Positions 1 through 64,000 of a stretch of DNA of 64,000 nucleotides are shown here, in pieces. The notes beneath the pieces were generated by a model. The model ran no database searches and was not told the DNA's origin. It saw nothing but the letters and a program-made list of their open reading frames with translations. The position numbers and the translations under genes are program-made. Origin of the DNA: Lachnospiraceae bacterium NE2001. Lineage in GTDB: Bacteria > Bacillota > Clostridia > Lachnospirales > Lachnospiraceae. The DNA lies in assembly GCA_900110635.1 (NCBI GenBank), contig FOEK01000009.1, forward strand, positions 1 to 64,000, written 5' to 3'. Positions within the stretch are counted from its first letter, which is position 1; each line of letters starts with the position of its first letter.

Positions 1-2648
1 CTTATACATATACAAAGCTTGCTTTTGGATATGATCATGGCTTTGTAAGTGCGTGGTTTCTTATTCTTACCTATATGGCTATTATATGGGCAAATGCCAC
101 AGCTCTTCCTCTTATTATGAAAACGGTTGTTGGTGATACCTTCCAGGTGGGCTTTCTTTATGAAGTAGCGGGTTATTCTATATACGTTGGTGAGATATTC
201 CTTGCACTGGGAGCTCTGGTTCTTGCGGCCCTTGTTTGTCTTTATAGAAAGCCTGCTGAGTGGACACAGATTATTATGGCGGCTATTCTTTTTGGCGGCG
301 TTATTATATGCTTTGCAGCGGCTTTAGGAAAGTTTGGAACGGGAGGCTATTCGCCAGCATTTGCAGGGGATAAAAGTACTACTGCAGGAGTATTTACTAT
401 ATTTGCCCTTGTACCATGGGCTTTTGTAGGCTTTGAATCCATATCTCATAGTGCTGCCGAGGCTAGGTTTTCACTAAAAAAATCCTTTGGTATATTAGCA
501 GCTGCTGTTATAACAGCGACTGTAGCTTATGTGTTGCTTACTTTGATGGCTGTAAAGGCGCTTCCGGATGGGTGCAAATCGTGGGAGGATTATATTGGTA
601 ATCTTGGGGATTATTCAGGCATTTCCTCCGTACCAACATTTCACGGTGCATACGCTGCACTGGGAGAGGTGGGTAGGCTTATTCTTGGTGCTGCAGCAAT
701 GGGGGCAATTTTCACAGGACTAGTTGGAAACTATATAGCGCTTAGTCGATTGATATATTCTATAGCAGAGGATGGGCTCTTTCCAGAGTGGTTTTGCGTT
801 AAGAGAGAGATGGTTCCTAGAAATGCTATTCTTGCTATATTTATTATATCGGCTATATTTCCTTTTCTTGGCCGTACAACGATCAGCTGGATAGTTGATG
901 TTACAACTATTGGGGCAACTATAGCTTATGTGCTGGCATCAGCCTCTGCATATAAGACAGCGAAGGATGAGAAGAACGAGAGGTTTATGTTTTTCGGACT
1001 TGTGGGTGTAGTTGTGTCAGTTCTTTTTGCTTTGGCATTTCTTATACCAAATATCTTCGCCATCACCACGCTGTCTACCCAGTCCTATCTTATACTTTCA
1101 ATATGGAGTATCTGCGGACTTCTGTATTTTCGAGTGTTTCTAAATGCTGATCATCAGAGGCGTTTGGGAAGATCCATCGTTACATGGGTAGTTCTCTTGG
1201 GACTTATCATATATACCTCCAGCATCTGGATGCACCAGACTATTGGAGCGGCTCTGACAAAGTATCAGAATGACAGTGATAAAATAGCCAGTTCTGTTCA
1301 TACGGCAAGTCATATACAGCTTTTGATGATTATATTTTCACTTATTATTCTTCTTAACATATATGGGATGATGCAGAGAAGAGAGAAGGCTATCGAGGTC
1401 GAGAAGCTCCGTGCTGAAAAGACCAGTCAGGCCAAGTCAAGCTTTTTGTCCAATATGAGCCACGAGATAAGAACACCTATGAATGCCATCATAGGTTTGC
1501 AGAAGCTTGCACTGAAGGATCCAGAACTGAAGCCCGAGACCAGGTCCAGTCTTGAAAAGATTGGCGCCAGCGCAGATCATCTTCTTGGACTGATAAATGA
1601 TATCCTGGATATGAGCCGCATAGAGTCTGGCAGGATGATGGTGAAAAAGGATAGGTTTGCATTTCGTAATTTCTTAGATAAGACCAATACAATAATTGAG
1701 GGTCAGTGTCAGGAAAAGAGAATAAAGTATTCCTGCAACATTATTGGTGATGTGGAGGATTATTACGTTGGTGATGATCTGAAGCTAAGTCAGGTTTTGA
1801 TCAATATACTTGGTAATGCCGTAAAGTTCACAAATCCTCGTGGCAGCATATCTCTCGTGGTTGAACAGCTGGATGAAAAAGACGGAATATGTCAGATGCG
1901 CTTCATAATGTCTGATACGGGAATTGGCATGGACCCCGAATATATCCCTAAGATATTCGAGACATTTTCACAGGAGGAAGTAAGCAATACCAGTAAATAT
2001 GGTGGTAGTGGCTTGGGAATGGCTATTACAAAGAATCTGGTCGAGATGATGGAAGGCGAGATTCTGGTTGAGAGTGTGAAGGGTGAAGGATCAACCTTTA
2101 CTGTTACTGTTCCACTTGCTCTTACAGCAGAGCCTGAATCAGCAGAATCAGAGAGCGTTGAATCTAAAACTGGCACAACAGCTATGGAATCTGGTAAAAT
2201 GTTAGAAGAGCCTCTAAGTGAAGAAAGAATAACAGAAATTATTTCTGGCAAGAGAATCCTGATGGCTGAGGATGTTGATCAGAATGCTGAGATTCTTACA
2301 GATCTTCTTGAACTAGAGGATGTTATCGCAGCTCGTGCAAGAAATGGCGAGGAAGCAGTAATGATGTTCTCAAAGAGTGAGCCGGGATTTTATGCAGCTA
2401 TTCTTATGGATGTACGTATGCCTGTTATGGATGGCCTTGAGGCTACCCGCACCATACGTAATCTAGGACATCCTGACGCACAGATTATTCCGATTATTGC
2501 TATGACTGCAAATGTTTTCGATGAGGATGTGGAGCACTCTCGTGCGGCTGGTATGGATGCACATCTTTCAAAGCCTGTGGATCCGGATATATTATATGAA
2601 ACTATGGCAAGACTTATATTAGAACGAACTGCCGGGGAGGTGGATTAA
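1..2648 (+). CDS. APC-type amino-acid permease fused to hybrid histidine kinase (5' partial)
   Basis: The reading frame enters from the left edge (codons in phase from base 3), so the N-terminus is missing. The first ~1.1 kb encodes many hydrophobic helices with the look of an APC-superfamily amino-acid permease. More membrane helices lie up to ~1370. A HisKA dimerisation domain follows, with phospho-acceptor His in MSHEIRTP (His codon 1461-1463), then an HATPase domain (about 1790-2115) with N-box NILGNAVKF and G-boxes DTGIGM and GGSGLGMAI. The C-terminus is a receiver (about 2255-2640) with acidic AEDV, acceptor Asp in LMDVRMP (codon 2409-2411) and Lys in SKPVD. The likely role is transport-coupled or transporter-derived amino-acid sensing feeding a phosphorelay; whether it still transports is unknown. 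Its stop codon abuts the next gene. Domains are confident; the combined function is inferred. Confidence 0.85.
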   Translation, partial: YTYTKLAFGYDHGFVSAWFLILTYMAIIWANATALPLIMKTVVGDTFQVGFLYEVAGYSIYVGEIFLALGALVLAALVCLYRKPAEWTQIIMAAILFGGVIICFAAALGKFGTGGYSPAFAGDKSTTAGVFTIFALVPWAFVGFESISHSAAEARFSLKKSFGILAAAVITATVAYVLLTLMAVKALPDGCKSWEDYIGNLGDYSGISSVPTFHGAYAALGEVGRLILGAAAMGAIFTGLVGNYIALSRLIYSIAEDGLFPEWFCVKREMVPRNAILAIFIISAIFPFLGRTTISWIVDVTTIGATIAYVLASASAYKTAKDEKNERFMFFGLVGVVVSVLFALAFLIPNIFAITTLSTQSYLILSIWSICGLLYFRVFLNADHQRRLGRSIVTWVVLLGLIIYTSSIWMHQTIGAALTKYQNDSDKIASSVHTASHIQLLMIIFSLIILLNIYGMMQRREKAIEVEKLRAEKTSQAKSSFLSNMSHEIRTPMNAIIGLQKLALKDPELKPETRSSLEKIGASADHLLGLINDILDMSRIESGRMMVKKDRFAFRNFLDKTNTIIEGQCQEKRIKYSCNIIGDVEDYYVGDDLKLSQVLINILGNAVKFTNPRGSISLVVEQLDEKDGICQMRFIMSDTGIGMDPEYIPKIFETFSQEEVSNTSKYGGSGLGMAITKNLVEMMEGEILVESVKGEGSTFTVTVPLALTAEPESAESESVESKTGTTAMESGKMLEEPLSEERITEIISGKRILMAEDVDQNAEILTDLLELEDVIAARARNGEEAVMMFSKSEPGFYAAILMDVRMPVMDGLEATRTIRNLGHPDAQIIPIIAMTANVFDEDVEHSRAAGMDAHLSKPVDPDILYETMARLILERTAGEVD

Positions 2649-5600
2649 TTGGGATATAAAATGAATACTAAAAAGTTAATAGTGGTCCTCCTGCTTCTGG
2701 CAATGGTGATAAGCGCTTTAGCTTCATTTACAGTTCAGGCGGAGGAAAAAGAGCATAAGGTGGTTCGTGTTGGATGGTACGACTCATCCTTTAATTATTA
2801 TGACGAGTTTGGAAGACGCTGTGGTATAGACTTTGAATACCTGCAGAAGATATCTGCGTATACTGGATGGACCTACGAATATGTAGAAGACAGCTGGCCT
2901 AACCTTCTTGATATGCTAGAGAATGGAGAGATAGATATTCTTAGTGATGTTTCTTATAAAGAGGAACGTGAAGAATATATGCTGTATCCTGAACTTCCAA
3001 TGGGTACAGAATCCTATTATATCTTTGTAAGTGCTGATAATAGAGAGATAAAAACTGATGATTATACTTCTTTAAATGGGAAACGAATTGGTGTAAATAA
3101 GGATAGTCTTCAGCAGGATTTCCTGGAAGCCTGGATAGAAAAGTATGATATAGATGTAGAAGTTGTTCTTCTTTCTGTTAGTGAGAATGAATCCATGGAT
3201 ATGGTTTTTAATGGAGAGCTTGATGGATATGCATCAATCTTTGATTTTGATACAGAGAAGGAGGTTATTCCATATTGCCGAATTGGAGGGGCAGATTATT
3301 ATTACGCTGTAAATAAAGATCGTTCAGATCTTTTGACAGAACTGAATATGGCTCTTTCTCAGATACAGGATGAGGATCCATATTTTAATCAGAAGATTAC
3401 TGACGATCGTCTCTATGGCGATAGTACCAATACGTATCTTTCTATAACCCAGGAGGACTGGCTGAAGGAGCACGGTCCAATACGTGTAGGATATAGAGAT
3501 GATTATCTGCCGTTTTGTGATGAGGATGACGAAACAGGTGAACTAACGGGAGCTCTTAAGAATTATCTTACTCACGCTGAAATAACTCTGGATAGTAAGT
3601 ATATTGAGTTTGAGACTATATCTTATGATTCAACAAAGCAGGCGATAGAAGCTCTTGAAGCAGGTGAGGTTGACTGTATATTCCCTGTTTATTTCAATGC
3701 TTATGATGCCGACCAGCAGGGACTCAGGCTTTCAGATGCAGCTATGAAAACTGAAATGGTTGCTATAATGCGTCAATCAGATGATAGTAGACTGTCCGAG
3801 GATAGCGATATGACGATAGCCGTTAATGAAGGAATGATGAATATTGAAAACTTCATTATGGACAATTTCCCATATACTAATAGAAAATCTTATCAGGGTC
3901 TTGATAAATGCTATAAGGCTGTAGCAGATAAAGACGCTGATGGAGTGCTTGTCAGCAGCTACAGAATTCTTCCTGCTGAGGATACACTTGATAAGTATAA
4001 GCTCTGCTCTGTACCAACGGGAGAGTCTATGCCATTTTCCTTTGGTGTAAAAAAATGGGATACTGATCTATACTTCCTTCTGAACAAAACAGTTAAAATA
4101 ACTGATAACGAAGATATGGATGCAGCTCTTGCCTCATATATGAAGGTAGATCAGAAGGTTTCCTATATGAAGTTTTTGAAGGAAAACTGGCTTATAGTTA
4201 TTTGTATTCTTATTTTAATATTTGCTATTGTTATTTTCCTTCTTGTTCAGAAGATGAAGGCAGAACGTACAGCAGCAAAGCAGAGAAGGCTTCTTATGGA
4301 GGCTGAAGAGATTGCTGATCTGAAGCAGACTATTACCTCTCTTCTTGATAATATGCCTGGTATGAACTTCACAAAGGATGCCGAAACCGGTGAATACCTT
4401 GCCTGCAATCAGGCCTTTGCGGAGTATGCTCATAAAAAGGATCCTTCGGAGGTGGTAGGTCTTACACCTAAGGATTTATTTGATGAAAAAACAGCAAAGC
4501 GATTCATAGAGGATGATAAAATGGCTCTTTCTATGGATGAACCATATATCTTTTTCGATGATATGAAGGATGCGGATGGAACTGTACGTCAGATAAAGAC
4601 GACAAAGCTTAAATATTCAGATGCAAATGGCCGACTCTGCGTTCTTGGTATGTTCCTGGATGTTACAGATAACTTCCGTATATCCAGAGATGATGCAAAG
4701 ACAAAGGATTCTTACGAGAAAGCAAAAAACAGTAGTTTTATATTCTCACATATTGCCCAGGCTCTGGCATATGGATATTTGAATCTATATTACATAGATG
4801 TAAATACAGAGGAGTTTATAGAATATCGCACTAATGAGAATGGTGGTGGACTTACTGAACTAAGACGTGGCTGGCATTTCTTTGAGGCGTGCCTTGATGA
4901 GATAGAGGAATATGTTTATCCAGAGGATAAGGAAGCAATAGTAAAAGCTATGGATCGTAAGACTCTTGTGGCAGCACTCGATCAGAATGATCCATTTATG
5001 ATGACCCTGAGAATAATCAGAGATGGCGAACCAAGGTATGTAAGTTTAAATGCTACCCGTATGAGAGATGATGACCGCTATATTATCCTTAGTCTAACTG
5101 ATATAGATGAAGAGATGAAACAGCGTAATGCGGCGCAGAAGATACTTGAGGAGCAGGGGGCTTACAATAGGATCACTGCTCTTGCCGGTGATTTCTTTGG
5201 CATATATGTTGTAGTTCCGGAAACCGGACAGTATCGTGAGCTCAGTGCAACGGCAGGCTTTGATGCATTCGAGCTTCCTGGTGAGGGAGATAATTTCTTT
5301 GAGGCAGCAAGGAAGCAGGCTCTTGCAATAGTTTATCCAGAGGATCAGAATCGATTCCTTTCTATGCTCTCAAGAGAAAATGTTCTTAAAGAGATAGAGC
5401 AGAGTGGTATCTATACACTTAGCTATCGTCTGGTAACAGATGGAGAACCTCGTTATGTTCAGCTGAAGGCGGCTATGGTTGAGGAGGCAGAAGGCACTCG
5501 TCTTATAATCGGAATAAATGATATAGATGCCCAGGTTCGTCAGGAAGAGGAGTATGGCAGACGACTGGCTCAGGCTCGTATAGAGGCCAATATCGATGCT

Positions 5601-6053
5601 CTTACTGGTGTTAAGAACAGAAATGCATATCGTGTTTATGAGGAGCGAATAAATGCTCAGATAGAAGTAAATCGTGCACCTGATTTCGCGATTACTATAC
5701 TTGATGTAAATGACCTGAAGAAGGTAAATGATACTCAGGGACATAAGGCTGGTGATCAGTATTTACGAGATGCCTGTCGTATTATATGTACTACATTTAA
5801 ACGAAGTCCTGTATTCAGAGTGGGTGGAGATGAGTTCTGCGTTCTGTCTCAGGGGGATGATTATGCACATATCGATGAGCTCGTTGAACAGATGAATGCT
5901 CATAATGACGAAGCAATAGAAAATGGTGGAATCGTTATAGCAATCGGTATGGCAAGGTATGAAAGAGAAGATAAGGTGGCTCCGGTTTATGAGCGGGCTG
6001 ACCAGACAATGTATGAGAACAAGAGCAGTCTTAAGGCTAGAAAAAAGGGATAA
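2649..6053 (+). CDS. Twin solute-binding-domain, PAS, GGDEF diguanylate cyclase
   Basis: 1134 residues. The start is TTG directly after the previous stop, because GGGGAGG at 2634-2640 is 8 bases upstream; the ATG at 2661 is too far away. A signal-like hydrophobic stretch (residues ~8-31) precedes two tandem SBP_bac_3-type extracellular domains (~36-270 and ~275-490). A membrane helix (~513-535) follows, then a PAS domain starting near LLDNMPGMNF (~560), two further PAS-like repeats (each with a PRYV..L motif), and a C-terminal GGDEF domain (~965-1130) with the intact RVGGDEF signature and DVNDLKKVND. I see no RxxD inhibitory site five residues before GGDEF. It should make cyclic di-GMP in response to small extracellular ligands such as amino acids. 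It shares its PAS module with the next gene. Confidence 0.88.
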   Translation: MGYKMNTKKLIVVLLLLAMVISALASFTVQAEEKEHKVVRVGWYDSSFNYYDEFGRRCGIDFEYLQKISAYTGWTYEYVEDSWPNLLDMLENGEIDILSDVSYKEEREEYMLYPELPMGTESYYIFVSADNREIKTDDYTSLNGKRIGVNKDSLQQDFLEAWIEKYDIDVEVVLLSVSENESMDMVFNGELDGYASIFDFDTEKEVIPYCRIGGADYYYAVNKDRSDLLTELNMALSQIQDEDPYFNQKITDDRLYGDSTNTYLSITQEDWLKEHGPIRVGYRDDYLPFCDEDDETGELTGALKNYLTHAEITLDSKYIEFETISYDSTKQAIEALEAGEVDCIFPVYFNAYDADQQGLRLSDAAMKTEMVAIMRQSDDSRLSEDSDMTIAVNEGMMNIENFIMDNFPYTNRKSYQGLDKCYKAVADKDADGVLVSSYRILPAEDTLDKYKLCSVPTGESMPFSFGVKKWDTDLYFLLNKTVKITDNEDMDAALASYMKVDQKVSYMKFLKENWLIVICILILIFAIVIFLLVQKMKAERTAAKQRRLLMEAEEIADLKQTITSLLDNMPGMNFTKDAETGEYLACNQAFAEYAHKKDPSEVVGLTPKDLFDEKTAKRFIEDDKMALSMDEPYIFFDDMKDADGTVRQIKTTKLKYSDANGRLCVLGMFLDVTDNFRISRDDAKTKDSYEKAKNSSFIFSHIAQALAYGYLNLYYIDVNTEEFIEYRTNENGGGLTELRRGWHFFEACLDEIEEYVYPEDKEAIVKAMDRKTLVAALDQNDPFMMTLRIIRDGEPRYVSLNATRMRDDDRYIILSLTDIDEEMKQRNAAQKILEEQGAYNRITALAGDFFGIYVVVPETGQYRELSATAGFDAFELPGEGDNFFEAARKQALAIVYPEDQNRFLSMLSRENVLKEIEQSGIYTLSYRLVTDGEPRYVQLKAAMVEEAEGTRLIIGINDIDAQVRQEEEYGRRLAQARIEANIDALTGVKNRNAYRVYEERINAQIEVNRAPDFAITILDVNDLKKVNDTQGHKAGDQYLRDACRIICTTFKRSPVFRVGGDEFCVLSQGDDYAHIDELVEQMNAHNDEAIENGGIVIAIGMARYEREDKVAPVYERADQTMYENKSSLKARKKG

Positions 6054-6059
6054 CAGGGT

Positions 6060-8738
6060 ATGTATTATTCGACAATCGGCATACTGGCCGTTTTGACATT
6101 ATTCATAGTGAACTGGGACATACTTAGAGGTTTCAATGTCACCTATGATAAGCCTGCATGGAATGTGTACAGGCGTTTCCTTTATGCTGTCCTGATTTAT
6201 TATATTACTGATATTTTGTGGGGCATACTGGAAAGTAAGAAGCTGGTAACATCCCTATTCATTGATACGACTATATATTTTGTTGCCATGGCAGTGGGTA
6301 TATCCTTCTGGGCTGAGTTTACGGTTGCATATCTGGAAGAAAAAACAGGGTTTGGCAGGTTTCTTATATATGCAGGACGAACAATTGCAGTCACTATTGC
6401 TGTACTGGTTATAGTTAATATCTTTAAACCTGTGCTTTTTATCGTTGATGAGGACTGTGTATATAAGGATCTTCCTCTTCGTGATTTTATGCTGGTATGT
6501 CAGATATGCCTGCTTATTATCATTTCAATATATGCCTTTATTTCCTTGTTTAAGATTGAGGATGATGCTTCAAAACGAGTAAGATATAGGATACTTGCCT
6601 CCTTTGGATTAGTCACAGCTCTTTGTCTCTTTATTCAGTTATGGTTCCCGTATCTGCCAATCTATTCTATTGCATATATGCTGGGAACCTGTCTCCTGCA
6701 TTCATTTGTTGCAAATGATGAAAAGGAGGATAATAAACGTCGTCAGGAACTGGCAAAGAAGATTGAGGAGCTTAAAGAGAGATTTTCTGCGCTGCTTGAC
6801 AATATGCCAGGTATGGCTTTTACCAAGGATGCTAAAACAGGTGTGTATCTGGCCTGCAATCAGGGATTTGCTGAGTATGCACAGAAGAACAGTCCTGATG
6901 AAGTAGTTGGACTTAAGGCTGTTGATATATTTGATGCTGATACAGCAGCTCACATTGTTCGGGACGATAAGGTGGCTCTGTCTCTTAGCAAGCCATACAT
7001 CTTTTTTGAGGATATATATGATGCGGCTGGTAATCAGAAACAGCTTCAGACAACAAAACTGAAGTATACAGATACCTCTGGAAGACTGTGTGTTCTTGGT
7101 ATGTGTCAGGATGTTACAGATATGGTGAGCGTGCAGCATGAACAAGCTATGACCAAGGAGGCTTATGAGAATGCAATAAGCTCAGGTCTCATGTTTACCA
7201 ATATAGCTCAGACACTGGCCCGTGACTATATAGATATGTATTATATCGATGGTGACACAGAGGAGTTTATTGAGTACCAGAAGGATGAGGAAGGTGGTGC
7301 TTTGACAGAGGTTCGCAGGGGATGGCATTTCTTTAGTGACTGCAAGCTGGAACTGTCTGAAATGGTATGCGAGGAAGATCGCGAAGCTTTCTTGCAGGCG
7401 TTGCATCGAAAGACATTGATGAAGGTTCTGGAGAATAAGAATACATTTTCTTTGACATATAGAGTAAAGACTGTAGACGAAGGTGTCTATGTCAACATGA
7501 AGATATCTAAGATGGATGATGAGAAATATATCATTATGGGTATTACAAATGTTGATGCAGAGATGCGAGAGACCATGGCTAAGAATGAAGCTCTGGCAAA
7601 TGCACTAAGCTCTATTGAGAAGGTCAATAAGGATAAGGTGGCATTTCTATCCAGCATGACTCATGAGATTCGTACCCCTATAAATGTGATAATTGGTCTT
7701 GAAACACTTGCAATGAAAAATGCTCAGATGGACGATAAGAGCCGAGAGTATATGGAAAAGATTGGAGAAAGTGCAAATCAGCTCTTGGGAATAATAAATG
7801 ATGTATTGATCGTTGGACGGTCTGATACAGGACGAGTTGATGATCTGGATGCCGTAAAGTCCAAGGATAATGAAGAGCTTGTTGATTACTTAGAAAAGAA
7901 CACGTCCAGTTCTCTTGATCTTAATGCACTGAATGTCCTGGTTATTGATGATAATCCTATTGAGGCGGAGTACGCTCTTATGGTGCTGAAGGAGGTTGGG
8001 ATTAGAGCTGATGCCTGTACAAGTGGTCAGGAGGCTCTCCAAAAGATGGAGGTACAGAAAGGAAAGCAAAAACTGTATAATCTGGTGCTGATGGACTGGA
8101 GTATGGAGGGAATGAGTGGCCTGGAAACAGCGACTGAGATAAGAAGGCTTTATTCTGGAAAGTGTACGGTTGTTGCTCATACAGCTAACAACTGGGAGGA
8201 TATTCGTGAGGAGGCACAAGGCACAGGCGTATATAATTACCTTGCGAAACCTCTCTTTGAGGCAAATATTCTGGCCAATATAGAACAGATCGCACGCCAG
8301 TGTGATATGAATATATTTAAAGAGAAGAAGCGTGCTAAGCTGTCTGGACGTCGCATCCTTCTAGCTGAGGATGTTGAGATAAACGCTGAAATTCTCACTG
8401 ATACTCTCGAGATAGAAAACATCAAGGTTGATCACGTTGCCAACGGCTTGGAGGCAGTGAAAATGTTTGAACAGAGTACTGCTGGAATATATGGTGCAAT
8501 CCTTATGGATGTACGTATGCCAGTGATGGATGGCCTTGAGGCGTCTAGGGCAATCCGGGCTCTTGACCGGGAGGATGCAAAGCGTATCCCGATCATAGCA
8601 CTTACGGCAAATGCTTTCGATGATGACGTACAGCGGTCCTTGCAGGCTGGCATGAACGCCCACCTTACCAAGCCTGTGGATATGGAAAATCTACTAAGAA
8701 TTCTCGGCGAACTAATATATGAAGCAGAGGTCTCCTGA
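6060..8738 (+). CDS. 7TM-PAS-HisKA-double-receiver protein lacking the HATPase domain
   Basis: 892 residues. The ATG is 6 bases after the previous stop, with AAGGGA ahead of it. About seven hydrophobic helices occupy residues 1-220. A PAS domain (~240-360, LLDNMPGMAF) and a second PAS-like domain follow, closely resembling those of the upstream gene. HisKA is at ~525-590 with SMTHEIRTPINV. The protein then passes straight into a receiver (~620-745, acceptor Asp in LMDWSMEG, Lys in LAKPL) and a second receiver (~763-885, LMDVRMPVMDG, TKPVD). The N, G1 and G2 boxes of an HATPase domain are absent, so it cannot be an autonomous kinase. It may be phosphorylated in trans, for example by the permease-kinase two genes upstream, whose receiver is very similar. 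The reading frame is intact, so this is a domain loss and not a frameshift. Confidence 0.85.
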   Translation: MYYSTIGILAVLTLFIVNWDILRGFNVTYDKPAWNVYRRFLYAVLIYYITDILWGILESKKLVTSLFIDTTIYFVAMAVGISFWAEFTVAYLEEKTGFGRFLIYAGRTIAVTIAVLVIVNIFKPVLFIVDEDCVYKDLPLRDFMLVCQICLLIIISIYAFISLFKIEDDASKRVRYRILASFGLVTALCLFIQLWFPYLPIYSIAYMLGTCLLHSFVANDEKEDNKRRQELAKKIEELKERFSALLDNMPGMAFTKDAKTGVYLACNQGFAEYAQKNSPDEVVGLKAVDIFDADTAAHIVRDDKVALSLSKPYIFFEDIYDAAGNQKQLQTTKLKYTDTSGRLCVLGMCQDVTDMVSVQHEQAMTKEAYENAISSGLMFTNIAQTLARDYIDMYYIDGDTEEFIEYQKDEEGGALTEVRRGWHFFSDCKLELSEMVCEEDREAFLQALHRKTLMKVLENKNTFSLTYRVKTVDEGVYVNMKISKMDDEKYIIMGITNVDAEMRETMAKNEALANALSSIEKVNKDKVAFLSSMTHEIRTPINVIIGLETLAMKNAQMDDKSREYMEKIGESANQLLGIINDVLIVGRSDTGRVDDLDAVKSKDNEELVDYLEKNTSSSLDLNALNVLVIDDNPIEAEYALMVLKEVGIRADACTSGQEALQKMEVQKGKQKLYNLVLMDWSMEGMSGLETATEIRRLYSGKCTVVAHTANNWEDIREEAQGTGVYNYLAKPLFEANILANIEQIARQCDMNIFKEKKRAKLSGRRILLAEDVEINAEILTDTLEIENIKVDHVANGLEAVKMFEQSTAGIYGAILMDVRMPVMDGLEASRAIRALDREDAKRIPIIALTANAFDDDVQRSLQAGMNAHLTKPVDMENLLRILGELIYEAEVS

Positions 8739-8755
8739 TGGAGGCCTCTTTTTTT
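8727..8755 (+). terminator. Intrinsic terminator of the sensory operon
   Basis: Nine-base-pair stem (GAGGTCTCC with GGAGGCCTC, one G-T pair), loop TGAT, then seven T. The stem overlaps the stop codon of the preceding gene, so the last codons are part of the hairpin. Confidence 0.85.
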
Positions 8756-8782
8756 GATCTTCATTTAAGGTTTGGAATATAG

Positions 8783-8811
8783 AAAGTTGCATTCAATGTA
8801 TAAAGTTGCAT
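8783..8811 (+). repeat. Direct repeat in the tautomerase promoter
   Basis: AAAGTTGCAT occurs at 8783-8792 and again at 8802-8811, 19 bases apart (about two helical turns). The second copy contains the candidate -35 hexamer. The spacing suits an activator or repressor binding as a dimer, but no regulator is identified. Confidence 0.4.
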
Positions 8812-8835
8812 CCTATGCATAGTGTAGTGTATACT
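8806..8835 (+). promoter_or_regulatory. Sigma-A-type promoter for the MIF/HAD pair
   Basis: TTGCAT (8806-8811), an 18-base spacer and TATACT (8830-8835), about 45 bases before the start of the tautomerase gene and just after the upstream terminator. Confidence 0.55.
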
Positions 8836-8880
8836 TACATAGTGTTGTAGCAAATATTATATATGAGTAGGAGGTGCGTT

Positions 8881-9222
8881 ATGCCATTTGTTGATTCAAA
8901 GATAACACTGAAGATTAGTGACGAGAAGAAAGAAGCCCTGAAGGCTAAAATCGGAGAGGCTATTTCTATCATAGGAAAGCCAGAGAGCTACCTGATGGTA
9001 GGCTTCGAGGATGACTATACACTTTACTTCGCAGGAAATAAACTTGAGAAGGGTGCCTATGTTTCAATCGATGTATTTGGCTCCGTAAACAGTTCACAGG
9101 CAGACCAGATGACAGCTCGAATCTGCGAAATCTACGAAGAAGAACTGGGAATCCCAGGCAACAATATCTATGTAGAATACCGTGGAACCAGAGACTGGGG
9201 CTGGAACGGAAGGAACTTCTAA
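8881..9222 (+). CDS. MIF-family tautomerase
   Basis: 113 residues beginning MPFVDSKI, the usual length (about 115) of macrophage-migration-inhibitory-factor/phenylpyruvate tautomerase relatives. An in-frame ATG lies at 8863, but AGGAGG at 8869-8874 is 6 bases before 8881. Starting there leaves the catalytic proline at position 2, which becomes the N-terminal nucleophile once Met is removed. Other family features are the GKPESYLMVGF stretch and a central Asp/Tyr/Phe-rich strand. A keto-enol tautomerase activity is expected from the family; the natural substrate is unknown. It is cytosolic, with no signal peptide. Its stop overlaps the next start by one base, so the two are translationally coupled. 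Confidence 0.85.
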   Translation: MPFVDSKITLKISDEKKEALKAKIGEAISIIGKPESYLMVGFEDDYTLYFAGNKLEKGAYVSIDVFGSVNSSQADQMTARICEIYEEELGIPGNNIYVEYRGTRDWGWNGRNF

Positions 9223-9815
9223 TGAGTATTAAAAATATTGTATTTGATGTAGGCGATGTGCTGGTGGATTTCCGATACAGAGATCTGATGAGAGATCTTG
9301 GGTTTGACGAGAATGCCGTGGAGTTTCTATCAAAGAATATGGTTGAGACGGAGTTCTGGCATGAACTGGACCTGGGAATCAAGACAAATGCTGATGGTGT
9401 GGAGAAGTTTACGAAAGAGTTTCCTCAGTATAAGGATGAGGTTCTAAAGTTCTGGAATAATTTGCAGGGTATTGTAAAAGAGTATGACTACGCGGCACCA
9501 CTTATAAAGTCCCTGAAAGAAGCAGGTTACAAGGTGTACATATTATCAAACTATCCGGAAGAGACCTATGAGATGCACTGGCCAACTTTTAAGTTCCTGG
9601 AGTACACGGATGGTCGTATAGTTTCTGCCTTCGAGAAGATGACAAAGCCCGACGAAAGAATCTACCGACTTCTTGAAGAACGCTTCGGTATCAAACTCGA
9701 AGAGTGTATCTTTATCGATGATCGGCCAGTAAACATAGAGGCAGCGTCCAAGCTGGGGATGACAGCACATCTGTTCACCGGCTACGACGACCTTATCGAT
9801 TTCCTGAATATATAA
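9222..9815 (+). CDS. HAD-superfamily hydrolase (YihX-like phosphatase)
   Basis: 197 residues. The ATG overlaps the TAA of the tautomerase gene. HAD motif I is FDVGDVLVDF, where the nucleophilic Asp is present and the second acidic position is Gly, as in several YihX/epoxide-hydrolase-N-type members. Motif II is ILSNYP and motif IV is FIDDRPVNIEAA. An alpha-helical cap lies between motifs I and II. It is probably a small-molecule or sugar-phosphate phosphatase; the substrate cannot be read from sequence. The pairing with a tautomerase hints at a shared substrate but proves nothing. Confidence 0.8.
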   Translation: MSIKNIVFDVGDVLVDFRYRDLMRDLGFDENAVEFLSKNMVETEFWHELDLGIKTNADGVEKFTKEFPQYKDEVLKFWNNLQGIVKEYDYAAPLIKSLKEAGYKVYILSNYPEETYEMHWPTFKFLEYTDGRIVSAFEKMTKPDERIYRLLEERFGIKLEECIFIDDRPVNIEAASKLGMTAHLFTGYDDLIDFLNI

Positions 9816-9816
9816 A

Positions 9817-9869
9817 ATGTGCAATGGGGTCCGTCCCCATTGCACATAGGTCCGTCCCCAATTGCACAT
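9817..9869. repeat. REP-like GTGCAATGGGG palindrome
   Basis: ATGTGCAATGGGG (9818-9830) is inverted at 9835-9847. A second inverted unit (AGGTCCGTCCCC...TTGCACAT) runs to 9869. Related units occur at 44226-44297 and 48652-48706. It lies between convergent genes and may also help terminate transcription, though there is no long T tract. Confidence 0.75.
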
Positions 9870-9880
9870 TTATTCGTACA

Positions 9881-10810
9881 TTAGATTAGACCCAGGAGAT
9901 ATGTGAAGGCGGACATTAGTAGTGTGATTGTAAACATTGAAGCAAGGGTGGAGATGGCGATGGCTCCTGACAGGAGCTCGGTATCTTCACCCATTTTTTC
10001 GCACTGGATCAGTGGGAGATTGCCGATTGGCATTGCGGCCATTAGGCAGAGTCCCATAATTGTTATAGCAGAGAAACCTGCAGCTTTTAGTGCAAAGAAG
10101 AGCACAACTGGAACTAACAGCATTCGTACAAGAACATATATCCAGATTCGTGGATTCTTTATTCCACTTGTTATCTTTGATCTGGCTATGCCTACACCCA
10201 GCAGAGTCATGGAAAGAAATACAGTGGCATTTCCCAGGTAACTGATGCTGTTTGCGATAATTGGTGGAAGTTTTATATCAAACCAGAAAACCACCAGACT
10301 GACAACGGCCATAATAGTACCAGGACTCAGTATCTTCTTCAGGTTCAGCTTCTCCTTGCCGTTACTTAGTACGAGTATTCCGTGGGTGTAGAAGAGCAGA
10401 CAGTACATTACGTTACAGATGATAACGTAAAGTATGGCATTTTCAGGCAGTATAGCTCTGGCAACGGGGATTCCGATGAATCCTACGTTGGTGTACACGG
10501 TCATCATATTGTAGAAACGGCTGTCCTCGCCGCCTCGTATGATCATAGGGAAAATAAAACCAAGTATTACCAGACCAAAGTAAAATGCTACTCCAAGCAC
10601 CATTGCTATAAGAAGGTCGTGGTGAGTAGCTGTGACATTTCCAGAAAGCAGCGAGGCAAGAATTAACGCTGGATTACAGACGTCCATTACGATGGTGGAC
10701 ATCCTTTGTGATGTGTGGTCGTCGATGACTTCTCGTTTATAAAGAAAGATTCCGATGGAAACAAGGATGGCAATAACGCCCATCTGTTGAAGTACTATGC
10801 TAATGTTCAT
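9881..10810 (-). CDS. AEC-family (auxin efflux carrier-like) transporter
   Basis: 309 residues, the usual AEC length, with about ten hydrophobic helices in two five-helix halves and an internal break near the middle. The start is supported by AGAGGA 7 bases upstream. The family moves small organic acids such as malate or malonate, or other anions; the substrate is not predictable here. The gene is monocistronic and faces the upstream tautomerase/HAD pair. A well-formed promoter and a 20-base palindrome lie directly in front of it. Confidence 0.82.
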   Translation of the reverse strand: MNISIVLQQMGVIAILVSIGIFLYKREVIDDHTSQRMSTIVMDVCNPALILASLLSGNVTATHHDLLIAMVLGVAFYFGLVILGFIFPMIIRGGEDSRFYNMMTVYTNVGFIGIPVARAILPENAILYVIICNVMYCLLFYTHGILVLSNGKEKLNLKKILSPGTIMAVVSLVVFWFDIKLPPIIANSISYLGNATVFLSMTLLGVGIARSKITSGIKNPRIWIYVLVRMLLVPVVLFFALKAAGFSAITIMGLCLMAAMPIGNLPLIQCEKMGEDTELLSGAIAISTLASMFTITLLMSAFTYLLGLI

Positions 10811-10845
10811 GATATTATCCTCTTAATAAAACCTGGGACTTCTCC

Positions 10846-10865
10846 TGACAGATATTATTCTGTCA
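10846..10865. promoter_or_regulatory. Candidate operator palindrome of the AEC gene
   Basis: TGACAGA, six bases, TCTGTCA: a perfect 7-base inverted repeat. It falls just downstream of the predicted transcription start of the minus-strand AEC gene, which fits a repressor site. The regulator is not in the window as far as I can tell. Confidence 0.5.
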
Positions 10866-10875
10866 ACAGTTGCAC

Positions 10876-10903
10876 ATTATAGCACGTTTTTTTTATCTTA
10901 CAA
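10876..10903 (-). promoter_or_regulatory. Promoter of the AEC transporter gene
   Basis: Read on the minus strand: TTGTAA, a 16-base spacer and a perfect TATAAT, with transcription expected to begin near 10868. The untranslated leader of about 57 bases contains the palindrome. Confidence 0.6.
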
Positions 10904-11070
10904 TAAGTATTTCCCCATATTGGAGAATTAGTATATATAATTCGCGATATATGAGAATTAACCTCTTATATTTATCTCATATCTGTCTGTTTGAAACCCA
11001 CCCGCTTTGATATCATTTAGCCGAATTAGTGATGGGGTTTTATATAGATTTGAAAGTGAGGTGAGAGGAA

Positions 11071-11298
11071 ATGTTAACACTATTCTTTGTTTTGCTGATG
11101 CTTGTCGTTGTAGGCGAGGTCCTCTACATGACGATAAAGCTGGCGTGGAAGGTTACAAAGATTGTCTTTGCTATAATACTTCTACCAGTTGTGATGATAG
11201 GACTTGCAGCTGCAGGTTTTATGACACTGGCTATCGTTATACTACTTATCGCAGGTGTTCTTGCTTTATTTGGTAGTCTAGTGGCGGGGGCCAGATAA
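11071..11298 (+). CDS. Small two-helix membrane protein, unknown
   Basis: 75 residues, almost entirely hydrophobic: one helix at ~1-20, a short basic turn (KLAWKVTK), then a long hydrophobic stretch ~30-70 that could form one or two helices. GAGGTG and AGAGG sit just before the ATG. An overlapping 89-codon frame starting at 11007 is Cys/Arg-rich and looks like a shadow. I recognise no family. It stands alone, between the AEC promoter region and a hairpin upstream of upp. Confidence 0.6.
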   Translation: MLTLFFVLLMLVVVGEVLYMTIKLAWKVTKIVFAIILLPVVMIGLAAAGFMTLAIVILLIAGVLALFGSLVAGAR

Positions 11299-11360
11299 AA
11301 ACAAAAGCTCATAACTATATAACTCCTTTAAGAGAGGCTCTCCTGGAAAAGAGTAATGAA

Positions 11361-11398
11361 ATGTGACAAAGCTGTTTCGACAACTTTGTCATATTTTA
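11361..11398. terminator. TGTGACAAA hairpin, probable terminator
   Basis: ATGTGACAAAGCTGT pairs with ACAACTTTGTCATAT (G-T pairs allowed) around a TTCG loop, followed by TTTTAT. It is one of five TGTGACA-type hairpins in this window and probably ends the small membrane protein transcript. Confidence 0.65.
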
Positions 11399-11410
11399 TA
11401 TTTGTCTTGC

Positions 11411-11439
11411 TTGAACTAAGGGGTGTAACTCGGTATAAT
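11411..11439 (+). promoter_or_regulatory. upp promoter
   Basis: TTGAAC (11411-11416), a 17-base spacer and a perfect TATAAT (11434-11439), 45 bases before the upp start. I see no attenuator or PyrR-like structure in the short leader. Confidence 0.75.
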
Positions 11440-11484
11440 CTAATGGAAGGTTATAAACTGTTTTAATCAGAAAAGGAGAAGGTT

Positions 11485-12126
11485 ATGTACAATGATTACC
11501 CAAATGTAAAAGTGATGGAACATCCACTTATTAAGCACAAGATATCGCTTTTAAGAGACAAGAACACAGGTACAAATGAGTTCCGTAAGCTGGTTGAAGA
11601 AATTGCGGTGATGGAGGCTTTTGAAGCATTCAGAGATCTTCCATTAAGAGATGTGGAAGTGGAGACACCTATTGAAAAATGTATGTCTCCAATGATAGAT
11701 GGAAAGAAGCTGGCTATCGTACCTATACTTAGAGCAGGCCTTGGAATGGTAAATGGTATAACAGCTCTTGTTCCTACAGCAAAGGTTGGACACGTTGGTC
11801 TTTACAGAGACCCAGAGACTCACGAACCACACGATTATTACTGCAAGCTTCCTGATCCAATAGATCAGAGACTGATCGTGGTGCTTGACCCTATGCTTGC
11901 TACAGGTGGTTCTGCTGTTGCAGCTGTTGATTTTATAAAGAAGAGTGGTGGAAAGCATATAAAGTTTATGTGTATCATAGCTGCTCCGGAAGGACTGAAG
12001 AGGCTGGCAGAGACTCATCCTGATATTGAGATATATGTAGGAAATGTTGATAGATGCCTGAATGATGATGCTTATATCTGCCCAGGACTGGGAGATGCAG
12101 GAGACCGCATCTTCGGAACAAAATAA
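11485..12126 (+). CDS. upp: Uracil phosphoribosyltransferase
   Basis: 213 residues, close to the usual 208-210. It makes UMP from uracil and PRPP (pyrimidine salvage, cytosolic). The PRPP-binding loop [14 protein letters not shown] and the C-terminal uracil-binding region ending [17 protein letters not shown] are canonical, as is an N-terminal [23 protein letters not shown] precedes the ATG. It is monocistronic, with its own promoter and a strong downstream hairpin. Confidence 0.97.
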
Positions 12127-12144
12127 TCGGTATAGAAATTATAA

Positions 12145-12190
12145 AAAATGTGACAAAGCCGTTTTGAACAGCTTTGTCACATTTTATTTT
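12145..12190. terminator. Bidirectional terminator between upp and the DUF975 gene
   Basis: A perfect 15-base-pair stem (AAAATGTGACAAAGC, 12145-12159, with its complement 12171-12185) with T-rich sequence after it on both strands, placed between convergent genes. It belongs to the TGTGACAAA hairpin family. Confidence 0.9.
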
Positions 12191-12199
12191 GTCTTATAA

Positions 12200-13483
12200 C
12201 TAGATTCCAAATGGTGTATCGTCGTTGTTAGGTGTTACAGTTGAATCTGGATTGTAGTAGTCACCACTTGGTAAAGCTCCGCTTGGAGTAGCACTGCCAG
12301 GAGTAGCATTTCCATCATCCTCAGCTGGTTTACTTGCTAAGCTGTAGGTATTAGTGCTGTTGCCTGGATTGCTTGTTGGTGGTACATAAGGCTCAGATGG
12401 AGCATAGCTGCTAGGAGTGCCATAAGGATCAGGTCCGCCATAAGGATCTGAAGGAGCACCAGGCTGACCGTATGGATCTGAAGGATTATATGGCTGTCCG
12501 CCATAGTTGCCGCCAGCGCCACCTGCAAGTCCGCCAGCACCGCCGTATCCGCCAGCACTGCCACCATAGCCACCAGCACCGCCGCCGTAACCGCCGGCAC
12601 CACCGAAGCCACCCATTCCTGCAAATGAAGGGATATGATAAGGGGAAACATTTGGTCCAAAGTATCCGCTTCTTCTGTCAAGGAAGAACTCAGCGTAGGT
12701 AGCATACATATAAGGACTTACATAGAATATACTGAGTATTCCGCAGGTAAGAGCAGCAAGAAGTGCCCAGCCGATAAATGAAAGCTCAAGTATAAAGGTA
12801 TCCATCTTGTAGCCATCCATCATACGCTTGCTCTGTTCAAGAGCTTCTTTATAACCTATATTTGGATCCTCGCTTAGTATATAGTCAACCATGTAGTATT
12901 CGTAGGATTTAATAAGACCAGGTATGATCAGAAGGAGTGACCATAGGAAGACAAACAGATCTTTCATAAAGAGTACCTTTACTATATTTCCGTATTGTCC
13001 CTTCTTAAAGGCGTATCCTACCTCACCAAACTTTGGCTTCTCAAATGAGTTGATGCAGAAGTATCTGCGGCATCCAACCCTGAGAGGATTCTTAACAAAT
13101 ACTGAGAGAGCAATGCCAAATGCCATAGCAACCAGTGCTATACCAATAATGATCGGGGCCATAGCTCCCAGCATTCCATAGACCATCTGATCCGTAATAC
13201 CATTATCTCCGTGATCATCAGTCAGATCATCAAGGTCATCGAGATCGTCAAAATCGTAATCATAATCGTATTCATCATAATCGTCGGAATCATAATCAAA
13301 ATCGTCAAGATCATAGTTATAAGTGTTCTGAGTATTATTCAGTCTTTTGGTGTAATTGTTTGAAAGATTCAAACTGTTGGTACCGGCGGTCCAGGTGAGA
13401 ATCAGTGCAACACCTACGCATGGCCAGTAGTTATTCTTAAAGGCGGCCATACCCTTTTGTTTTAAATAGGCTCTGTCTATCAT
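12200..13483 (-). CDS. DUF975-like membrane protein with Asp-rich loop and Gly-rich tail
   Basis: 427 residues. The N-terminus (MIDRAYLKQKGMAAFKNNYW) and the four or so central helices resemble DUF975 family proteins, whose function is unknown. Residues ~45-95 form a remarkable Asp/Tyr-rich acidic loop (DYDYDFDDLDDLDD) between the first hydrophobic segment and the next. The C-terminal ~150 residues are a low-complexity tail, first Gly/Gly-Ala repeats (GGYGGGAGGYGGSAGG) and then Pro/Ser/Tyr repeats (DPYGGPDPYGTP). GGAGG lies 7 bases before the ATG. The acidic loop could bind cations and the tail could mediate wall or protein interactions; both are guesses. Confidence 0.75.
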   Translation of the reverse strand: MIDRAYLKQKGMAAFKNNYWPCVGVALILTWTAGTNSLNLSNNYTKRLNNTQNTYNYDLDDFDYDSDDYDEYDYDYDFDDLDDLDDLTDDHGDNGITDQMVYGMLGAMAPIIIGIALVAMAFGIALSVFVKNPLRVGCRRYFCINSFEKPKFGEVGYAFKKGQYGNIVKVLFMKDLFVFLWSLLLIIPGLIKSYEYYMVDYILSEDPNIGYKEALEQSKRMMDGYKMDTFILELSFIGWALLAALTCGILSIFYVSPYMYATYAEFFLDRRSGYFGPNVSPYHIPSFAGMGGFGGAGGYGGGAGGYGGSAGGYGGAGGLAGGAGGNYGGQPYNPSDPYGQPGAPSDPYGGPDPYGTPSSYAPSEPYVPPTSNPGNSTNTYSLASKPAEDDGNATPGSATPSGALPSGDYYNPDSTVTPNNDDTPFGI

Positions 13484-13641
13484 TTATTTACCTCCACAAA
13501 AATATACCACTGAATTATACGATAAATACCTTGAAATGTCTAGAATTTGTCGGGAATTTTGGTATTGTAAAATGCCTTCTTTTGCTTTAAGATATTTATT
13601 GTAACATTGACTGTTTTAGTTATATATAAGGAGATATTTTT

Positions 13642-13989
13642 ATGAGCAACGAACTGTTTGATCTGAATAAAGCCATAAGCAAATTTTCAGAAAAAAAGGG
13701 TTATACTGAAGGTGTAAAATACTATTATAAGATACTTAAGGGAAATCGTGCTGTAAGAAATTCTGAGTATTATGAAATTGTTAAGAAGTTTGGAACTGCA
13801 CTTGATGATTTTGTGGATAAGGAGTCAACCACAGCACTTGTGGATCTGTCCAATATACTGAAAGAGTTTTACCCTGAGGGAACTCTTCCTGATATCTTCG
13901 TATCTGAAGGGCTATCGACAGCATTTAACTGTATCTCTGAATATCTTATGCACCTTGGTTCACTTTATAATCTGGATTATTATGCATAA
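13642..13989 (+). CDS. Hypothetical 115-residue protein
   Basis: A soluble, mainly helical, Tyr/Lys/Glu-rich protein with no signal peptide or membrane helix. AAGGAG lies before the ATG, codon use matches its neighbours, and there are no internal breaks, so it looks real. I do not recognise it. It is followed by a TGTGACAA hairpin and then the lipid-kinase gene in the same direction. Confidence 0.65.
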   Translation: MSNELFDLNKAISKFSEKKGYTEGVKYYYKILKGNRAVRNSEYYEIVKKFGTALDDFVDKESTTALVDLSNILKEFYPEGTLPDIFVSEGLSTAFNCISEYLMHLGSLYNLDYYA

Positions 13990-14026
13990 ATGTGACAAGT
14001 AAGTAACAAGTTAGCATTTGTCACAT
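13990..14026. repeat. TGTGACAA inverted repeat
   Basis: ATGTGACAA (13990-13998) is inverted as TTGTCACAT (14018-14026). There is no T tract after it and it sits 13 bases before the lipid-kinase start, so it is better seen as a repeat or RNA structure than as a terminator. Confidence 0.65.
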
Positions 14027-14039
14027 ACAGGAGAGGGGT

Positions 14040-14978
14040 ATGTATTACTTTATAGTTAATTATACAGGTGGCAGTGGAAAAGCTAAGAAAACCTGGGATA
14101 GAGTTCACCTTTTGCTAAAACAGAAGGGGATTGAATATAAGGCGTTTGTTACCAAGTATGGTGGACACGCGTCTGAACTTGCCAAGAGAATCTCAGAACT
14201 TGAGGAAGAAGATATCAGACTTATCGTGGTTGGCGGAGACGGAACTATAAATGAGGTCTTGAATGGTATCACAGATTTTGATAGAATCCGTTTTGGAGTT
14301 ATTCCAACTGGTTCGGGAAATGATTTCGCTCGAGGTATGGGAATTCCTAAGAATACTGATGAGGCGCTGGACAAGATTCTTGCTTCTTCAAGAGGTATGA
14401 ACATAGATCTTGGCGAGGTAACTACTGAGAATGGTTACAAGAGAATCTTCGGTATCAGCTCAGGTATTGGTCTTGATGCTATAGTATGTAAGAAGATGCT
14501 TAATTCAAAGACCAAGAACGTACTTAATAAGATAAAGCTGGGACATATAGCTTATATTATCCTTACGATTACGACGCTTTTCTCTATGGAAACCTACAAG
14601 GTTAAGGTGTGGATGAAGCTTCGTGATGAGGAGGGAGGAGAGCAGTCCCTTAGTTTTAAGGATCTGATCTTCCTTTCAGCTATGAACTTTCAGGCTGAGG
14701 GAGGCGGCGTTCCTATGAATCCGAATGCTAAGGCTGATGATGGCCTGCTTTCCATATGTGCGGTAAATGGTATCCCTAAGTGGAGAACTTTCCTTCTTCT
14801 TCCTGTTCTTATGAAAGCAAAACACGAAGGAAAGAAGGGATTTATGCTTCAGGATGTTGAGTACCTTGTGTTCGATGCAGATCGTCCTATGGTTCTTCAC
14901 GGCGATGGAGAATATCTTGGTGATGAGAAGCATATCGAGATGAGAGTGCTTAGAAATATTTTAAATGTAATGGTTTGA
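14040..14978 (+). CDS. Diacylglycerol/lipid kinase family protein (YegS/DgkB-like)
   Basis: 312 residues, usual for the DAGK catalytic-domain family. The nucleotide-binding signature VVGGDGTINEVLNG is at ~residues 63-76, followed by GVIPTGSGNDFARGMGIP. The C-terminal beta-rich half ends with a FDADRPMVLHGDGEYLGD motif typical of the family. It phosphorylates a membrane lipid such as diacylglycerol at the inner leaflet; undecaprenol or sphingoid bases are alternatives. CAGGAGAGG precedes the ATG. Confidence 0.9.
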   Translation: MYYFIVNYTGGSGKAKKTWDRVHLLLKQKGIEYKAFVTKYGGHASELAKRISELEEEDIRLIVVGGDGTINEVLNGITDFDRIRFGVIPTGSGNDFARGMGIPKNTDEALDKILASSRGMNIDLGEVTTENGYKRIFGISSGIGLDAIVCKKMLNSKTKNVLNKIKLGHIAYIILTITTLFSMETYKVKVWMKLRDEEGGEQSLSFKDLIFLSAMNFQAEGGGVPMNPNAKADDGLLSICAVNGIPKWRTFLLLPVLMKAKHEGKKGFMLQDVEYLVFDADRPMVLHGDGEYLGDEKHIEMRVLRNILNVMV

Positions 14979-15031
14979 TTTTTTACATAGATTTTACTTA
15001 GGAATAACATATAATTTATAAAAAAGTACTA

Positions 15032-15070
15032 GGATGGATTCTGATGCGTAAATCATCCGAATCCATTTTT
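15032..15070 (+). terminator. Probable terminator of the lipid-kinase gene
   Basis: ATGGATTC and GAATCCAT pair, with an inner GATG/CATC pairing, followed by TTTTTGTT. Confidence 0.7.
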
Positions 15071-15090
15071 GTTAATTTAGGAGAAATGAT

Positions 15091-17115
15091 TTGATAAACT
15101 TTCTGGAATTGTTTGGTGGTGTGGGTCTTTTCTTGTTTGGCATGAATCTTATGGGAAAGTCGCTTGAAAAGCTCGCTGGTGGCGGTCTTGAGAAGATACT
15201 ACAAACTCTGACGACTAGTAAAAGAAAAGGTGTTGGAAATATTAAAGGCTGGGGACTTGGACTTTGTGTTACTGGTATAATCCAGAGTTCAGCTGCAACA
15301 ACTATAATGCTTATTGGTTTTGTAAATGCTGGAATTATGAGTCTGGCTCAGGCAATACCAGTAGTTTATGGAGCAAATGTTGGTAGTACAGTAACTGCAC
15401 AAATATTAAGATTGGGTGATCTTGGTTCTGGAAGTTTGGTTCTCCAATTATTAAAACCATCTTCATTTGCACCGATGCTTGTTGCTGTTGGTACTCTGAT
15501 ATATTTATTTACAAAAAAGCAAAAGCTTAAAGATGTTGCTGGAATACTAGTGGGTCTCGGAACCCTTTTTTATGGAATGACTATGATGGAGGAAGTCTTT
15601 GCTCCTCTTAAAGAGTCAGAACAGTTCCAGAGTTTCTTCTTATCGTTTAGTAATCCTTTTATAGGTATCTTAACAGGTCTATTGTTAACTGCACTGATTC
15701 AAAGTTCCAGTGCCTCTGTTGGTATACTTCAGGCACTTTCAGCTACAGGTGGTGTTACCTATGGCATTGCTATTCCTATTATCATCGGTCAAAATATTGG
15801 TAAATGTATGACAATTATTATTGGTGGAATAGGAGCAAATAAAAAAGCAAAGAGAGTGGCTCTTAGTTATCTTCTTTTCAATATAGTTGGCGCAATCATT
15901 TTTACCATTATTATATATTCAATATATTACACAGTGGGTATTCCGTTTTTTGCTAAGACAGTTAACCGAGGCGATATCGCAAATATCCATCTTGCTTTTA
16001 ATCTTATCATAAGTGTAGTTCTTCTGCCATTTTCAAAGCAGATGGCTGATCTGACCGGAAAACTTCTTAGAGATTCAGATGAAAATCCAAGTGATGTAGA
16101 ATTTAAGAAACTTGATGATATGCTTCTTAAAACCCCTGGTATTGCTTTGGCTCAGTGTAGAAATCTTATGAATATGATGAGCGAAAAACTGCTTCGCAAT
16201 TATGAATTATCAATTTCTCTTTTATCTGAATATGATAAGACTGCATTTAATGAGTTAAATGAAAATGAAGATTTTATAGATAAGTGTGAGACCATTCTCA
16301 CGGCCTATATGGTAAAGATAGATAGAAGCAGACTCACCATAGACAATAAGAATATGCTTACTGAAATGCTAAGTACAGTGGGGGATTACGAGAGAATAGG
16401 TGATTATTCTATGAATATAGCCTTTACTGCTCAGGAGTGTTATGAAGGGAAGATAAAGTTTTCTGAAAAAGGAAAGAATGAGATCGATACTATTACTGAT
16501 GCTGTAAGGCATTTGCTTAAAATGACATTTGATGCAACGAATAGCGAGAATATTAATGAGGCATATAAGGTTTATCCGCTATCAAAAACAGTAAATATGA
16601 TGAAAGATTTGATAGAACAGCATCATGTTGAGAGGCTGAGAGATGGTGATTGTGGTGTTATAGGTGGTCTGGCTTTATATGATCTTACTAGTAGTCTTGA
16701 TAGAATATCGCTTCATACAAAGATTATTTCAAAATATATTATGAAACGACTTACAAGAAATGATGAGATTGATGCAAGTCACGGAGATTTGATAGATAAG
16801 CAAAGCGAACAATATCAATCTCTGGAATCATATTATAGAAATAAGTATTATTTGCCAATTAGTCAGCTTGATAAAGTAGAAGAAGTTCAAAATGAGAAAA
16901 ATGAAAAAGAAATTAGTATAGATAAGAAATCAGATAAAAAGAAATCAGATAAAAAGAAAGAAAAGTCTGCTGACAAAAAGAAACCGGAGATTAATAAGAA
17001 GGATAGTGGCAAAAAGAAGCAAGTTAAAAAGGATAGCGGCAAAAAAAATGATGCAAAGAAGAATAAAGGGAATAAAGAAAAAGTTGATAAGACTAAGAAC
17101 GGTGATAAGAGGTAA
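15091..17115 (+). CDS. Na/phosphate cotransporter family protein with PhoU-like domain and Lys-rich tail
   Basis: 674 residues. The start is TTG at 15091: TAGGAGA is 6 bases upstream, and the nearer ATG at 15086 runs into a stop at once. Residues 1-320 carry the two inverted NptA/PNaS repeats with their diagnostic QSSAATT and QSSSASVG motifs and about eight helices. Residues ~340-560 form a PhoU-like helical region (three-helix bundle repeats). The last ~75 residues are a low-complexity Lys/Asp/Ser tail (KKSDKKKSDKKKEKSADKKK-type). It imports inorganic phosphate with Na+. Immediately after it lies a broken response-regulator gene, suggesting a former phosphate two-component partner. Confidence 0.9.
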   Translation: MINFLELFGGVGLFLFGMNLMGKSLEKLAGGGLEKILQTLTTSKRKGVGNIKGWGLGLCVTGIIQSSAATTIMLIGFVNAGIMSLAQAIPVVYGANVGSTVTAQILRLGDLGSGSLVLQLLKPSSFAPMLVAVGTLIYLFTKKQKLKDVAGILVGLGTLFYGMTMMEEVFAPLKESEQFQSFFLSFSNPFIGILTGLLLTALIQSSSASVGILQALSATGGVTYGIAIPIIIGQNIGKCMTIIIGGIGANKKAKRVALSYLLFNIVGAIIFTIIIYSIYYTVGIPFFAKTVNRGDIANIHLAFNLIISVVLLPFSKQMADLTGKLLRDSDENPSDVEFKKLDDMLLKTPGIALAQCRNLMNMMSEKLLRNYELSISLLSEYDKTAFNELNENEDFIDKCETILTAYMVKIDRSRLTIDNKNMLTEMLSTVGDYERIGDYSMNIAFTAQECYEGKIKFSEKGKNEIDTITDAVRHLLKMTFDATNSENINEAYKVYPLSKTVNMMKDLIEQHHVERLRDGDCGVIGGLALYDLTSSLDRISLHTKIISKYIMKRLTRNDEIDASHGDLIDKQSEQYQSLESYYRNKYYLPISQLDKVEEVQNEKNEKEISIDKKSDKKKSDKKKEKSADKKKPEINKKDSGKKKQVKKDSGKKNDAKKNKGNKEKVDKTKNGDKR

Positions 17116-17117
17116 TA

Positions 17118-17306
17118 ATGGCAAATATATATATTGTTGAAGACGATGTAAATATATTAGAGATAGAATCTTATTCCTTGAAGAGTAGCGGTCATATTGT
17201 GGAAGGATATGAAAGGGCTGAATCATTTTTTTAAAGAATTGATGAACAATTACCTGATCTGGTGTTACTAGATATTATGCTTCCAGATGTGGATGGATTG
17301 GAACTA
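17118..17306 (+). pseudogene. Remnant of an OmpR/PhoB-type response regulator
   Basis: An ATG two bases after the symporter stop begins a receiver domain: ANIYIVEDDVNILEIE with the acidic pair, 38 codons in all, then a TAA at 17232-17234 after a run of seven T. The same frame continues past the stop with DLVLLDIMLPDVDGLE, the phospho-acceptor strand, and then similarity ends near 17306. The rest of the receiver, the winged-helix domain and any partner kinase are gone. This is a nonsense mutation plus a large deletion in a response regulator that probably followed the phosphate symporter, PhoB/PhoP-like by position. The 312-base gap 17116-17427 otherwise holds only a terminator and the copA leader. 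Confidence 0.85.
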
Positions 17307-17329
17307 CAATCAGTATATTATTTAAATAA

Positions 17330-17368
17330 AAGTCAATGGGGGGATTGCCTCATTGACTTATTTTTTTA
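17330..17368 (+). terminator. Terminator after the response-regulator remnant
   Basis: AAGTCAATGGGG pairs with CCTCATTGACTT (one G-T pair), followed by seven T. It may be the original terminator of the deleted operon, now right behind the deletion joint. Confidence 0.85.
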
Positions 17369-17393
17369 TTGTGTTATATTAGAGATGACTAAC

Positions 17394-17423
17394 TACATTT
17401 TTAAAGTTTAAATGTATTACATT
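17394..17423. promoter_or_regulatory. Candidate copper-responsive operator before copA
   Basis: Overlapping palindromes: TACATTT (17394-17400) inverted at 17410-17416, and AATGTA-T-TACATT (17411-17423). They sit directly before the Cu-ATPase start. They resemble TACA/TGTA-type cop boxes only loosely, so the assignment rests on position. Confidence 0.35.
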
Positions 17424-17439
17424 TTAGATGGTTTTTGAT

Positions 17440-20019
17440 ATGAGAAAGTTTGAGGTAAATGGTATGAGTTGCGCCGCTTGTCAGGCGCGTGTGGAGAAGG
17501 CTGTGTCGGGCGTCAAGGGTGTGGATTCTTGTGCTGTCAGCCTTCTTACTAATTCGATGGGCGTGGAAGGCTCTGCCAGTGATGATGATATAATAAAAGC
17601 AGTGGAAGCGGCTGGGTATGGCGCCTCGGTTATGGAAAGGGCTCTGGAGGATAAAGAGTCTCCCAAACTTGTGAGACGTCTTGTCAGCTCTATCGGCATC
17701 TTACTTCTTTTGATGTATCTATCCATGGGACATATGATGCTGGGATGGCCTGTCCCATCTGGTTTACATAATCATGTAACTCTGGCTATAGTTGAGATGA
17801 TTCTTGCCATAGCTGTAATGGTTATAAATAATAAGTTTTTTGTAAGTGGCTTCAGGTCACTATTTCATCTTGCTCCAAATATGGACACCCTCGTAGCCCT
17901 CGGCAGTACGGCTTCATTTGGCTATAGTCTTGTGGAGCTTTTTATTATGATTAGGGCTTCATCCAGAGGTGACTCTGATACGGTTATGAGCTATGCAATG
18001 AATCTGTATTTTGAGTCTGCCGCTATGATACCAACACTTATAACTATTGGAAAACTTCTTGAGGCAAAGGCTAAGGGAAGAACCACAAACGCTCTTAAGA
18101 GTCTTCTTGCTCTGTCACCTAAGGAAGCCCGGGTATTACGGGATGGACAGGAAATCAACGTTCCGGTTGAGGATGTAAAGGTTGGTGATATTTATATCCT
18201 GAAAGCTGGCGATGCTGTTCCTGTTGATGGAGTAGTGCTGGAAGGCACTTCGGCTATTGACGAGTCTGCACTTACAGGAGAGAGTATTCCTGTTGATAAA
18301 CAGCAGGGAGATAAAGTTTCTGCTGGCACGATCAATACAAATGGTTTCTTAAAATGTACCGCCACCAGAGTGGGGGAGGATACAACCCTGTCACAGATAA
18401 TTCAGATGGTTGGTGACGCGGCAGCAACAAAGGCTCCACTTGCCCGTATTGCTGATAAAGTGTCGGCTATATTTGTTCCAACTGTAATGGGTCTTGCACT
18501 ACTTACATTTATAGTATGGGTTATTATAGGACAGACACCAGGTTTTGCCATAGCCAGAGCAATATCCGTGCTTGTTATCAGCTGTCCTTGTGCTTTGGGA
18601 CTAGCAACCCCTGTTGCTATAATGGTTGGAAATGGAGTCGGAGCAAAGAATGGTATATTATACAAAACTGCAGAAGCTCTGGAAGGTGCAGGACGTGTTA
18701 ATGCTGTGATTCTAGATAAGACAGGAACTATTACAAAGGGCGAACCTGGAGTTACTGATGTTATTCCAGCTGATGGAGTTAGTAGCGAAGAACTACTAAC
18801 TATTGCTTATAGTCTGGAAAAAATGTCAGAGCATCCGCTGGCCAGAGCTGTTGTTGATTATGTTAGTGATATTTCAACTATTGAACTGACAAACTTTGAA
18901 ACAATGGCTGGGGCTGGTATAAAGGCTGTCGTAAGCACTTCTTTTTCTGGTGATGGCTGGAACGTTGAAGAAGGAAAGCTGTTAGAAGGTGGAAGCCTAA
19001 AATATATGAAGGACAGACTTCATAACTCTGATACCATTGACACAGCCAATAAGCTATCTTTAGATGGAAAGACTCCGCTTCTTTTTATGGAAGGAGAACG
19101 TTTTCTTGGTATTATAGCTGTGGCAGATCAGGTGAAAGAGGATAGTGCTGAGGCGATAAATGAGCTGAAGCAGATGGGTATCTATACAGTTATGTTAACT
19201 GGAGATAATGAGGTAACAGCAAATGCTATTGCTAAAAAAGTCTTTGTTGATAAGGTGATTGCAGGGGTTATGCCTAGTCAGAAGGAACAGGTGGTTGCTT
19301 CTTTACAGAAAATTATGTCAACTAATTTGAAAGCGGATTCCTCCGGTGCTTTAAAGTCAGATCCGAAATCATACAGGGTTGCCATGGTTGGTGATGGAAT
19401 AAATGATGCAGTTGCACTTACCAGGGCAGATACAGGCTTTGCTATAGGAGCAGGAACTGACGTTGCTGTTGAAGCAGCTGATGTGGTGCTTATGAAGAAC
19501 AGCATTAAAGATGCTGCGGCTGCCATAAGGCTCAGCAGGAAAACCATCACAAACATACACCAGAATCTGTTTTGGGCATTTTTCTATAATGCTCTTTGTA
19601 TACCGCTTGCTATGGGGGTATATGGTATAGCTATGAAACCAATGTATGGCGCAGCAGCTATGGCTTGCTCAAGTGTATTTGTCTGTCTAAATGCACTTCG
19701 ACTAAATCTTGTAAGGCTTTATGATTCAAGTAAAGATAAGCCTCTCAAGAAGAATAATTATCAAATAGATAAATGTCAAATAATAGATAAAAATGAAGGA
19801 GATAATGAGATGAAGAAGACTATTAAAATCGAAGGAATGATGTGTCCACATTGTGAGGCTACTGTAAAGAAGGCGCTTGAAGCACTTGATGGTGTAACCA
19901 GTGCCGAGGCCAGCCACGAAAAGGGAATCGCTGAGGTGGTTCTCGAGAAGGAGGTGTCAGATGACATTTTAACAAAGGCTGTTACAGATAAGGATTATAC
20001 AGTTGTTGGTATTGAATAG
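17440..20019 (+). CDS. copA: Cu(+)-exporting P1B-type ATPase with C-terminal CopZ-like domain
   Basis: About 859 residues from ATG 17440 (MRKFEVNGMSCAAC, the usual family N-terminus); an in-frame ATG at 17428 is possible, and neither has a strong ribosome site. In order: N-terminal HMA domain with GMSCAAC, eight membrane helices, actuator TGES loop, CPC metal site in SCPCALGLATP, phosphorylation motif DKTGTITKG, SEHPLA and the hinge GDGINDAVAL. After the last helix a ~25-residue Lys/Asn/Asp linker leads to a second HMA domain with GMMCPHC. That terminal domain is unusual, since N-terminal HMA domains are the rule. It also has its own ribosome site and ATG (separate entry). It exports cytosolic copper across the membrane. 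Confidence 0.95.
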   Translation: MRKFEVNGMSCAACQARVEKAVSGVKGVDSCAVSLLTNSMGVEGSASDDDIIKAVEAAGYGASVMERALEDKESPKLVRRLVSSIGILLLLMYLSMGHMMLGWPVPSGLHNHVTLAIVEMILAIAVMVINNKFFVSGFRSLFHLAPNMDTLVALGSTASFGYSLVELFIMIRASSRGDSDTVMSYAMNLYFESAAMIPTLITIGKLLEAKAKGRTTNALKSLLALSPKEARVLRDGQEINVPVEDVKVGDIYILKAGDAVPVDGVVLEGTSAIDESALTGESIPVDKQQGDKVSAGTINTNGFLKCTATRVGEDTTLSQIIQMVGDAAATKAPLARIADKVSAIFVPTVMGLALLTFIVWVIIGQTPGFAIARAISVLVISCPCALGLATPVAIMVGNGVGAKNGILYKTAEALEGAGRVNAVILDKTGTITKGEPGVTDVIPADGVSSEELLTIAYSLEKMSEHPLARAVVDYVSDISTIELTNFETMAGAGIKAVVSTSFSGDGWNVEEGKLLEGGSLKYMKDRLHNSDTIDTANKLSLDGKTPLLFMEGERFLGIIAVADQVKEDSAEAINELKQMGIYTVMLTGDNEVTANAIAKKVFVDKVIAGVMPSQKEQVVASLQKIMSTNLKADSSGALKSDPKSYRVAMVGDGINDAVALTRADTGFAIGAGTDVAVEAADVVLMKNSIKDAAAAIRLSRKTITNIHQNLFWAFFYNALCIPLAMGVYGIAMKPMYGAAAMACSSVFVCLNALRLNLVRLYDSSKDKPLKKNNYQIDKCQIIDKNEGDNEMKKTIKIEGMMCPHCEATVKKALEALDGVTSAEASHEKGIAEVVLEKEVSDDILTKAVTDKDYTVVGIE
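19810..20019 (+). CDS. Internal CopZ-like copper chaperone start within copA
   Basis: In frame with copA, an ATG at 19810 begins a 69-residue heavy-metal-associated domain (MKKTIKIEGMMCPHCEAT), exactly the length and N-terminus of a free CopZ/CopP chaperone. AAGGAG at 19796-19801 is 8 bases upstream, a better ribosome site than that of copA itself. So the region probably gives both a fused domain and a free chaperone. The simple origin is loss of the copA stop codon before a downstream copZ. Confidence 0.7.
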   Translation: MKKTIKIEGMMCPHCEATVKKALEALDGVTSAEASHEKGIAEVVLEKEVSDDILTKAVTDKDYTVVGIE

Positions 20020-20163
20020 AGCGGTTTACATAAATGAAATCAAATACAAATAAAAGAAATTAAGGCATATAATTTCGTTAAAAATGACGGAAATTTTAAG
20101 TTGCACCAAACGCTACTTTTATAGTATCGTTATGGGGTACAAAAGCTTGGGGAGGACAGCAAT

Positions 20164-21348
20164 ATGGTTACTAATATTTCAGATTCAATTAAGTATGTAG
20201 GGGTTGATGATCACGAGCTTGATCTGTTTGAGGGACAGTACATTGTTCCTGACGGAATGGCATATAATTCATACGTTATCGTAGATGAGAAGACAGCTGT
20301 TATGGACACTGTTGATGGAAACTTCACTGATGAGTGGATTGCAAATGTTAAAGAAGCTCTTGGTGACAGAGGCCTGGATTACATTGTCGTACAGCATATG
20401 GAGCCTGATCATTCAGGAAGCTTTGGAAAGGCTATAGAGGTCTTCCCAAATGCAAAGATCGTTGGTAATGCTAAGACATTTGTCTTTATTGGTCAGTTCT
20501 TTGATGGACTGGATATAGAGGATAGAAAAGTAGTTGTAACTGAGGGCGATACGCTGTCTCTTGGTTCACATACTTTGAAGTTTATCCTTGCGCCAATGAT
20601 CCATTGGCCAGAGGTTATGATGACCTATGAAGAGAGCGAGAAGGTGTTCTTCTCAGCAGACGCATTTGGCAAGTTTGGTGCACTGGACTATGATGATCCA
20701 GAGGGCTGGGCTTGTGAAGCTAGACGTTACTATTTTGGAATTGTTGGAAAGTACGGAGTTCCTGTTCAGGGGCTTCTTAAGAAGGCAGCTAGCCTGGAGA
20801 TAGAGAAGATCCTGCCTCTTCACGGACCAGTTCTTCCAATGCCTGGTGACGAGCTTAGCTACTATATAGATACCTATAATACCTGGAGCAGCTATGAGCC
20901 AGAGACTCACGGAGTATTCGTGGCTTATGCTTCGATTCACGGAAATACAGCAAAGGCAGCGAACAAGCTGGCAGAGATGCTGGAAGCACGCGGCGAGAAG
21001 GTCGCTATCTCTGATATTTGCAGAGAGGATATGGCAGAGTGTGTAGAGGATGCATTTAGATATGACCGTATGGTTATCTGCTCCTCCAGCTACGATGGTG
21101 GCATCTTCCTTCCAATGTTTGATTTCCTGAATCATTTAACAGTTAAGACATATCAGAACCGCAAAGTATTCATTATGGAAAATGGATCCTGGGCTCCAAG
21201 TGCAGCTAGAACTGCAAAGGGTATCATCGAGGGATGGAAGAACGTAACACTTCTTGACCCGGTTGTGACAATAAAGAGCACTATGAAGGATAGCGATATC
21301 CCTAATATAGAAGCACTGGCTGACGCTATTGTTGAGGCTGGTAAATAA
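20164..21348 (+). CDS. FprA-family A-type flavoprotein (flavodiiron O2/NO reductase)
   Basis: 394 residues, the standard two-domain length. The N-terminal metallo-beta-lactamase-like diiron domain has HMEPDHSGS (the H-x-E-x-D-H ligands), then a His in MIHWPEVM, Asp in SADAFGKFG and His in LPLHGPV. The C-terminal flavodoxin domain begins near VFVAYASIHGNTAKAA, the FMN phosphate loop, with the SSSYDGG loop further on. It reduces O2 to water or NO to N2O in the cytosol of strict anaerobes, fed by rubredoxin or a similar donor that is not encoded nearby. GGGGAGGA lies before the ATG. Confidence 0.95.
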   Translation: MVTNISDSIKYVGVDDHELDLFEGQYIVPDGMAYNSYVIVDEKTAVMDTVDGNFTDEWIANVKEALGDRGLDYIVVQHMEPDHSGSFGKAIEVFPNAKIVGNAKTFVFIGQFFDGLDIEDRKVVVTEGDTLSLGSHTLKFILAPMIHWPEVMMTYEESEKVFFSADAFGKFGALDYDDPEGWACEARRYYFGIVGKYGVPVQGLLKKAASLEIEKILPLHGPVLPMPGDELSYYIDTYNTWSSYEPETHGVFVAYASIHGNTAKAANKLAEMLEARGEKVAISDICREDMAECVEDAFRYDRMVICSSSYDGGIFLPMFDFLNHLTVKTYQNRKVFIMENGSWAPSAARTAKGIIEGWKNVTLLDPVVTIKSTMKDSDIPNIEALADAIVEAGK

Positions 21349-21387
21349 TTATATTGCATTTTACCTGCAATAAAAAAGGAGTTAACA

Positions 21388-22806
21388 ATGGGTGGATTTT
21401 TTGCAACAGCATTAAAGAGTGATTCTGTTTTTGATCTTTTTTATGGAACAGATTATCATTCACATCTTGGAACAAGACGTGCAGGACTTGTAGTTCATGG
21501 CAGAAATGGATTCAACAGGGCTATTCACAATATCGAGAATGCACCATTTAGAAGTAAGTTCGGTAAGGACGTGCACGAGATGGAGGGAAATCTTGGTATC
21601 GGATGTATCTCAGATTATGATCCTCAGCCGCTGCTTGTTCGTTCACATCACGGAACCTACGCTATAGCTTGTGTAGGTAAGATAAATAACTCAGATGAGC
21701 TTCTTGCTGATGTATTTAGGAACGGCGGATCACATTTCCAGATGATGAGTACTGGCGAGGTTAATAAGACTGAGCTTACAGCTGCACTTATTAATCAGAA
21801 GGATAATATCATCGAGGGTATCAAGTTTGCACAGGAATCAATTGATGGTTCTATGACTATACTTCTGCTGACTCAGGATGCTGTATATCTTGCGCGCGAC
21901 AAGTTTGGTCGTACTCCACTTGTTATTGGTTATAAAGAAGGAGAGGGCTTCTGCGCTGCATTTGAATCCTTCTCATATTTGAATCTCGGTTATAAGGATT
22001 TTAAGGAAATGGGTCCTGGCGAGATTGATGTTATGACTCCAGAGGCTGTTACTGTTATGGAGAAGCCGGGAGAGAAGCTTAGAATATGTACATTCCTTTG
22101 GGTTTATTACGGATATCCTTCATCAAGATATGAGGGTGTCTCAGTTGAGGAAATGAGATATAAGTGTGGTGAGGCACTTGCTAAGAGAGATGGTTACACC
22201 AAGGCTGAGATCGACTCAGTTGCTGGAGTACCTGATTCTGGAACAGCACATGCTATGGGATATGCAAATGAATCTGGCGTACCATTTTCCCGACCTTTTG
22301 TAAAGTACACACCAACCTGGCCACGTTCATTTATGCCAACACATCAGAACAAGCGTAATCTGATCGCTAAAATGAAACTTATTCCAGTACATGAGCTGAT
22401 TGATGGCAAGAAGCTTCTTCTTATCGACGATTCAATCGTTAGAGGAACACAGCTTCGCGAGACCACAGAATTCCTGTACGAGAGTGGAGCATCAGAGGTT
22501 CATATCAGACCTGCTTGTCCACCACTTCTCTTTGGATGTAAATATATCAACTTCTCCAGATCCAACTCAGAGATGGAGCTTATCGCAAGACGTGTGATCG
22601 CTGAGGAAGAGGGAGAAGAAGTAGAACGTACAATCCTGGATGATTATGCAAATCCAGATTCAGACAGATATCACCTGATGCTGGAGAAGATCAGACAGAA
22701 GCTGAACTTCACATCACTTAAGTTCAATCGTCTGGACGATATGATCGCTGCAACCGGAATGGATAAAGACCAGCTTTGCACATACTGCTGGGACGGCCGC
22801 GAATAA
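21388..22806 (+). CDS. PurF-like amidophosphoribosyltransferase lacking the N-terminal catalytic Cys
   Basis: 472 residues with the PurF domain order: N-terminal glutamine amidotransferase fold (MGGFFATALK..., then LGTRRAGLVV, GNLGIGCISD), and a C-terminal phosphoribosyltransferase domain with the PRPP loop LLIDDSIVRGTQLRET and the family-type end CTYCWDGRE. The usual second residue Cys (MCG...) is Gly here, so glutamine hydrolysis by the Ntn nucleophile should not work. It could use free ammonia, serve as a regulatory paralogue, or act on another substrate. AAGGAG precedes the ATG, and no other start would restore a Cys. It is not in a purine operon here. Confidence 0.85.
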   Translation: MGGFFATALKSDSVFDLFYGTDYHSHLGTRRAGLVVHGRNGFNRAIHNIENAPFRSKFGKDVHEMEGNLGIGCISDYDPQPLLVRSHHGTYAIACVGKINNSDELLADVFRNGGSHFQMMSTGEVNKTELTAALINQKDNIIEGIKFAQESIDGSMTILLLTQDAVYLARDKFGRTPLVIGYKEGEGFCAAFESFSYLNLGYKDFKEMGPGEIDVMTPEAVTVMEKPGEKLRICTFLWVYYGYPSSRYEGVSVEEMRYKCGEALAKRDGYTKAEIDSVAGVPDSGTAHAMGYANESGVPFSRPFVKYTPTWPRSFMPTHQNKRNLIAKMKLIPVHELIDGKKLLLIDDSIVRGTQLRETTEFLYESGASEVHIRPACPPLLFGCKYINFSRSNSEMELIARRVIAEEEGEEVERTILDDYANPDSDRYHLMLEKIRQKLNFTSLKFNRLDDMIAATGMDKDQLCTYCWDGRE

Positions 22807-22813
22807 AAGAACA

Positions 22814-22851
22814 AAAGCCGATTCTCTATTTTGAGAATCGGCTTTATTTTT
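22814..22851. terminator. Bidirectional terminator
   Basis: A perfect 13-base-pair stem (AAAGCCGATTCTC with GAGAATCGGCTTT), loop TATTTT, tail ATTTTTA on the plus strand and a T-rich tail on the minus strand. It separates the convergent PurF-like and rlmH genes. The half-motif CCGATTCTC recurs at both ends of the repeat-bracketed ABC gene (39263 and 41835). Confidence 0.9.
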
Positions 22852-23347
22852 ACTTGTGGTAGGGTTCATGGTTGATGATGCGGTAGCTGCGGTAGATTTG
22901 TTCCAGCAGGATAACTCGCATTAATTGGTGGGGAAATGTCATAGGCGAAAAACTCAGGTGGTAGTTTGAACGGGATATAACAGAATTATGTAAACCAAGG
23001 GAACCGCCAATTATAAAGATTAAATGACTCACTCCATTTATTCCGAGGCTTTCGATCTGTTTGGCCAGCTGTTCACTGGTTAGCTGTTTACCTTTTATTT
23101 CCAGAGTTATGACATAGGTGTCTGTTCCTTCACCGGTTGCATCAGGGATGTATTTTAATAGTCGTTCAGCTTCTTTGGAGAGTATTCCGTCGATTACGTT
23201 TTCGCTAGCATTGTCAGGTGTTTTTTCATCGGCTACCTCAATGATGTTTAATGTGGCGTAACGGCTGAGCCTTTTTTTATACTCATCCAGCGCATCCCTA
23301 TAAAACTTTTCTTTTATTTTTCCAACACATAGTATATCAATCTTCAT
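22850..23347 (-). CDS. rlmH: 23S rRNA (pseudouridine1915-N3)-methyltransferase
   Basis: 165 residues, near the usual 155-160, starting MKIDILCVGKIKEKFY. It is a SPOUT methyltransferase with the SAM-knot segment FIIGGSLGLHNSV and the invariant C-terminus RVILLEQIYRSYRIINHEPYHK-like. It uses SAM to methylate pseudouridine 1915 in helix 69 of 23S rRNA. It is a single gene convergent with the PurF-like gene. Confidence 0.96.
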   Translation of the reverse strand: MKIDILCVGKIKEKFYRDALDEYKKRLSRYATLNIIEVADEKTPDNASENVIDGILSKEAERLLKYIPDATGEGTDTYVITLEIKGKQLTSEQLAKQIESLGINGVSHLIFIIGGSLGLHNSVISRSNYHLSFSPMTFPHQLMRVILLEQIYRSYRIINHEPYHK

Positions 23348-23360
23348 ATTTTCACCATTT

Positions 23361-23420
23361 ACAAGACAGGGGACGGTTCTCTGTCCGATTTTTAAGACAG
23401 AGAACCGTCCCCTGTCTTGT
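23361..23420. repeat. 60-base palindrome of the GACAGGGGACGG type
   Basis: Perfect 25-base arms (23361-23385 and 23396-23420, beginning ACAAGACAGGGGACGG) around a 10-base loop, between the divergent rlmH and vanZ-like genes. A partial copy lies at 37219-37271. There is no T tract, so it is not a plain terminator. The form fits a REP element. Confidence 0.85.
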
Positions 23421-23503
23421 TGTCTTGTTTGTAATTATATTCCAGATGTATTATAATCGATATTTGTATTTGTTTAAAGATTATATAAAGGAAAAAATAC
23501 TGT

Positions 23504-24058
23504 ATGGAGATGATTAATAGATTACATTTGAATAAGCGGAAGAAGGTTTTCTGGATTCTGTCGTTTATAATGATGATTACAATATTCGTATTCTCGGCGA
23601 GAGATGCTGAGGATTCGACTAGGGATAGTCATAAGGTTGGTAAGACCATCGGCTATATCAGAGAGTACGATTTTGAAAACTGGACAGCCGATGCACAGGA
23701 AAGGTATGCATCAAGGCTTGATCATCCAATACGAAAGACAGCGCATTTTCTTGAGTATATGACTTTGGGAATCCTTTTGTTTGGAGCTATATATGATTCA
23801 CCTTATGATCATGTCGATGAGAAAAAGAATGATCAAGATGCAGAAAATAAAGGATTAATGAAGTTAAATGTTAAAAATGCACTTATTCCCTGGTGCATTA
23901 CCACTTTATATGCCGCTACAGATGAATTTCACCAGCTTTTTGTATCAGGACGTTCTGGCGGCCCCATAGATATCATCATAGACGGTACAGGGGCGCTTGT
24001 GGGAGTAGGACTGGCATTCCTGGCTACAAAGCTATTCTCTCGTTACCTTAATTCCTAA
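23504..24058 (+). CDS. VanZ-like family membrane protein
   Basis: 184 residues with four hydrophobic segments. Family marks are FSARDAEDST after the first helix, HPIRKTAHFLEYMTLG, and DEFHQLFVSGRSGGPIDIIID near the third and fourth helices. The molecular role is unsettled; the founding member gives low-level teicoplanin resistance. The ATG follows AAAGGAAAA. The 3' end overlaps the convergent SulP gene by 27 bases. Confidence 0.88.
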   Translation: MEMINRLHLNKRKKVFWILSFIMMITIFVFSARDAEDSTRDSHKVGKTIGYIREYDFENWTADAQERYASRLDHPIRKTAHFLEYMTLGILLFGAIYDSPYDHVDEKKNDQDAENKGLMKLNVKNALIPWCITTLYAATDEFHQLFVSGRSGGPIDIIIDGTGALVGVGLAFLATKLFSRYLNS

Positions 24059-25720
24059 GGTAGTCATATTTACAACCTTGAGGCAGGTTTCGATGTCTTT
24101 TTGAACGGTGCCGTTCTCTAAAAGCTCGCCTGCTCCGTATCGTTTAAGTTCACCGTTGACTACTCCGTCATTTTCTGCGAAGAAGAATCGGATGCCACGT
24201 TTGGTGAGACTCTTTGTCAGTGCCATTAGTCTGTCGGTGGCAGTTATATCTACGTTGTTTATACCGCTGGCGTTTATTATGACAACGTGGGTCTCTTCGT
24301 TGATCGCAGCTTCGATATCATTTACAAATGTATCTATATTTGCAAAGAACAGATTGCCGCCAAATCGGTATATAACTACTCCAGGTATTGGTTCAGCATC
24401 CTCGTGTGCTTTAAGAGAGTAGAAGCCCTCGTGTCCTGGGCGGATACCGACAAGAGTACGTGGTGGTGATACAGCTTCTCTTATTACAGCAAAGAAAGAT
24501 AGGATTACACCGATTACCACTCCATAAACTGTTCCAAAGAAAAGAACTCCTACTGAGGCAGAAATAAATATCCAGAAATCACGCTTGCTGGTCTTTCTTA
24601 GTCTGGCTGCCAGATGGAACTCGCAGGCGGATAGAAGTGCAGCGATGATAATTCCAGTCAGTATAGGAACAGGCATAAGAGGAATAAATCTTGTGCAGAA
24701 TATAAGAATGACTGCCATGGAAATAGAAGCAGAGATGCTCATTATCTGAGAGCGTCCGCCAAACTGTCGCACTATGCTGGTTCTCGATACGCTGGCATTT
24801 ACTGGACAGCAGCCGAAGACGGCAGAGACTATATTCGCCATAGAATAGCTGAGAACCTCACGGGAGGTATCAAGATCGTAGCCGTCCTCTATAGCATTTG
24901 ATCGGGATGCCAGCATGGTTTCTGACATAATAACCAGTGCTATGGTCAGTGCTGAGAATCCCAGGTCAGGCAGTATATTAAAATCTATATGTAGAAGTTT
25001 TGGAACTGGAAGTCCGGTTGAGGTTTCTGGCAGTATCATTATTCCATAGTTCTCAAGCCTGAAGAAAACATTTAACAGTATTCCTATAACAAGCATTACA
25101 ACAGACATTGGGAGTTTTGGCAGGAGTTTCTTAAACACCAGGATAATAACCACTGTCATTATTCCTAAGCAAAATGATAGCGGATTAAAGACCTTCAGCT
25201 CCGTTACCCAGTGCAGGATCAGTTCTGGCAGTTCGCCAGTTCCAGGGCCGCCGCCCCAGAGTTTTGGAAGCTGCATTGATATGATCTCGAGGCATATACC
25301 TGTGATGAAACCGCCCATAACAGGAACTGAAATGTATTTTACAGCGCGTCCTGCCTTAAGAAAGAAGAACAGGAGAAGCCATAGCCCTACAAGAAAAGTA
25401 AGAACTGGAACAGCATTTATTGCTTCTTCACTGCCACTGGCTATATGAAGAGCGGCAATGGTGCCGCCTGTCAGAGCAGCTGGAGCAGCATTTACACCGA
25501 ATACAAAATCGTATGACGATGTGATGATTCCGAAAACTAAAATGGGGAGAAAAGAACCGTATAGGCCGTAAATCATAGGAAGCCCTGCAATCTGTGCGTA
25601 TCCCATGGATATAGGGATTGAGACCAGGGCAACAATGATGCCGGAGAGTATGTCCTTTATAATGTATGAGGACTTGTAGTTCTCGGGAAATTTAGTTTTT
25701 AGATATGCATTTTGATCCAT
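24032..25720 (-). CDS. SulP-family anion transporter with STAS domain
   Basis: 562 residues, the usual SulP length: an N-terminal block of 10-14 helices (IAGLPMIYGLYGSFLPI is the typical first-pair motif) and a C-terminal STAS domain (~435-550) with IINASGINNVDITATDRL. It carries sulfate, bicarbonate or another inorganic or dicarboxylate anion. I see no ribosome site before the ATG. The candidate -10 ends 6 bases upstream of it, so the message may be leaderless. It is divergent from the carboxypeptidase gene, with a shared -35 element. Confidence 0.92.
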   Translation of the reverse strand: MDQNAYLKTKFPENYKSSYIIKDILSGIIVALVSIPISMGYAQIAGLPMIYGLYGSFLPILVFGIITSSYDFVFGVNAAPAALTGGTIAALHIASGSEEAINAVPVLTFLVGLWLLLFFFLKAGRAVKYISVPVMGGFITGICLEIISMQLPKLWGGGPGTGELPELILHWVTELKVFNPLSFCLGIMTVVIILVFKKLLPKLPMSVVMLVIGILLNVFFRLENYGIMILPETSTGLPVPKLLHIDFNILPDLGFSALTIALVIMSETMLASRSNAIEDGYDLDTSREVLSYSMANIVSAVFGCCPVNASVSRTSIVRQFGGRSQIMSISASISMAVILIFCTRFIPLMPVPILTGIIIAALLSACEFHLAARLRKTSKRDFWIFISASVGVLFFGTVYGVVIGVILSFFAVIREAVSPPRTLVGIRPGHEGFYSLKAHEDAEPIPGVVIYRFGGNLFFANIDTFVNDIEAAINEETHVVIINASGINNVDITATDRLMALTKSLTKRGIRFFFAENDGVVNGELKRYGAGELLENGTVQKDIETCLKVVNMTTLGIKVTRE

Positions 25721-25726
25721 AAATCA

Positions 25727-25756
25727 AATATACACTATGGCTCCTTGTGCTTGCAA
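25727..25756 (-). promoter_or_regulatory. Minus-strand promoter of the SulP gene
   Basis: On the minus strand: TTGCAA (25751-25756), an 18-base spacer and TATATT (25727-25732), with the ATG only 6 bases after the -10. The only AAGGAG nearby lies inside the spacer and so would not be transcribed from this promoter. Confidence 0.5.
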
Positions 25757-25779
25757 GTTTTAGTGTGATTTGTTAAAAT
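25751..25779 (+). promoter_or_regulatory. Plus-strand promoter of the carboxypeptidase gene
   Basis: TTGCAA (25751-25756), a 17-base spacer and TAAAAT (25774-25779), 35 bases before the ATG. TTGCAA is its own reverse complement and also serves the opposite promoter. Confidence 0.6.
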
Positions 25780-25814
25780 CAATGCTGGTTTTGTGAAGGT
25801 GATTGGAGAGTAAA

Positions 25815-27107
25815 ATGAAAAAAGGTTTAGTTATATTTTTGAGAGTCCTTTTGGTGTTTGTTATAGTGGCTCTCGCATCCCTGCTTATTGCAATCTTTAT
25901 TGGTGTGATGAGCAAGACTAAGAAAGAAGATACAGTGGCTGAGGAAACAACGGAGGTTGTTACGGAGGCGACTACAGAGGCTGAGAGACATTCGGCTACA
26001 GAAGCCACAGAGGAGATAGTGCCAAATGGAGACGCAGCCGGTATAGATCCAGACAGCTTTATGGCTGATTTTACAATCTATGATCCTGTATCAACAGATG
26101 ATACGATCCATCTTCCTTGGGCAGATATGAATAAGTTCCAGGAGGTTATAGCAAATAGTTCTGGAAATGACAGCTCCAGCAACGATGATGCCAGCGGTGG
26201 CAGCGCCTGGGATACTGTGTCTCTTTCACTTAACAGCGTGGAAGGTTCAATCAATTACAGTACTCCGGGAGATGCTACAAAGACTCAGACTCTGGTAAGT
26301 ACATATATGATACTGGTGGATCTTGATACAGATACAATAGTAGCAGAGAGAAACTGTGAAGCAGTTGTAAGCCCTGCTTCTATGACAAAGATTCTTACAG
26401 TGCTAACTGCACGTGATTTTATAGACGAAACAACCCTTGATGACAAGTTTGTAGTATCAGAGGATATTACAGAGTATGTCAGAAAGAACGACTGTAGTGC
26501 AGTTGGATTTACTCCTAACTCTGAGGTGACAGTCAGGGACCTTCTGTATGGAACAATTCTTCCATCAGGTGCTGATGCAGCCATGGGTCTTGCTGAGTTC
26601 TGCTGTGGATCTCAGGAAGCCTTTGTAGAAGCTATGAATAAGAAGGTTGAGGAGCTTGGTCTCTCTGAAACGGCACATTTCACCAATGTTGTTGGAATGT
26701 ACGATCCAGACCTTCATTGTACTATGAAGGATATGTCAGTTATTCTGGGAGTAGCAGTTCAGGACGATCTGCTTCGTGATGTCCTGTCTCTCAGAACTTA
26801 TTCCACAGATGCAACATTTATCTTTGCTGACTCCACCGAGGAGGGAACAAGCGAGGAGGATGTTCCGGAAGAGGACAAGAGACCTATCGAGGTGTCCAAC
26901 TGGTTCCTTCGCAAGATAGAGGATAAGGAAATGGATGGAAATGTTATAGCAGCCAAGACTGGCTTTGTAAATGAGTCTGGTTGCTGCGCTGCCAGCTACT
27001 ATGAGGCTGACAACGGCAAGCGTTATATCTGTGTCACAGGAAACGCATTTAGCTCCTGGAGAGCAATCTACGACCACGTCTCCATCTACCGTTCACTCAC
27101 CGACTAA
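25815..27107 (+). CDS. D-alanyl-D-alanine carboxypeptidase (class A low-mass PBP)
   Basis: 430 residues from ATG 25815, chosen over an in-frame TTG at 25803 because GGAG lies 6 bases upstream and the N-terminus then reads MKKGLVIFLRVLL. A single N-terminal membrane helix is followed by ~120 residues rich in Thr/Glu/Ser/Asp (a wall-crossing spacer), then the S11-type penicillin-binding domain with SMTK (S-x-x-K), SGA in place of S-x-N (LPSGADAAMG), and KTG (AAKTGFVNESG). It trims the terminal D-Ala from peptidoglycan pentapeptides outside the cell. It ends 20 bases before the sugar-sensor gene. Confidence 0.9.
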   Translation: MKKGLVIFLRVLLVFVIVALASLLIAIFIGVMSKTKKEDTVAEETTEVVTEATTEAERHSATEATEEIVPNGDAAGIDPDSFMADFTIYDPVSTDDTIHLPWADMNKFQEVIANSSGNDSSSNDDASGGSAWDTVSLSLNSVEGSINYSTPGDATKTQTLVSTYMILVDLDTDTIVAERNCEAVVSPASMTKILTVLTARDFIDETTLDDKFVVSEDITEYVRKNDCSAVGFTPNSEVTVRDLLYGTILPSGADAAMGLAEFCCGSQEAFVEAMNKKVEELGLSETAHFTNVVGMYDPDLHCTMKDMSVILGVAVQDDLLRDVLSLRTYSTDATFIFADSTEEGTSEEDVPEEDKRPIEVSNWFLRKIEDKEMDGNVIAAKTGFVNESGCCAASYYEADNGKRYICVTGNAFSSWRAIYDHVSIYRSLTD

Positions 27108-27126
27108 ATCACCAATTGGATCAAGT

Positions 27127-28197
27127 ATGGAAGCAAAAACAAAGGATAAAAAGAATAGAGGGATACTGATAGCTACAGTGGTGCTGGGTGTGCTGCTTAT
27201 TTTAACTGTTGCTTTCAGTATCATTTTCTTTTATAAGCGGATTAAAGATGCCCGCAGTATTCTAGCTATGGACAAGGCTAATACCTACGACAGCTACTAT
27301 GTGTTGATCACAGATAATGCGGACTCTGATTTCTGGCAGAGCGTGTATGAGGGTGCGGTTGAAGAGGCGGCTCTGCATAACGCTTATGTGGAGCTTCTTG
27401 GCACTAACCTTGAGGAGACGCTTAGCACCCAGGATCTTATTCGTATCGCACTCAATTCCAATGTGGATGGGATTATCGTTGAAGGAGATGACAACGAGGA
27501 AATAGTGAAGCTTCTGCTTCAGGAAAATAGAGATAAAAAGATTCCTGTTGTTACAGTTTCCGACGATAATATGGATTCAAAGCGGATCAGTTATATTGGT
27601 GTCAGCAGCTATAACCTGGGCAAGGAATACGGCGAGCAGCTGACAGAGTATGTTAAAGGAAATGTGGATCCTGCCGACAAATGTCGAGTAATGGTTCTGA
27701 TGGACGATACATTTACCCTGAACAGCCGTTCTATTATTCTTACTGCAATAAATGAGTCAATTGAAAAAGACAACCTTACTGACAGAATAGCGCTTTCAAG
27801 TCAGGTTGTTAGTAGTAATAAGGACTATGCTGCCGAGGAGGAAATTCGTAGTATTTTCGTTGGTGAGAACAGTCATAGTGGTCCTGACGTTATAATCTGT
27901 CTAAGTGAGAAGAATACCCTCTGCGTATACCAGACTGTTGTTGACTATAATAAGGTTGGTGATGTAGTGATCTTTGGTTATTATCTGTCACCAACAATTA
28001 AAGATGCTATAGATAAAGATATAATCAGTTCCTCCATAGTAGTAGACACCAATCAGATGGGTAAGAAGAGTGTTGAGGCTATGAATGAATATGAAGAGAC
28101 AGGATATGTTTCTGAGATATATCTGATAGATGCAGATATTGCCACCAAGGAAAACCTTGACTCCTTTGATGTTGAAGGAGGTGGGGATGGTGATTAA
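27127..28197 (+). CDS. Membrane-anchored sugar-binding-protein-like sensor (XylFII-like)
   Basis: 356 residues from ATG 27127 (MEAKTKDKKNRGILIATVV); longer frames run back into the carboxypeptidase gene. One N-terminal helix (~13-33) with no lipobox holds the protein in the membrane. The outside part is a type I periplasmic-binding fold of the Peripla_BP_4 kind (SDFWQSVYEGAVEEA, VDGIIVEGDD, IPVVTVSDDN). It lies directly before and overlaps a YesM/LytS-type kinase gene, as the anchored xylose sensor XylFII does next to LytS in clostridia. The likely job is to bind the sugar and switch the kinase. The sugar itself is not proven. Confidence 0.82.
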   Translation: MEAKTKDKKNRGILIATVVLGVLLILTVAFSIIFFYKRIKDARSILAMDKANTYDSYYVLITDNADSDFWQSVYEGAVEEAALHNAYVELLGTNLEETLSTQDLIRIALNSNVDGIIVEGDDNEEIVKLLLQENRDKKIPVVTVSDDNMDSKRISYIGVSSYNLGKEYGEQLTEYVKGNVDPADKCRVMVLMDDTFTLNSRSIILTAINESIEKDNLTDRIALSSQVVSSNKDYAAEEEIRSIFVGENSHSGPDVIICLSEKNTLCVYQTVVDYNKVGDVVIFGYYLSPTIKDAIDKDIISSSIVVDTNQMGKKSVEAMNEYEETGYVSEIYLIDADIATKENLDSFDVEGGGDGD

Positions 28198-29731
28198 AAA
28201 GCTTAGCCGTTTTCTGGCAAATATGAGAATCCGCTACAAGCTGTCCATTCTAGTTGTTCTGTCGCTGCTGCTTATCATTTTCATAAATATAACAATGTAC
28301 TACAACCTTAACCGTATCACTCGACAGATGGATGCCATATATCAGGGAAATGTTACGCTTTCCGAACTCGAGGATTCCCTGGACACAGTTCAGAACAGTA
28401 TTGCAGAATATCTTAATACTAAGAGCACAGACTCTCTTAACAATTACTATCTTGCCGAGCAGGAGTTTGACAGTATGCTTCAGGCTCTTGAGACAGAGAC
28501 AACAGATAATCAGCAGAAACTGATGGAACGTAATATCTTCTATATGTCCCAGCATTATCTGGAGCTTACTTCTGATACGATAGATGCAAAACGTGGTAGA
28601 AATGTTGAAAAATACAAGGAAACCTATGAGCAGTCCAGTGAGATATATAGATATATCAAGTCGTATATTACAAGTCTGAATGGTTATAGATTCAGAAGCA
28701 ATACCCAGAGTTATATAGCTCTGTCGTCTGCGGTTGGTTATCTTGAGATAATGAGTATTGTTATATTTGTGCTTATGACAATATTTGATGTAATGCTTGT
28801 TATTCTGGTTACAAGAAATATCACTCAGCCTCTTCACGAGCTGTCATTGGCCGCAAACAGTGTATCTGAAGGACAGCTGGAGACAACTCCTCAGGTTAAG
28901 GTCCACGGAATGGACGAGGTGGGCGTGGTTACAGTTGCATTTAACCAGATGATGACCAGTATTCCGGAGTTCATTGCACGACTTAAGGAAGGTATGGAGA
29001 AGGAGCAGCAGCTGAAGGAGAAGGAAATCCTTATGGAGGCTCATCTTAAGGATGCACAGCTAAAATATCTGCAGGCTCAGATCAATCCACATTTCCTGTT
29101 TAATACACTGAATGCCGGTTCCCAACTTGCCATGATGGAGCACGCAGACAGAACCTATGACTATATACAGAATGTGGCGGCCTTCTTCAGATACAATGTT
29201 TCGAAGAATGATGAGGTGACTCTGGCTCAGGAAATTGAGCTGGTTGATATCTATATATACATATTAAATGTTAGATTCTCGGGAGATATACATTTTAAAA
29301 AGGAAATAGAGAGTGAAGATCTGCTCCGGGTTATGCTTCCTGGTATGATACTTCAGCCGATAGTTGAGAACTCTGTAAATTACGGTATTCGCGATATTGA
29401 GAGAGAGGGGCACATCACGCTTTCTGTATATCGCGTAGATGATAATGTGTGCATCAGCATTTCAGATAATGGAATCGGTATGTCTCAGGAACTTATAAAA
29501 CTGGTTCTTTCGGGTGAGTATTCTTCGCTTCCGGATAATATCAAGAGCGAGGAAAAATATGAAGCGCAGAATGGCCAGAAAAAGAAGGGAAATGGTGTCG
29601 GTCTCAATAATGTATTCGAGCGACTCAGACTTTACTTTGACGGAAGAAACAATGTGGATATAATAAGTAATGGAAAGAATCAGGGAACCGAGGTTCTGAT
29701 AACTATTCCATTTGATGATGATACTGTATAA
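28187..29731 (+). CDS. YesM/LytS-type sensor histidine kinase
   Basis: 514 residues. ATG 28187 overlaps the sensor gene by 11 bases and has AAGGAGG 5 bases upstream. Two membrane helices (~17-37 and ~180-205) flank a ~140-residue helical outside domain. Then come HAMP (TQPLHELSLAANSVSEG), a short coiled coil, the His_kinase domain with acceptor His in QAQINPHFLFNTLN, and HATPase with ILQPIVENSVNYG and DNGIGM. The close overlap with the binding-protein gene suggests a physical complex sensing sugar. It would phosphorylate the YesN-like regulator next to it. Confidence 0.93.
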   Translation: MVIKKLSRFLANMRIRYKLSILVVLSLLLIIFINITMYYNLNRITRQMDAIYQGNVTLSELEDSLDTVQNSIAEYLNTKSTDSLNNYYLAEQEFDSMLQALETETTDNQQKLMERNIFYMSQHYLELTSDTIDAKRGRNVEKYKETYEQSSEIYRYIKSYITSLNGYRFRSNTQSYIALSSAVGYLEIMSIVIFVLMTIFDVMLVILVTRNITQPLHELSLAANSVSEGQLETTPQVKVHGMDEVGVVTVAFNQMMTSIPEFIARLKEGMEKEQQLKEKEILMEAHLKDAQLKYLQAQINPHFLFNTLNAGSQLAMMEHADRTYDYIQNVAAFFRYNVSKNDEVTLAQEIELVDIYIYILNVRFSGDIHFKKEIESEDLLRVMLPGMILQPIVENSVNYGIRDIEREGHITLSVYRVDDNVCISISDNGIGMSQELIKLVLSGEYSSLPDNIKSEEKYEAQNGQKKKGNGVGLNNVFERLRLYFDGRNNVDIISNGKNQGTEVLITIPFDDDTV

Positions 29732-29743
29732 AAAAGGGTGACT

Positions 29744-31330
29744 ATGTATAGAATAATGATTGCAGATGATGAGGGAATTGTTATAGATTCCTTCTCATAT
29801 ATGATAAAGGAAGAGTTTGGTGACGATGTCTCCATAGAGACGGCCAAGACGGGCAGAAGCGTTATTGAGCTTGCGGAGAGATTCAGGCCGGATATTGCAC
29901 TGATGGATATTCGTATGCCTGGTATAAATGGTATAGATGCCATAAGGGAGATAAGGAAGAGGAACCCTGGCATAACATTTATCATAATCTCTGCCTATGA
30001 CAAGTTCGGTTACGCTCAGGAGGCCATGAGTCTTGGGGTTATCGACTATCTGCATAAGCCTGTTGAACGTCACAAGTTTATTGAGACTATTCGAAAGGCT
30101 ATGGCAAATGTAGATGTGGATCGTGAGAAGAGAACCAAGGAACTTGAAATCCTTGAGAAGCTGGAGACAGTTACGCCTATACTGGAAAGCGGACTTATCT
30201 ACAACCTTCTCTTTCAGGATTTTTATCAGGAGGATATTCTCAACTTTAAGAAGCTGCTGGAGATTGAAGAGGACTACGGCTTTATGATGGCCCTTGTCTT
30301 TGGAGATGAGCAGGGGGAAGAGGGATATCTGACGAATGCTGTTGGAACCTCTGTCAGACTACAGAATAAATCCAGGGACCTCAGAGAGATAATCAAGAGT
30401 TATTTTACCTCAGTGATCGGTCCTATTATGGCTAATAAGATTGCTATCTATATTCCTTATGATAAGAAGGAAATGGAATATAACGAGCGTATTGAAATAA
30501 TCGATAATGCCAGAAATATGGTCAGAAGACTGAATACTCAGCTGGAGGCTGTGTTCAGGGTGGGTATTGGAGGCATACATACTTTGGATAATCAGATGGT
30601 ATCATACAACGAGGCTTTGGACAGCCTTGCACAGTCCAGTGGTTCCGTCATTCACAGTGCGGATCTTGCGGCGGGAGCGGAGTACGAAGAGGACTATCCA
30701 GTAGATAAGGAAAATGTACTCTTTGATGCTATAAAGCGAGGAGAGATGGACACAGCTCTTGTTGCCGGAAATCAGTTCTTTGACTGGATGACTTCTAAGT
30801 ATGATGGATATTCGGATGATATCAAGCTAAAGACTCTGGAGTTTGTTCTTCGTGCTGAGACTATAGCTTATGAAAAGGGTACTGGTGTATACAAGTTCAG
30901 ATCACGTCAGGATTATCTATCTATTATAAATAGAACAGAAAGCTACGATAAGCTTCGTAAATGGTTCACGGACAAGATATCAGAGGTCTGCCAGAATGTT
31001 AAATCCCGCAGGGAAAACCGTTCAAGTGGAGTTATAGATAAAGCCAGGGATTATATAAATGCCAACTATCAAAAGGATATATCGCTTGATGAGGTATCCC
31101 GTGAGATAAATATCAGTCCGTATTATTTTAGTAAAGTATTTAAAGAAGCAACTGGTCAGAACTTTATAGATTATCTGACAGGACTTCGTATCGAGAAGGC
31201 GAAGGAACTTCTTGATAATACCGATATGAGTATGAAGGAAATATGTGTTGAGGTTGGTTATTCCAATCCTAACTACTTTAGTCGTATCTTTAAGAAGATT
31301 GTTGGTGTATCACCAACCGAGTATCGATGA
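29744..31330 (+). CDS. YesN-type response regulator, AraC family
   Basis: 528 residues from ATG 29744 (AAAGGG 5 bases upstream; a GTG at 29738 lies inside that site). The N-terminal receiver (~1-120) has ADDEG, acceptor Asp in LMDIRMPG and Lys in LHKPV. A ~280-residue central region typical of YesN regulators follows. The C-terminal double helix-turn-helix AraC domain (~428-528) has ISPYYFSKVFKEATG and the closing GYSNPNYFSRIFKKIVGVSPTEYR-like motif. It should activate the downstream sugar-transport genes. Confidence 0.94.
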   Translation: MYRIMIADDEGIVIDSFSYMIKEEFGDDVSIETAKTGRSVIELAERFRPDIALMDIRMPGINGIDAIREIRKRNPGITFIIISAYDKFGYAQEAMSLGVIDYLHKPVERHKFIETIRKAMANVDVDREKRTKELEILEKLETVTPILESGLIYNLLFQDFYQEDILNFKKLLEIEEDYGFMMALVFGDEQGEEGYLTNAVGTSVRLQNKSRDLREIIKSYFTSVIGPIMANKIAIYIPYDKKEMEYNERIEIIDNARNMVRRLNTQLEAVFRVGIGGIHTLDNQMVSYNEALDSLAQSSGSVIHSADLAAGAEYEEDYPVDKENVLFDAIKRGEMDTALVAGNQFFDWMTSKYDGYSDDIKLKTLEFVLRAETIAYEKGTGVYKFRSRQDYLSIINRTESYDKLRKWFTDKISEVCQNVKSRRENRSSGVIDKARDYINANYQKDISLDEVSREINISPYYFSKVFKEATGQNFIDYLTGLRIEKAKELLDNTDMSMKEICVEVGYSNPNYFSRIFKKIVGVSPTEYR

Positions 31331-31356
31331 TAAAAAAGAAGGTTGAGTTTTGAAGT

Positions 31357-32421
31357 ATGAATAAGCAGTTTTTAGTAAAAAGAATACTTGCTTTAATTCT
31401 GGTAATATCATTATTATGTCTCACTGGTTGTGGGAACATATCAGGTGAAGAGTCAAGTAGTCACCAGGATAATAGCAATAATGATCATATTACGATCGGA
31501 TTCAGTATTGATTCCTACCTTATAGAAAGGTGGCAGAGGGATACAGATGTATTTGTTGCCAAGATGAAGGAGCTGGATTCCTCAGCAGAGATTAATCTGC
31601 AAAATGCAAATGGTGATATCGAGACACAGAGACAGCAGATTAAATACCTGATAGAAAAGAAGGTTGATGTACTTATTATAGTATGTATCGATTCTGACAG
31701 TCTTTCTGATGTGGTCAGTGATGCTAAGAATGCTGGTATTCCGGTTATATCCTATGACAGACTTATCAAAGATGCAGACTGTGATCTCTATATATCATTT
31801 GATAATGAAATGGTAGGAAAGCTTATGGGACAGGCTCTTGTGAATGCAGGCCTCCCTAATAAGAAGGTAATCATGCTGTCCGGACCAACTGAGGATAATA
31901 ACGTGTCGCTTGTTGAAGCAGGCTTCAAGTCAGTTATGAAGGAAAATGGTGTTAAGATAGTTGATGTGTATCATACACCGGGCTGGAAAGCAGAGGAAGC
32001 TGCCACATATATAAGTGATCACATAAATGAGCTTGATGACGTGGATGCAATAATGTGTGGAAATGATAACATAGCCACTATGGTAATAAGAACACTGTCT
32101 GAGGCAAGGCTTGCCGGAAAGATTAAGATAGTCGGACAGGATGCAGACCTGGAGGCCTGTCAGCGTGTTGTTGAAGGAACACAGGTTATGACAGTTTATA
32201 AGCCAGTGGAGAAGCTGGCACAGGCTGCTGCAGAAAATGCATACGCCCTTGCAACACGAGGAGAGCTTGCAAGTTCCACCGATGCTATGTCCAACGGAAG
32301 CTATGATATACAGTATTGCTATCTTAGTCCTATAGCCGTAACCGCCGACAATATGGATGAAACCGTAATCGACAGCGGATTCCACGGCCACGACGAAGTC
32401 TATCTCAACGTTACAGACTAA
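31357..32421 (+). CDS. Sugar-binding lipoprotein (xylose/ChvE-like), first paralogue
   Basis: 354 residues. A lipoprotein signal peptide with lipobox LTGC (Cys at ~26) is followed by a Ser/Asn linker and a Peripla_BP_4 domain resembling XylF: GFSIDSYLIERWQRD, NANGDIETQRQQIKYLI, VISYDRLI, CGNDNIATMVI, GQDADLEACQRVVEG. It differs from the next binding protein in length and in lacking the acidic linker. It sits with the two-component genes and before a strong terminator, so it may work in signalling as well as in uptake. Confidence 0.85.
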   Translation: MNKQFLVKRILALILVISLLCLTGCGNISGEESSSHQDNSNNDHITIGFSIDSYLIERWQRDTDVFVAKMKELDSSAEINLQNANGDIETQRQQIKYLIEKKVDVLIIVCIDSDSLSDVVSDAKNAGIPVISYDRLIKDADCDLYISFDNEMVGKLMGQALVNAGLPNKKVIMLSGPTEDNNVSLVEAGFKSVMKENGVKIVDVYHTPGWKAEEAATYISDHINELDDVDAIMCGNDNIATMVIRTLSEARLAGKIKIVGQDADLEACQRVVEGTQVMTVYKPVEKLAQAAAENAYALATRGELASSTDAMSNGSYDIQYCYLSPIAVTADNMDETVIDSGFHGHDEVYLNVTD

Positions 32422-32437
32422 AATATTATCAATAGAG

Positions 32438-32489
32438 TAGCACAATCTTGTCATTTTTTAGTAACAATGACAAGATTGTGCTATTTTGT
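32438..32489 (+). terminator. Terminator between sensing and transport genes
   Basis: A perfect 18-base-pair stem (TAGCACAATCTTGTCATT with its complement at 32466-32483) followed by TTTTGTT. It separates the regulatory operon from the transport operon. Confidence 0.92.
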
Positions 32490-32570
32490 TGTCATTTATA
32501 TCAATAAACTGACAAAAATTGAAAGATACTCGCAAACAATAGCTAGTAATCCTGTGTTATTATTCTTACA

Positions 32571-32585
32571 TCGGAAACGAGAACA
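32571..32585. promoter_or_regulatory. Weak catabolite-repression (cre)-like site
   Basis: TCGGAAACGAGAACA agrees with the CcpA box WTGNAANCGNWNNCW except at two positions, 39 bases before the transport operon start. It is a plausible control point for a sugar-uptake operon but weak on sequence alone. Confidence 0.3.
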
Positions 32586-32623
32586 TTTTTAAACAATACA
32601 ATTTTTGAAGGAGGTTTTTAATT

Positions 32624-33877
32624 ATGTTCAAGAAGAAGTTAATCGCTGGTCTTTTAGGAACAGCAATGGTAGCAAGTATGCTCACAGGTTGTGGCGGCAC
32701 ATCAGACACAGGTTCAAATGATACTGCTGCTGATACAGAGGCTACAACAGCTGCAGCTACAGAGGCAGCAGACGATACAGCAGATGATGCAGCAGATGAC
32801 ACAGCTGATGATGCAGCTGATGATACTGCAGATGCAGGCGGCAAGAAGGTTGGTATCGCAATGCCTACCAAGTCTCTTGAGAGATGGAACAGAGATGGTT
32901 CTTATCTTGAGGAGCAGTTCTCAAGCAAGGGATACGAAGTATCACTTACTTACTCAGACAACAAGATCGATCAGCAGGTTAAGGATATCGAGTCTCTTAT
33001 CGCAGACGATGTAGATCTTCTCGTTATCGCAGCTATCGACGGTGAGTCACTTACACAGGTTCTTGCAGACGCTAAGGAAGAGGGAATCCCAGTTATTTCT
33101 TATGACCGTCTTATCATGAACACAGATGCAGTTAGCTACTATGTATCATTTGATAACTACACAGTTGGTAAGCTCCAGGGCGAGTTCGTTAGAGATCAGC
33201 TTGATCTTGACAACGCTGATGGTCCTTTCAACATTGAGTTTACTGCTGGTGATCCTGCAGATAACAATGCTGGATTCTTCTTCAACGGTGCTTATGACGC
33301 TCTTAAGTCTTACATCGATGAAGGAAAGCTCGTAGTTCCTTCAGGACAGACAGAGTTTGATCAGGTTGCTACAAAGTCTTGGGATACAGCAACAGCTATG
33401 ACAAGATTCCAGAACATCCTTGGTTCTAACTACTCAGATGGAACACAGCTTGATGTTGCTCTTTGCTCAAATGACTCTACAGCACTTGGTGTTACACAGG
33501 CAATCGAGTCTGACTATGCTGGTTCTAACTCAGTTATCATCACAGGTCAGGATGGTGACGAGGCTAACCTTGCTAACATCGTTGATGGAAAGCAGACAAT
33601 GACAGTTTACAAGGCAGTTGCTAACGAGGCAGTTGCTACACTTGATCTTGGTATCGCACTTCTTAAGGGTGAGACACCTGATGCTTCACTTATTGACAAC
33701 TCAGGATGGAGCTTCGATTGTACATATGATACATCTTCATATGACAACGGAACTGGAATCATTCCTTCATATCTGCTTGTTCCTACAGTAGTTACAAAGG
33801 ACAACATCCAGAGCGAGCTTGTTGATACAGGTTACTACACAATGGATGATGATGGTTATCCACATCCTACTAACTAG
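32624..33877 (+). CDS. ChvE/XylF-type sugar-binding lipoprotein of the ABC transporter
   Basis: 417 residues. The signal peptide ends in lipobox LTGC (Cys ~23). An acidic, tandem linker follows (DDTADDAADDTADDAADD, ~45-70), then the binding domain: GIAMPTKSLERWNRD, DNKIDQQVKDIESLI, VISYDRLI, ITGQDGDEAN. ChvE relatives bind arabinose, xylose, glucose, galactose and similar monosaccharides. AAGGAGG lies 10 bases before the ATG. Codon choice is visibly more uniform than in its neighbours (AAG, ATC, GAT/GAC, CTT), as expected for an abundant protein. A stem-loop follows before the ATPase gene. Confidence 0.9.
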   Translation: MFKKKLIAGLLGTAMVASMLTGCGGTSDTGSNDTAADTEATTAAATEAADDTADDAADDTADDAADDTADAGGKKVGIAMPTKSLERWNRDGSYLEEQFSSKGYEVSLTYSDNKIDQQVKDIESLIADDVDLLVIAAIDGESLTQVLADAKEEGIPVISYDRLIMNTDAVSYYVSFDNYTVGKLQGEFVRDQLDLDNADGPFNIEFTAGDPADNNAGFFFNGAYDALKSYIDEGKLVVPSGQTEFDQVATKSWDTATAMTRFQNILGSNYSDGTQLDVALCSNDSTALGVTQAIESDYAGSNSVIITGQDGDEANLANIVDGKQTMTVYKAVANEAVATLDLGIALLKGETPDASLIDNSGWSFDCTYDTSSYDNGTGIIPSYLLVPTVVTKDNIQSELVDTGYYTMDDDGYPHPTN

Positions 33878-33918
33878 TTTTTAGAAAACATTTAACATAT
33901 TTCTCGTCCCTAAAAAAA

Positions 33919-33942
33919 GGCCCGATCATAAAAGATCGGGCC
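33919..33942 (-). terminator. GC-rich intercistronic stem-loop
   Basis: GGCCCGATC and GATCGGGCC form a perfect 9-base-pair stem around ATAAAA, with outer TCTCGT/ACGAGA pairing. On the plus strand no T tract follows, but on the minus strand the stem is followed by seven T. So it is a textbook terminator for antisense transcripts. On the sense strand it more likely protects the binding-protein message or lowers read-through. Confidence 0.7.
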
Positions 33943-33994
33943 GAGGTACGAGATATTATTTTGAGAAGAAATATGCTTCAAAGGAGGTAATGAC

Positions 33995-35533
33995 TTGTCT
34001 GATTATATATTGGAAATGAAAGAAATTACCAAACTTTATCCCGGTGTTAAAGCGCTGGACAATGTCAACCTTCAGGTTGAGCGTGGTGAGATACATGCGT
34101 TGGTTGGAGAAAATGGTGCTGGTAAATCGACACTGATGAATGTACTTTCGGGAACTATTCCATATGGAGAATATACCGGAAGCATTACATATAATGGTAA
34201 AGAGTGTGAATTTCATAATATTCATGATAGCGAAGAAGAAGGAATAGTTATTATACACCAGGAGCTTGCTTTGATACCTGAGCTTACAATAGCTGAGAAT
34301 ATGTTCCTGGGAAATGAAAGAGCAAATAAATTAGGAAAGATTAACTGGGGCGAAACTTTTGTAAAGGCTAGTGAACAGATGAAGAGAGTTGGTCTTAAGG
34401 AAAGCCCATCAGTTTTAATTAAGGATATAGGTACAGGTAAGCAGCAGCTGGTTGAGATTGCAAAGGCTCTGTCTAAGAACGTTAAGCTTCTTATTCTTGA
34501 TGAGCCTACATCTTCTCTGAATGAGGAAGATTCAAAGATGCTTCTGGATATGCTGCTTGGCTTCAAGGAAGAGGGACTTACCTCTATCATTATTACTCAT
34601 AAGTTAAACGAGGTTTCATATGTTGCTGACAGGATCACTGTCGTTCGAGATGGTTCAACCATTGAGACTATGGATAATCCTGAGCACAATATCGATGAAG
34701 ATCGTATCATTAAGGGAATGGTTGGTCGTGAACTGACAGATCGTTATCCATCTCGTGTACACGATGTAAGTGATAAGGTAGTTTTCGAAGCTAAAGATTG
34801 GACCGTATATCATCCTGTATATACAGAAAAATGTATGGACAAGAAGGTTAGCTTCAAGGTTCATAAGGGAGAAATCGTTGGATTCTCCGGACTCCAGGGA
34901 GCAGGCAGAACAGAACTTGCAATGTCTCTCTTTGGTAAGAGTTATGGTAGCAACATATCAGGTCAGGAGTTCATTAAGGGTGAAGAGGTTAAATTAAAGA
35001 ATGAACACGATGCTATACAGCATGGCCTGGCGTATGTTACAGAAGATAGAAAAACCAATGGTCTGGTACTTCCGGATTCAATAGCTAAGAATACAACCAT
35101 GGCTAAGATGGAAAAGGTATCCAAACGAGGAGTTATTGATTTCCATAAAGAAGCTAAGGTTGCCCAGGAATATGTCAAGGCTATGAAGACCAAGACACCT
35201 AGTGTTACCCAGGCTGTTGGAAATCTGTCTGGTGGTAATCAGCAGAAGGTACTCCTTTCAAAATGGATGTTTGCTGAACCAGATGTTCTGATACTTGATG
35301 AGCCTACTCGTGGTATCGACGTAGGTGCAAAGTACGAGATCTATTCAATCATGAACCAGATGGTAGCTGAAGGAAAGGCGGTTATTATGATATCCTCCGA
35401 GCTTCCTGAGCTTCTAGGTATGTGTGATAGAATCTACGTCATGAACGAAGGCGAAATTGTAGGTGAGTTTACAGCAGAAGAAGCTACTCAGGAGAAGATC
35501 ATGAGTGCAATTCTTTCTCATACTAATAAATAA
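33995..35533 (+). CDS. Sugar ABC transporter ATP-binding protein (XylG/GguA-type)
   Basis: 512 residues. The start is TTG (AAGGAGG 7 bases upstream; the ATG at 33990 meets an early stop). It has two ABC domains in one chain, as in RbsA/XylG. The first has Walker [10 protein letters not shown], a degenerate signature [12 protein letters not shown] and Walker [12 protein letters not shown]. The second has a relaxed Walker [11 protein letters not shown], the signature LSGGNQQKV and Walker [15 protein letters not shown]. It powers uptake of the sugar delivered by the ChvE/XylF-like protein. Confidence 0.93.
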
Positions 35534-35588
35534 AGCCTAAAGATAATAAAATAATAGATAATTAGTCTAAACTCAGGAGGAGTTAGTA

Positions 35589-36746
35589 ATGAAAGTAAAA
35601 GCATTTATCAAGAAATACACTATGGTAATTGCACTTGTAGTAGTATTTATCTTCTTTACAGTGCTTACTGATGGAAAACTTATACTACCTCAGAATATGT
35701 CAAACCTTCTGCTTCAGAATGCTTACGTTCTGGTTATGGCGTGTGGTATGCTTCTATGTATTCTTACAGGTGGTAACGTAGACCTTTCGGTTGGTTCTAC
35801 ACTTTGTCTTTCTGCTGCACTTGCAGCAAAGATGATGGATAGCGGTTATGCACCAATAATTGCAATCCTTATATCTATGTCAGTTTCAATCGTAATTGGT
35901 ATCTGGCAAGGATGGTTGGTTGGTTATATACATATACCTCCATTTATCTGTACTCTGGCTGGTATGTTCCTCTTCAGAGGTCTCGCGAGAGTCGTACTGG
36001 ATTCAAGAACTATAGCAGTTATGAATCCTAAGTTCCTTAACCTGTTCACATCATACATCCAGATTCCTGGACTTGATGAGAAGGGTAATTGTAAGTCAGC
36101 TATCATCGTTGGTATTGTTGTAGCAGTAGCACTTATGATCTACACAATTATCAGCACAATGAAGAAGAAGAAGCAGGCTTATGAAAAGACTTCAGCAGTT
36201 GCAGCAATCGTTAAGATGGCTATAATTGATTTACTTATCGTAGTTTACGCATTCAAGCTTTCAGCTTATAAGGGTATTCCAGTAATGCTTATCTGGATCC
36301 TTGCAGTAGTTCTTGTATTCGCATTTATCACATCTTCAACAGTATTTGGTCGTTACTTCTACGCAGTAGGTGGTAATGAGAAGGCAACAAAGCTTTCTGG
36401 TATTGATCCAAGAAGGGTTTACTTCTGGGCATACTTCCTTATGAGTGTACTCGCAGGTTTCTCAGGACTCCTTGTTGCATCAAGAATCGGTTCTGTTGAT
36501 GGTAATATGGGTAACTCATACGAGATGGACGCTATCGCATCTTGCTTCATCGGTGGTGCATCTGCATACGGTGGTTCAGGTACAGTTCCTGGAATTATGA
36601 TCGGTGCTATCCTCCTTGGTGTTATCAACCAGGGTATGTCAATCTACGGACTTCCTGATCAGTGGCAGTACGTTGTAAAGGGTGCAGTTCTCCTTGTAGC
36701 CGTTGTATTCGACGTAGTATCTAACAAGAAGACAGGTAAGTCATGA
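35589..36746 (+). CDS. Sugar ABC transporter permease (XylH/GguB-type)
   Basis: 385 residues with about ten hydrophobic helices and the BPD_transp_2 signature near GGNVDLSVGS and GGNEKATKLSGID, which contacts the ATPase. The ATG is preceded by AGGAGGAG. It forms the membrane channel of the monosaccharide importer with the two preceding genes. No terminator is evident between it and the small gene downstream. Confidence 0.93.
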   Translation: MKVKAFIKKYTMVIALVVVFIFFTVLTDGKLILPQNMSNLLLQNAYVLVMACGMLLCILTGGNVDLSVGSTLCLSAALAAKMMDSGYAPIIAILISMSVSIVIGIWQGWLVGYIHIPPFICTLAGMFLFRGLARVVLDSRTIAVMNPKFLNLFTSYIQIPGLDEKGNCKSAIIVGIVVAVALMIYTIISTMKKKKQAYEKTSAVAAIVKMAIIDLLIVVYAFKLSAYKGIPVMLIWILAVVLVFAFITSSTVFGRYFYAVGGNEKATKLSGIDPRRVYFWAYFLMSVLAGFSGLLVASRIGSVDGNMGNSYEMDAIASCFIGGASAYGGSGTVPGIMIGAILLGVINQGMSIYGLPDQWQYVVKGAVLLVAVVFDVVSNKKTGKS

Positions 36747-36920
36747 TAATTAATTAGTAATGATGACATTTATATGTTAAATAGTTGGTGTTTTTATGAC
36801 ACTGGCTGATATGATACAGACTAGTTTAGATGTTCTCATACTATATTTTTCAAACTAAGACAGATAAGTCTATAAAATCACAAAAAAACCCTCTTATACT
36901 TGGGAAGATTGGAGATTAAC

Positions 36921-37160
36921 ATGGAATTCAATGATAGATATACAAAGCTTATAATGCGAGGTATTGTAGCCGCATATCTCATATATCTCGCTTATAAAAT
37001 AATCCTTGGTGGATATTCAACCAACCATGTTATTCTACTCACTATAATAGGCATAATCTTCCTAATAGCCGCAGTCGTTTTCACATTCTATATGATTCGA
37101 CAATTTATAGTGAGTAGAAAAACTAAACCAGATGAGGAAGAATCCTCTCTGGCTGAGTAA
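36921..37160 (+). CDS. Small two-helix membrane protein, unknown
   Basis: 79 residues from ATG 36921 (GGAG 6 bases upstream; a TTG at 36900 would lengthen it without a ribosome site). Two hydrophobic helices, ~12-30 and ~38-62, are followed by a charged tail (RKTKPDEEESS). No family recognised. It lies 174 bases after the sugar permease and just before a terminator, so it could be the last gene of that operon or stand alone. Confidence 0.6.
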   Translation: MEFNDRYTKLIMRGIVAAYLIYLAYKIILGGYSTNHVILLTIIGIIFLIAAVVFTFYMIRQFIVSRKTKPDEEESSLAE

Positions 37161-37170
37161 AAAATAACTA

Positions 37171-37211
37171 AAAGTGTGCCGCGTTAACGTCTCTCGTGGC
37201 ACACTTTTTTA
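37171..37211 (+). terminator. Intrinsic terminator
   Basis: AAAGTGTGCC (37171-37180) pairs with GGCACACTTT (37198-37207), followed by TTTATTT. An inner GCG/CGT pairing extends the stem. Confidence 0.85.
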
Positions 37212-37218
37212 TTTATAT

Positions 37219-37271
37219 CAGGGGATGTTTTTCTGCCTTATAAATCGGACAGAGAACCGTCCCCTGTCTTG
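37219..37271. repeat. Partial copy of the GACAGGGGACGG palindrome
   Basis: GACAGAGAACCGTCCCCTGT and flank (37248-37271) match one arm of the palindrome at 23361-23420. The other arm survives only as CAGGGGATG near 37219. Confidence 0.75.
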
Positions 37272-37329
37272 CCTCTTTTGTATAATTGTAGTAAAATGTG
37301 GAATAGAGTTTAAAAGGGGGTATGTAGTT

Positions 37330-39009
37330 TTGAAAAAGAGACTAATAGCTGGGGCAATACTACTTGTTCTTGTTGGTATTATCATTTATTCGCTAATGAA
37401 TCCTGTGGATATGGCAGTTATAGCTGAGGAAGGGTATGAGAGTAACTTTTTCTCAACTCCGATAGCACTCCTTCCACCGGTTATTGCGATAGTTCTTGCT
37501 CTTATCACCAAAGAGGTTTACTCCTCGCTATTCCTTGGAATAGTTACTGGTGCACTTCTTTATTCCAATTTCAATGTTGAACTCGCTTTAAATACCATGT
37601 TTTTCAATGAAGAAGGCGGTATGCTTTATAAGATAGCAGATACATTTAATGCTGGTATCCTTGTATTCCTTGTTATGCTGGGTATATTGGTTGCTCTTAT
37701 GAATAAAGCTGGTGGATCTGCTGCATTCGGTGCCTGGGCTTCAAAGCATATAAAGACAAGAATCGGTGCACAGGTTGCAACGGTTGCCCTCGGAATGCTT
37801 ATCTTTGTAGATGATTATTTTAACTGTCTGACAGTTGGTAGTGTTATGAGACCTGTTACCGATACACACAAGGTTTCACGTGCAAAGCTGTCTTATATCA
37901 TAGATGCAACGGCGGCTCCTGTTTGTATCATAGCTCCTATAAGCTCTTGGGCTGCGGCTGTTACATCTTCAGTTCCTGATGACGCGGAGATTAACGGATT
38001 CCAGACATTTATCAGAACTATTCCGTATAATTATTATGCGCTTCTCACACTTGTTATGATGTTTATTATTATCTTCAGACGTATAGATTATGGTCCGATG
38101 AAGAAGCATGAGTTAAATGCTTACAAGGGTGATCTTTTCACTACTGGTAGTGCTGGAAAGGGTAGTGATGAAAAGTATGAGATAAGCGACAAGGGTATAG
38201 TGCTTGATCTGGTTCTTCCAGTAGCTGTGCTTATTTTCGCTTGTATTATGGGTATGGTTTATACGGGCGGCTTCTTTGATGGGGTTGACTTCGTTACTGC
38301 ATTTGCAGATGCTGATGCATCAGTTGGTCTGGTACTTGGTGGAATTATTGCGGTAGTATTTACATTTTTCTATTATATGTTCCGTGATGTTATCACATTT
38401 AATCAGTTTATGGAATGTGTATCAGATGGTTTCAAAGCCATGGTTGCACCAATCCTTATTCTGACTTTTGCCTGGACGCTTTCAGGTATGACCAACCTTC
38501 TTGGCGCAAAGTACTACGTTGCAGACCTGGTTGCAGGCTCAGCTGCAGGTTTCCAGTCAATGCTTCCTGCAGTTGTTTTCCTGGTAGCACTTGGACTTGC
38601 ATTTAGTACTGGTACTTCTTGGGGTACATTTGGTATACTTATACCGATCGTTATGGGAGTTTTCCCTAGTGGTGAAATGATGCTGATCTCGATTTCAGCT
38701 TGTCTCGCTGGTGCAGTTTGCGGTGATCACTGCTCACCAATCTCTGATACAACCATTATGGCATCTGCCGGAGCAGAGTGTAATCACATCAATCACGTAT
38801 CAACACAGCTTCCTTATGCACTTACCTGTGCGGGTGTATCTGTTGTTTCCTATGTATTGGCAGGTTTCATCCAGAATCCAGTTATCTGTCTTGTTATTGG
38901 CGTAGTACTTATGGTAGTTACTATGCTGGTTATCGAGAAGATAAATGGACGCGAGCCTATGGATGGCGGCGATTCATCAGATGCTGATGTATCAAAGGCA
39001 GCAAACTAG
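37330..39009 (+). CDS. NhaC-family Na+/H+ antiporter
   Basis: 559 residues from TTG 37330 (LKKRLIAGAILL), with AAAAGGGGG 9 bases upstream. Longer in-frame starts run through the terminator and repeat and are not credible. About 12-13 helices follow, with family motifs FVDDYFNCLTVGSVMRP, AAPVCIIAPISSWAA, and CGDHCSPISDTTIMASAGA in the last third. The last is the NhaC-type ion path with Asp, His and Ser/Thr. It exchanges Na+ (or an organic ion, as in the malate-lactate members) for H+ at the membrane. Confidence 0.9.
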   Translation: MKKRLIAGAILLVLVGIIIYSLMNPVDMAVIAEEGYESNFFSTPIALLPPVIAIVLALITKEVYSSLFLGIVTGALLYSNFNVELALNTMFFNEEGGMLYKIADTFNAGILVFLVMLGILVALMNKAGGSAAFGAWASKHIKTRIGAQVATVALGMLIFVDDYFNCLTVGSVMRPVTDTHKVSRAKLSYIIDATAAPVCIIAPISSWAAAVTSSVPDDAEINGFQTFIRTIPYNYYALLTLVMMFIIIFRRIDYGPMKKHELNAYKGDLFTTGSAGKGSDEKYEISDKGIVLDLVLPVAVLIFACIMGMVYTGGFFDGVDFVTAFADADASVGLVLGGIIAVVFTFFYYMFRDVITFNQFMECVSDGFKAMVAPILILTFAWTLSGMTNLLGAKYYVADLVAGSAAGFQSMLPAVVFLVALGLAFSTGTSWGTFGILIPIVMGVFPSGEMMLISISACLAGAVCGDHCSPISDTTIMASAGAECNHINHVSTQLPYALTCAGVSVVSYVLAGFIQNPVICLVIGVVLMVVTMLVIEKINGREPMDGGDSSDADVSKAAN

Positions 39010-39137
39010 TAAATACATACATAAGAATAAAATTAATAGCATAAAAAATAAATAATCAATAATATAAACATAATAATATATGACAGCTTGTTTATTGATA
39101 TGATATAATCAGTCCGTAACAATCAGCTGTCTTATAT

Positions 39138-39208
39138 GCAGGCATAGTTCATCGGTAGAACATCAGCTTCCCAAGCTGAGGAGGCGGGTTCGATTCCCGT
39201 TGCCTGCT
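39138..39208 (+). tRNA. tRNA-Gly (anticodon CCC)
   Basis: A 71-base cloverleaf: acceptor GCAGGCA/TGCCTGC, short D arm (TTCATCGGTAGAA), anticodon stem TCAGC/GCTGA with loop TTCCCAA (anticodon CCC, decoding GGG), T arm GGCGGGTTCGATTCCCGT and discriminator T. CCA is not encoded. It stands alone, with a hairpin terminator ~60 bases on. Confidence 0.95.
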
Positions 39209-39214
39209 TTATAC

Positions 39215-39252
39215 AATGTTGTCACGGGGACGTAACTACTGACAACATTTTA
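39215..39252. repeat. TGTTGTCA palindrome and left inverted repeat
   Basis: AATGTTGTCA (39215-39224) is inverted at 39240-39249 around a GGGGACG-containing middle. Bases 39231-39252 recur as a perfect 22-base inverted copy at 41866-41887, on the far side of the ABC gene. CCGATTCTC at 39263 is likewise inverted at 41835. Confidence 0.85.
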
Positions 39253-39270
39253 AGTAAAATAGCCGATTCT

Positions 39271-39302
39271 CCCGTAAACACCAGGTTTACGGGACTTTTC
39301 TT
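39271..39302 (+). terminator. Terminator after the tRNA
   Basis: CCCGTAAAC and GTTTACGGG form a 9-base-pair stem, loop ACCAG, tail ACTTTTCTT. It may also serve the convergent ABC gene. The 304-base gap 39010-39313 holds only this, the tRNA and the repeat. Confidence 0.75.
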
Positions 39303-39313
39303 ATGTTTTGAAA

Positions 39314-41677
39314 TTATTCAGATCTAAGTGCTTCTACAGGGTCCTTCTTTGCTGCCATTCTGGAAGGTCTATTGCCTGCTAAAACATTTAACAGTACACT
39401 CAGTAAGATAAGAATTAAAGCGGCTCCTATAGGCATAACAGCTATTTTGTCAATTTTTGCAAACACTTTTACTAAAATATTAATCGGAAATGTAAGAAGT
39501 GCAGCCAGTCCTACACCGAGAATACCGGAGATGAAGCCTTCTATAACAGTTTCTGCTATAAAAACTCTTCTGACATCCTTTTTGGATGCTCCGATAGCTC
39601 TAAGGATACCAATTTCTTTTGTTCTCTCGAGCACACTTATATATGTGATAATAGCTATCATGATGGATGAAACTATAAGGCTTATAGCTACAAAACCTAT
39701 AAGTACATAAGATATACCATCTATTACCTTAGTTGCACCACCTACAATGGTTTTCATCATATCAGAATACTTGATCTCGAGATTTTCATTACCATTATTT
39801 TTAACGTCATCATTATACTCTTTAATAAGATTTTCGATGTTATTTTTTGAATCATAATCCTTAGGATATAAGCTTATAGATGAAGGATTTCCTTCTTCAT
39901 ATAATCCAAGAGACTGACATAAATTATCATAAGTATCAATTACACCATCAAATTTTTGTCCTGTTAGTACATTTATATCTTTGTTGTTTATCTGAGTCTG
40001 ATATAGGGATGTCTTACTGATTTCTTCTATTATCTGCATAGTAAGATCATGTGAATAACCAACAACACTGGCGGATGCAGTTTCATCCTCGACTATGCCG
40101 ACAATTTTAACCTCAATACCATTATCAATCTTAGATTTCATATAATCTGAATCATCTGATCTGTCTACATATTTACCTTCAGTTTCATCATAATAATCAG
40201 TATTGAGAATTACCTTGAATTCTTTATTTAACAGATCATCATATGAATAAGTCGTAGCATCTACTGTATAGTTCTTATCTTTTTTAATCTTTTCTAAATC
40301 CTGCTGTAGTGTATCAGTATCCTTTATACCAAGGGAATACAGAACTGAATCATTAACTGATCTGTTGGCATCAACAACAAGTACCATCTCGTTAGGATTC
40401 TCAGAAAGCTTACCTGCAAGCAACTTGTATTTACTCGATTTACTATCAATTTCAGCGAAAATCGTACTATCTTCATCTATTGTACTTGGATTTACTTTTT
40501 TATAATCTTTTGTATATACCTGTAAATCCATGGCATATGTATATATGATTGAAGCACAGTTATTACTGAATTCATCATGAGATTCGATATACTTTTTGAA
40601 TTCTATGAGATTATTTTCAGTAATTAATCCCTTTTCAAGATCCATTACAGTGTTCTTGACTATATCATCATTCGAAATAAGAGTTCCATCTTTGGCCTTT
40701 TGCTTTTTTGAATCATCTTCCATAGTTGTTGAAAAAGCGCCAAATAGGTCGTAGCTGACTTTATCTATTACTATAGGATAATCTGACATAGAATCTCTTT
40801 CCAATGATTTAGCCAAATTATTAACACCATTTGAAAGTGCAAGTATCAAAGATATACCTATAATACCTATAGAACCTGCAAATGCTGTCATAAAGGTTCT
40901 TCCTTTTTTTGTAAGCAGGTTGTTAAAAGACAAGGATAGTGCAGTCATAAATGACATGGATGTCTTTGTTGTGTTTCTTTCAACTATTTCTTCTTCGCCT
41001 GTAAATGGATCGCTGTCATTTATAATGATACCATCCTTAAGTTCAATTATTCTTGAAGAATACTGCTTAGCAAGCTCGGGGTTATGAGTAACCATGATAA
41101 CAAGCTTATCTCCGGCAATTTCTTTAAGAAGATCCATTATCTGAATACTTGTATTGGAATCAAGCGCTCCGGTTGGCTCATCTGCCAATATAATCTCAGG
41201 ATCATTCACTAGAGCTCTTGCTATAGCAACTCTTTGCATCTGTCCGCCGGATAACTGATTTGGTTTCTTGTTGATATGATCTTCAAGTCCTACTTTTTTT
41301 AGTGCATCAACTGCTTTATCCTTTCTATCCGCCTTTGAAACACCTGATAATGTGAGCGCCATTTCAACATTTTGAAGAACTGACTGATGCATTATAAGAT
41401 TATAAGACTGGAATATAAATCCAACTCTGTAATTTCTATATGTGTCCCAATCCCTATCCTTGTACTGCTTTGTTGAAGTGCCATCGATAATCAGTTCACC
41501 ATCATCATAAATGTCAAGACCGCCTATGATGTTAAGCAATGTAGTTTTGCCGGAACCGGAAGTGCCAAGAATAGAAGTAAATTCATTCTTTCTGAATTTG
41601 ATGTCAATTCCTTTTAAAACCTGCTGCTTTGTTTCGCCGATTTTGTAACTCTTTGTTATACCTTTTAGTTCAAGCAT
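39314..41677 (-). CDS. MacB-like ABC exporter, ATPase and FtsX permease in one chain
   Basis: 787 residues. The N-terminal ABC domain (~1-225) has Walker [12 protein letters not shown], signature [15 protein letters not shown] and Walker [13 protein letters not shown] first membrane helix (~265-285) is followed by a ~350-residue, Lys/Asp/Asn-rich extracellular domain and three C-terminal helices in the FtsX fold ([22 protein letters not shown]). By family it extrudes or senses peptides, antibiotics or lipids using mechanotransmission. GAGGAAGAGG precedes the ATG. By eye it is more A/T-rich than its neighbours. It is alone between inverted repeats, which hints at acquisition or movement. Confidence 0.88.
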
Positions 41678-41748
41678 AATTATACCTCTTCCTCGTATTA
41701 CATGATTTTTTTATGTATATTTTATCGATTCAGATTTTTAACAGACGT

Positions 41749-41777
41749 ATATTAACACCAAAAATCATTGACGGCAA
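41749..41777 (-). promoter_or_regulatory. Promoter of the MacB-like gene
   Basis: On the minus strand: TTGCCG (41772-41777), a 17-base spacer and TAATAT (41749-41754), about 70 bases before the ATG. Confidence 0.5.
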
Positions 41778-41865
41778 TATAATTATTATAAAAAAACTCT
41801 GACCCTAAACAACTTGGAATACCCTCTCAATTTTGAGAATCGGCTATTGCTTATTAAATTTGATT

Positions 41866-41887
41866 TAAAATGTTGTCAGTAGTTACG
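41866..41887. repeat. Right inverted repeat bracketing the ABC gene
   Basis: A perfect reverse complement of 39231-39252 (22 bases). Just inside it (41825-41848) a TCTCAA-TT-TTGAGA palindrome and GAGAATCGGCTATT mirror the left end. The 369-base gap 41678-42046 holds this repeat, two divergent promoters and leaders, and nothing else I can identify. Confidence 0.85.
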
Positions 41888-41951
41888 ATATCTTGATGTA
41901 ATATCAACACATACAAAACGCAACCAACAAGATACAAAATGTAAAATATAC

Positions 41952-41980
41952 TTGACAAAAGGTAAAAACAGCTGTATATT
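41952..41980 (+). promoter_or_regulatory. Strong promoter of the small XRE operon
   Basis: A perfect TTGACA (41952-41957), a 17-base spacer and TATATT (41975-41980). The nearby repeats ACAAAATGTAAA and ACAAAAGGTAAA (around 41934-41966) overlap the -35 and could bind the XRE repressor encoded by the third gene. Confidence 0.7.
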
Positions 41981-42046
41981 ATGTTCAAGCTTAAGCAAAG
42001 AATAAAAACATTTAATTAGTTATAGAAAGAAAGAGAGGATTTAGAG

Positions 42047-42274
42047 ATGAAGGTTATTGATATTAAAGGTTTTAAGAATGTTCCAGTTTGTGCAAAGGTT
42101 ATGTGGGGAATATCATTTATTCTTGCAATGGCAGGTGTTGTAACAATTATGCTTGATATATTTGAAATATGTGAGATTAAGCTTTGTGTTTCCCTGGCAC
42201 TTGTTGTAGCAAGTCAGATTATCAATGTGTTTGGTCTTAGAAAGTATAAGGATATCTTATATAAAGAAGTTTAG
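42047..42274 (+). CDS. Small membrane protein, first gene of the XRE operon
   Basis: 75 residues with two hydrophobic helices (~18-38 and ~47-64), a Lys-rich N-terminus and a charged C-terminus. GAGAGGAT lies 8 bases before the ATG. Not recognised. It is followed 11 bases later by another membrane protein and then an HTH regulator, an arrangement common for small autoregulated membrane-protein operons in Firmicutes. Confidence 0.7.
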   Translation: MKVIDIKGFKNVPVCAKVMWGISFILAMAGVVTIMLDIFEICEIKLCVSLALVVASQIINVFGLRKYKDILYKEV

Positions 42275-42285
42275 GAGGTTTAGAT

Positions 42286-42831
42286 ATGGGTCTCGATATT
42301 ATATGGGTAATTATGATACTTGCAGTGGTTGCAATAATGGTTGGCATATGTATATTTTTCTACGCAAAAAATATCCATAATGATGGCAAGAAGGCAAAAT
42401 ATGATGAGAGGCAGATGGTTGCCAGAGGACGTGGTTATAAGTATGCATTTTATTCAACTATTATTGTTGGTATGCTACCTATTTTTCTACCAGATGAGAT
42501 AAAGTTTTTACTTGGAAATCTGATGTACTGTATTCCACTTTTGGTAGGTCTGGCTGTTCACATTTTTTATTGTATATGGAATGATGCGTATCTGGAGCTT
42601 AATCTTGATTCGAAGAGATGGATGACCAGTATGTCATTTATAAGTGTAGCTAATCTTCTGATCAGTTTAGGCAGTTTACAGAGAGGTTTTCTTATAGATG
42701 GCGTATTAAATACCGCACTGTTAAATCTGGCTATCGGTATCCTGGGAGTTGTAATAATCATTGAGATTCTTATGAAGAAGAGTATTGATAAGAAGAAGGA
42801 GGCGGATGAAGATGAAGAACTTGAAGCTTAA
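42286..42831 (+). CDS. Four- to five-helix membrane protein of unknown function
   Basis: 181 residues. AGGAGG lies 7 bases before the ATG. Helices are at ~8-27, ~55-72, ~78-95, ~105-125 and ~135-155, with the conserved-looking loop YDERQMVARGRGYKYAF between the first two. That YDERQ-x-x-x-RG-x-x-x-x-Y pattern is seen in several uncharacterised Firmicute membrane proteins that sit beside XRE regulators. The C-terminus is highly charged (KKKEADEDEELEA), and its last 20 bases overlap the regulator gene. Confidence 0.75.
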   Translation: MGLDIIWVIMILAVVAIMVGICIFFYAKNIHNDGKKAKYDERQMVARGRGYKYAFYSTIIVGMLPIFLPDEIKFLLGNLMYCIPLLVGLAVHIFYCIWNDAYLELNLDSKRWMTSMSFISVANLLISLGSLQRGFLIDGVLNTALLNLAIGILGVVIIIEILMKKSIDKKKEADEDEELEA

Positions 42832-43009
42832 AGCCGCCCGGGCAGGAAAGGATATGTCACAGGCTGATCTCGCCGAAGCAGTTGGGGTTTCAAGGCAGAC
42901 CATTAACTCCATTGAGAAGGGAGATTATAACCCAACCATAAAGCTGTGTATTTCAATCTGTAAGACTCTTGGCAAGACACTGGATGAGATATTTTGGGAA
43001 GAAGAGTAA
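42812..43009 (+). CDS. XRE-family transcriptional regulator (short Cro/CI type)
   Basis: 65 residues, one helix-turn-helix domain: SQADLAEAVGVSRQTINSIEKG, then YNPTIKLCISICKTLGKTLDEIFW, the standard ending of this short group. ATG 42812 is preferred to 42806 because AAGGAGG (42796-42802) is 9 and 3 bases away respectively. It probably represses its own operon, whose promoter carries repeated ACAAAA-GTAAA elements. The preceding membrane protein may control it directly. Confidence 0.92.
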   Translation: MKNLKLKAARAGKDMSQADLAEAVGVSRQTINSIEKGDYNPTIKLCISICKTLGKTLDEIFWEEE

Positions 43010-43129
43010 AGCTCTGGATGATATACCCTGTGAAGAAAAGTGATTACACCGTTTACAACAGGATATTAACCATTTACGACAAAAGAATTATATTTGACAA
43101 TATTTAATATAAGATAGCACTGTGAAAAA

Positions 43130-43168
43130 AAAGTGACAGTATCTGCCCCGCTCAGAGCTTGTCACATT
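43130..43168. repeat. GTGACA hairpin of the TGTGACAAA family
   Basis: AAAGTGACA and TTGTCACATTT are inverted around a CTGCCCCGCTCAG middle. It lies just before the ABC ATPase start, so a role as leader structure is possible. Confidence 0.55.
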
Positions 43169-43189
43169 TTACGAAGGAGGATGAATGTA

Positions 43190-44215
43190 ATGGCGCTTGT
43201 AGTTAAGAATCTTTGCAAGAAGTATGGTGAGAAGATTGTTGTTGATAATATCAGCTTTGAGATGCCGAAGCCAGGCGTGTATGCGCTGCTTGGTACAAAT
43301 GGAGCTGGTAAGACCACGTCCATCAGAATGATACTTGGTATGCTGGATAAGGATAGTGGTGAGGTTTCCTGGGATGGCAAGCCTCTTAATTTCGATACCT
43401 GTAATATAGGTTATCTTGCAGAGGAGCGTGGTCTCTATCCTAAGTATACTCTGGTAGATCAGATCAGGTATTTCGGTGAACTCCGTGGAGTTGATCGTAA
43501 GACTGTTGATGAGAGAATAAAGTACTGGGCTGAAAGGCTTAAGGTTGAAGAATATATATATCCTGAGAAGGCTGCTGAATTACTAGAGAAACAGCAGAAT
43601 GAAGGCAGAGTTCGTTACGATGAGAATGGAAATGTCATCGAAGAAAAGCGGGCTGCTAAGAAGACCAGACGCAAGAAGGTTAAACTTCAGAGTCCTGATC
43701 AGCTGTCAAAGGGTAATCAGCAGAAGATACAGTTCCTTATTGCTATGATATCAGAGCCAGAGCTTCTGGTGTTAGATGAACCGTTTTCAGGTCTTGATCC
43801 TGTAAATACAGATATATTGAAAGAGGTTGTTAGAGAACAGATTGCAGCTGGAAAGTATATAATTATGTCCAGCCATCAGATGGAGGTTGTTGAGGAGTTC
43901 TGTACTGATATAACTATCCTTCATAGATCAAAGGCTGTTGTGTCTGGCAATCTAAATGAGATAAAGAAGGCAAGGGGTCGAGTAAACCTGAGCCTAAAGG
44001 TTGAACAGGACATTACCCCTTACATAAAGGAAGCAGGTGTTGAACTCATTTCCGAGAAGGAATTCGAATATACCCTGAAGGTAACTGGCGACGAGCAGGC
44101 AAATAAACTGCTCAGCAGTCTCATAAGCGCCGGTATCCCTATTGTAAAGTTTGATCTAAGTGAAATGTCACTTCACGAGATCTTCGTCAACGCAGTAGGA
44201 GAAACCACAGAGTAG
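43190..44215 (+). CDS. ABC-2-type exporter ATPase (NatA-like) with charged insertion
   Basis: 341 residues from ATG 43190; AAGGAGG at 43174-43180 is 9 bases upstream but touches the alternative ATG 43181. Walker A is GTNGAGKTTSI, Q-loop region GYLAEERGLYPKY, signature LSKGNQQKIQ and Walker B LLVLDEPFSGLDP. Between Q-loop and signature lies a ~45-residue basic insertion (LLEKQQNEGRVRYDENG...KKTRRKKVKL). A C-terminal domain of the NatA/DUF4162 type follows. It forms an exporter with the two permeases downstream; the substrate, Na+ in the namesake, is unknown. Confidence 0.9.
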   Translation: MALVVKNLCKKYGEKIVVDNISFEMPKPGVYALLGTNGAGKTTSIRMILGMLDKDSGEVSWDGKPLNFDTCNIGYLAEERGLYPKYTLVDQIRYFGELRGVDRKTVDERIKYWAERLKVEEYIYPEKAAELLEKQQNEGRVRYDENGNVIEEKRAAKKTRRKKVKLQSPDQLSKGNQQKIQFLIAMISEPELLVLDEPFSGLDPVNTDILKEVVREQIAAGKYIIMSSHQMEVVEEFCTDITILHRSKAVVSGNLNEIKKARGRVNLSLKVEQDITPYIKEAGVELISEKEFEYTLKVTGDEQANKLLSSLISAGIPIVKFDLSEMSLHEIFVNAVGETTE

Positions 44216-44225
44216 TCAACTACAA

Positions 44226-44297
44226 AATGTGCAATTGGGGACGGACCTATGTGCAATGGGGACGTATGTGCAATGGGGACGGACCCCGTTGCACATT
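44226..44297. repeat. REP-like GTGCAATGGGGACGG cluster
   Basis: Three direct ATGTGCAA(T)TGGGGACG units (starting near 44227, 44249 and 44266), closed by an inverted CCCCGTTGCACAT (44284-44296). It lies inside the ABC operon, between ATPase and first permease, and stays open in the permease reading frame. Confidence 0.85.
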
Positions 44298-44312
44298 AGA
44301 AAGGATAATGAG

Positions 44313-45704
44313 ATGAATAAGAGAGAAAATATATATAGCCTTCAGGGCTTTGGAAAGGTCTTTCGATTTACAGTAAGTCAGACCTTCAAGAATAAGGGTT
44401 ACCTAGCCTCTTTTGTGATATTTGTGCTTGTTATGACTCTTATGGGACCAATTCAGTATTTAGGGCAGCATGCAGGTCAAAGTGCAGCAGAGGATAGTAT
44501 AGTATTTGATCCTTCAAGTGTTGAGATGGATAAGCTATATGTTTATAACGAGATTGGTACTGAGATAAGTATAGAGGATTTAAGTGATCTATATATGACT
44601 GATGATCAGGCAAAAGAAGCTGAGGATGGCCTGGGTATAACATCGGATGATATAGAGTTGTATCATGCTCACGATGCTGAGCTTCACGATGAAGATATGA
44701 TAATGGATAGCCTTGGCAAGAAGGATGCAGCAGTATTCATTAATGTAGATGATACGGGATACACTGTCAGCGGCATTATCTCAAAGGACAGTGAGGTTGC
44801 AGTTGAAGATATAGATAGTATCACAGAGACAGTAAAGGATGTTTTTGAGAAAAAAAGACTTGAGAACAGTAATGTGAGCAGCGAGGATGTTCAGATGATA
44901 TTCTCAGGTGTCAGCACAAGCTCTGTTGTTGAAGAGTCAGATTATGTTGCTGAGGCAAATAGAACGGTTTCTCAAATGAATTATATGTTCTATATGCTGG
45001 GATTTGCAATGATCATATTTATAGTAATATCAATGTCAAACTCTTACATCATTACTTCTGTAACAGAAGAGAAGCAGTCCAAGCTCGTGGAATCACTTCT
45101 TGTAAGTGTCAGACCTATGGCTCTTCTGATGGGCAAAATCTGTGGAATGATGTCATACGTTGTAATGCTTCTTGTATGTGGTGTTATTGGTTCTAATATA
45201 TCAAATGCTGTTATGAAGAATGTTTTTAGTATCAGTGAGAGCGAGTTCAATAACAAGGGCTTCAACTTCTCAATCTTTAAGGATTTTGGTGTATTTGGTG
45301 CAGTGTGTCTTCTTCTTTCAATTGTACTGGGATTCCTTGCATTTGGTACAGTCAGCGGTCTTTTTGGAAGTACCTGTAATAAGACAGAGGATATACAGGA
45401 TGCAACAGGTAACGTAATGATGATCACAATGTTCAGTTATTTCATAGCTATAGGAATTGGTGCGGCTGATATGGACATATTAAATGTTATAGCATCTCTG
45501 GTTCCACCACTTTCATTCTTTACAGCTCCAGTTGCTTACGTAACAGGTCGTATAGGAATCGCAGTTCTGATCGTGTCATACATAATTCAGATACTACTGA
45601 TAATTGGTATAATGATGCTTTCGGCTAAAAGTTACCGGAATCTGCTGCTTAGTGATTCCACAACACCGAAGCTTAGAACAATATTTAAGTCAGCAAAGGG
45701 TTAG
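44313..45704 (+). CDS. ABC-2-type permease (NatB-like), first subunit
   Basis: 463 residues from ATG 44313 (AAGGA 7 bases upstream); a longer frame would only translate the repeat. One N-terminal helix (~25-45), a ~190-residue acidic outside domain (SVEMDKLYVYNEIGTE, DDIELYHAHDAELHDEDM) and five or six C-terminal helices including VTEEKQSKLVESLLVSVRP, the amphipathic ABC-2 motif. It partners with the preceding ATPase and following permease as a heteromeric exporter. Confidence 0.88.
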   Translation: MNKRENIYSLQGFGKVFRFTVSQTFKNKGYLASFVIFVLVMTLMGPIQYLGQHAGQSAAEDSIVFDPSSVEMDKLYVYNEIGTEISIEDLSDLYMTDDQAKEAEDGLGITSDDIELYHAHDAELHDEDMIMDSLGKKDAAVFINVDDTGYTVSGIISKDSEVAVEDIDSITETVKDVFEKKRLENSNVSSEDVQMIFSGVSTSSVVEESDYVAEANRTVSQMNYMFYMLGFAMIIFIVISMSNSYIITSVTEEKQSKLVESLLVSVRPMALLMGKICGMMSYVVMLLVCGVIGSNISNAVMKNVFSISESEFNNKGFNFSIFKDFGVFGAVCLLLSIVLGFLAFGTVSGLFGSTCNKTEDIQDATGNVMMITMFSYFIAIGIGAADMDILNVIASLVPPLSFFTAPVAYVTGRIGIAVLIVSYIIQILLIIGIMMLSAKSYRNLLLSDSTTPKLRTIFKSAKG

Positions 45705-45716
45705 GAGGTCTATAAA

Positions 45717-47078
45717 ATGTTTAAGAATTTTGATAAAGTATTTAAGTTTACATTTAAAAATCAGACCTCTACAAAGAGTTATATTAGAGGAACATTTTTA
45801 ACAGCATTTTTACTATTTGTTATTCCAGTTGCCATCTTTCTTATAGTTGGATTTGTTATGAAGGGAGATGATGATGAACTGAAATCCTGCGGTGCTGACA
45901 GAGTTTATGTGGTAGATCCAGAAGCGCCAAATGCAGATTTTAATACACTGAATCTTACAGGCGTTGAGGGCTATACAGATATACAGTATTCAAATGCTGA
46001 GACTGTTGATGCAGCTCTTGAAACCATAGAGACACGAGGTGAAACAAAGGCAATAATCCTTCAGATCAGGAAAGAAGACGGACGGCTTCAGTCAAGAATT
46101 ATCCTTCCGGAATCTTCTGAACTTGAAAAAGATGAAGTGAAGAATTATAACGATTTTATAGATGAAAGTGGAAATGTATTTGCACTTATTGCCTCCGGAG
46201 TAAATATGAATGACATGACTGAGGCAATGAAGCAGACAGATTATTCGGTATACGACACAGAGGGATATAAGTCGGGAACAGATCTCTATACAGATTCAGC
46301 AAAACTGTCAGAACAGCAGAATTCTGAGATTCTCCCTGTTTTCAATATGGTACTTACATATGTTTGCGTGATCTTTATATATATGATCATAATACTATAT
46401 GGAAATAGTATTCTTCAGAATATTGTACTTGAGAAGAGTTCAAAGCTTATGGACACAATGCTCATCTCGGTATCACCACAGTCCCTTATTTTTGGTAAAA
46501 TGCTGGCAATTCTAACTTCAGGTATTCTTCAGCTTCTTGTGTGGATTGCTGGTCTTGTAGGTGGAGTAGTTGTGGGTATAAAGATATTCGGAAGTATGTT
46601 TGATGGAGTGAATGTAGCTATTGTTACATTTATTAAGAGCTTCTCAGAGCTTGGTCTCTTTAAACCTGTAAATGTAATAGTTGGTATTCTGGCACTCATA
46701 TTTGGAATAATCATGTATGCGTCACTTTCAGCTGTTGCTGGTTCGATATCCAGCTCCAGAGAAGAGGCTGCCAGCAATCAGGGAATATTTATATTCCTGC
46801 TGTTGATCAGTTTTTATGCAATTCTATTTAAGGGAATGAATACAACAAATCCGGTAACCTGGTTATATCTCTTACCATTTACTTCGGCAATGGTTCTGCC
46901 ATCTGGTATATGTTCAGGAGTTATCTCCACAGGACTTGCAGCAGCAGGTCTGGCTATCCTTGTTGTATGCAGCGTAGTATTTATCATACTTGCAGGTAAA
47001 CTATATAAAATGATGTCACTTTACAAGGGTAACAAGGTTAGTATTTCAAAGGCATTAAAGATGCTTGCTGGCAAATAA
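45717..47078 (+). CDS. ABC-2-type permease (NatB-like), second subunit
   Basis: 453 residues. AGGAGG lies 9 bases before the ATG and 12 bases separate it from the first permease. The topology is the same: an N-terminal helix (~22-45), a ~170-residue outside domain, then six helices with LEKSSKLMDTMLISVSPQSL. It is clearly a paralogue of the preceding gene, so the exporter is probably a heterodimer. The operon ends here and a separate promoter for thioredoxin follows. Confidence 0.88.
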   Translation: MFKNFDKVFKFTFKNQTSTKSYIRGTFLTAFLLFVIPVAIFLIVGFVMKGDDDELKSCGADRVYVVDPEAPNADFNTLNLTGVEGYTDIQYSNAETVDAALETIETRGETKAIILQIRKEDGRLQSRIILPESSELEKDEVKNYNDFIDESGNVFALIASGVNMNDMTEAMKQTDYSVYDTEGYKSGTDLYTDSAKLSEQQNSEILPVFNMVLTYVCVIFIYMIIILYGNSILQNIVLEKSSKLMDTMLISVSPQSLIFGKMLAILTSGILQLLVWIAGLVGGVVVGIKIFGSMFDGVNVAIVTFIKSFSELGLFKPVNVIVGILALIFGIIMYASLSAVAGSISSSREEAASNQGIFIFLLLISFYAILFKGMNTTNPVTWLYLLPFTSAMVLPSGICSGVISTGLAAAGLAILVVCSVVFIILAGKLYKMMSLYKGNKVSISKALKMLAGK

Positions 47079-47131
47079 TTATTTAGAAATAATACTCTCA
47101 AAATAATATAAGAATCATTGATATTTTATGA

Positions 47132-47161
47132 TTGCCAAAAGTATAGTAAATTAGTTATAAT
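47132..47161 (+). promoter_or_regulatory. Thioredoxin promoter
   Basis: TTGCCA (47132-47137), an 18-base spacer and a perfect TATAAT (47156-47161), about 60 bases before the GTG start. Confidence 0.6.
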
Positions 47162-47223
47162 TAACCTAGTGTTTATGTATGCAGTAAAGACAAATATATG
47201 TTAAAGAAGTGGAGGAAAATAAA

Positions 47224-47535
47224 GTGGCAATACAACATATTACTTCAGCTGAGTTTGACGAGGTTGTACTTAAGAGTGACAAGCCAGTTTTTGTAGATTT
47301 TTTTGCAACCTGGTGTGGTCCTTGTAAGATGATGGAGCCTGTATTAAATCAGGCATCAGAAGAAGTTCCATCAGTTGATTTTGTATCTATTGATACAGAT
47401 GAGGCAGAAGAACTTGCAATCAGCCTTGGCATATCAAATATACCTTGTATGATCCTTTTTAAGGACGGCCAGGAGGTTGACCGAGTTATTGGTGCTGTAC
47501 CAAAACAGAAAATAATAGAAGTAGTAAGTAAATAG
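47224..47535 (+). CDS. trxA: Thioredoxin
   Basis: 103 residues from GTG 47224, chosen because GGAGG (47211-47215) is 8 bases upstream; a GTG at 47209 overlaps that site. Active site FFATWCGPCKMM (C-G-P-C), cis-Pro in SNIPCMILF, and VDRVIGAVPK near the end. It is a cytosolic disulfide reductant, kept reduced by the reductase encoded ~100 bases downstream. Confidence 0.96.
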   Translation: MAIQHITSAEFDEVVLKSDKPVFVDFFATWCGPCKMMEPVLNQASEEVPSVDFVSIDTDEAEELAISLGISNIPCMILFKDGQEVDRVIGAVPKQKIIEVVSK

Positions 47536-47551
47536 TACTAAAAAACGTGAC

Positions 47552-47619
47552 AAAAACTGCCTTGCTCTCAATATGTCACATTTTGATATGTGATTTATTG
47601 AGAGCAGGGTGGTTTTTTA
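47552..47619 (+). terminator. Large hairpin between trxA and trxB
   Basis: Long arms (47552-47573 with 47596-47618: CTTGCTCTCAATA pairs with TATTGAGAGCAG) and a T6 tail. It includes a GTGACA...TGTCAC pair (47547-47579). It ends trxA transcripts or attenuates read-through into trxB, for which I found no separate promoter. Confidence 0.8.
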
Positions 47620-47637
47620 TATTTAAGGAGTTTTAAT

Positions 47638-48648
47638 ATGTATGATGTAGTAATAATTGGTGCAGGTCCAGCAGGTTTATCTGCTGCTATATATGTTCAG
47701 CGTTCAGGGAAAAAAGCTGTATGTCTTGAGTCACTGTTAGTAGGTGGACAGATTGTAAATACACCTGAAATAGCTAACTATCCTGGTATAAAGAAGACCA
47801 GCGGGTTTGAGTTTTCTATGGCTCTATATGAACAGGCAATTGAACTGGGTGCTGATGTTGATTATGAAAAAGCTGTGTCAATAAAAAAGTTAAGTGAATT
47901 ACCTGATTATGAAAAAGGAATGCTTTCACATAAATATTCTAAGGATATGAATATTATTGCTGATGATTTTAATCAGTCAGGTGAAGGTTTTGATGAAAAT
48001 AAATATATTTTTGTCTACACAGAATCCGGTAAGGTTTATATATCAAGAGCTGTAATTATTGCTACAGGTGCAAAGAATCGTCATTTGGGTATAGATAAAG
48101 AAGAAGCCTTGACGGGACATGGCATATCTTATTGTGCAACCTGTGATGGAGCATTTTATAAAGGAAAAGAGGTTGCTGTAAATGGTGGTGGAAACACTGC
48201 TTTGGAGGATGCTCTATTTCTTAGCAACTATTGCAGTAAGGTTTACATAATTCATAGACGCGATGAGTTCAGAGGTGAGCCAGAAAGCCTTGAAGTGGTT
48301 AAATCTAAGGAAAATGTTGAACTGGTACTTAATTCTACAATTGAGGAAATAAAGGGTGAGGACAAGCTTGAGTCAGTTGTAGTGAAGAACAAGGTATCTG
48401 GAGAATTACGTGAGATACCTGTTGCAGGCCTCTTTATAGCTATTGGCCAAGAACCTGATAATAAAGCCTTCGAGTCTGTTGCAGCACTTGATCCAGCTGG
48501 GTATATAGATGCAGGAGAAGACTGCACAACCAAGACTCCAGGAGTTTTTGTTGCAGGTGACTGTCGTACCAAGTCGGTTCGCCAGCTTACAACTGCAGCA
48601 TCAGATGGTGCTGTGGCAGCACTGGCTGCCTGCGCCTACATTTCATAA
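47638..48648 (+). CDS. trxB: Thioredoxin-disulfide reductase
   Basis: 336 residues against the usual ~310. FAD site VIIGAGPAGLSAAIY, redox pair CATCDGAF, NADPH site NGGGNTALEDA and the C-terminal FAD segment GVFVAGDCRTKSVRQL are all present. The extra length is a ~25-residue insertion around 75-115 (LSELPDYEKGMLSHKYSKD...) in the FAD domain before VYISRAVIIATGAK. AAGGAG lies 9 bases before the ATG. It reduces thioredoxin with NADPH, or with another donor such as ferredoxin or F420H2 in some anaerobes. Confidence 0.95.
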   Translation: MYDVVIIGAGPAGLSAAIYVQRSGKKAVCLESLLVGGQIVNTPEIANYPGIKKTSGFEFSMALYEQAIELGADVDYEKAVSIKKLSELPDYEKGMLSHKYSKDMNIIADDFNQSGEGFDENKYIFVYTESGKVYISRAVIIATGAKNRHLGIDKEEALTGHGISYCATCDGAFYKGKEVAVNGGGNTALEDALFLSNYCSKVYIIHRRDEFRGEPESLEVVKSKENVELVLNSTIEEIKGEDKLESVVVKNKVSGELREIPVAGLFIAIGQEPDNKAFESVAALDPAGYIDAGEDCTTKTPGVFVAGDCRTKSVRQLTTAASDGAVAALAACAYIS

Positions 48649-48651
48649 AAA

Positions 48652-48706
48652 AATGTGCAGAAAGGGACAGACCTATGTGCAATGGGGACAGACCCCACTG
48701 CACATT
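48652..48706. repeat. REP-like GTGCAATGGGGAC unit
   Basis: AATGTGCAG...GGGACAGACCT, then ATGTGCAATGGGGACAGACC, closed by inverted CACTGCACATT. Same family as 9817-9869 and 44226-44297, with GGACAG in place of GGACGG. Confidence 0.8.
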
Positions 48707-48719
48707 CTGAGGGGGGAGT

Positions 48720-49637
48720 ATGTATTATTTGATTAAGTCGTCGCTGACTGAGTGTACAGCGGAGGAACTTCATAAGGGGGATTATCAGTATGTGGCTGTT
48801 CTGTCCTTTGAGGAGTGGCAGAAGCAGCAGAGCTCATTTGATATGGGTATCGAGCTGGATATTAATCCTGATGATATACACAATACCAAGGCCGAGGTGA
48901 ATTATGATTCGCTGACGGGAACATTTTCTGTACCAAGCAGAAGAGATATCTGTGGAGATGATTATCAGTATGCGTTTGCTCTTGATGAGAAGGGCATAGT
49001 ATTTATTGATTCCACTGGTGTTGTTGAAAGGATGCTGAAGCGTATCGCCAGGACCAAGAAATGGAGAGTTCCTTGTCTGGAGCGCTTTATATACGATTTT
49101 CTCGAACTGATCATTAATCGTGATCTGTCTATTCTTGAGTCCTTTGAGAAGGAGCTTGATGCCATTGAGGATGATATGCTGGATTCATCCACGGAAACTG
49201 GCTTAAAAAGGGTAAATGAAATACGAAGTGATCTCCGTGAATTAAGAATACACTATGAGCAGCTCATAGATCTTGGTCAGGAGCTTACTGAAAATGAAAA
49301 CAACTTCTTTAAGTCTGAAAATACCAGATATTTCAGACTGTTTACAGACAGAGTGACCAGGCTTCACGATACAGCAACATCTCTTAGAGACTTCACTATG
49401 CAGCTTCGAGATATGTATCATACTCAGATAGATGTTAAGCAGAACCGTATTATGACGCTGCTGACAGTTGTAACTACAATCTTTATGCCGCTGACGCTTA
49501 TTGTTGGATGGTATGGAATGAACTTCAGATATATGCCGGAGCTAAATACCCGCTGGGGATACCCAGTTGTAATAATTGTGAGTGCAGTCATAATAATAGG
49601 CGGTCTTTGGTTCTTTAAGAAAAAAAAATGGCTATAA
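48720..49637 (+). CDS. CorA-family divalent-cation channel
   Basis: 305 residues. A cytosolic alpha/beta domain and a long helical region (~110-245) precede two C-terminal helices. The hallmark YGMNF (GMN pore motif) follows the first helix at ~280. The loop after it reads RYMPELNTRWGY; CorA proper usually has MPE there, which matches. It conducts Mg2+, Co2+ or other divalent ions inward as a pentamer. A G-rich ribosome site (GAGGGGGG) touches the ATG. Confidence 0.92.
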   Translation: MYYLIKSSLTECTAEELHKGDYQYVAVLSFEEWQKQQSSFDMGIELDINPDDIHNTKAEVNYDSLTGTFSVPSRRDICGDDYQYAFALDEKGIVFIDSTGVVERMLKRIARTKKWRVPCLERFIYDFLELIINRDLSILESFEKELDAIEDDMLDSSTETGLKRVNEIRSDLRELRIHYEQLIDLGQELTENENNFFKSENTRYFRLFTDRVTRLHDTATSLRDFTMQLRDMYHTQIDVKQNRIMTLLTVVTTIFMPLTLIVGWYGMNFRYMPELNTRWGYPVVIIVSAVIIIGGLWFFKKKKWL

Positions 49638-49692
49638 TCAGCCCAATGGTGTATAATATATATATACTTATTTATGGGGTTACATCGAATAT

Positions 49693-50349
49693 ATGGGGAG
49701 CAAAAGGACTATTGGCGTTGTAGGATACTGCATGCTACTGGTATCATTACATGCTATAAATGTTAAAACCGTTGAATATATACTTGGTGAAACAGCTAAG
49801 TTTGGAAATGGTTATATATCCACAAAAACACTGATAGCTATTACTATTATTGTTTCTATTATCTTTATAAAAAAAGGCCTTATTGAGGTTGATTTTTCTG
49901 TTATTCGTCCCCACAAAAATATAAAGAAAGAGCTGATAATATCTCTTATACTTTCGGTTCTGCTTATGCTTGTTTTGATAGTGATAAGACAGGTGCTGCA
50001 GCATTTTAAACCAGAGATATCAGATAGACCATTTTTCGCATTTTACTTTATGTATCATACAAGGTGGTTTTATCCTGTAAATGCTTTTCTACAGGAGATG
50101 TTCATAAGAATAGCTATTCAGGATAATCTAAAGAAGCTGGAGGATGAGCATACCAGGTATATGTCGCTGCTTCTGGTAGGGTGCTTCTTTGCATCACTGC
50201 ATATGGCTTATCCATGGTATATGATGATCGGTACAGCCCTTTATTGTATGGTATCAGGATATTTTTACGATAGATATCGCTGCTTCTGGGGGCTCACTAT
50301 TCTGCATTTTGTAGGTGGCTTTTTCCCTAGATGTTTTGGTATAATCTAA
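49693..50349 (+). CDS. CPBP-like (CAAX-protease-related) membrane protein
   Basis: 218 residues, about six helices. The CPBP layout can be traced: LQEMFIRIAIQ where E-E-x-x-x-R is expected (first Glu is Gln here), FASLHMAYPW for F-x-x-x-H, and ILHFVGGFFP for the last His. With the lost Glu and the odd spacing it may be inactive as a protease or a distant relative. No clear ribosome site; GGGG lies ~12 bases before the ATG. It is between corA and the giant FtsX gene, same strand. Confidence 0.6.
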   Translation: MGSKRTIGVVGYCMLLVSLHAINVKTVEYILGETAKFGNGYISTKTLIAITIIVSIIFIKKGLIEVDFSVIRPHKNIKKELIISLILSVLLMLVLIVIRQVLQHFKPEISDRPFFAFYFMYHTRWFYPVNAFLQEMFIRIAIQDNLKKLEDEHTRYMSLLLVGCFFASLHMAYPWYMMIGTALYCMVSGYFYDRYRCFWGLTILHFVGGFFPRCFGII

Positions 50350-50403
50350 TTAACAAGTGGTGCATAGATTACTAGATTATGATAAAAGTAGGGGAGTGTT
50401 TAT

Positions 50404-53400
50404 ATGACAAAAACCCAGCTTTTAGACGCAATACGAAATATAAAAAAGAATTTCGTTTCATACATATCGATACTTCTCATATCCATGCTTAGTGCTGCAA
50501 CGTATATGGGCGTAACTTCTGCGTCCATTAATCTTGAAAATGGAGCAAATGATTTTTACAAGGCTTCAAACTTCTATGATCTGGAGGTTGTGTCTTCACT
50601 TCTTCTTAGCGAAGATGATATAGATGCAATCCGAAGTTTGGACCAGGTTGAATCAGTTGTTCCTTTTTATTTTGTGAGTGCTCGTACTGAGAATAATGGC
50701 GTGAAGGAAAATGTCAGCGTTATGACCAGTACTGGTGATATGTGTGTACCAACTATCACAGATGGGGAAGAACCGGATACAGCTAATGAATGTATGATTG
50801 AAGACAGACTTGCAGAAAGTTTGGAGCTTGGTGTTGGAGATACCATAACCATATTAGGTGATGACGGTGAAGAGGCGCCTTATCTTCTGGGAACCGATTT
50901 TGAAATTACTGGAATATACCAGACAACTCAGCATATTAAGCCTTCTATAAAGGACAATTCTTATATCACAGTTACAGAAGAGGCATTTGATACTGAGGCC
51001 TTAAAAGGCTGTTATATGAGAGCCTATGTAAAGTTAAATGATACTAAGGACGACAATATCTTTAAGGAAAAATATACTGATAAGATTGACGAAGCAAAGA
51101 AGGCATTTGAAGATCTGGCTTCTGAACGTACAGCTCTTCGTGATGCTGATATTCGAGCTACCTATCAATCTGAAATTGATGATTATGCAGAAATACTGGA
51201 CGAAGGAAAAGAAAAACTGGATGCTGCTCAGGCATCTATATCAGATGCAGAAGAGGAGATAGCTGAGGGCGATAAGAAGCTGGAGGATTCTTCTGATGAG
51301 CTGAACGAGTTAAAGGCAAAGCTTGAAGCAGGTCTTGAGGAGCTTGAATCAGCAAAGAGTCAGCTGGATACAAGTAAAGCAACTCTTGATTCCAGCAAGG
51401 CAACTCTTGACAGCTCTAAAACTACTCTTGATGAGAAACTGAATGATCTTAATACTGCAGAAGAAACCCTTACAACCTATGATAAAGAGATATCTACAAA
51501 TGAAGAAAAACTGGTGACAGCTGAAGCTGAGCTTAGTAGTGCCAGAGCTAGCCTTGATACAAATAAGGCAAAGCTTGATGCGGCAAAGGTTACTCTGGAT
51601 TCTTCAAAGGCAGCTCTTGATTCATCGAAAGAGACACTGGATACTAATAAAGCATCGCTAGACTCAGCAAAGATATCGCTGGACTCAGCAAAGACTACTC
51701 TTGATAGTGCAAAAACAACCCTTGACTTAAATAAGACAAAACTTGATTCTGCTAAAGAAACTCTGGATAGTGCAGAAGAAACCCTAAAAACAAATAAAGA
51801 AACCCTGGATTCTAATAAGGAAACCCTGGATTCTAATAAGGAAACCCTGGATGAATCAAAAGAAAAGCTGGATGCTGGAAAGCAGACATTAGAGGATTCA
51901 TTTTATCAGGCTGAAGCTGTGAAGACAGAGGTCAGGGATAAGATAAGCAACAAGGTTACTCTGTTTTTATGGTTTGCAGGAATAGATAAAGAGATTAACT
52001 GGAGTTCTGAGATAACCAATGTTGATGTGACCACAGCTTCTATTCAGGATTTCAATATAACAGATTCATTTAAGGCTGATATATTAAATGATACTGTGGA
52101 GACTCTGGCTGATCGTTTTATAACCACCTATTTGATTCCGGATTATATTGGAACGGAAACCTACGACTATGTAAAGCAGAAGTATGAAGAGTTTAAAGCT
52201 ACATATGGCATATCCATAGATATAGAAAACGCAAAGCTTGAAGCTGCCAGGGAAAAGATAAGAACCTGGAATACTGGAAGACAGGAGTATGTTAGCAATC
52301 TTGCAGATTATAATGCAGGTCTGGCAGATTATAATATAGGCCTTGCAGATTATAATGCAGGCCTTGAACAGTATAATGCTGGATACGAAGAATATAGTAG
52401 TGGTATGGAACAGTATAATGCTGGATATGCAGAATATAGTGCTGGCCTGGCAGAATATAACTCAGGTCTGGCTGAGTATAATTCAAAGCTAGCAGATTAT
52501 AATGCTGGTCTTGCTGCGTATACTGAGGGAGAAGCAAAGTATAATGCTGGTCTGGCTGAATATAATGAGGGACTTGCCATATTTGCTGAGGGCGAGAAGG
52601 CATATAATTCTGGCCTTGCAACCTATAATGAAAATTATGAGACTTACATATCCTCCAAGGGACAGGTTGAGTCAGCAAGAAGTTCCTGGAACGAATCCAA
52701 GAGTACCTATGAGTCAAATCTTGAGTCTTATCAGACTGCAGTTAATACATATGAATCTTCACTGAGTGAGTATAATTCTTATCTGTCTGAATGGAATGAT
52801 AAGAACGATGAATATCAGGCTGGGCTTGAGGAATATAATAGTGGCCGGGATACCTACAATGGTTATGTTGAAGAATATGAGGAAGGCCTGAAAAAACTGG
52901 AGGAATATAAAGAGGAGCTGGAGGATAAGAAAGAAGAGTATTCCAGCAGTCTTTCTGATTATGAAAAGGGTAAAGAAACCCTTGAGGATATGCAGAAACA
53001 GCTGGATGATATGGAAACCTGTAAATGGTTTGTTTCCGGTGTAGAGGCAAATGTTGGATATCGTCATATGGGAATGACAGTAGACAGCGTTAAGAATATG
53101 GGTGATAACTTTACCATACTGTTTGTCATACTTGCTGCTCTTATAATATATGCCACAATGGCAAGACTTATCAGTGAACAGCACAAACTAGTTGGTGCAA
53201 CGAAAGCATTTGGCTTCTATAAGAGAGAGATATTCTCAAAGTATCTTTTGTTTGGTCTATCAGCCCTTGTTTTTGGACTATTGTTTGGCGTTCTTGTCAG
53301 CTTCGGATTCCAGAAGTTTGCTATAGTAACCTTCGTAAATAATTATGTGTTAGAAACTCCTGCTACAAAGGCAGTTCCGCACGTAATAATTCTTGTTGTA

Positions 53401-54657
53401 ATAGCAGCTTTAATAATTACCATCTCTGCGGTTATTCTTGCTACAGCATCTCTCTTGAAACAGCCTGCTGTGGAGCTGCTCAGGGAAGCCAGTCCTAAGG
53501 GGGTAAAGGGTACAAGTGGTGGAAAACATATCCTTACACTTTTCCAGAGACTTATACTTCGAAATGTCATTTCAGATAAAATGAGGGTACTGGTAACCTT
53601 TGCCAGCATTGCCAGCTGCTGCGCCCTTGTAAATATCGGCTTCAGTATGAAGTTCGATCTGTCCAAAACAGAAACCATCGAATACGACCAGAAGGTCCAG
53701 TATGATTATAATCTGGAATATGATGTAGAATCTAAGGAGTCATCTCTGGAAGACGTGGAAGAGATACTCAAAAAATATAAAGCTGATTATGCAAATGCCA
53801 TGTCCTATTATTCCACATTTAAGGTTGATGGTGGTGGAGATATAGTCGAGGTTGTGGTGACTGATGTACCGAGTCTTGAGAGGTATTATGAATTCCTGGA
53901 TTATGATTCCAGAGCCCCTCTGACACTTGGAAAAGATGGAGTATATATAAAGGGCACCTATGCTAAGTCCTTTGATATAGAACCAGGGGACTCGATTATA
54001 ATAATGAACAGCCGAGGAGTTGAAGTAGAGGCCAAGGTAGCTGGAATATATGAGAATTATCTGGGACAGAAGCTCTATATGGATAGTGAGTATTACAGTT
54101 CACTTTTCCAGGAAGAACCTGAGATGAACAAATGCTTTGTAGCCTGTGACAAGTCAGTTTCAGATGATCTTGCTAAGGAACTAGAGGCAAACTCATATGT
54201 TCACGCAGTAGAGGATGCGACTGAAGATAAAACCCTTTTTGCTTCATACTTTAAGTCTCTTAATGGCCTGTTAGTTCTGATACTTTTTGTAGCAGTACTT
54301 ATGGCAGGAATTATTATCTCGAATCTGACATTTATGTATATTATCCAGAAGAAGGTAGAGATAATAATTATGAGAATAAATGGTTATTCATTTAAGGAGG
54401 TAAGAACCTATCTGTTAAATGAATCCTTCTTCACAACTATTTTGGGAATAATCGGAGGACTGCTGTTTGGTTCAGTTCTGGCCCGGAATATAATAGGTTC
54501 ATTTGAGAAGCCTCATCTTGCAATTTATAAGGGACTCAACCTAAAAGCCTGGCTTTTCTCAGCCCTTGTTACAATGTTCTTCTCACTGGTTATTAATTTT
54601 ATAGCTCTTAAGAGAGTGCGTGAAATGAAGATGACTGATATAGCCAATGTAAAATAG
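50404..54657 (+). CDS. Giant FtsX-type ABC permease with heptad-repeat coiled-coil domain
   Basis: 1417 residues. An N-terminal helix (~17-38) and a MacB-like outside domain (~45-230) are followed by ~620 residues of almost unbroken coiled coil (~245-870). Its first part repeats (T/A)LDS(A/S/N)K in sevens (LDSAKTTLDSAKTTLD), and its second repeats YNAGLAD-type sevens (YNAGLADYNIGLADYNAGL). Three helices form the first FtsX domain (~900-1015), a second outside domain follows (~1050-1300), and three more helices end the protein. GGGGAG lies before the ATG. The ATPase partner is the next gene. It is probably an envelope exporter or remodeller reaching through the cell wall. Confidence 0.88.
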   Translation: MTKTQLLDAIRNIKKNFVSYISILLISMLSAATYMGVTSASINLENGANDFYKASNFYDLEVVSSLLLSEDDIDAIRSLDQVESVVPFYFVSARTENNGVKENVSVMTSTGDMCVPTITDGEEPDTANECMIEDRLAESLELGVGDTITILGDDGEEAPYLLGTDFEITGIYQTTQHIKPSIKDNSYITVTEEAFDTEALKGCYMRAYVKLNDTKDDNIFKEKYTDKIDEAKKAFEDLASERTALRDADIRATYQSEIDDYAEILDEGKEKLDAAQASISDAEEEIAEGDKKLEDSSDELNELKAKLEAGLEELESAKSQLDTSKATLDSSKATLDSSKTTLDEKLNDLNTAEETLTTYDKEISTNEEKLVTAEAELSSARASLDTNKAKLDAAKVTLDSSKAALDSSKETLDTNKASLDSAKISLDSAKTTLDSAKTTLDLNKTKLDSAKETLDSAEETLKTNKETLDSNKETLDSNKETLDESKEKLDAGKQTLEDSFYQAEAVKTEVRDKISNKVTLFLWFAGIDKEINWSSEITNVDVTTASIQDFNITDSFKADILNDTVETLADRFITTYLIPDYIGTETYDYVKQKYEEFKATYGISIDIENAKLEAAREKIRTWNTGRQEYVSNLADYNAGLADYNIGLADYNAGLEQYNAGYEEYSSGMEQYNAGYAEYSAGLAEYNSGLAEYNSKLADYNAGLAAYTEGEAKYNAGLAEYNEGLAIFAEGEKAYNSGLATYNENYETYISSKGQVESARSSWNESKSTYESNLESYQTAVNTYESSLSEYNSYLSEWNDKNDEYQAGLEEYNSGRDTYNGYVEEYEEGLKKLEEYKEELEDKKEEYSSSLSDYEKGKETLEDMQKQLDDMETCKWFVSGVEANVGYRHMGMTVDSVKNMGDNFTILFVILAALIIYATMARLISEQHKLVGATKAFGFYKREIFSKYLLFGLSALVFGLLFGVLVSFGFQKFAIVTFVNNYVLETPATKAVPHVIILVVIAALIITISAVILATASLLKQPAVELLREASPKGVKGTSGGKHILTLFQRLILRNVISDKMRVLVTFASIASCCALVNIGFSMKFDLSKTETIEYDQKVQYDYNLEYDVESKESSLEDVEEILKKYKADYANAMSYYSTFKVDGGGDIVEVVVTDVPSLERYYEFLDYDSRAPLTLGKDGVYIKGTYAKSFDIEPGDSIIIMNSRGVEVEAKVAGIYENYLGQKLYMDSEYYSSLFQEEPEMNKCFVACDKSVSDDLAKELEANSYVHAVEDATEDKTLFASYFKSLNGLLVLILFVAVLMAGIIISNLTFMYIIQKKVEIIIMRINGYSFKEVRTYLLNESFFTTILGIIGGLLFGSVLARNIIGSFEKPHLAIYKGLNLKAWLFSALVTMFFSLVINFIALKRVREMKMTDIANVK
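51799..51852 (+). repeat. 21-base tandem repeat inside the coiled coil
   Basis: Two perfect copies of a 21-base unit (51799-51819, 51820-51840) and a further 12 matching bases, encoding ETLDSNK heptads. It marks recent expansion of the coiled coil by slippage or unequal recombination. Confidence 0.9.
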
Positions 54658-54716
54658 ATAGTAGCTGTAGAACAGCTGCAATAGTTATAACATTTTATGC
54701 GGAATAGGATAAGCTT

Positions 54717-55937
54717 ATGGAACGAGATGTTAAGTACAAAAAAGCATTATGGATGATAATGGAGAGTCTTCTGGAGATTGATAGTATAGAAGATGCTCTG
54801 TCCTCGGCTCTGGAGGTTATTCTTGATGTTATGGACAGCGAGGCGGGGGCTATATGGATGCTGGATGAGAGGAAGGGACTTCTTCATCCTGTATTTCATA
54901 TGGGACCGATTGATCTCTCCAATATTCATATGGAAAATGGAATAGGAATCGAAGGTATAGTTACGTCTTCAGGCCAGTCGCTCCTTATAAGTGACGCTCT
55001 GAATGATCCGAGATTCATAGGTAACATATTCGACGATCAGGGTATGAAGACGGAGAGTCTTATCTGTGTACCCCTTAAGGCAGTTAAGAATACCATTGGC
55101 TGTGTTCATATCATCAATAGAAAAGATGGTCAGAAGTACAGTGAAGAGGATATGAAGCTCTGTGAACAGATGGCTGCACTTGCTGCCATGACCATTGAAG
55201 AAAAGGGGCTTATAATTGAGCTTCCTGAAGAAAAAGAGGTTATGGTATCTCTGAGAAATGTTATAAAGGAATTTCCATCCGGAGATCAGACTATCAGAGT
55301 TCTTAATGGTATAAATCTTGATATATATAAGAATGAGTTCGTTGTTGTTCTTGGAGAATCTGGCTGTGGTAAATCCACTATGATGAATATCATAGGTGGT
55401 ATGGATCAGATGACCAGTGGAGAACTGATTATCGATGGAGAGGATTTCTCTCATCCAACTGAGGATGAGCTGACCGAGTATCGAAGACATTATGTGGGAT
55501 TTATATTCCAGGCCTACAATCTTATGCCAAACCTTACGGCAATAGAAAATGTTAAGTTTATTGCTGATATCAGTGAGAATCCTATGAATCCAGCTGATGC
55601 AATAGAAATGGTAGGTCTAACTGAAAGAGCAAATAACTTCCCTGCAAAGCTTTCTGGTGGACAGCAGCAGAGAGTATCAATTGCTCGTGCACTTGTTAAA
55701 AATCCTAAGATCATTCTGGCTGATGAGCCAACAGCGGCTCTTGACTTTAAGACAGGTCAGGAGGTTCTTATAGTGCTTGAGGATGTAATAAAGAAATGTG
55801 GAACCACCATTGTTATGGTTACCCACAATGTTGAGATAGCGAAGATGGCAAATAGAGTTATAAAGCTTAGAGGAGGACAGGTATCAAGCGTTAAAACTAA
55901 TCTGAATCCTCTTCCAGCAAGAGAGATTATTTGGTAG
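54717..55937 (+). CDS. ABC transporter ATPase with N-terminal GAF domain
   Basis: 406 residues. Residues ~1-160 form a GAF domain (EAGAIWMLDERKGLL, GIEGIVTSSGQSLLI, SLICVPLKAVKNTIGCVHIIN, EDMKLCEQMAALAAMTIEE). Residues ~172-395 are a LolD/MacB-type ATPase with Walker A GESGCGKSTMM, signature LSGGQQQRVSIARAL and Walker B ILADEPTAALD. It serves the FtsX permease 59 bases upstream. A ligand-sensing GAF on a transporter ATPase would let a cytosolic small molecule gate export directly. The frame is continuous and there is no ribosome site between the domains, so it is a true fusion. Confidence 0.9.
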   Translation: MERDVKYKKALWMIMESLLEIDSIEDALSSALEVILDVMDSEAGAIWMLDERKGLLHPVFHMGPIDLSNIHMENGIGIEGIVTSSGQSLLISDALNDPRFIGNIFDDQGMKTESLICVPLKAVKNTIGCVHIINRKDGQKYSEEDMKLCEQMAALAAMTIEEKGLIIELPEEKEVMVSLRNVIKEFPSGDQTIRVLNGINLDIYKNEFVVVLGESGCGKSTMMNIIGGMDQMTSGELIIDGEDFSHPTEDELTEYRRHYVGFIFQAYNLMPNLTAIENVKFIADISENPMNPADAIEMVGLTERANNFPAKLSGGQQQRVSIARALVKNPKIILADEPTAALDFKTGQEVLIVLEDVIKKCGTTIVMVTHNVEIAKMANRVIKLRGGQVSSVKTNLNPLPAREIIW

Positions 55938-56014
55938 GGTTTAATATATGACTTACGCGATTGCTGTTACACTTATTATATTATTTCTTTTGTAAAGAAA
56001 GAGTTTTTATTAAA

Positions 56015-56998
56015 ATGATAATTAGTCTTGCCCCTATGGAGGGGATAACTACATACATATATCGAAATGCGATTGCTAAGTACTATGGGGGTATAGATCG
56101 TTACTATACCCCTTTTCTTACGGCCAGTCATCTGAAGGGACGGGAACTAAGGGATGTTCATCCTGACAATAATAAAGGTCTGGACCTGGTACCGCAGATT
56201 CTGACAAATGATTCTGAACTGTTTCTAACTATTACAAGACAACTGGCAGACCTGGGATACACAGAGGTTAATCTTAATCTGGGATGTCCATCTGGTACAG
56301 TTGTATCAAAGGGAAGAGGTGCAGGGTTTCTTGATTATCCTGATAAGCTGGATAAGTTTCTTTATGATATCTTTGAGGGTTGTAATGATAAAATACAGAT
56401 TTCCATAAAAACAAGAATCGGAATGGACTTTCTGTCAGAGTGGGAGGATATTCTTAAGGTTTACATAAAGTATCCAATAAAAGAACTTATCATCCATCCA
56501 AGACTTCGTAATGAGTTTTATGATGGGGAGGTTCATCTTGAAGCATTTGATCTGGCACAGGACATGTTTAGTGTAGAAGGTGTTAGTAGCAAAGAAGAAC
56601 TAACCAATGTAGATAGTAGTAAAGTGAAACTATGTTACAACGGAGACATCATAGATAAACCAACCTTCAGTAATGTAATAAGTATTATCAGGGATGATGA
56701 CCCATATATTATGATAGGTCGAGGTTTACTAATGAATCCGAACCTCGCTAACGAACTGAAGTCTGGTATAAGTCCAGAGTTTGATAAGAAGAGGTTCAGT
56801 GAGTTTCTTTCTGAGATAACAGATAACTATATAGAAGAGATGTCCAGTGAGAAACAGGTGGTAATGAAGATGAAGGAACTGTGGACTTACATCGCAAGAG
56901 GCCTGAATCTGGATAAGAAGCAGCTTAAGGAAATCTATAAATGCACCAGATTTCCAGACTATAAGAATACAGTTCAGATGATACTTCAAGGACTATAG
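56015..56998 (+). CDS. tRNA-dihydrouridine synthase family protein
   Basis: 327 residues from ATG 56015 (MIISLAPMEGITTYIYRNA, the family N-terminus); the upstream in-frame extension is not credible. TIM-barrel FMN enzyme: substrate-binding LAPMEGIT, LNLGCPSG with the catalytic Cys, KTRIGM, LIIHPR (typical LxxHxR) and the FMN phosphate site YNGDI/MIGRGLL. It reduces uridines in the tRNA D-loop with NADPH. The ribosome site is weak, AAAGAAAGAG about 12 bases away. Confidence 0.9.
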   Translation: MIISLAPMEGITTYIYRNAIAKYYGGIDRYYTPFLTASHLKGRELRDVHPDNNKGLDLVPQILTNDSELFLTITRQLADLGYTEVNLNLGCPSGTVVSKGRGAGFLDYPDKLDKFLYDIFEGCNDKIQISIKTRIGMDFLSEWEDILKVYIKYPIKELIIHPRLRNEFYDGEVHLEAFDLAQDMFSVEGVSSKEELTNVDSSKVKLCYNGDIIDKPTFSNVISIIRDDDPYIMIGRGLLMNPNLANELKSGISPEFDKKRFSEFLSEITDNYIEEMSSEKQVVMKMKELWTYIARGLNLDKKQLKEIYKCTRFPDYKNTVQMILQGL

Positions 56999-57039
56999 GA
57001 TATATAACAAAAATTGGTCTAATAAAGTCAATAAAGGGT

Positions 57040-57068
57040 TTGACCTTTTGGTTGTATTTATATAAACT
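57040..57068 (+). promoter_or_regulatory. Candidate promoter of the small membrane-protein pair
   Basis: TTGACC (57040-57045), a 17-base spacer and TAAACT (57063-57068); an overlapping TATAAA gives a shorter 15-base spacing. It lies ~70 bases before the first gene. Confidence 0.4.
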
Positions 57069-57136
57069 GTAATTAGCTTGTGGCAGATATGGCTACATAT
57101 GTATTAAATATCTAGGTATTTTAAGGAGGTAGCAAT

Positions 57137-57523
57137 ATGGCTTGTTTTCTAGTATCAACAGCTGAGGCTGTGATTGTAACCGCAGTAGAAAAGGTAGAAG
57201 AAAAGAAGGAACAGAAGAGAGAAGAAGCAGGGGAAGCTCCTGTAAGACATGTTCCTCTCAGTACAAAGCTTAAGTGGCTTAAGTATATGCTTCTTGGTGG
57301 AAGCTTTCTTCTTATGTTTGAGCATATATGGCACGGTGAGATAGTACCGTGGTTCCCATTCCTTTCAGCAATGTCAGATCCTGCTGATGCAACTGAAATG
57401 TTCCACGAGATGGCAACAGTTGGCGTTGCAATGGCGCTTCTGATTACATTTGTCTGGATCGGTATCTGCTTTGTGGCAGAACGTATCGTAAAGCGTGAGG
57501 AAGCTCCTCAGCCAGAGATGTAA
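57137..57523 (+). CDS. Membrane protein of unknown function, first of a pair
   Basis: 128 residues. A short hydrophobic start (MACFLVSTAEAVIVTAV), a Lys/Glu-rich segment (~22-38) and two helices: ~50-68 (YMLLGGSFLLMFEHIWHGE) and ~92-115. Three His (HIWH, FHEM) at the outer edges of the helices could bind a metal or haem. AAGGAGG lies 8 bases before the ATG. I do not recognise a family. It is cotranscribed with the next gene. Confidence 0.75.
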   Translation: MACFLVSTAEAVIVTAVEKVEEKKEQKREEAGEAPVRHVPLSTKLKWLKYMLLGGSFLLMFEHIWHGEIVPWFPFLSAMSDPADATEMFHEMATVGVAMALLITFVWIGICFVAERIVKREEAPQPEM

Positions 57524-57534
57524 GGAGGTACGTT

Positions 57535-57855
57535 ATGACTTTGTTAATTACTATATTCGCAGCCGTAGTTGCAACATACAAATGGTACACTCGTAAGAAC
57601 GATGATTCTCAGCTTAGCATTTTGGTCTTTATGTACTGGGGTGCATCTCTTATGTGGATGGTGGATGCAGTATTCGAGTATGCAGAGCTTAAAGCAGAAT
57701 ATTTCAGTCCAGCTCCAGCAGATATGTTAAATGATGCATTTCTTGGTCTCTGTGTAGTAGCGCTTGGACTTATCGTATGGATTGTGAGACTTCTTATCAA
57801 GGACCCTAAGGGAGTACTTAGGAAGAGTCTTCAAAAAGAGTCAGTTAACAATTAA
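57535..57855 (+). CDS. Membrane protein of unknown function, second of a pair
   Basis: 106 residues with three hydrophobic segments (~2-16, ~30-50, ~70-90) and a basic C-terminus. AAGGAGG lies 6 bases before the ATG, and the gap to the first gene is 11 bases. An acidic patch (VDAVFEYAELKAEYF) follows the second helix. The tight coupling suggests that the two make a membrane complex. A terminator follows. Confidence 0.75.
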   Translation: MTLLITIFAAVVATYKWYTRKNDDSQLSILVFMYWGASLMWMVDAVFEYAELKAEYFSPAPADMLNDAFLGLCVVALGLIVWIVRLLIKDPKGVLRKSLQKESVNN

Positions 57856-57914
57856 TTCAATAACCACAAATATTAGTACTTTCCTTTGATTTTAGATACA
57901 ATATGTGGTACATT

Positions 57915-57965
57915 AAAGAACAGTGGGTATTTCTAGCCTGTAGAATACCTTGCTGTTCTTTTTTG
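57915..57965 (+). terminator. Terminator before the topoisomerase genes
   Basis: AAAGAACAG and CTGTTCTTT pair with an inner GGTATTTCTA/TAGAATACC stem and loop GCCTG, followed by a T-rich tail. Confidence 0.85.
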
Positions 57966-58021
57966 AATTATCCAATAAAGCTTATTATATATAAAGCAAT
58001 TTTCCAATAAAGGAGTTATTC

Positions 58022-60328
58022 ATGGAAACTATTAAAACGATTGACTATGAAGAGGAGATGGGGCAGGACTATGTGGACTATGCCATGTCGGTAATCACTG
58101 ACCGTGCCCTTCCTGATGTAAAGGATGGACTGAAGCCTGTTCAGCGTAGAGTTCTTTATTCTCTGTCTGAGCTGACTCGTTCTGACAGTCCTCATCGTAA
58201 ATGTGCACGTATAGTGGGTGATACAATGGGTAAATATCATCCACACGGCGATAGTTCTATATATGAATGTCTTGTAAATCTGGCACAGAGCTGGAAGCTT
58301 CCAATCCCACTTGTGGATCCTCACGGAAACTTTGGTGATGTGTCTGGTTCAGGCGCTGCTGCAATGCGTTACACCGAGGCTCGTATTGCAAAGTATGCTG
58401 AGGAAGGTCTGAAGGATCTGAAATACTGCGAGTTTATGCCGAACTTTGACGGCACAGAGCAGGAACCAGTTCATATACCATTTCTCATTCCTAATATGCT
58501 TACCTCAGGTGCTACAGGTATTGCCGTTGGTATGGCTACTAATATTCCGACTCACAATCTGGAAGAGATTGCAAATGCTGAGATAGCATATATAGAGAAT
58601 AAAGATATAACCACAGAGGAACTGCTTGAATACGTAAAGGGTCCGGATTTTGCTACAGGCGGTATCATCAATGTTGACAGGGCTACGCTCCTTCAGATAT
58701 ATGAGACTGGTCTTGGCAAGGTGAGAGTTCGAGGCAAGGTTGAGATTCGTGATGCAGGTCGTGGAAGAAAGTCAATCTGTGTAACTGAGATCCCTGTAAC
58801 AATGATAAATGGTACTGAGAAGTTCCTCAATACCGTAGCAGACCTGGTTCGTCAGGGCAAACTTCCGGCTGTTGTAGATATAGCTGACCGAGGTGATAAG
58901 GATGGTGAGTGCTTATGTATAGATGTCAAGAAGGGCACCACTGATGAAGAGATAGATAAGATACTGAATATTCTGTATAAGAAGGCTGGCCTTGAAGAGA
59001 ATTACAGTGTCAATATGAACTGTATCTACAATCGTAAGCCAGAGGTTATGGGACTTAAGAGAATCCTGGAGTGCTATACAGAGTACAAGTGGGAGGTTTA
59101 TACATCCAAGTATAACCGTCTTCTGGAAGCTGAGAGAGATGTACGTGAGATCAAGTCTGGACTTCTTGAAGCTGTAGACGTGATCGATCTTATCATAGAG
59201 ATTCTTCGAGGTTCAGCAACCACAAAAGAAGCTAAGGAATGCCTGATGTTCGGTAAGACCGACAACATCAAGTTTAGATATAAGGGCTCGGTGGCTGACG
59301 CTAAGGAGTTACATTTCACCGAAAAACAGACAGATGCGATTCTCGCTATGAGACTTCAGAAGCTGATCGGTCTTGAGATTGACGTTCTGAAGAAGGAGCT
59401 GGAAGAGGCTGAGAAGAAGATAGCGAAGTACGAGAAGCTTCTTAAGTCTGAGGCTGCTATGAAGAAGCAGATGATCGCTGATATTGAGGACCTGAAGAAG
59501 AGATATGCTATACCACGCCGCTCTGTAATAGAGGATCTGGGCGAGGTAGTAGTTGAGAAGGAGAAGGTTGTCGCAACAGAAGAGACGATCCTTCTTGACA
59601 GATTTTTCTATATCAAGTCTGCGCCAAGGAGCGTGTTCGAGAAGAATCCTGACGTTGTAAGAAAATACGACTTAAATGTTATGTCAACCGATCGCATAGC
59701 CATATTTGACAGCGAAGGAATGGTGCATATTATTAAGGTTTCCGATATTCTGAAGAAACAGCAGAAGAAGGACAAGAAGTTCAGGATAACGGATAAGGGT
59801 ATTCAGATATTTGAGTTCTGTGGCATGAGTCACTCTGCAGATGTGGTGGCGCTGATGAATGTGTCCGAGATGAATCCGGCTGGAAATCTGGATTCTGACA
59901 CAGCCAAGACTGTTCTCGAGACAGCAGGCGTTAAGGCTCCATTTAACCTAAACGAAGATGGCAGCATTGATGGCTATGAGGGCCAGAATCTAGTATTTGT
60001 TACCTCTGAAGGTAAGGCAAAGCGCGCAGCGGCAGCCCTCTTTGATACATCACGTAAGACAGCCCAGGCTATAAAGGCAAATGTGGTCTATGTAGGCTAT
60101 GAGGCTGAGTACATTGTGGCAGAGACTGAGAATGGTTACTCAATTAAGGTTAAGACCGATGAGGTGCCAGTACAGGGCAAGGGCGCAGGTGGTGTACAGC
60201 TCATATCTCTTCGCCGTGGTGACCACGTGGCAAAGGCTATAACCGCCGGTAATGACGCTGAGTTTAATGGCATTTCACTTTCTAACATGAAGGCCGTAAA
60301 ACGAGGCGGCAAAGGAAACAAGAAATAA
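58022..60328 (+). CDS. parC: Type IIA DNA topoisomerase subunit A (probably topo IV ParC)
   Basis: 768 residues. The breakage-reunion domain starts MGQDYVDYAMSVITDRALPDVKDGLKPVQRRVLY. The catalytic Tyr is in AAMRYTEARI, with the HPHGDSSIYE quinolone-pocket region before it. A coiled-coil stretch (~440-490) and a C-terminal beta-propeller-like region follow, with VPVQGKGAGGVQL where the gyrase box would be; it is not a clean QRRGGKG, which favours ParC over GyrA. It cuts and rejoins DNA for decatenation together with the B subunit 19 bases downstream. AAAGGAG precedes the ATG. Confidence 0.9.
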   Translation: METIKTIDYEEEMGQDYVDYAMSVITDRALPDVKDGLKPVQRRVLYSLSELTRSDSPHRKCARIVGDTMGKYHPHGDSSIYECLVNLAQSWKLPIPLVDPHGNFGDVSGSGAAAMRYTEARIAKYAEEGLKDLKYCEFMPNFDGTEQEPVHIPFLIPNMLTSGATGIAVGMATNIPTHNLEEIANAEIAYIENKDITTEELLEYVKGPDFATGGIINVDRATLLQIYETGLGKVRVRGKVEIRDAGRGRKSICVTEIPVTMINGTEKFLNTVADLVRQGKLPAVVDIADRGDKDGECLCIDVKKGTTDEEIDKILNILYKKAGLEENYSVNMNCIYNRKPEVMGLKRILECYTEYKWEVYTSKYNRLLEAERDVREIKSGLLEAVDVIDLIIEILRGSATTKEAKECLMFGKTDNIKFRYKGSVADAKELHFTEKQTDAILAMRLQKLIGLEIDVLKKELEEAEKKIAKYEKLLKSEAAMKKQMIADIEDLKKRYAIPRRSVIEDLGEVVVEKEKVVATEETILLDRFFYIKSAPRSVFEKNPDVVRKYDLNVMSTDRIAIFDSEGMVHIIKVSDILKKQQKKDKKFRITDKGIQIFEFCGMSHSADVVALMNVSEMNPAGNLDSDTAKTVLETAGVKAPFNLNEDGSIDGYEGQNLVFVTSEGKAKRAAAALFDTSRKTAQAIKANVVYVGYEAEYIVAETENGYSIKVKTDEVPVQGKGAGGVQLISLRRGDHVAKAITAGNDAEFNGISLSNMKAVKRGGKGNKK

Positions 60329-60347
60329 CAGGATGAGGTGTATATAA

Positions 60348-62270
60348 ATGGCAACTAAAAAGAACGATTCATACGATAGCGAGTCGATCAAGGTCTTAAA
60401 AGGTCTGGAGCCTGTAAGACTTCGTCCGGGTATGTATATCGGTAGCACCGGAAGAACCGGACTTAATCATCTGGTTCAGGAGATTATCGATAATGCGGTG
60501 GACGAGCATCTGGCTGGCTATTGCAAGAATATATATGTAGCTCTTAATGAGGACGGTTCCGCAACTGTGGAGGACGACGGTCGTGGAATCCCTGTTGATC
60601 TTCATCCGACAGAGAAGAAGAGTGCTGAGCGAGTAGTATTTACAGTGCTTCACTCTGGAGGTAAGTTCAACGATTCAGTATATAAGATAAGTGGTGGTCT
60701 GCATGGTGTAGGTTCCGCTGTAGTTAATGCGCTTTCCAAGAAGCTTATTGTGGATGTATATCGTGATGGAAATGTATATCACGACACTTATGAGTATGGC
60801 AAGCCAAAGACCAAGCTGATAGACGGACTTCTTCCTTGTGAACCTTGTGTTCCGGCAAAGAAGACTGGTACTCGTGTAACTCTCTATCCTGATGATACAA
60901 TCTTTGAGACTGTTAAGTTTAAATCCAGTGCTATCCGTCAGCGAATAAAAGAGACATGCTATCTTAATCCGGAGCTTACTATAACATTTGTAAATAAAAG
61001 AGATGGCTATCCGCCTGAGGTATTTCATCAGCCAGGAGGACTTACAGCCTTCGTTGAGGATATATCCAAGGATATGACCAAGACCTCGCCTGTTGTTTCT
61101 ATCAAGGGCGAGAAGAATGGCATCGAGGCAGATATTGTCTTCGTCTGCACTGAGGATGGAGATGAAAATGTTATCGGTTTCACCAACAACATTACTAACC
61201 CTGAGGGTGGTACCCATGTTGCCGGCTATAAAGCAGCATTTGCGAAGATCATTAATAACTATGCGCGTAATGAGCTGGGAGTTCTAAAAGAGAAAGATTC
61301 CAATCTCTCTGGTGCTGATATAAGACAGGGCGTTCAGGCCATTGTATCTGTAAAGCATCCAGATCCACAGTTTGAGGGTCAGACAAAGACTCGTCTTTCT
61401 AACACAGACGTAACTCCTGCAGTGGATGCCATAATGAGAGAGCAGCTCACAGTTTATTTTGACCGTAATTATGATGTGCTAAAAGACATAGTAGACAGAG
61501 CGGTTGAGACTGCAAAGGAGAAGGCGAAGAACAAGACAAAGGTCAACCTGAACAAGTTCTCCTTCGAGGGTAACGGCAAGCTTGTCCGTCAGGAGAGTAA
61601 TGAAGCAGACAAATGTGAAATCTTCATAGTCGAGGGTGATTCCGCTGGTGGCTCAGCTAAGTCTGCCCGTAACCGTAAGTATCAGGCAATTCTTCCACTT
61701 CGTGGTAAGATCCTGAACGTTGAGAAGGTGCCAGTTGCAAAGGTTCTTGAGAATAAAGAAATCCAGGCGATGATCAATGCCTTCGGCTGCGGTTTTTCTA
61801 CTGGATTTGGAAATGATTTTGACATAGAGAAGCTGAATTATGATAAAATAATCATAATGACTGATGCCGACGTGGACGGCGCCCATATCGCAACACTGCT
61901 TCTTACCTTCTTCTATAGATTTTACCCAGAGCTTATAACAGAGGGGCATATCTATATAGCTATCCCGCCTCTTTACAGAGTGGGTGAGGGCAAGAAGGCA
62001 AAGTACCTTTACTCAGATGATGAACTGGAGAAGTATCGTCGTGACCATAGTGGCAAGTTCCTTATCCAGCGTTACAAGGGTCTTGGTGAAATGGATGCGA
62101 ATCAGCTCTTTGAGACAACTATGGATCCTGAACACAGGGTATTGAAGCAGGTTATGATCTCCAGCCGCGCAGAGGCTGCATCTATTACCAGTACACTTAT
62201 GGGCTCTGAGGTTGCACCTCGTCGTCAGTACATTGAAGAAAATTCAAAGGACGCTCGTGTTGATTCATAA
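60348..62270 (+). CDS. parE: Type IIA DNA topoisomerase subunit B (probably topo IV ParE)
   Basis: 640 residues, the full B-subunit length. GHKL ATPase: EIIDNAVDE, DGRGIPVDLH and SGGLHGVGSAVVNAL. The transducer domain follows, then TOPRIM with VEGDSAGGSAKSARNRK, LPLRGKILNVEK and DADVDGAHI. The C-terminus ends in the usual RYKGLGEMDANQLFETTMDP region. It supplies ATP-driven strand passage. The order A before B, away from any dnaA-recF region, supports topo IV over gyrase. Confidence 0.92.
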   Translation: MATKKNDSYDSESIKVLKGLEPVRLRPGMYIGSTGRTGLNHLVQEIIDNAVDEHLAGYCKNIYVALNEDGSATVEDDGRGIPVDLHPTEKKSAERVVFTVLHSGGKFNDSVYKISGGLHGVGSAVVNALSKKLIVDVYRDGNVYHDTYEYGKPKTKLIDGLLPCEPCVPAKKTGTRVTLYPDDTIFETVKFKSSAIRQRIKETCYLNPELTITFVNKRDGYPPEVFHQPGGLTAFVEDISKDMTKTSPVVSIKGEKNGIEADIVFVCTEDGDENVIGFTNNITNPEGGTHVAGYKAAFAKIINNYARNELGVLKEKDSNLSGADIRQGVQAIVSVKHPDPQFEGQTKTRLSNTDVTPAVDAIMREQLTVYFDRNYDVLKDIVDRAVETAKEKAKNKTKVNLNKFSFEGNGKLVRQESNEADKCEIFIVEGDSAGGSAKSARNRKYQAILPLRGKILNVEKVPVAKVLENKEIQAMINAFGCGFSTGFGNDFDIEKLNYDKIIIMTDADVDGAHIATLLLTFFYRFYPELITEGHIYIAIPPLYRVGEGKKAKYLYSDDELEKYRRDHSGKFLIQRYKGLGEMDANQLFETTMDPEHRVLKQVMISSRAEAASITSTLMGSEVAPRRQYIEENSKDARVDS

Positions 62271-62285
62271 AAGGGAGGTGTTTTA

Positions 62286-63257
62286 TTGAAGAGGGATGTA
62301 GTAGCATTAGGGGAGTTATTAATAGATTTTACAGAAAATGGAACCAGCTCTCAGGGTAATCCGATAATGGAAGCAAATCCTGGTGGGGCACCATGCAATG
62401 TGCTTGCTATGCTGACTCGTCTTGGGCACAGCACTGCATTTATTGGCAAGGTCGGAGAGGATATGTTCGGAACTCAGCTGGAGGAGTCACTGAAGGAGGT
62501 TGGTATTGGAACGGAAGGCCTGATAAAAGACACACAGGTTCATACCACACTCGCCTTTGTTCATACATTTCCTGATGGAGACAGGGACTTCTCATTTTAC
62601 AGAAATCCAGGCGCTGATATGATGCTTAGTGAAGCTGATATAGATGGTGAAATGATATCAAACTGTAAGATATTCCATTTTGGTTCTTTATCTATGACAT
62701 CGGAGCCGGTTAGATCTGCTACGGTTAAGACACTGGAAATTGCTAAAAAAGCAGGGGTTATCATATCATTTGATCCTAATCTTCGTGAACCGCTGTGGAA
62801 TACATTGGATGATGCAAAGCGTGAGATATCCTATGGTATGGGAATGTGCGATATTCTTAAGATATCAGACAACGAGATAACTTGGTTCACCGGTGAAGAG
62901 GACTATGATACCGGAGTAGAGAAGCTGATGGAGCAGTATCCCAATATCAGGATGATACTTCTTTCTATGGGACGTGATGGCAGCAGCTGTTATCAAAAGG
63001 GAAGAAAGGTAACTGTAATGCCATTCCTGCAGGAGAATACCATAGAGACAACTGGAGCAGGAGATACCTTCTGTGCAGGCGTACTTCACTATGTTCTTGA
63101 TAATGGTCTCAAGGATTATACTGAAGAAGAGATGAAGGATATGCTGACATTTGCAAATGCAGCAGCATCCATTATTACTACCAGAAAGGGTGCTCTCAGG
63201 GTTATGCCTTCCAGAGAAGAGGTGGAGGCCCTGATCAGCAGTAAGCAGAAAAATTAA
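62286..63257 (+). CDS. PfkB-family fructokinase
   Basis: 323 residues from TTG 62286, with GGGAGGTG just upstream and no closer ATG. The N-terminal ribokinase signature region NPGGAPCNVLAMLTRLG and C-terminal TTGAGDTFCAGVL (catalytic Asp, anion hole) are intact. VALGELLIDF at the start is typical of fructokinases. It phosphorylates fructose with ATP to fructose 6-phosphate. The amylosucrase gene 129 bases downstream releases fructose from sucrose, which fits well. Confidence 0.9.
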   Translation: MKRDVVALGELLIDFTENGTSSQGNPIMEANPGGAPCNVLAMLTRLGHSTAFIGKVGEDMFGTQLEESLKEVGIGTEGLIKDTQVHTTLAFVHTFPDGDRDFSFYRNPGADMMLSEADIDGEMISNCKIFHFGSLSMTSEPVRSATVKTLEIAKKAGVIISFDPNLREPLWNTLDDAKREISYGMGMCDILKISDNEITWFTGEEDYDTGVEKLMEQYPNIRMILLSMGRDGSSCYQKGRKVTVMPFLQENTIETTGAGDTFCAGVLHYVLDNGLKDYTEEEMKDMLTFANAAASIITTRKGALRVMPSREEVEALISSKQKN

Positions 63258-63274
63258 TACTAAATCACATAAAT

Positions 63275-63306
63275 AAAGTGCTTGCGTTTTGCAGGCACTT
63301 TTTTTA
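63275..63306 (+). terminator. Terminator after the fructokinase gene
   Basis: AAAGTGCTTGC pairs with GCAGGCACTTT (one G-T pair), loop GTTTT, followed by a run of T. So fructokinase is separately terminated from the amylosucrase. Confidence 0.88.
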
Positions 63307-63386
63307 TAATCGAATTATGAAATCGATTACAAGCTTATTACAAAATGAGTTTCAATAGACTGTGAGATTAAAAAGAGGGTATCAGT

Positions 63387-64000
63387 ATGGTAAATAAAAG
63401 CAAATGGGATAAGACGTTTCTAGAGAGACTTGATGTCTATTACGATGAACTGAAATGGCTGTATTATGAGCTTTACCAGAGCGATGAGCAGGCCTTTGAT
63501 TACTTTATTAAGATGCTTTATTCATATTTTAAAAAGAGGAATAAGACTCTTAGGGAAATGGATGAGGCTCGTATAGTGGTCGAAGACTGGTTTGCAAGTA
63601 ATGATATGCTCGGAATGCTCATGTATACGGACTGCTTTGCAGGAAATCTTAAGGGAGTAAGAAAGCATCTGGATTATATAGAGGAGTGCGGAGTTAATTA
63701 TATCCATCTTATGCCTCTTCTGGAAAGCCCGGAAGGAAAGAGTGACGGGGGCTACGCCGTATCTGATTTTAGAAAGGTTGAGCCTTCTCTTGGTACTATG
63801 CGTGATCTTGCTGAGCTTTCAAAGGATTGCCATGCAAGAGGAATAAGCGTATGTCTTGACTTTGTAATGAACCATACAAGCGAGGAGCACGAGTGGGCTA
63901 AGAGAGCAAAGGCTGGTGAGAAGGAATATCAGGACAGATATTTCTTCTTTGATGGCTGGGATATACCTAGCCGATATGAGGAGACAGTTCCACAGGTGTT
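63387..64000 (+). CDS. Amylosucrase-type GH13 enzyme (3' partial)
   Basis: The first ~204 residues only; it runs off the right edge. ATG 63387 (MVNKSKWDKTF) follows AAAGAGGGT. The all-helical N-terminal domain (~1-85: YELYQSDEQAFDYFIKML) is the hallmark of amylosucrases. The GH13 barrel follows: YTDCFAGNLKGVRKHLDYI, VNYIHLMPLLESPEGKSDGGYAVSDF and LDFVMNHTSEEHEWA (region I, with the D..NH pair). It would split sucrose, transfer glucose to a glucan and release fructose. The catalytic Asp/Glu lie beyond the window, and a sucrose phosphorylase or related hydrolase remains possible. Confidence 0.85.
   Translation, partial: MVNKSKWDKTFLERLDVYYDELKWLYYELYQSDEQAFDYFIKMLYSYFKKRNKTLREMDEARIVVEDWFASNDMLGMLMYTDCFAGNLKGVRKHLDYIEECGVNYIHLMPLLESPEGKSDGGYAVSDFRKVEPSLGTMRDLAELSKDCHARGISVCLDFVMNHTSEEHEWAKRAKAGEKEYQDRYFFFDGWDIPSRYEETVPQV

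Follow-up and report, generated by a model that had tools for sequence, protein, structure and literature searches.

A conserved internal start signal in clostridial copA genes and a predicted free CopZ-like copper chaperone

The copA gene in the window (the whole stretch of 64,000 nucleotides from Lachnospiraceae bacterium NE2001 that was analyzed) very likely has two products: judged from its sequence and that of its relatives, it appears to encode a copper pump and, by in-frame internal initiation of translation, a free CopZ-like chaperone. Ribosomes entering at the 5' end would make the full pump, with an N-terminal HMA domain and a C-terminal chaperone-type HMA domain borne on a linker. 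Other ribosomes would bind at AAGGAG inside the gene, where the sequence is AT-rich and weakly structured, start at ATG 19810, and, staying in frame, make a free CopZ-like Cu(I) chaperone of 69 residues. This protein would take up cytosolic Cu(I) and pass it to the pump, and the two would be induced together. The first-pass annotation of this DNA had suggested that one message could yield both transporter and chaperone, and this idea is supported by a start signal that is kept in the genus, in the family, and in 34 family codes of the class. If it is true, a pump gene also supplies a copper chaperone, whose own ribosome-binding site governs how much of it is made; database entries would show a single protein in place of two, and there would be a second route, besides the E. 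coli frameshift, from one gene to a copper pump and a chaperone.

The copA gene of the window and its predicted products

The features of this region are as follows:
17330..17380, + strand: terminator-like hairpin with a T run (stem 17330-17359), overlapping a promoter-like site (17353-17380); pattern matches only
17428..20019, + strand: copA(Z), Cu(I)-exporting P1B ATPase with N- and C-terminal HMA domains, from the open frame, Pfam, NCBIfam, and solved relatives
17449..17619, + strand: N-terminal HMA domain, transporter-type, motif CAAC, from the translation and Pfam
19723..19809, + strand: linker from the aligned ATPase core to the C-terminal HMA domain, from alignment of the core
19796..19801, + strand: internal Shine-Dalgarno sequence AAGGAG, 8 nt before ATG 19810, kept in relatives
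19810..20019, + strand: internal in-frame ORF, predicted free CopZ-like chaperone, 69 residues, MMCPHC

The copA frame (17428-20019, + strand) is unbroken over 863 codons, or 859 if it begins at ATG 17440. Position 17440 had been annotated as the gene start; it is in frame, yet it is the second ATG (Met5), and the first ATG is 17428. Shine-Dalgarno pairing is weak at 17440 (-3.3 kcal/mol), and 17428 has no match (+0.8 kcal/mol). The 863-residue product has Pfam matches to two HMA stretches, E1-E2_ATPase, and Hydrolase, exceeds the NCBIfam cut-offs of TIGR01525 (588.4 versus 346.25 bits) and TIGR01511 (542.1 versus 397 bits), and has copper-exporting ATPases as its best solved relatives. Cu(I)-exporting P1B ATPases are marked by a membrane CPC, DKTGT, GDGxND, and an N-terminal CxxC; the translation carries ISCPCALG, DKTGT, GDGIND, and MSCAAC. 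By these marks the gene encodes a copper-exporting P1B ATPase, and copper transport is its predicted function. The intact frame and the second Pfam HMA match bear out the earlier description of a complete HMA domain fused at the C terminus. The same annotation had named a stop codon between the domains as one finding that would speak against it; there is none, and a second contig of the same genome matches the window at every base over 14,232 bases spanning copA, a match that may reflect assembly redundancy rather than independent resequencing.

The AAGGAG-N8-ATG arrangement and the 69-residue ORF that had been annotated within the gene are both present: ATG 19810 is in frame, the spacing is 8 nt, and the pairing is -9.2 kcal/mol, compared with +0.8 and -3.3 at the pump ATGs. 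The predicted 69-residue product, with the motif MMCPHC, scores 48.3 bits against PF00403 (cut-off 24.8). AlphaFold2 predicts a complete fold for it (pLDDT 96; elements E2-8, H13-24, E29-35, E40-45, H51-59, and E64-68), and its residues 2-69 align with the solved CopZ 1k0v. It scores below the NCBIfam CopZ cut-offs (NF047957, 52.3 versus 85; NF033795, 50.4 versus 91; NF033794, 46.9 versus 95); thus, we refer to it as CopZ-like. The available part of a review (PMC7558416) assigns the motif MxCxHC to the CopZ2-like subgroup of chaperones. Among the relatives, CxHC is found in the C-terminal HMA domain of 211 of 222 genes and in the N-terminal HMA domain of 0 of 216, and by this motif the former domain is chaperone-type and the latter transporter-type. 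The predicted role of the 69-residue product is that of a free soluble chaperone that would bind Cu(I) and deliver it to CopA. The internal site is stronger than the pump start in 78 of 129 relatives and equal in 2 (p 0.001; p values in this work overstate the evidence because related sequences are not independent), and on average it is comparable or somewhat stronger. We infer that the internal start is used in the cell and that chaperone synthesis is no less frequent than pump synthesis; in the window's host, the chaperone would be in excess of the pump.

Conservation of the internal start signal

Relatives of copA were collected by whole-protein search of 61 genomes of the genus and 150 genomes of the family, 144 of which had a match. 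In the genus, 55 copA loci were analyzed (49 fused, 4 not fused, 1 with a foreign C terminus, and 1 truncated), and 6 of the 61 genomes had no copA match or a partial one. The family set, drawn at nearly one genome per genus and leaving out two partial matches at contig edges (G077 and G166), has 145 loci among the matches listed: 109 fused, 33 not fused, 2 truncated, and 1 with an unaligned C terminus (L268), which does show a C-terminal HMA domain with a Met. The main set thus comprises 158 distinct fused copA genes, 49 from the genus and, among the matches listed, 109 from the family. For the class, 293 genomes were searched and 65 loci in 35 family codes were analyzed, namely 25 of the 30 first returned (2 loci already in the collection and 3 repeats were dropped) and 40 picked by hand across families; because the picks were mostly chosen for a fused look, the 65 loci are informative about the start signal in fused genes but not about how common fusion is. 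A further set of 80 loci, genome_contigs, was kept separate; 10 of its loci repeat genus or family loci, and its records are mostly metagenome bins whose taxon labels may err. Ascertainment through the seed KNEGDNEM was considered and rejected, as the seed is absent from all analyzed fused genome_contigs loci.

Among the matches listed, 150 of the 158 fused genes have a Met no more than 25 codons upstream of the first Cys in the C-terminal HMA domain, and in 132 of the 158 it lies exactly 11 codons before that Cys (-11). The median Shine-Dalgarno pairing at this Met is -8.9 kcal/mol, versus -2.7 at the 3979 in-frame Mets found elsewhere in these genes. Base pairing to the 3' end of the 16S rRNA reaches -5 kcal/mol or lower at 144 of the 150 internal Mets versus 844 of the 3979 others, and -8 kcal/mol or lower at 121 versus 92. 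Within the same linkers, -8 or lower is reached at 82% of the Mets but at only 2.5% of 6841 other codon boundaries (214 genes, 150 from the main set and 64 from the class set). Met is rare in these linkers (125 of 7693 residues), linker length runs from 17 to 57 residues across relatives (10th to 90th percentile), and the spacing from Shine-Dalgarno sequence to start has its mode at 8-9 nt. Separate copZ genes of relatives share the same layout of Shine-Dalgarno sequence, ATG, and HMA domain. A chance coincidence of Shine-Dalgarno sequence and ATG is rejected by the other-Met, same-linker, and synonymous controls. In a small control, 12 boundaries of second N-terminal HMA domains, only 2 had a Met, with pairing of -1.7 and -1.6, so that a general property of HMA boundaries is rejected as well.

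The signal reaches well beyond the family. Fused genes make up 64 of the 65 class loci, in 34 family codes including the window's own, and the remaining locus is a split copA-copZ. All 64 have an ATG at the last C-terminal HMA domain with pairing of -5 or lower, and 55 reach -8 or lower. In the genome_contigs set, 54 loci are fused and 50 have the Met, 49 of these with pairing of -5 or lower and 44 with -8 or lower; those without it are L064, L078, L087 (doubtful HMA), and L095 (TTG). Named records with the signal are mostly Clostridia, with a few labeled Negativicutes and Coriobacteriia; within genome_contigs, it is also present in records labeled Negativicutes and in one labeled Coriobacteriia. 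Three records of Kiritimatiellia were counted as fused, two of them without a Met, and one of these two is probably not HMA. Fused copA genes are also found on plasmid records of Ruminococcus albus 7, Roseburia sp. 831b, and Butyrivibrio fibrisolvens D1, with internal-site pairing of -11.1, -5.8, and -5.9, respectively. Each has a metal-sensing repressor gene ahead of it and is annotated as one protein; consequently, any chaperone made from these genes would go unannotated.

The motif occurs over many residue pairs (KE, KG, EE, EG, GG, QE, TE, and others), and codon choice, as seen in these sequences, favors the start signal. Lys-Glu is written AAGGAG in 47 of 73 cases at the site versus 133 of 746 elsewhere, Lys-Gly has GGA in 22 of 22 versus 258 of 598, Gly-Gly is GGAGG in 10 of 10 versus 66 of 270, and Glu-Gly is GAAGGA in 13 of 16 versus 209 of 685; Gln-Glu, Thr-Glu, and Ser-Glu at the site show no significant codon bias. 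Shuffling synonymous codons within each gene gave an expected mean of -6.4 versus the observed -8.8 (Wilcoxon p 3e-21), a test that is moderate for each gene by itself (median single-gene p 0.27). The 50 nt at the start have a median folding energy of -0.85 kcal/mol, compared with -9.6 at sampled other Mets and -7.5 at other linker positions, and the difference from linker positions persists within three GC bins. Low G+C accounts for much of this weak structure, because composition-preserving shuffles give a mean folding z of only 0.17 at the start.

Taken as a comparison of sequences, the case for a functional internal start is strong. What this conservation points to is selection on an initiation-like signal, rather than its use or the function of its product. 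As for its origin, we lean toward an ancient copA-copZ fusion, present in many families of the class, in which the copZ start has been held since in a freely diverging linker.

Alternative explanations and known systems

On a different reading, the C-terminal HMA domain is only a tethered domain for regulation or delivery, and the Shine-Dalgarno sequence and ATG are a relic of an ancestral separate copZ. The domain is indeed in frame in most relatives fetched, split copA-copZ relatives exist, and the tethered domain may also serve the fused pump; moreover, the C-terminal Cu site of Archaeoglobus fulgidus CopA has a suggested regulatory role, according to the accessible part of PMC7558416. A relic, however, should decay in freely diverging linkers, yet the signal stands in fused genes of 34 family codes, the fused state has only 9 changes on the tree described below, and codon choice is biased toward the motif. 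We consider this reading unlikely. It is more improbable still that the Shine-Dalgarno-like sequence serves to slow elongating ribosomes while the membrane domain folds or inserts. Such pausing would suit the place of the motif, after the last membrane segment and ahead of the C-terminal domain, but it requires no start codon at start-like spacing (mode 8-9 nt), and it leaves aside that the distance from the signal to the HMA domain is constant while linkers range from 17 to 57 residues, that the signal sits at the last HMA domain of tandems, and that TTG may stand for ATG.

A free chaperone could also arise by a frameshift after the N-terminal HMA domain, which is how E. coli copA yields a free HMA chaperone, by programmed frameshifting, according to the available parts of PMC9548414 and PMC10187127. 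In the window gene, codons 50-100 contain no X-XXY-YYZ heptamer; in the relatives, such a heptamer occurs within the tested stretch of 40 of 152 genes (48 of 5320 positions, 0.9% versus 0.5% elsewhere), with no common motif. We give this explanation the least weight of the three, and the first-pass annotation's view that the gene represents a solution different from the E. coli frameshift agrees with the slippery heptamer being absent from the window gene and not conserved in relatives. One might also invoke a separate internal promoter ahead of the chaperone ORF; one weak promoter-like match (+ strand, 19698-19725, 9 of 12) lies shortly 5' of the internal start. In-frame internal initiation remains our preferred explanation.

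The E. coli gene, copA or CopA(Z), is reportedly the subject of Meydan et al. 2017 and Drees et al. 2017, which we know through papers that cite them. It matches what is proposed for the window gene in having two products, a copper pump and a free HMA chaperone. The difference is that the E. coli chaperone is the pump's N-terminal HMA domain and is made by frameshift, whereas in-frame internal initiation of a C-terminal CopZ-type HMA domain is proposed here. The csoR-copA-copZ operon of Staphylococcus haemolyticus plasmid pBNF01A (L367) encodes the same two products, with copZ just 3' of copA under its own Shine-Dalgarno sequence and start, and has a metal-sensing repressor gene before copA, as do the fused loci L364-L366. 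In contrast, the window gene has no stop between the two parts, so that the pump also bears the chaperone domain, and no metal-sensing repressor gene lies directly ahead of copA in the window. Genes such as arcB and infB are examples of in-frame internal initiation and share with the proposed arrangement a shorter C-terminal product made from an internal start in the same frame. In-frame internal initiation is an accepted phenomenon in bacteria, as stated in the available part of PMC11955535. In the portions of the open-licence PMC literature that were covered, we found neither a description of an internal copZ start in copA nor a copper pump or chaperone example of in-frame internal initiation. 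A. fulgidus CopA likewise has a C-terminal Cu site on a P1B ATPase; there, CopZ is a separate chaperone fused to an iron-sulfur domain, and an internal start is unreported (accessible part of PMC7558416).

Fused, split, and start-less relatives and the genomic context

Relatives that are fused, split, or start-less offer natural tests of the proposed internal start, and synonymous mutations can part chaperone production from the pump sequence. Where copA carries two C-terminal HMA domains (L204, L225, L047, and L354), the start signal is at the last one. L019 and L095 have TTG instead of ATG at -11, with pairing of -9.4 and -11.9, respectively. Fourteen of the 158 fused genes failed the first criterion, and a wider look rescued 8 of them post hoc, giving 152 of 158: four by another ATG (L031, L155, L245, and L254), two by TTG (L019 and L208), and two at the last of two HMA domains (L204 and L225). 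The weakest rescue is L208, where the TTG precedes the Cys by 19 codons and, 33 nt downstream, there is a separate copZ-like ORF. In L027, L031, L034, and L254, the predicted chaperone begins with MFGFGKK or MFGKKK, its start lying 17-26 codons ahead of the Cys and again behind a Shine-Dalgarno sequence.

No usable internal start was found in 6 of the 158 fused genes (L129, L142, L187, L197, L207, and L229). On the tree, L129 and L142 group with L128, L139, and L141, which lack the C-terminal domain, and the end of L129 is identical to that of Eubacterium ruminantium L064. The genome with L229 (G121) has a 76-residue HMA ORF elsewhere. Relatives with separate copA and copZ genes, which the first-pass annotation had proposed looking for, do exist: in L226, L253, L257, and L350, a separate copZ lies behind the copA stop. 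A separate small HMA ORF is present in the fetched family stretch of 24 of 35 non-fused loci versus 13 of 110 fused ones; two truncated genes are counted among the 35, and several matches in the 24 are weak. Some fused genes, e.g., L165, L179, L208, and L228, have a further small HMA gene downstream, and other small HMA ORFs occur in the genomes of fused relatives. Many genomes of the genus contain standalone HMA ORFs of about 117-148 residues, and L149:2335-2709 encodes a 124-residue FeoB-associated Cys-rich membrane protein with an HMA domain, downstream of a FeoB-like GTPase (by eye).

A FastTree tree built from 258 copA cores requires no fewer than 9 changes of the fused state; the tree is unrooted, and gain and loss of the fusion are indistinguishable on it. 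So few changes disfavor a relic of recent fusion. In L032 (and L058), the C-terminal part of copA is swapped in frame for another sequence, presumably resembling the acetolactate synthase small subunit, which is either an assembly chimera or a gene fusion.

The hairpin and promoter-like site upstream of copA suggest that the gene is transcribed alone; 16 promoter-like sites were found versus 8.9 expected, all of them pattern matches. Just 5' of the copA start, a palindrome, ATGTATTACAT, was seen by eye at 17412-17422; it is a possible operator, considered because no repressor gene directly precedes copA, unlike in L364-L366. Between a Na/Pi cotransporter-PhoU gene and copA lies a broken response-regulator remnant (17118-17330) with an in-frame stop, and its second half matches Response_reg weakly, below the curated cut-off.

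Beyond two identical copA copies, the HMA matches in the host genome are two proteins, both without CxHC: a FeoB-associated membrane-type protein with CSNC and a small protein with CAAC beside an ArsR-like gene and a ZntA-like pump (named by eye). The second copA copy lies on contig C49, where positions 20000-34231 equal window positions 8641-22872 with 0 mismatches in 14,232 bases and the contig ends at 34231; this repeat is probably assembly redundancy and possibly a true duplication that includes copA.
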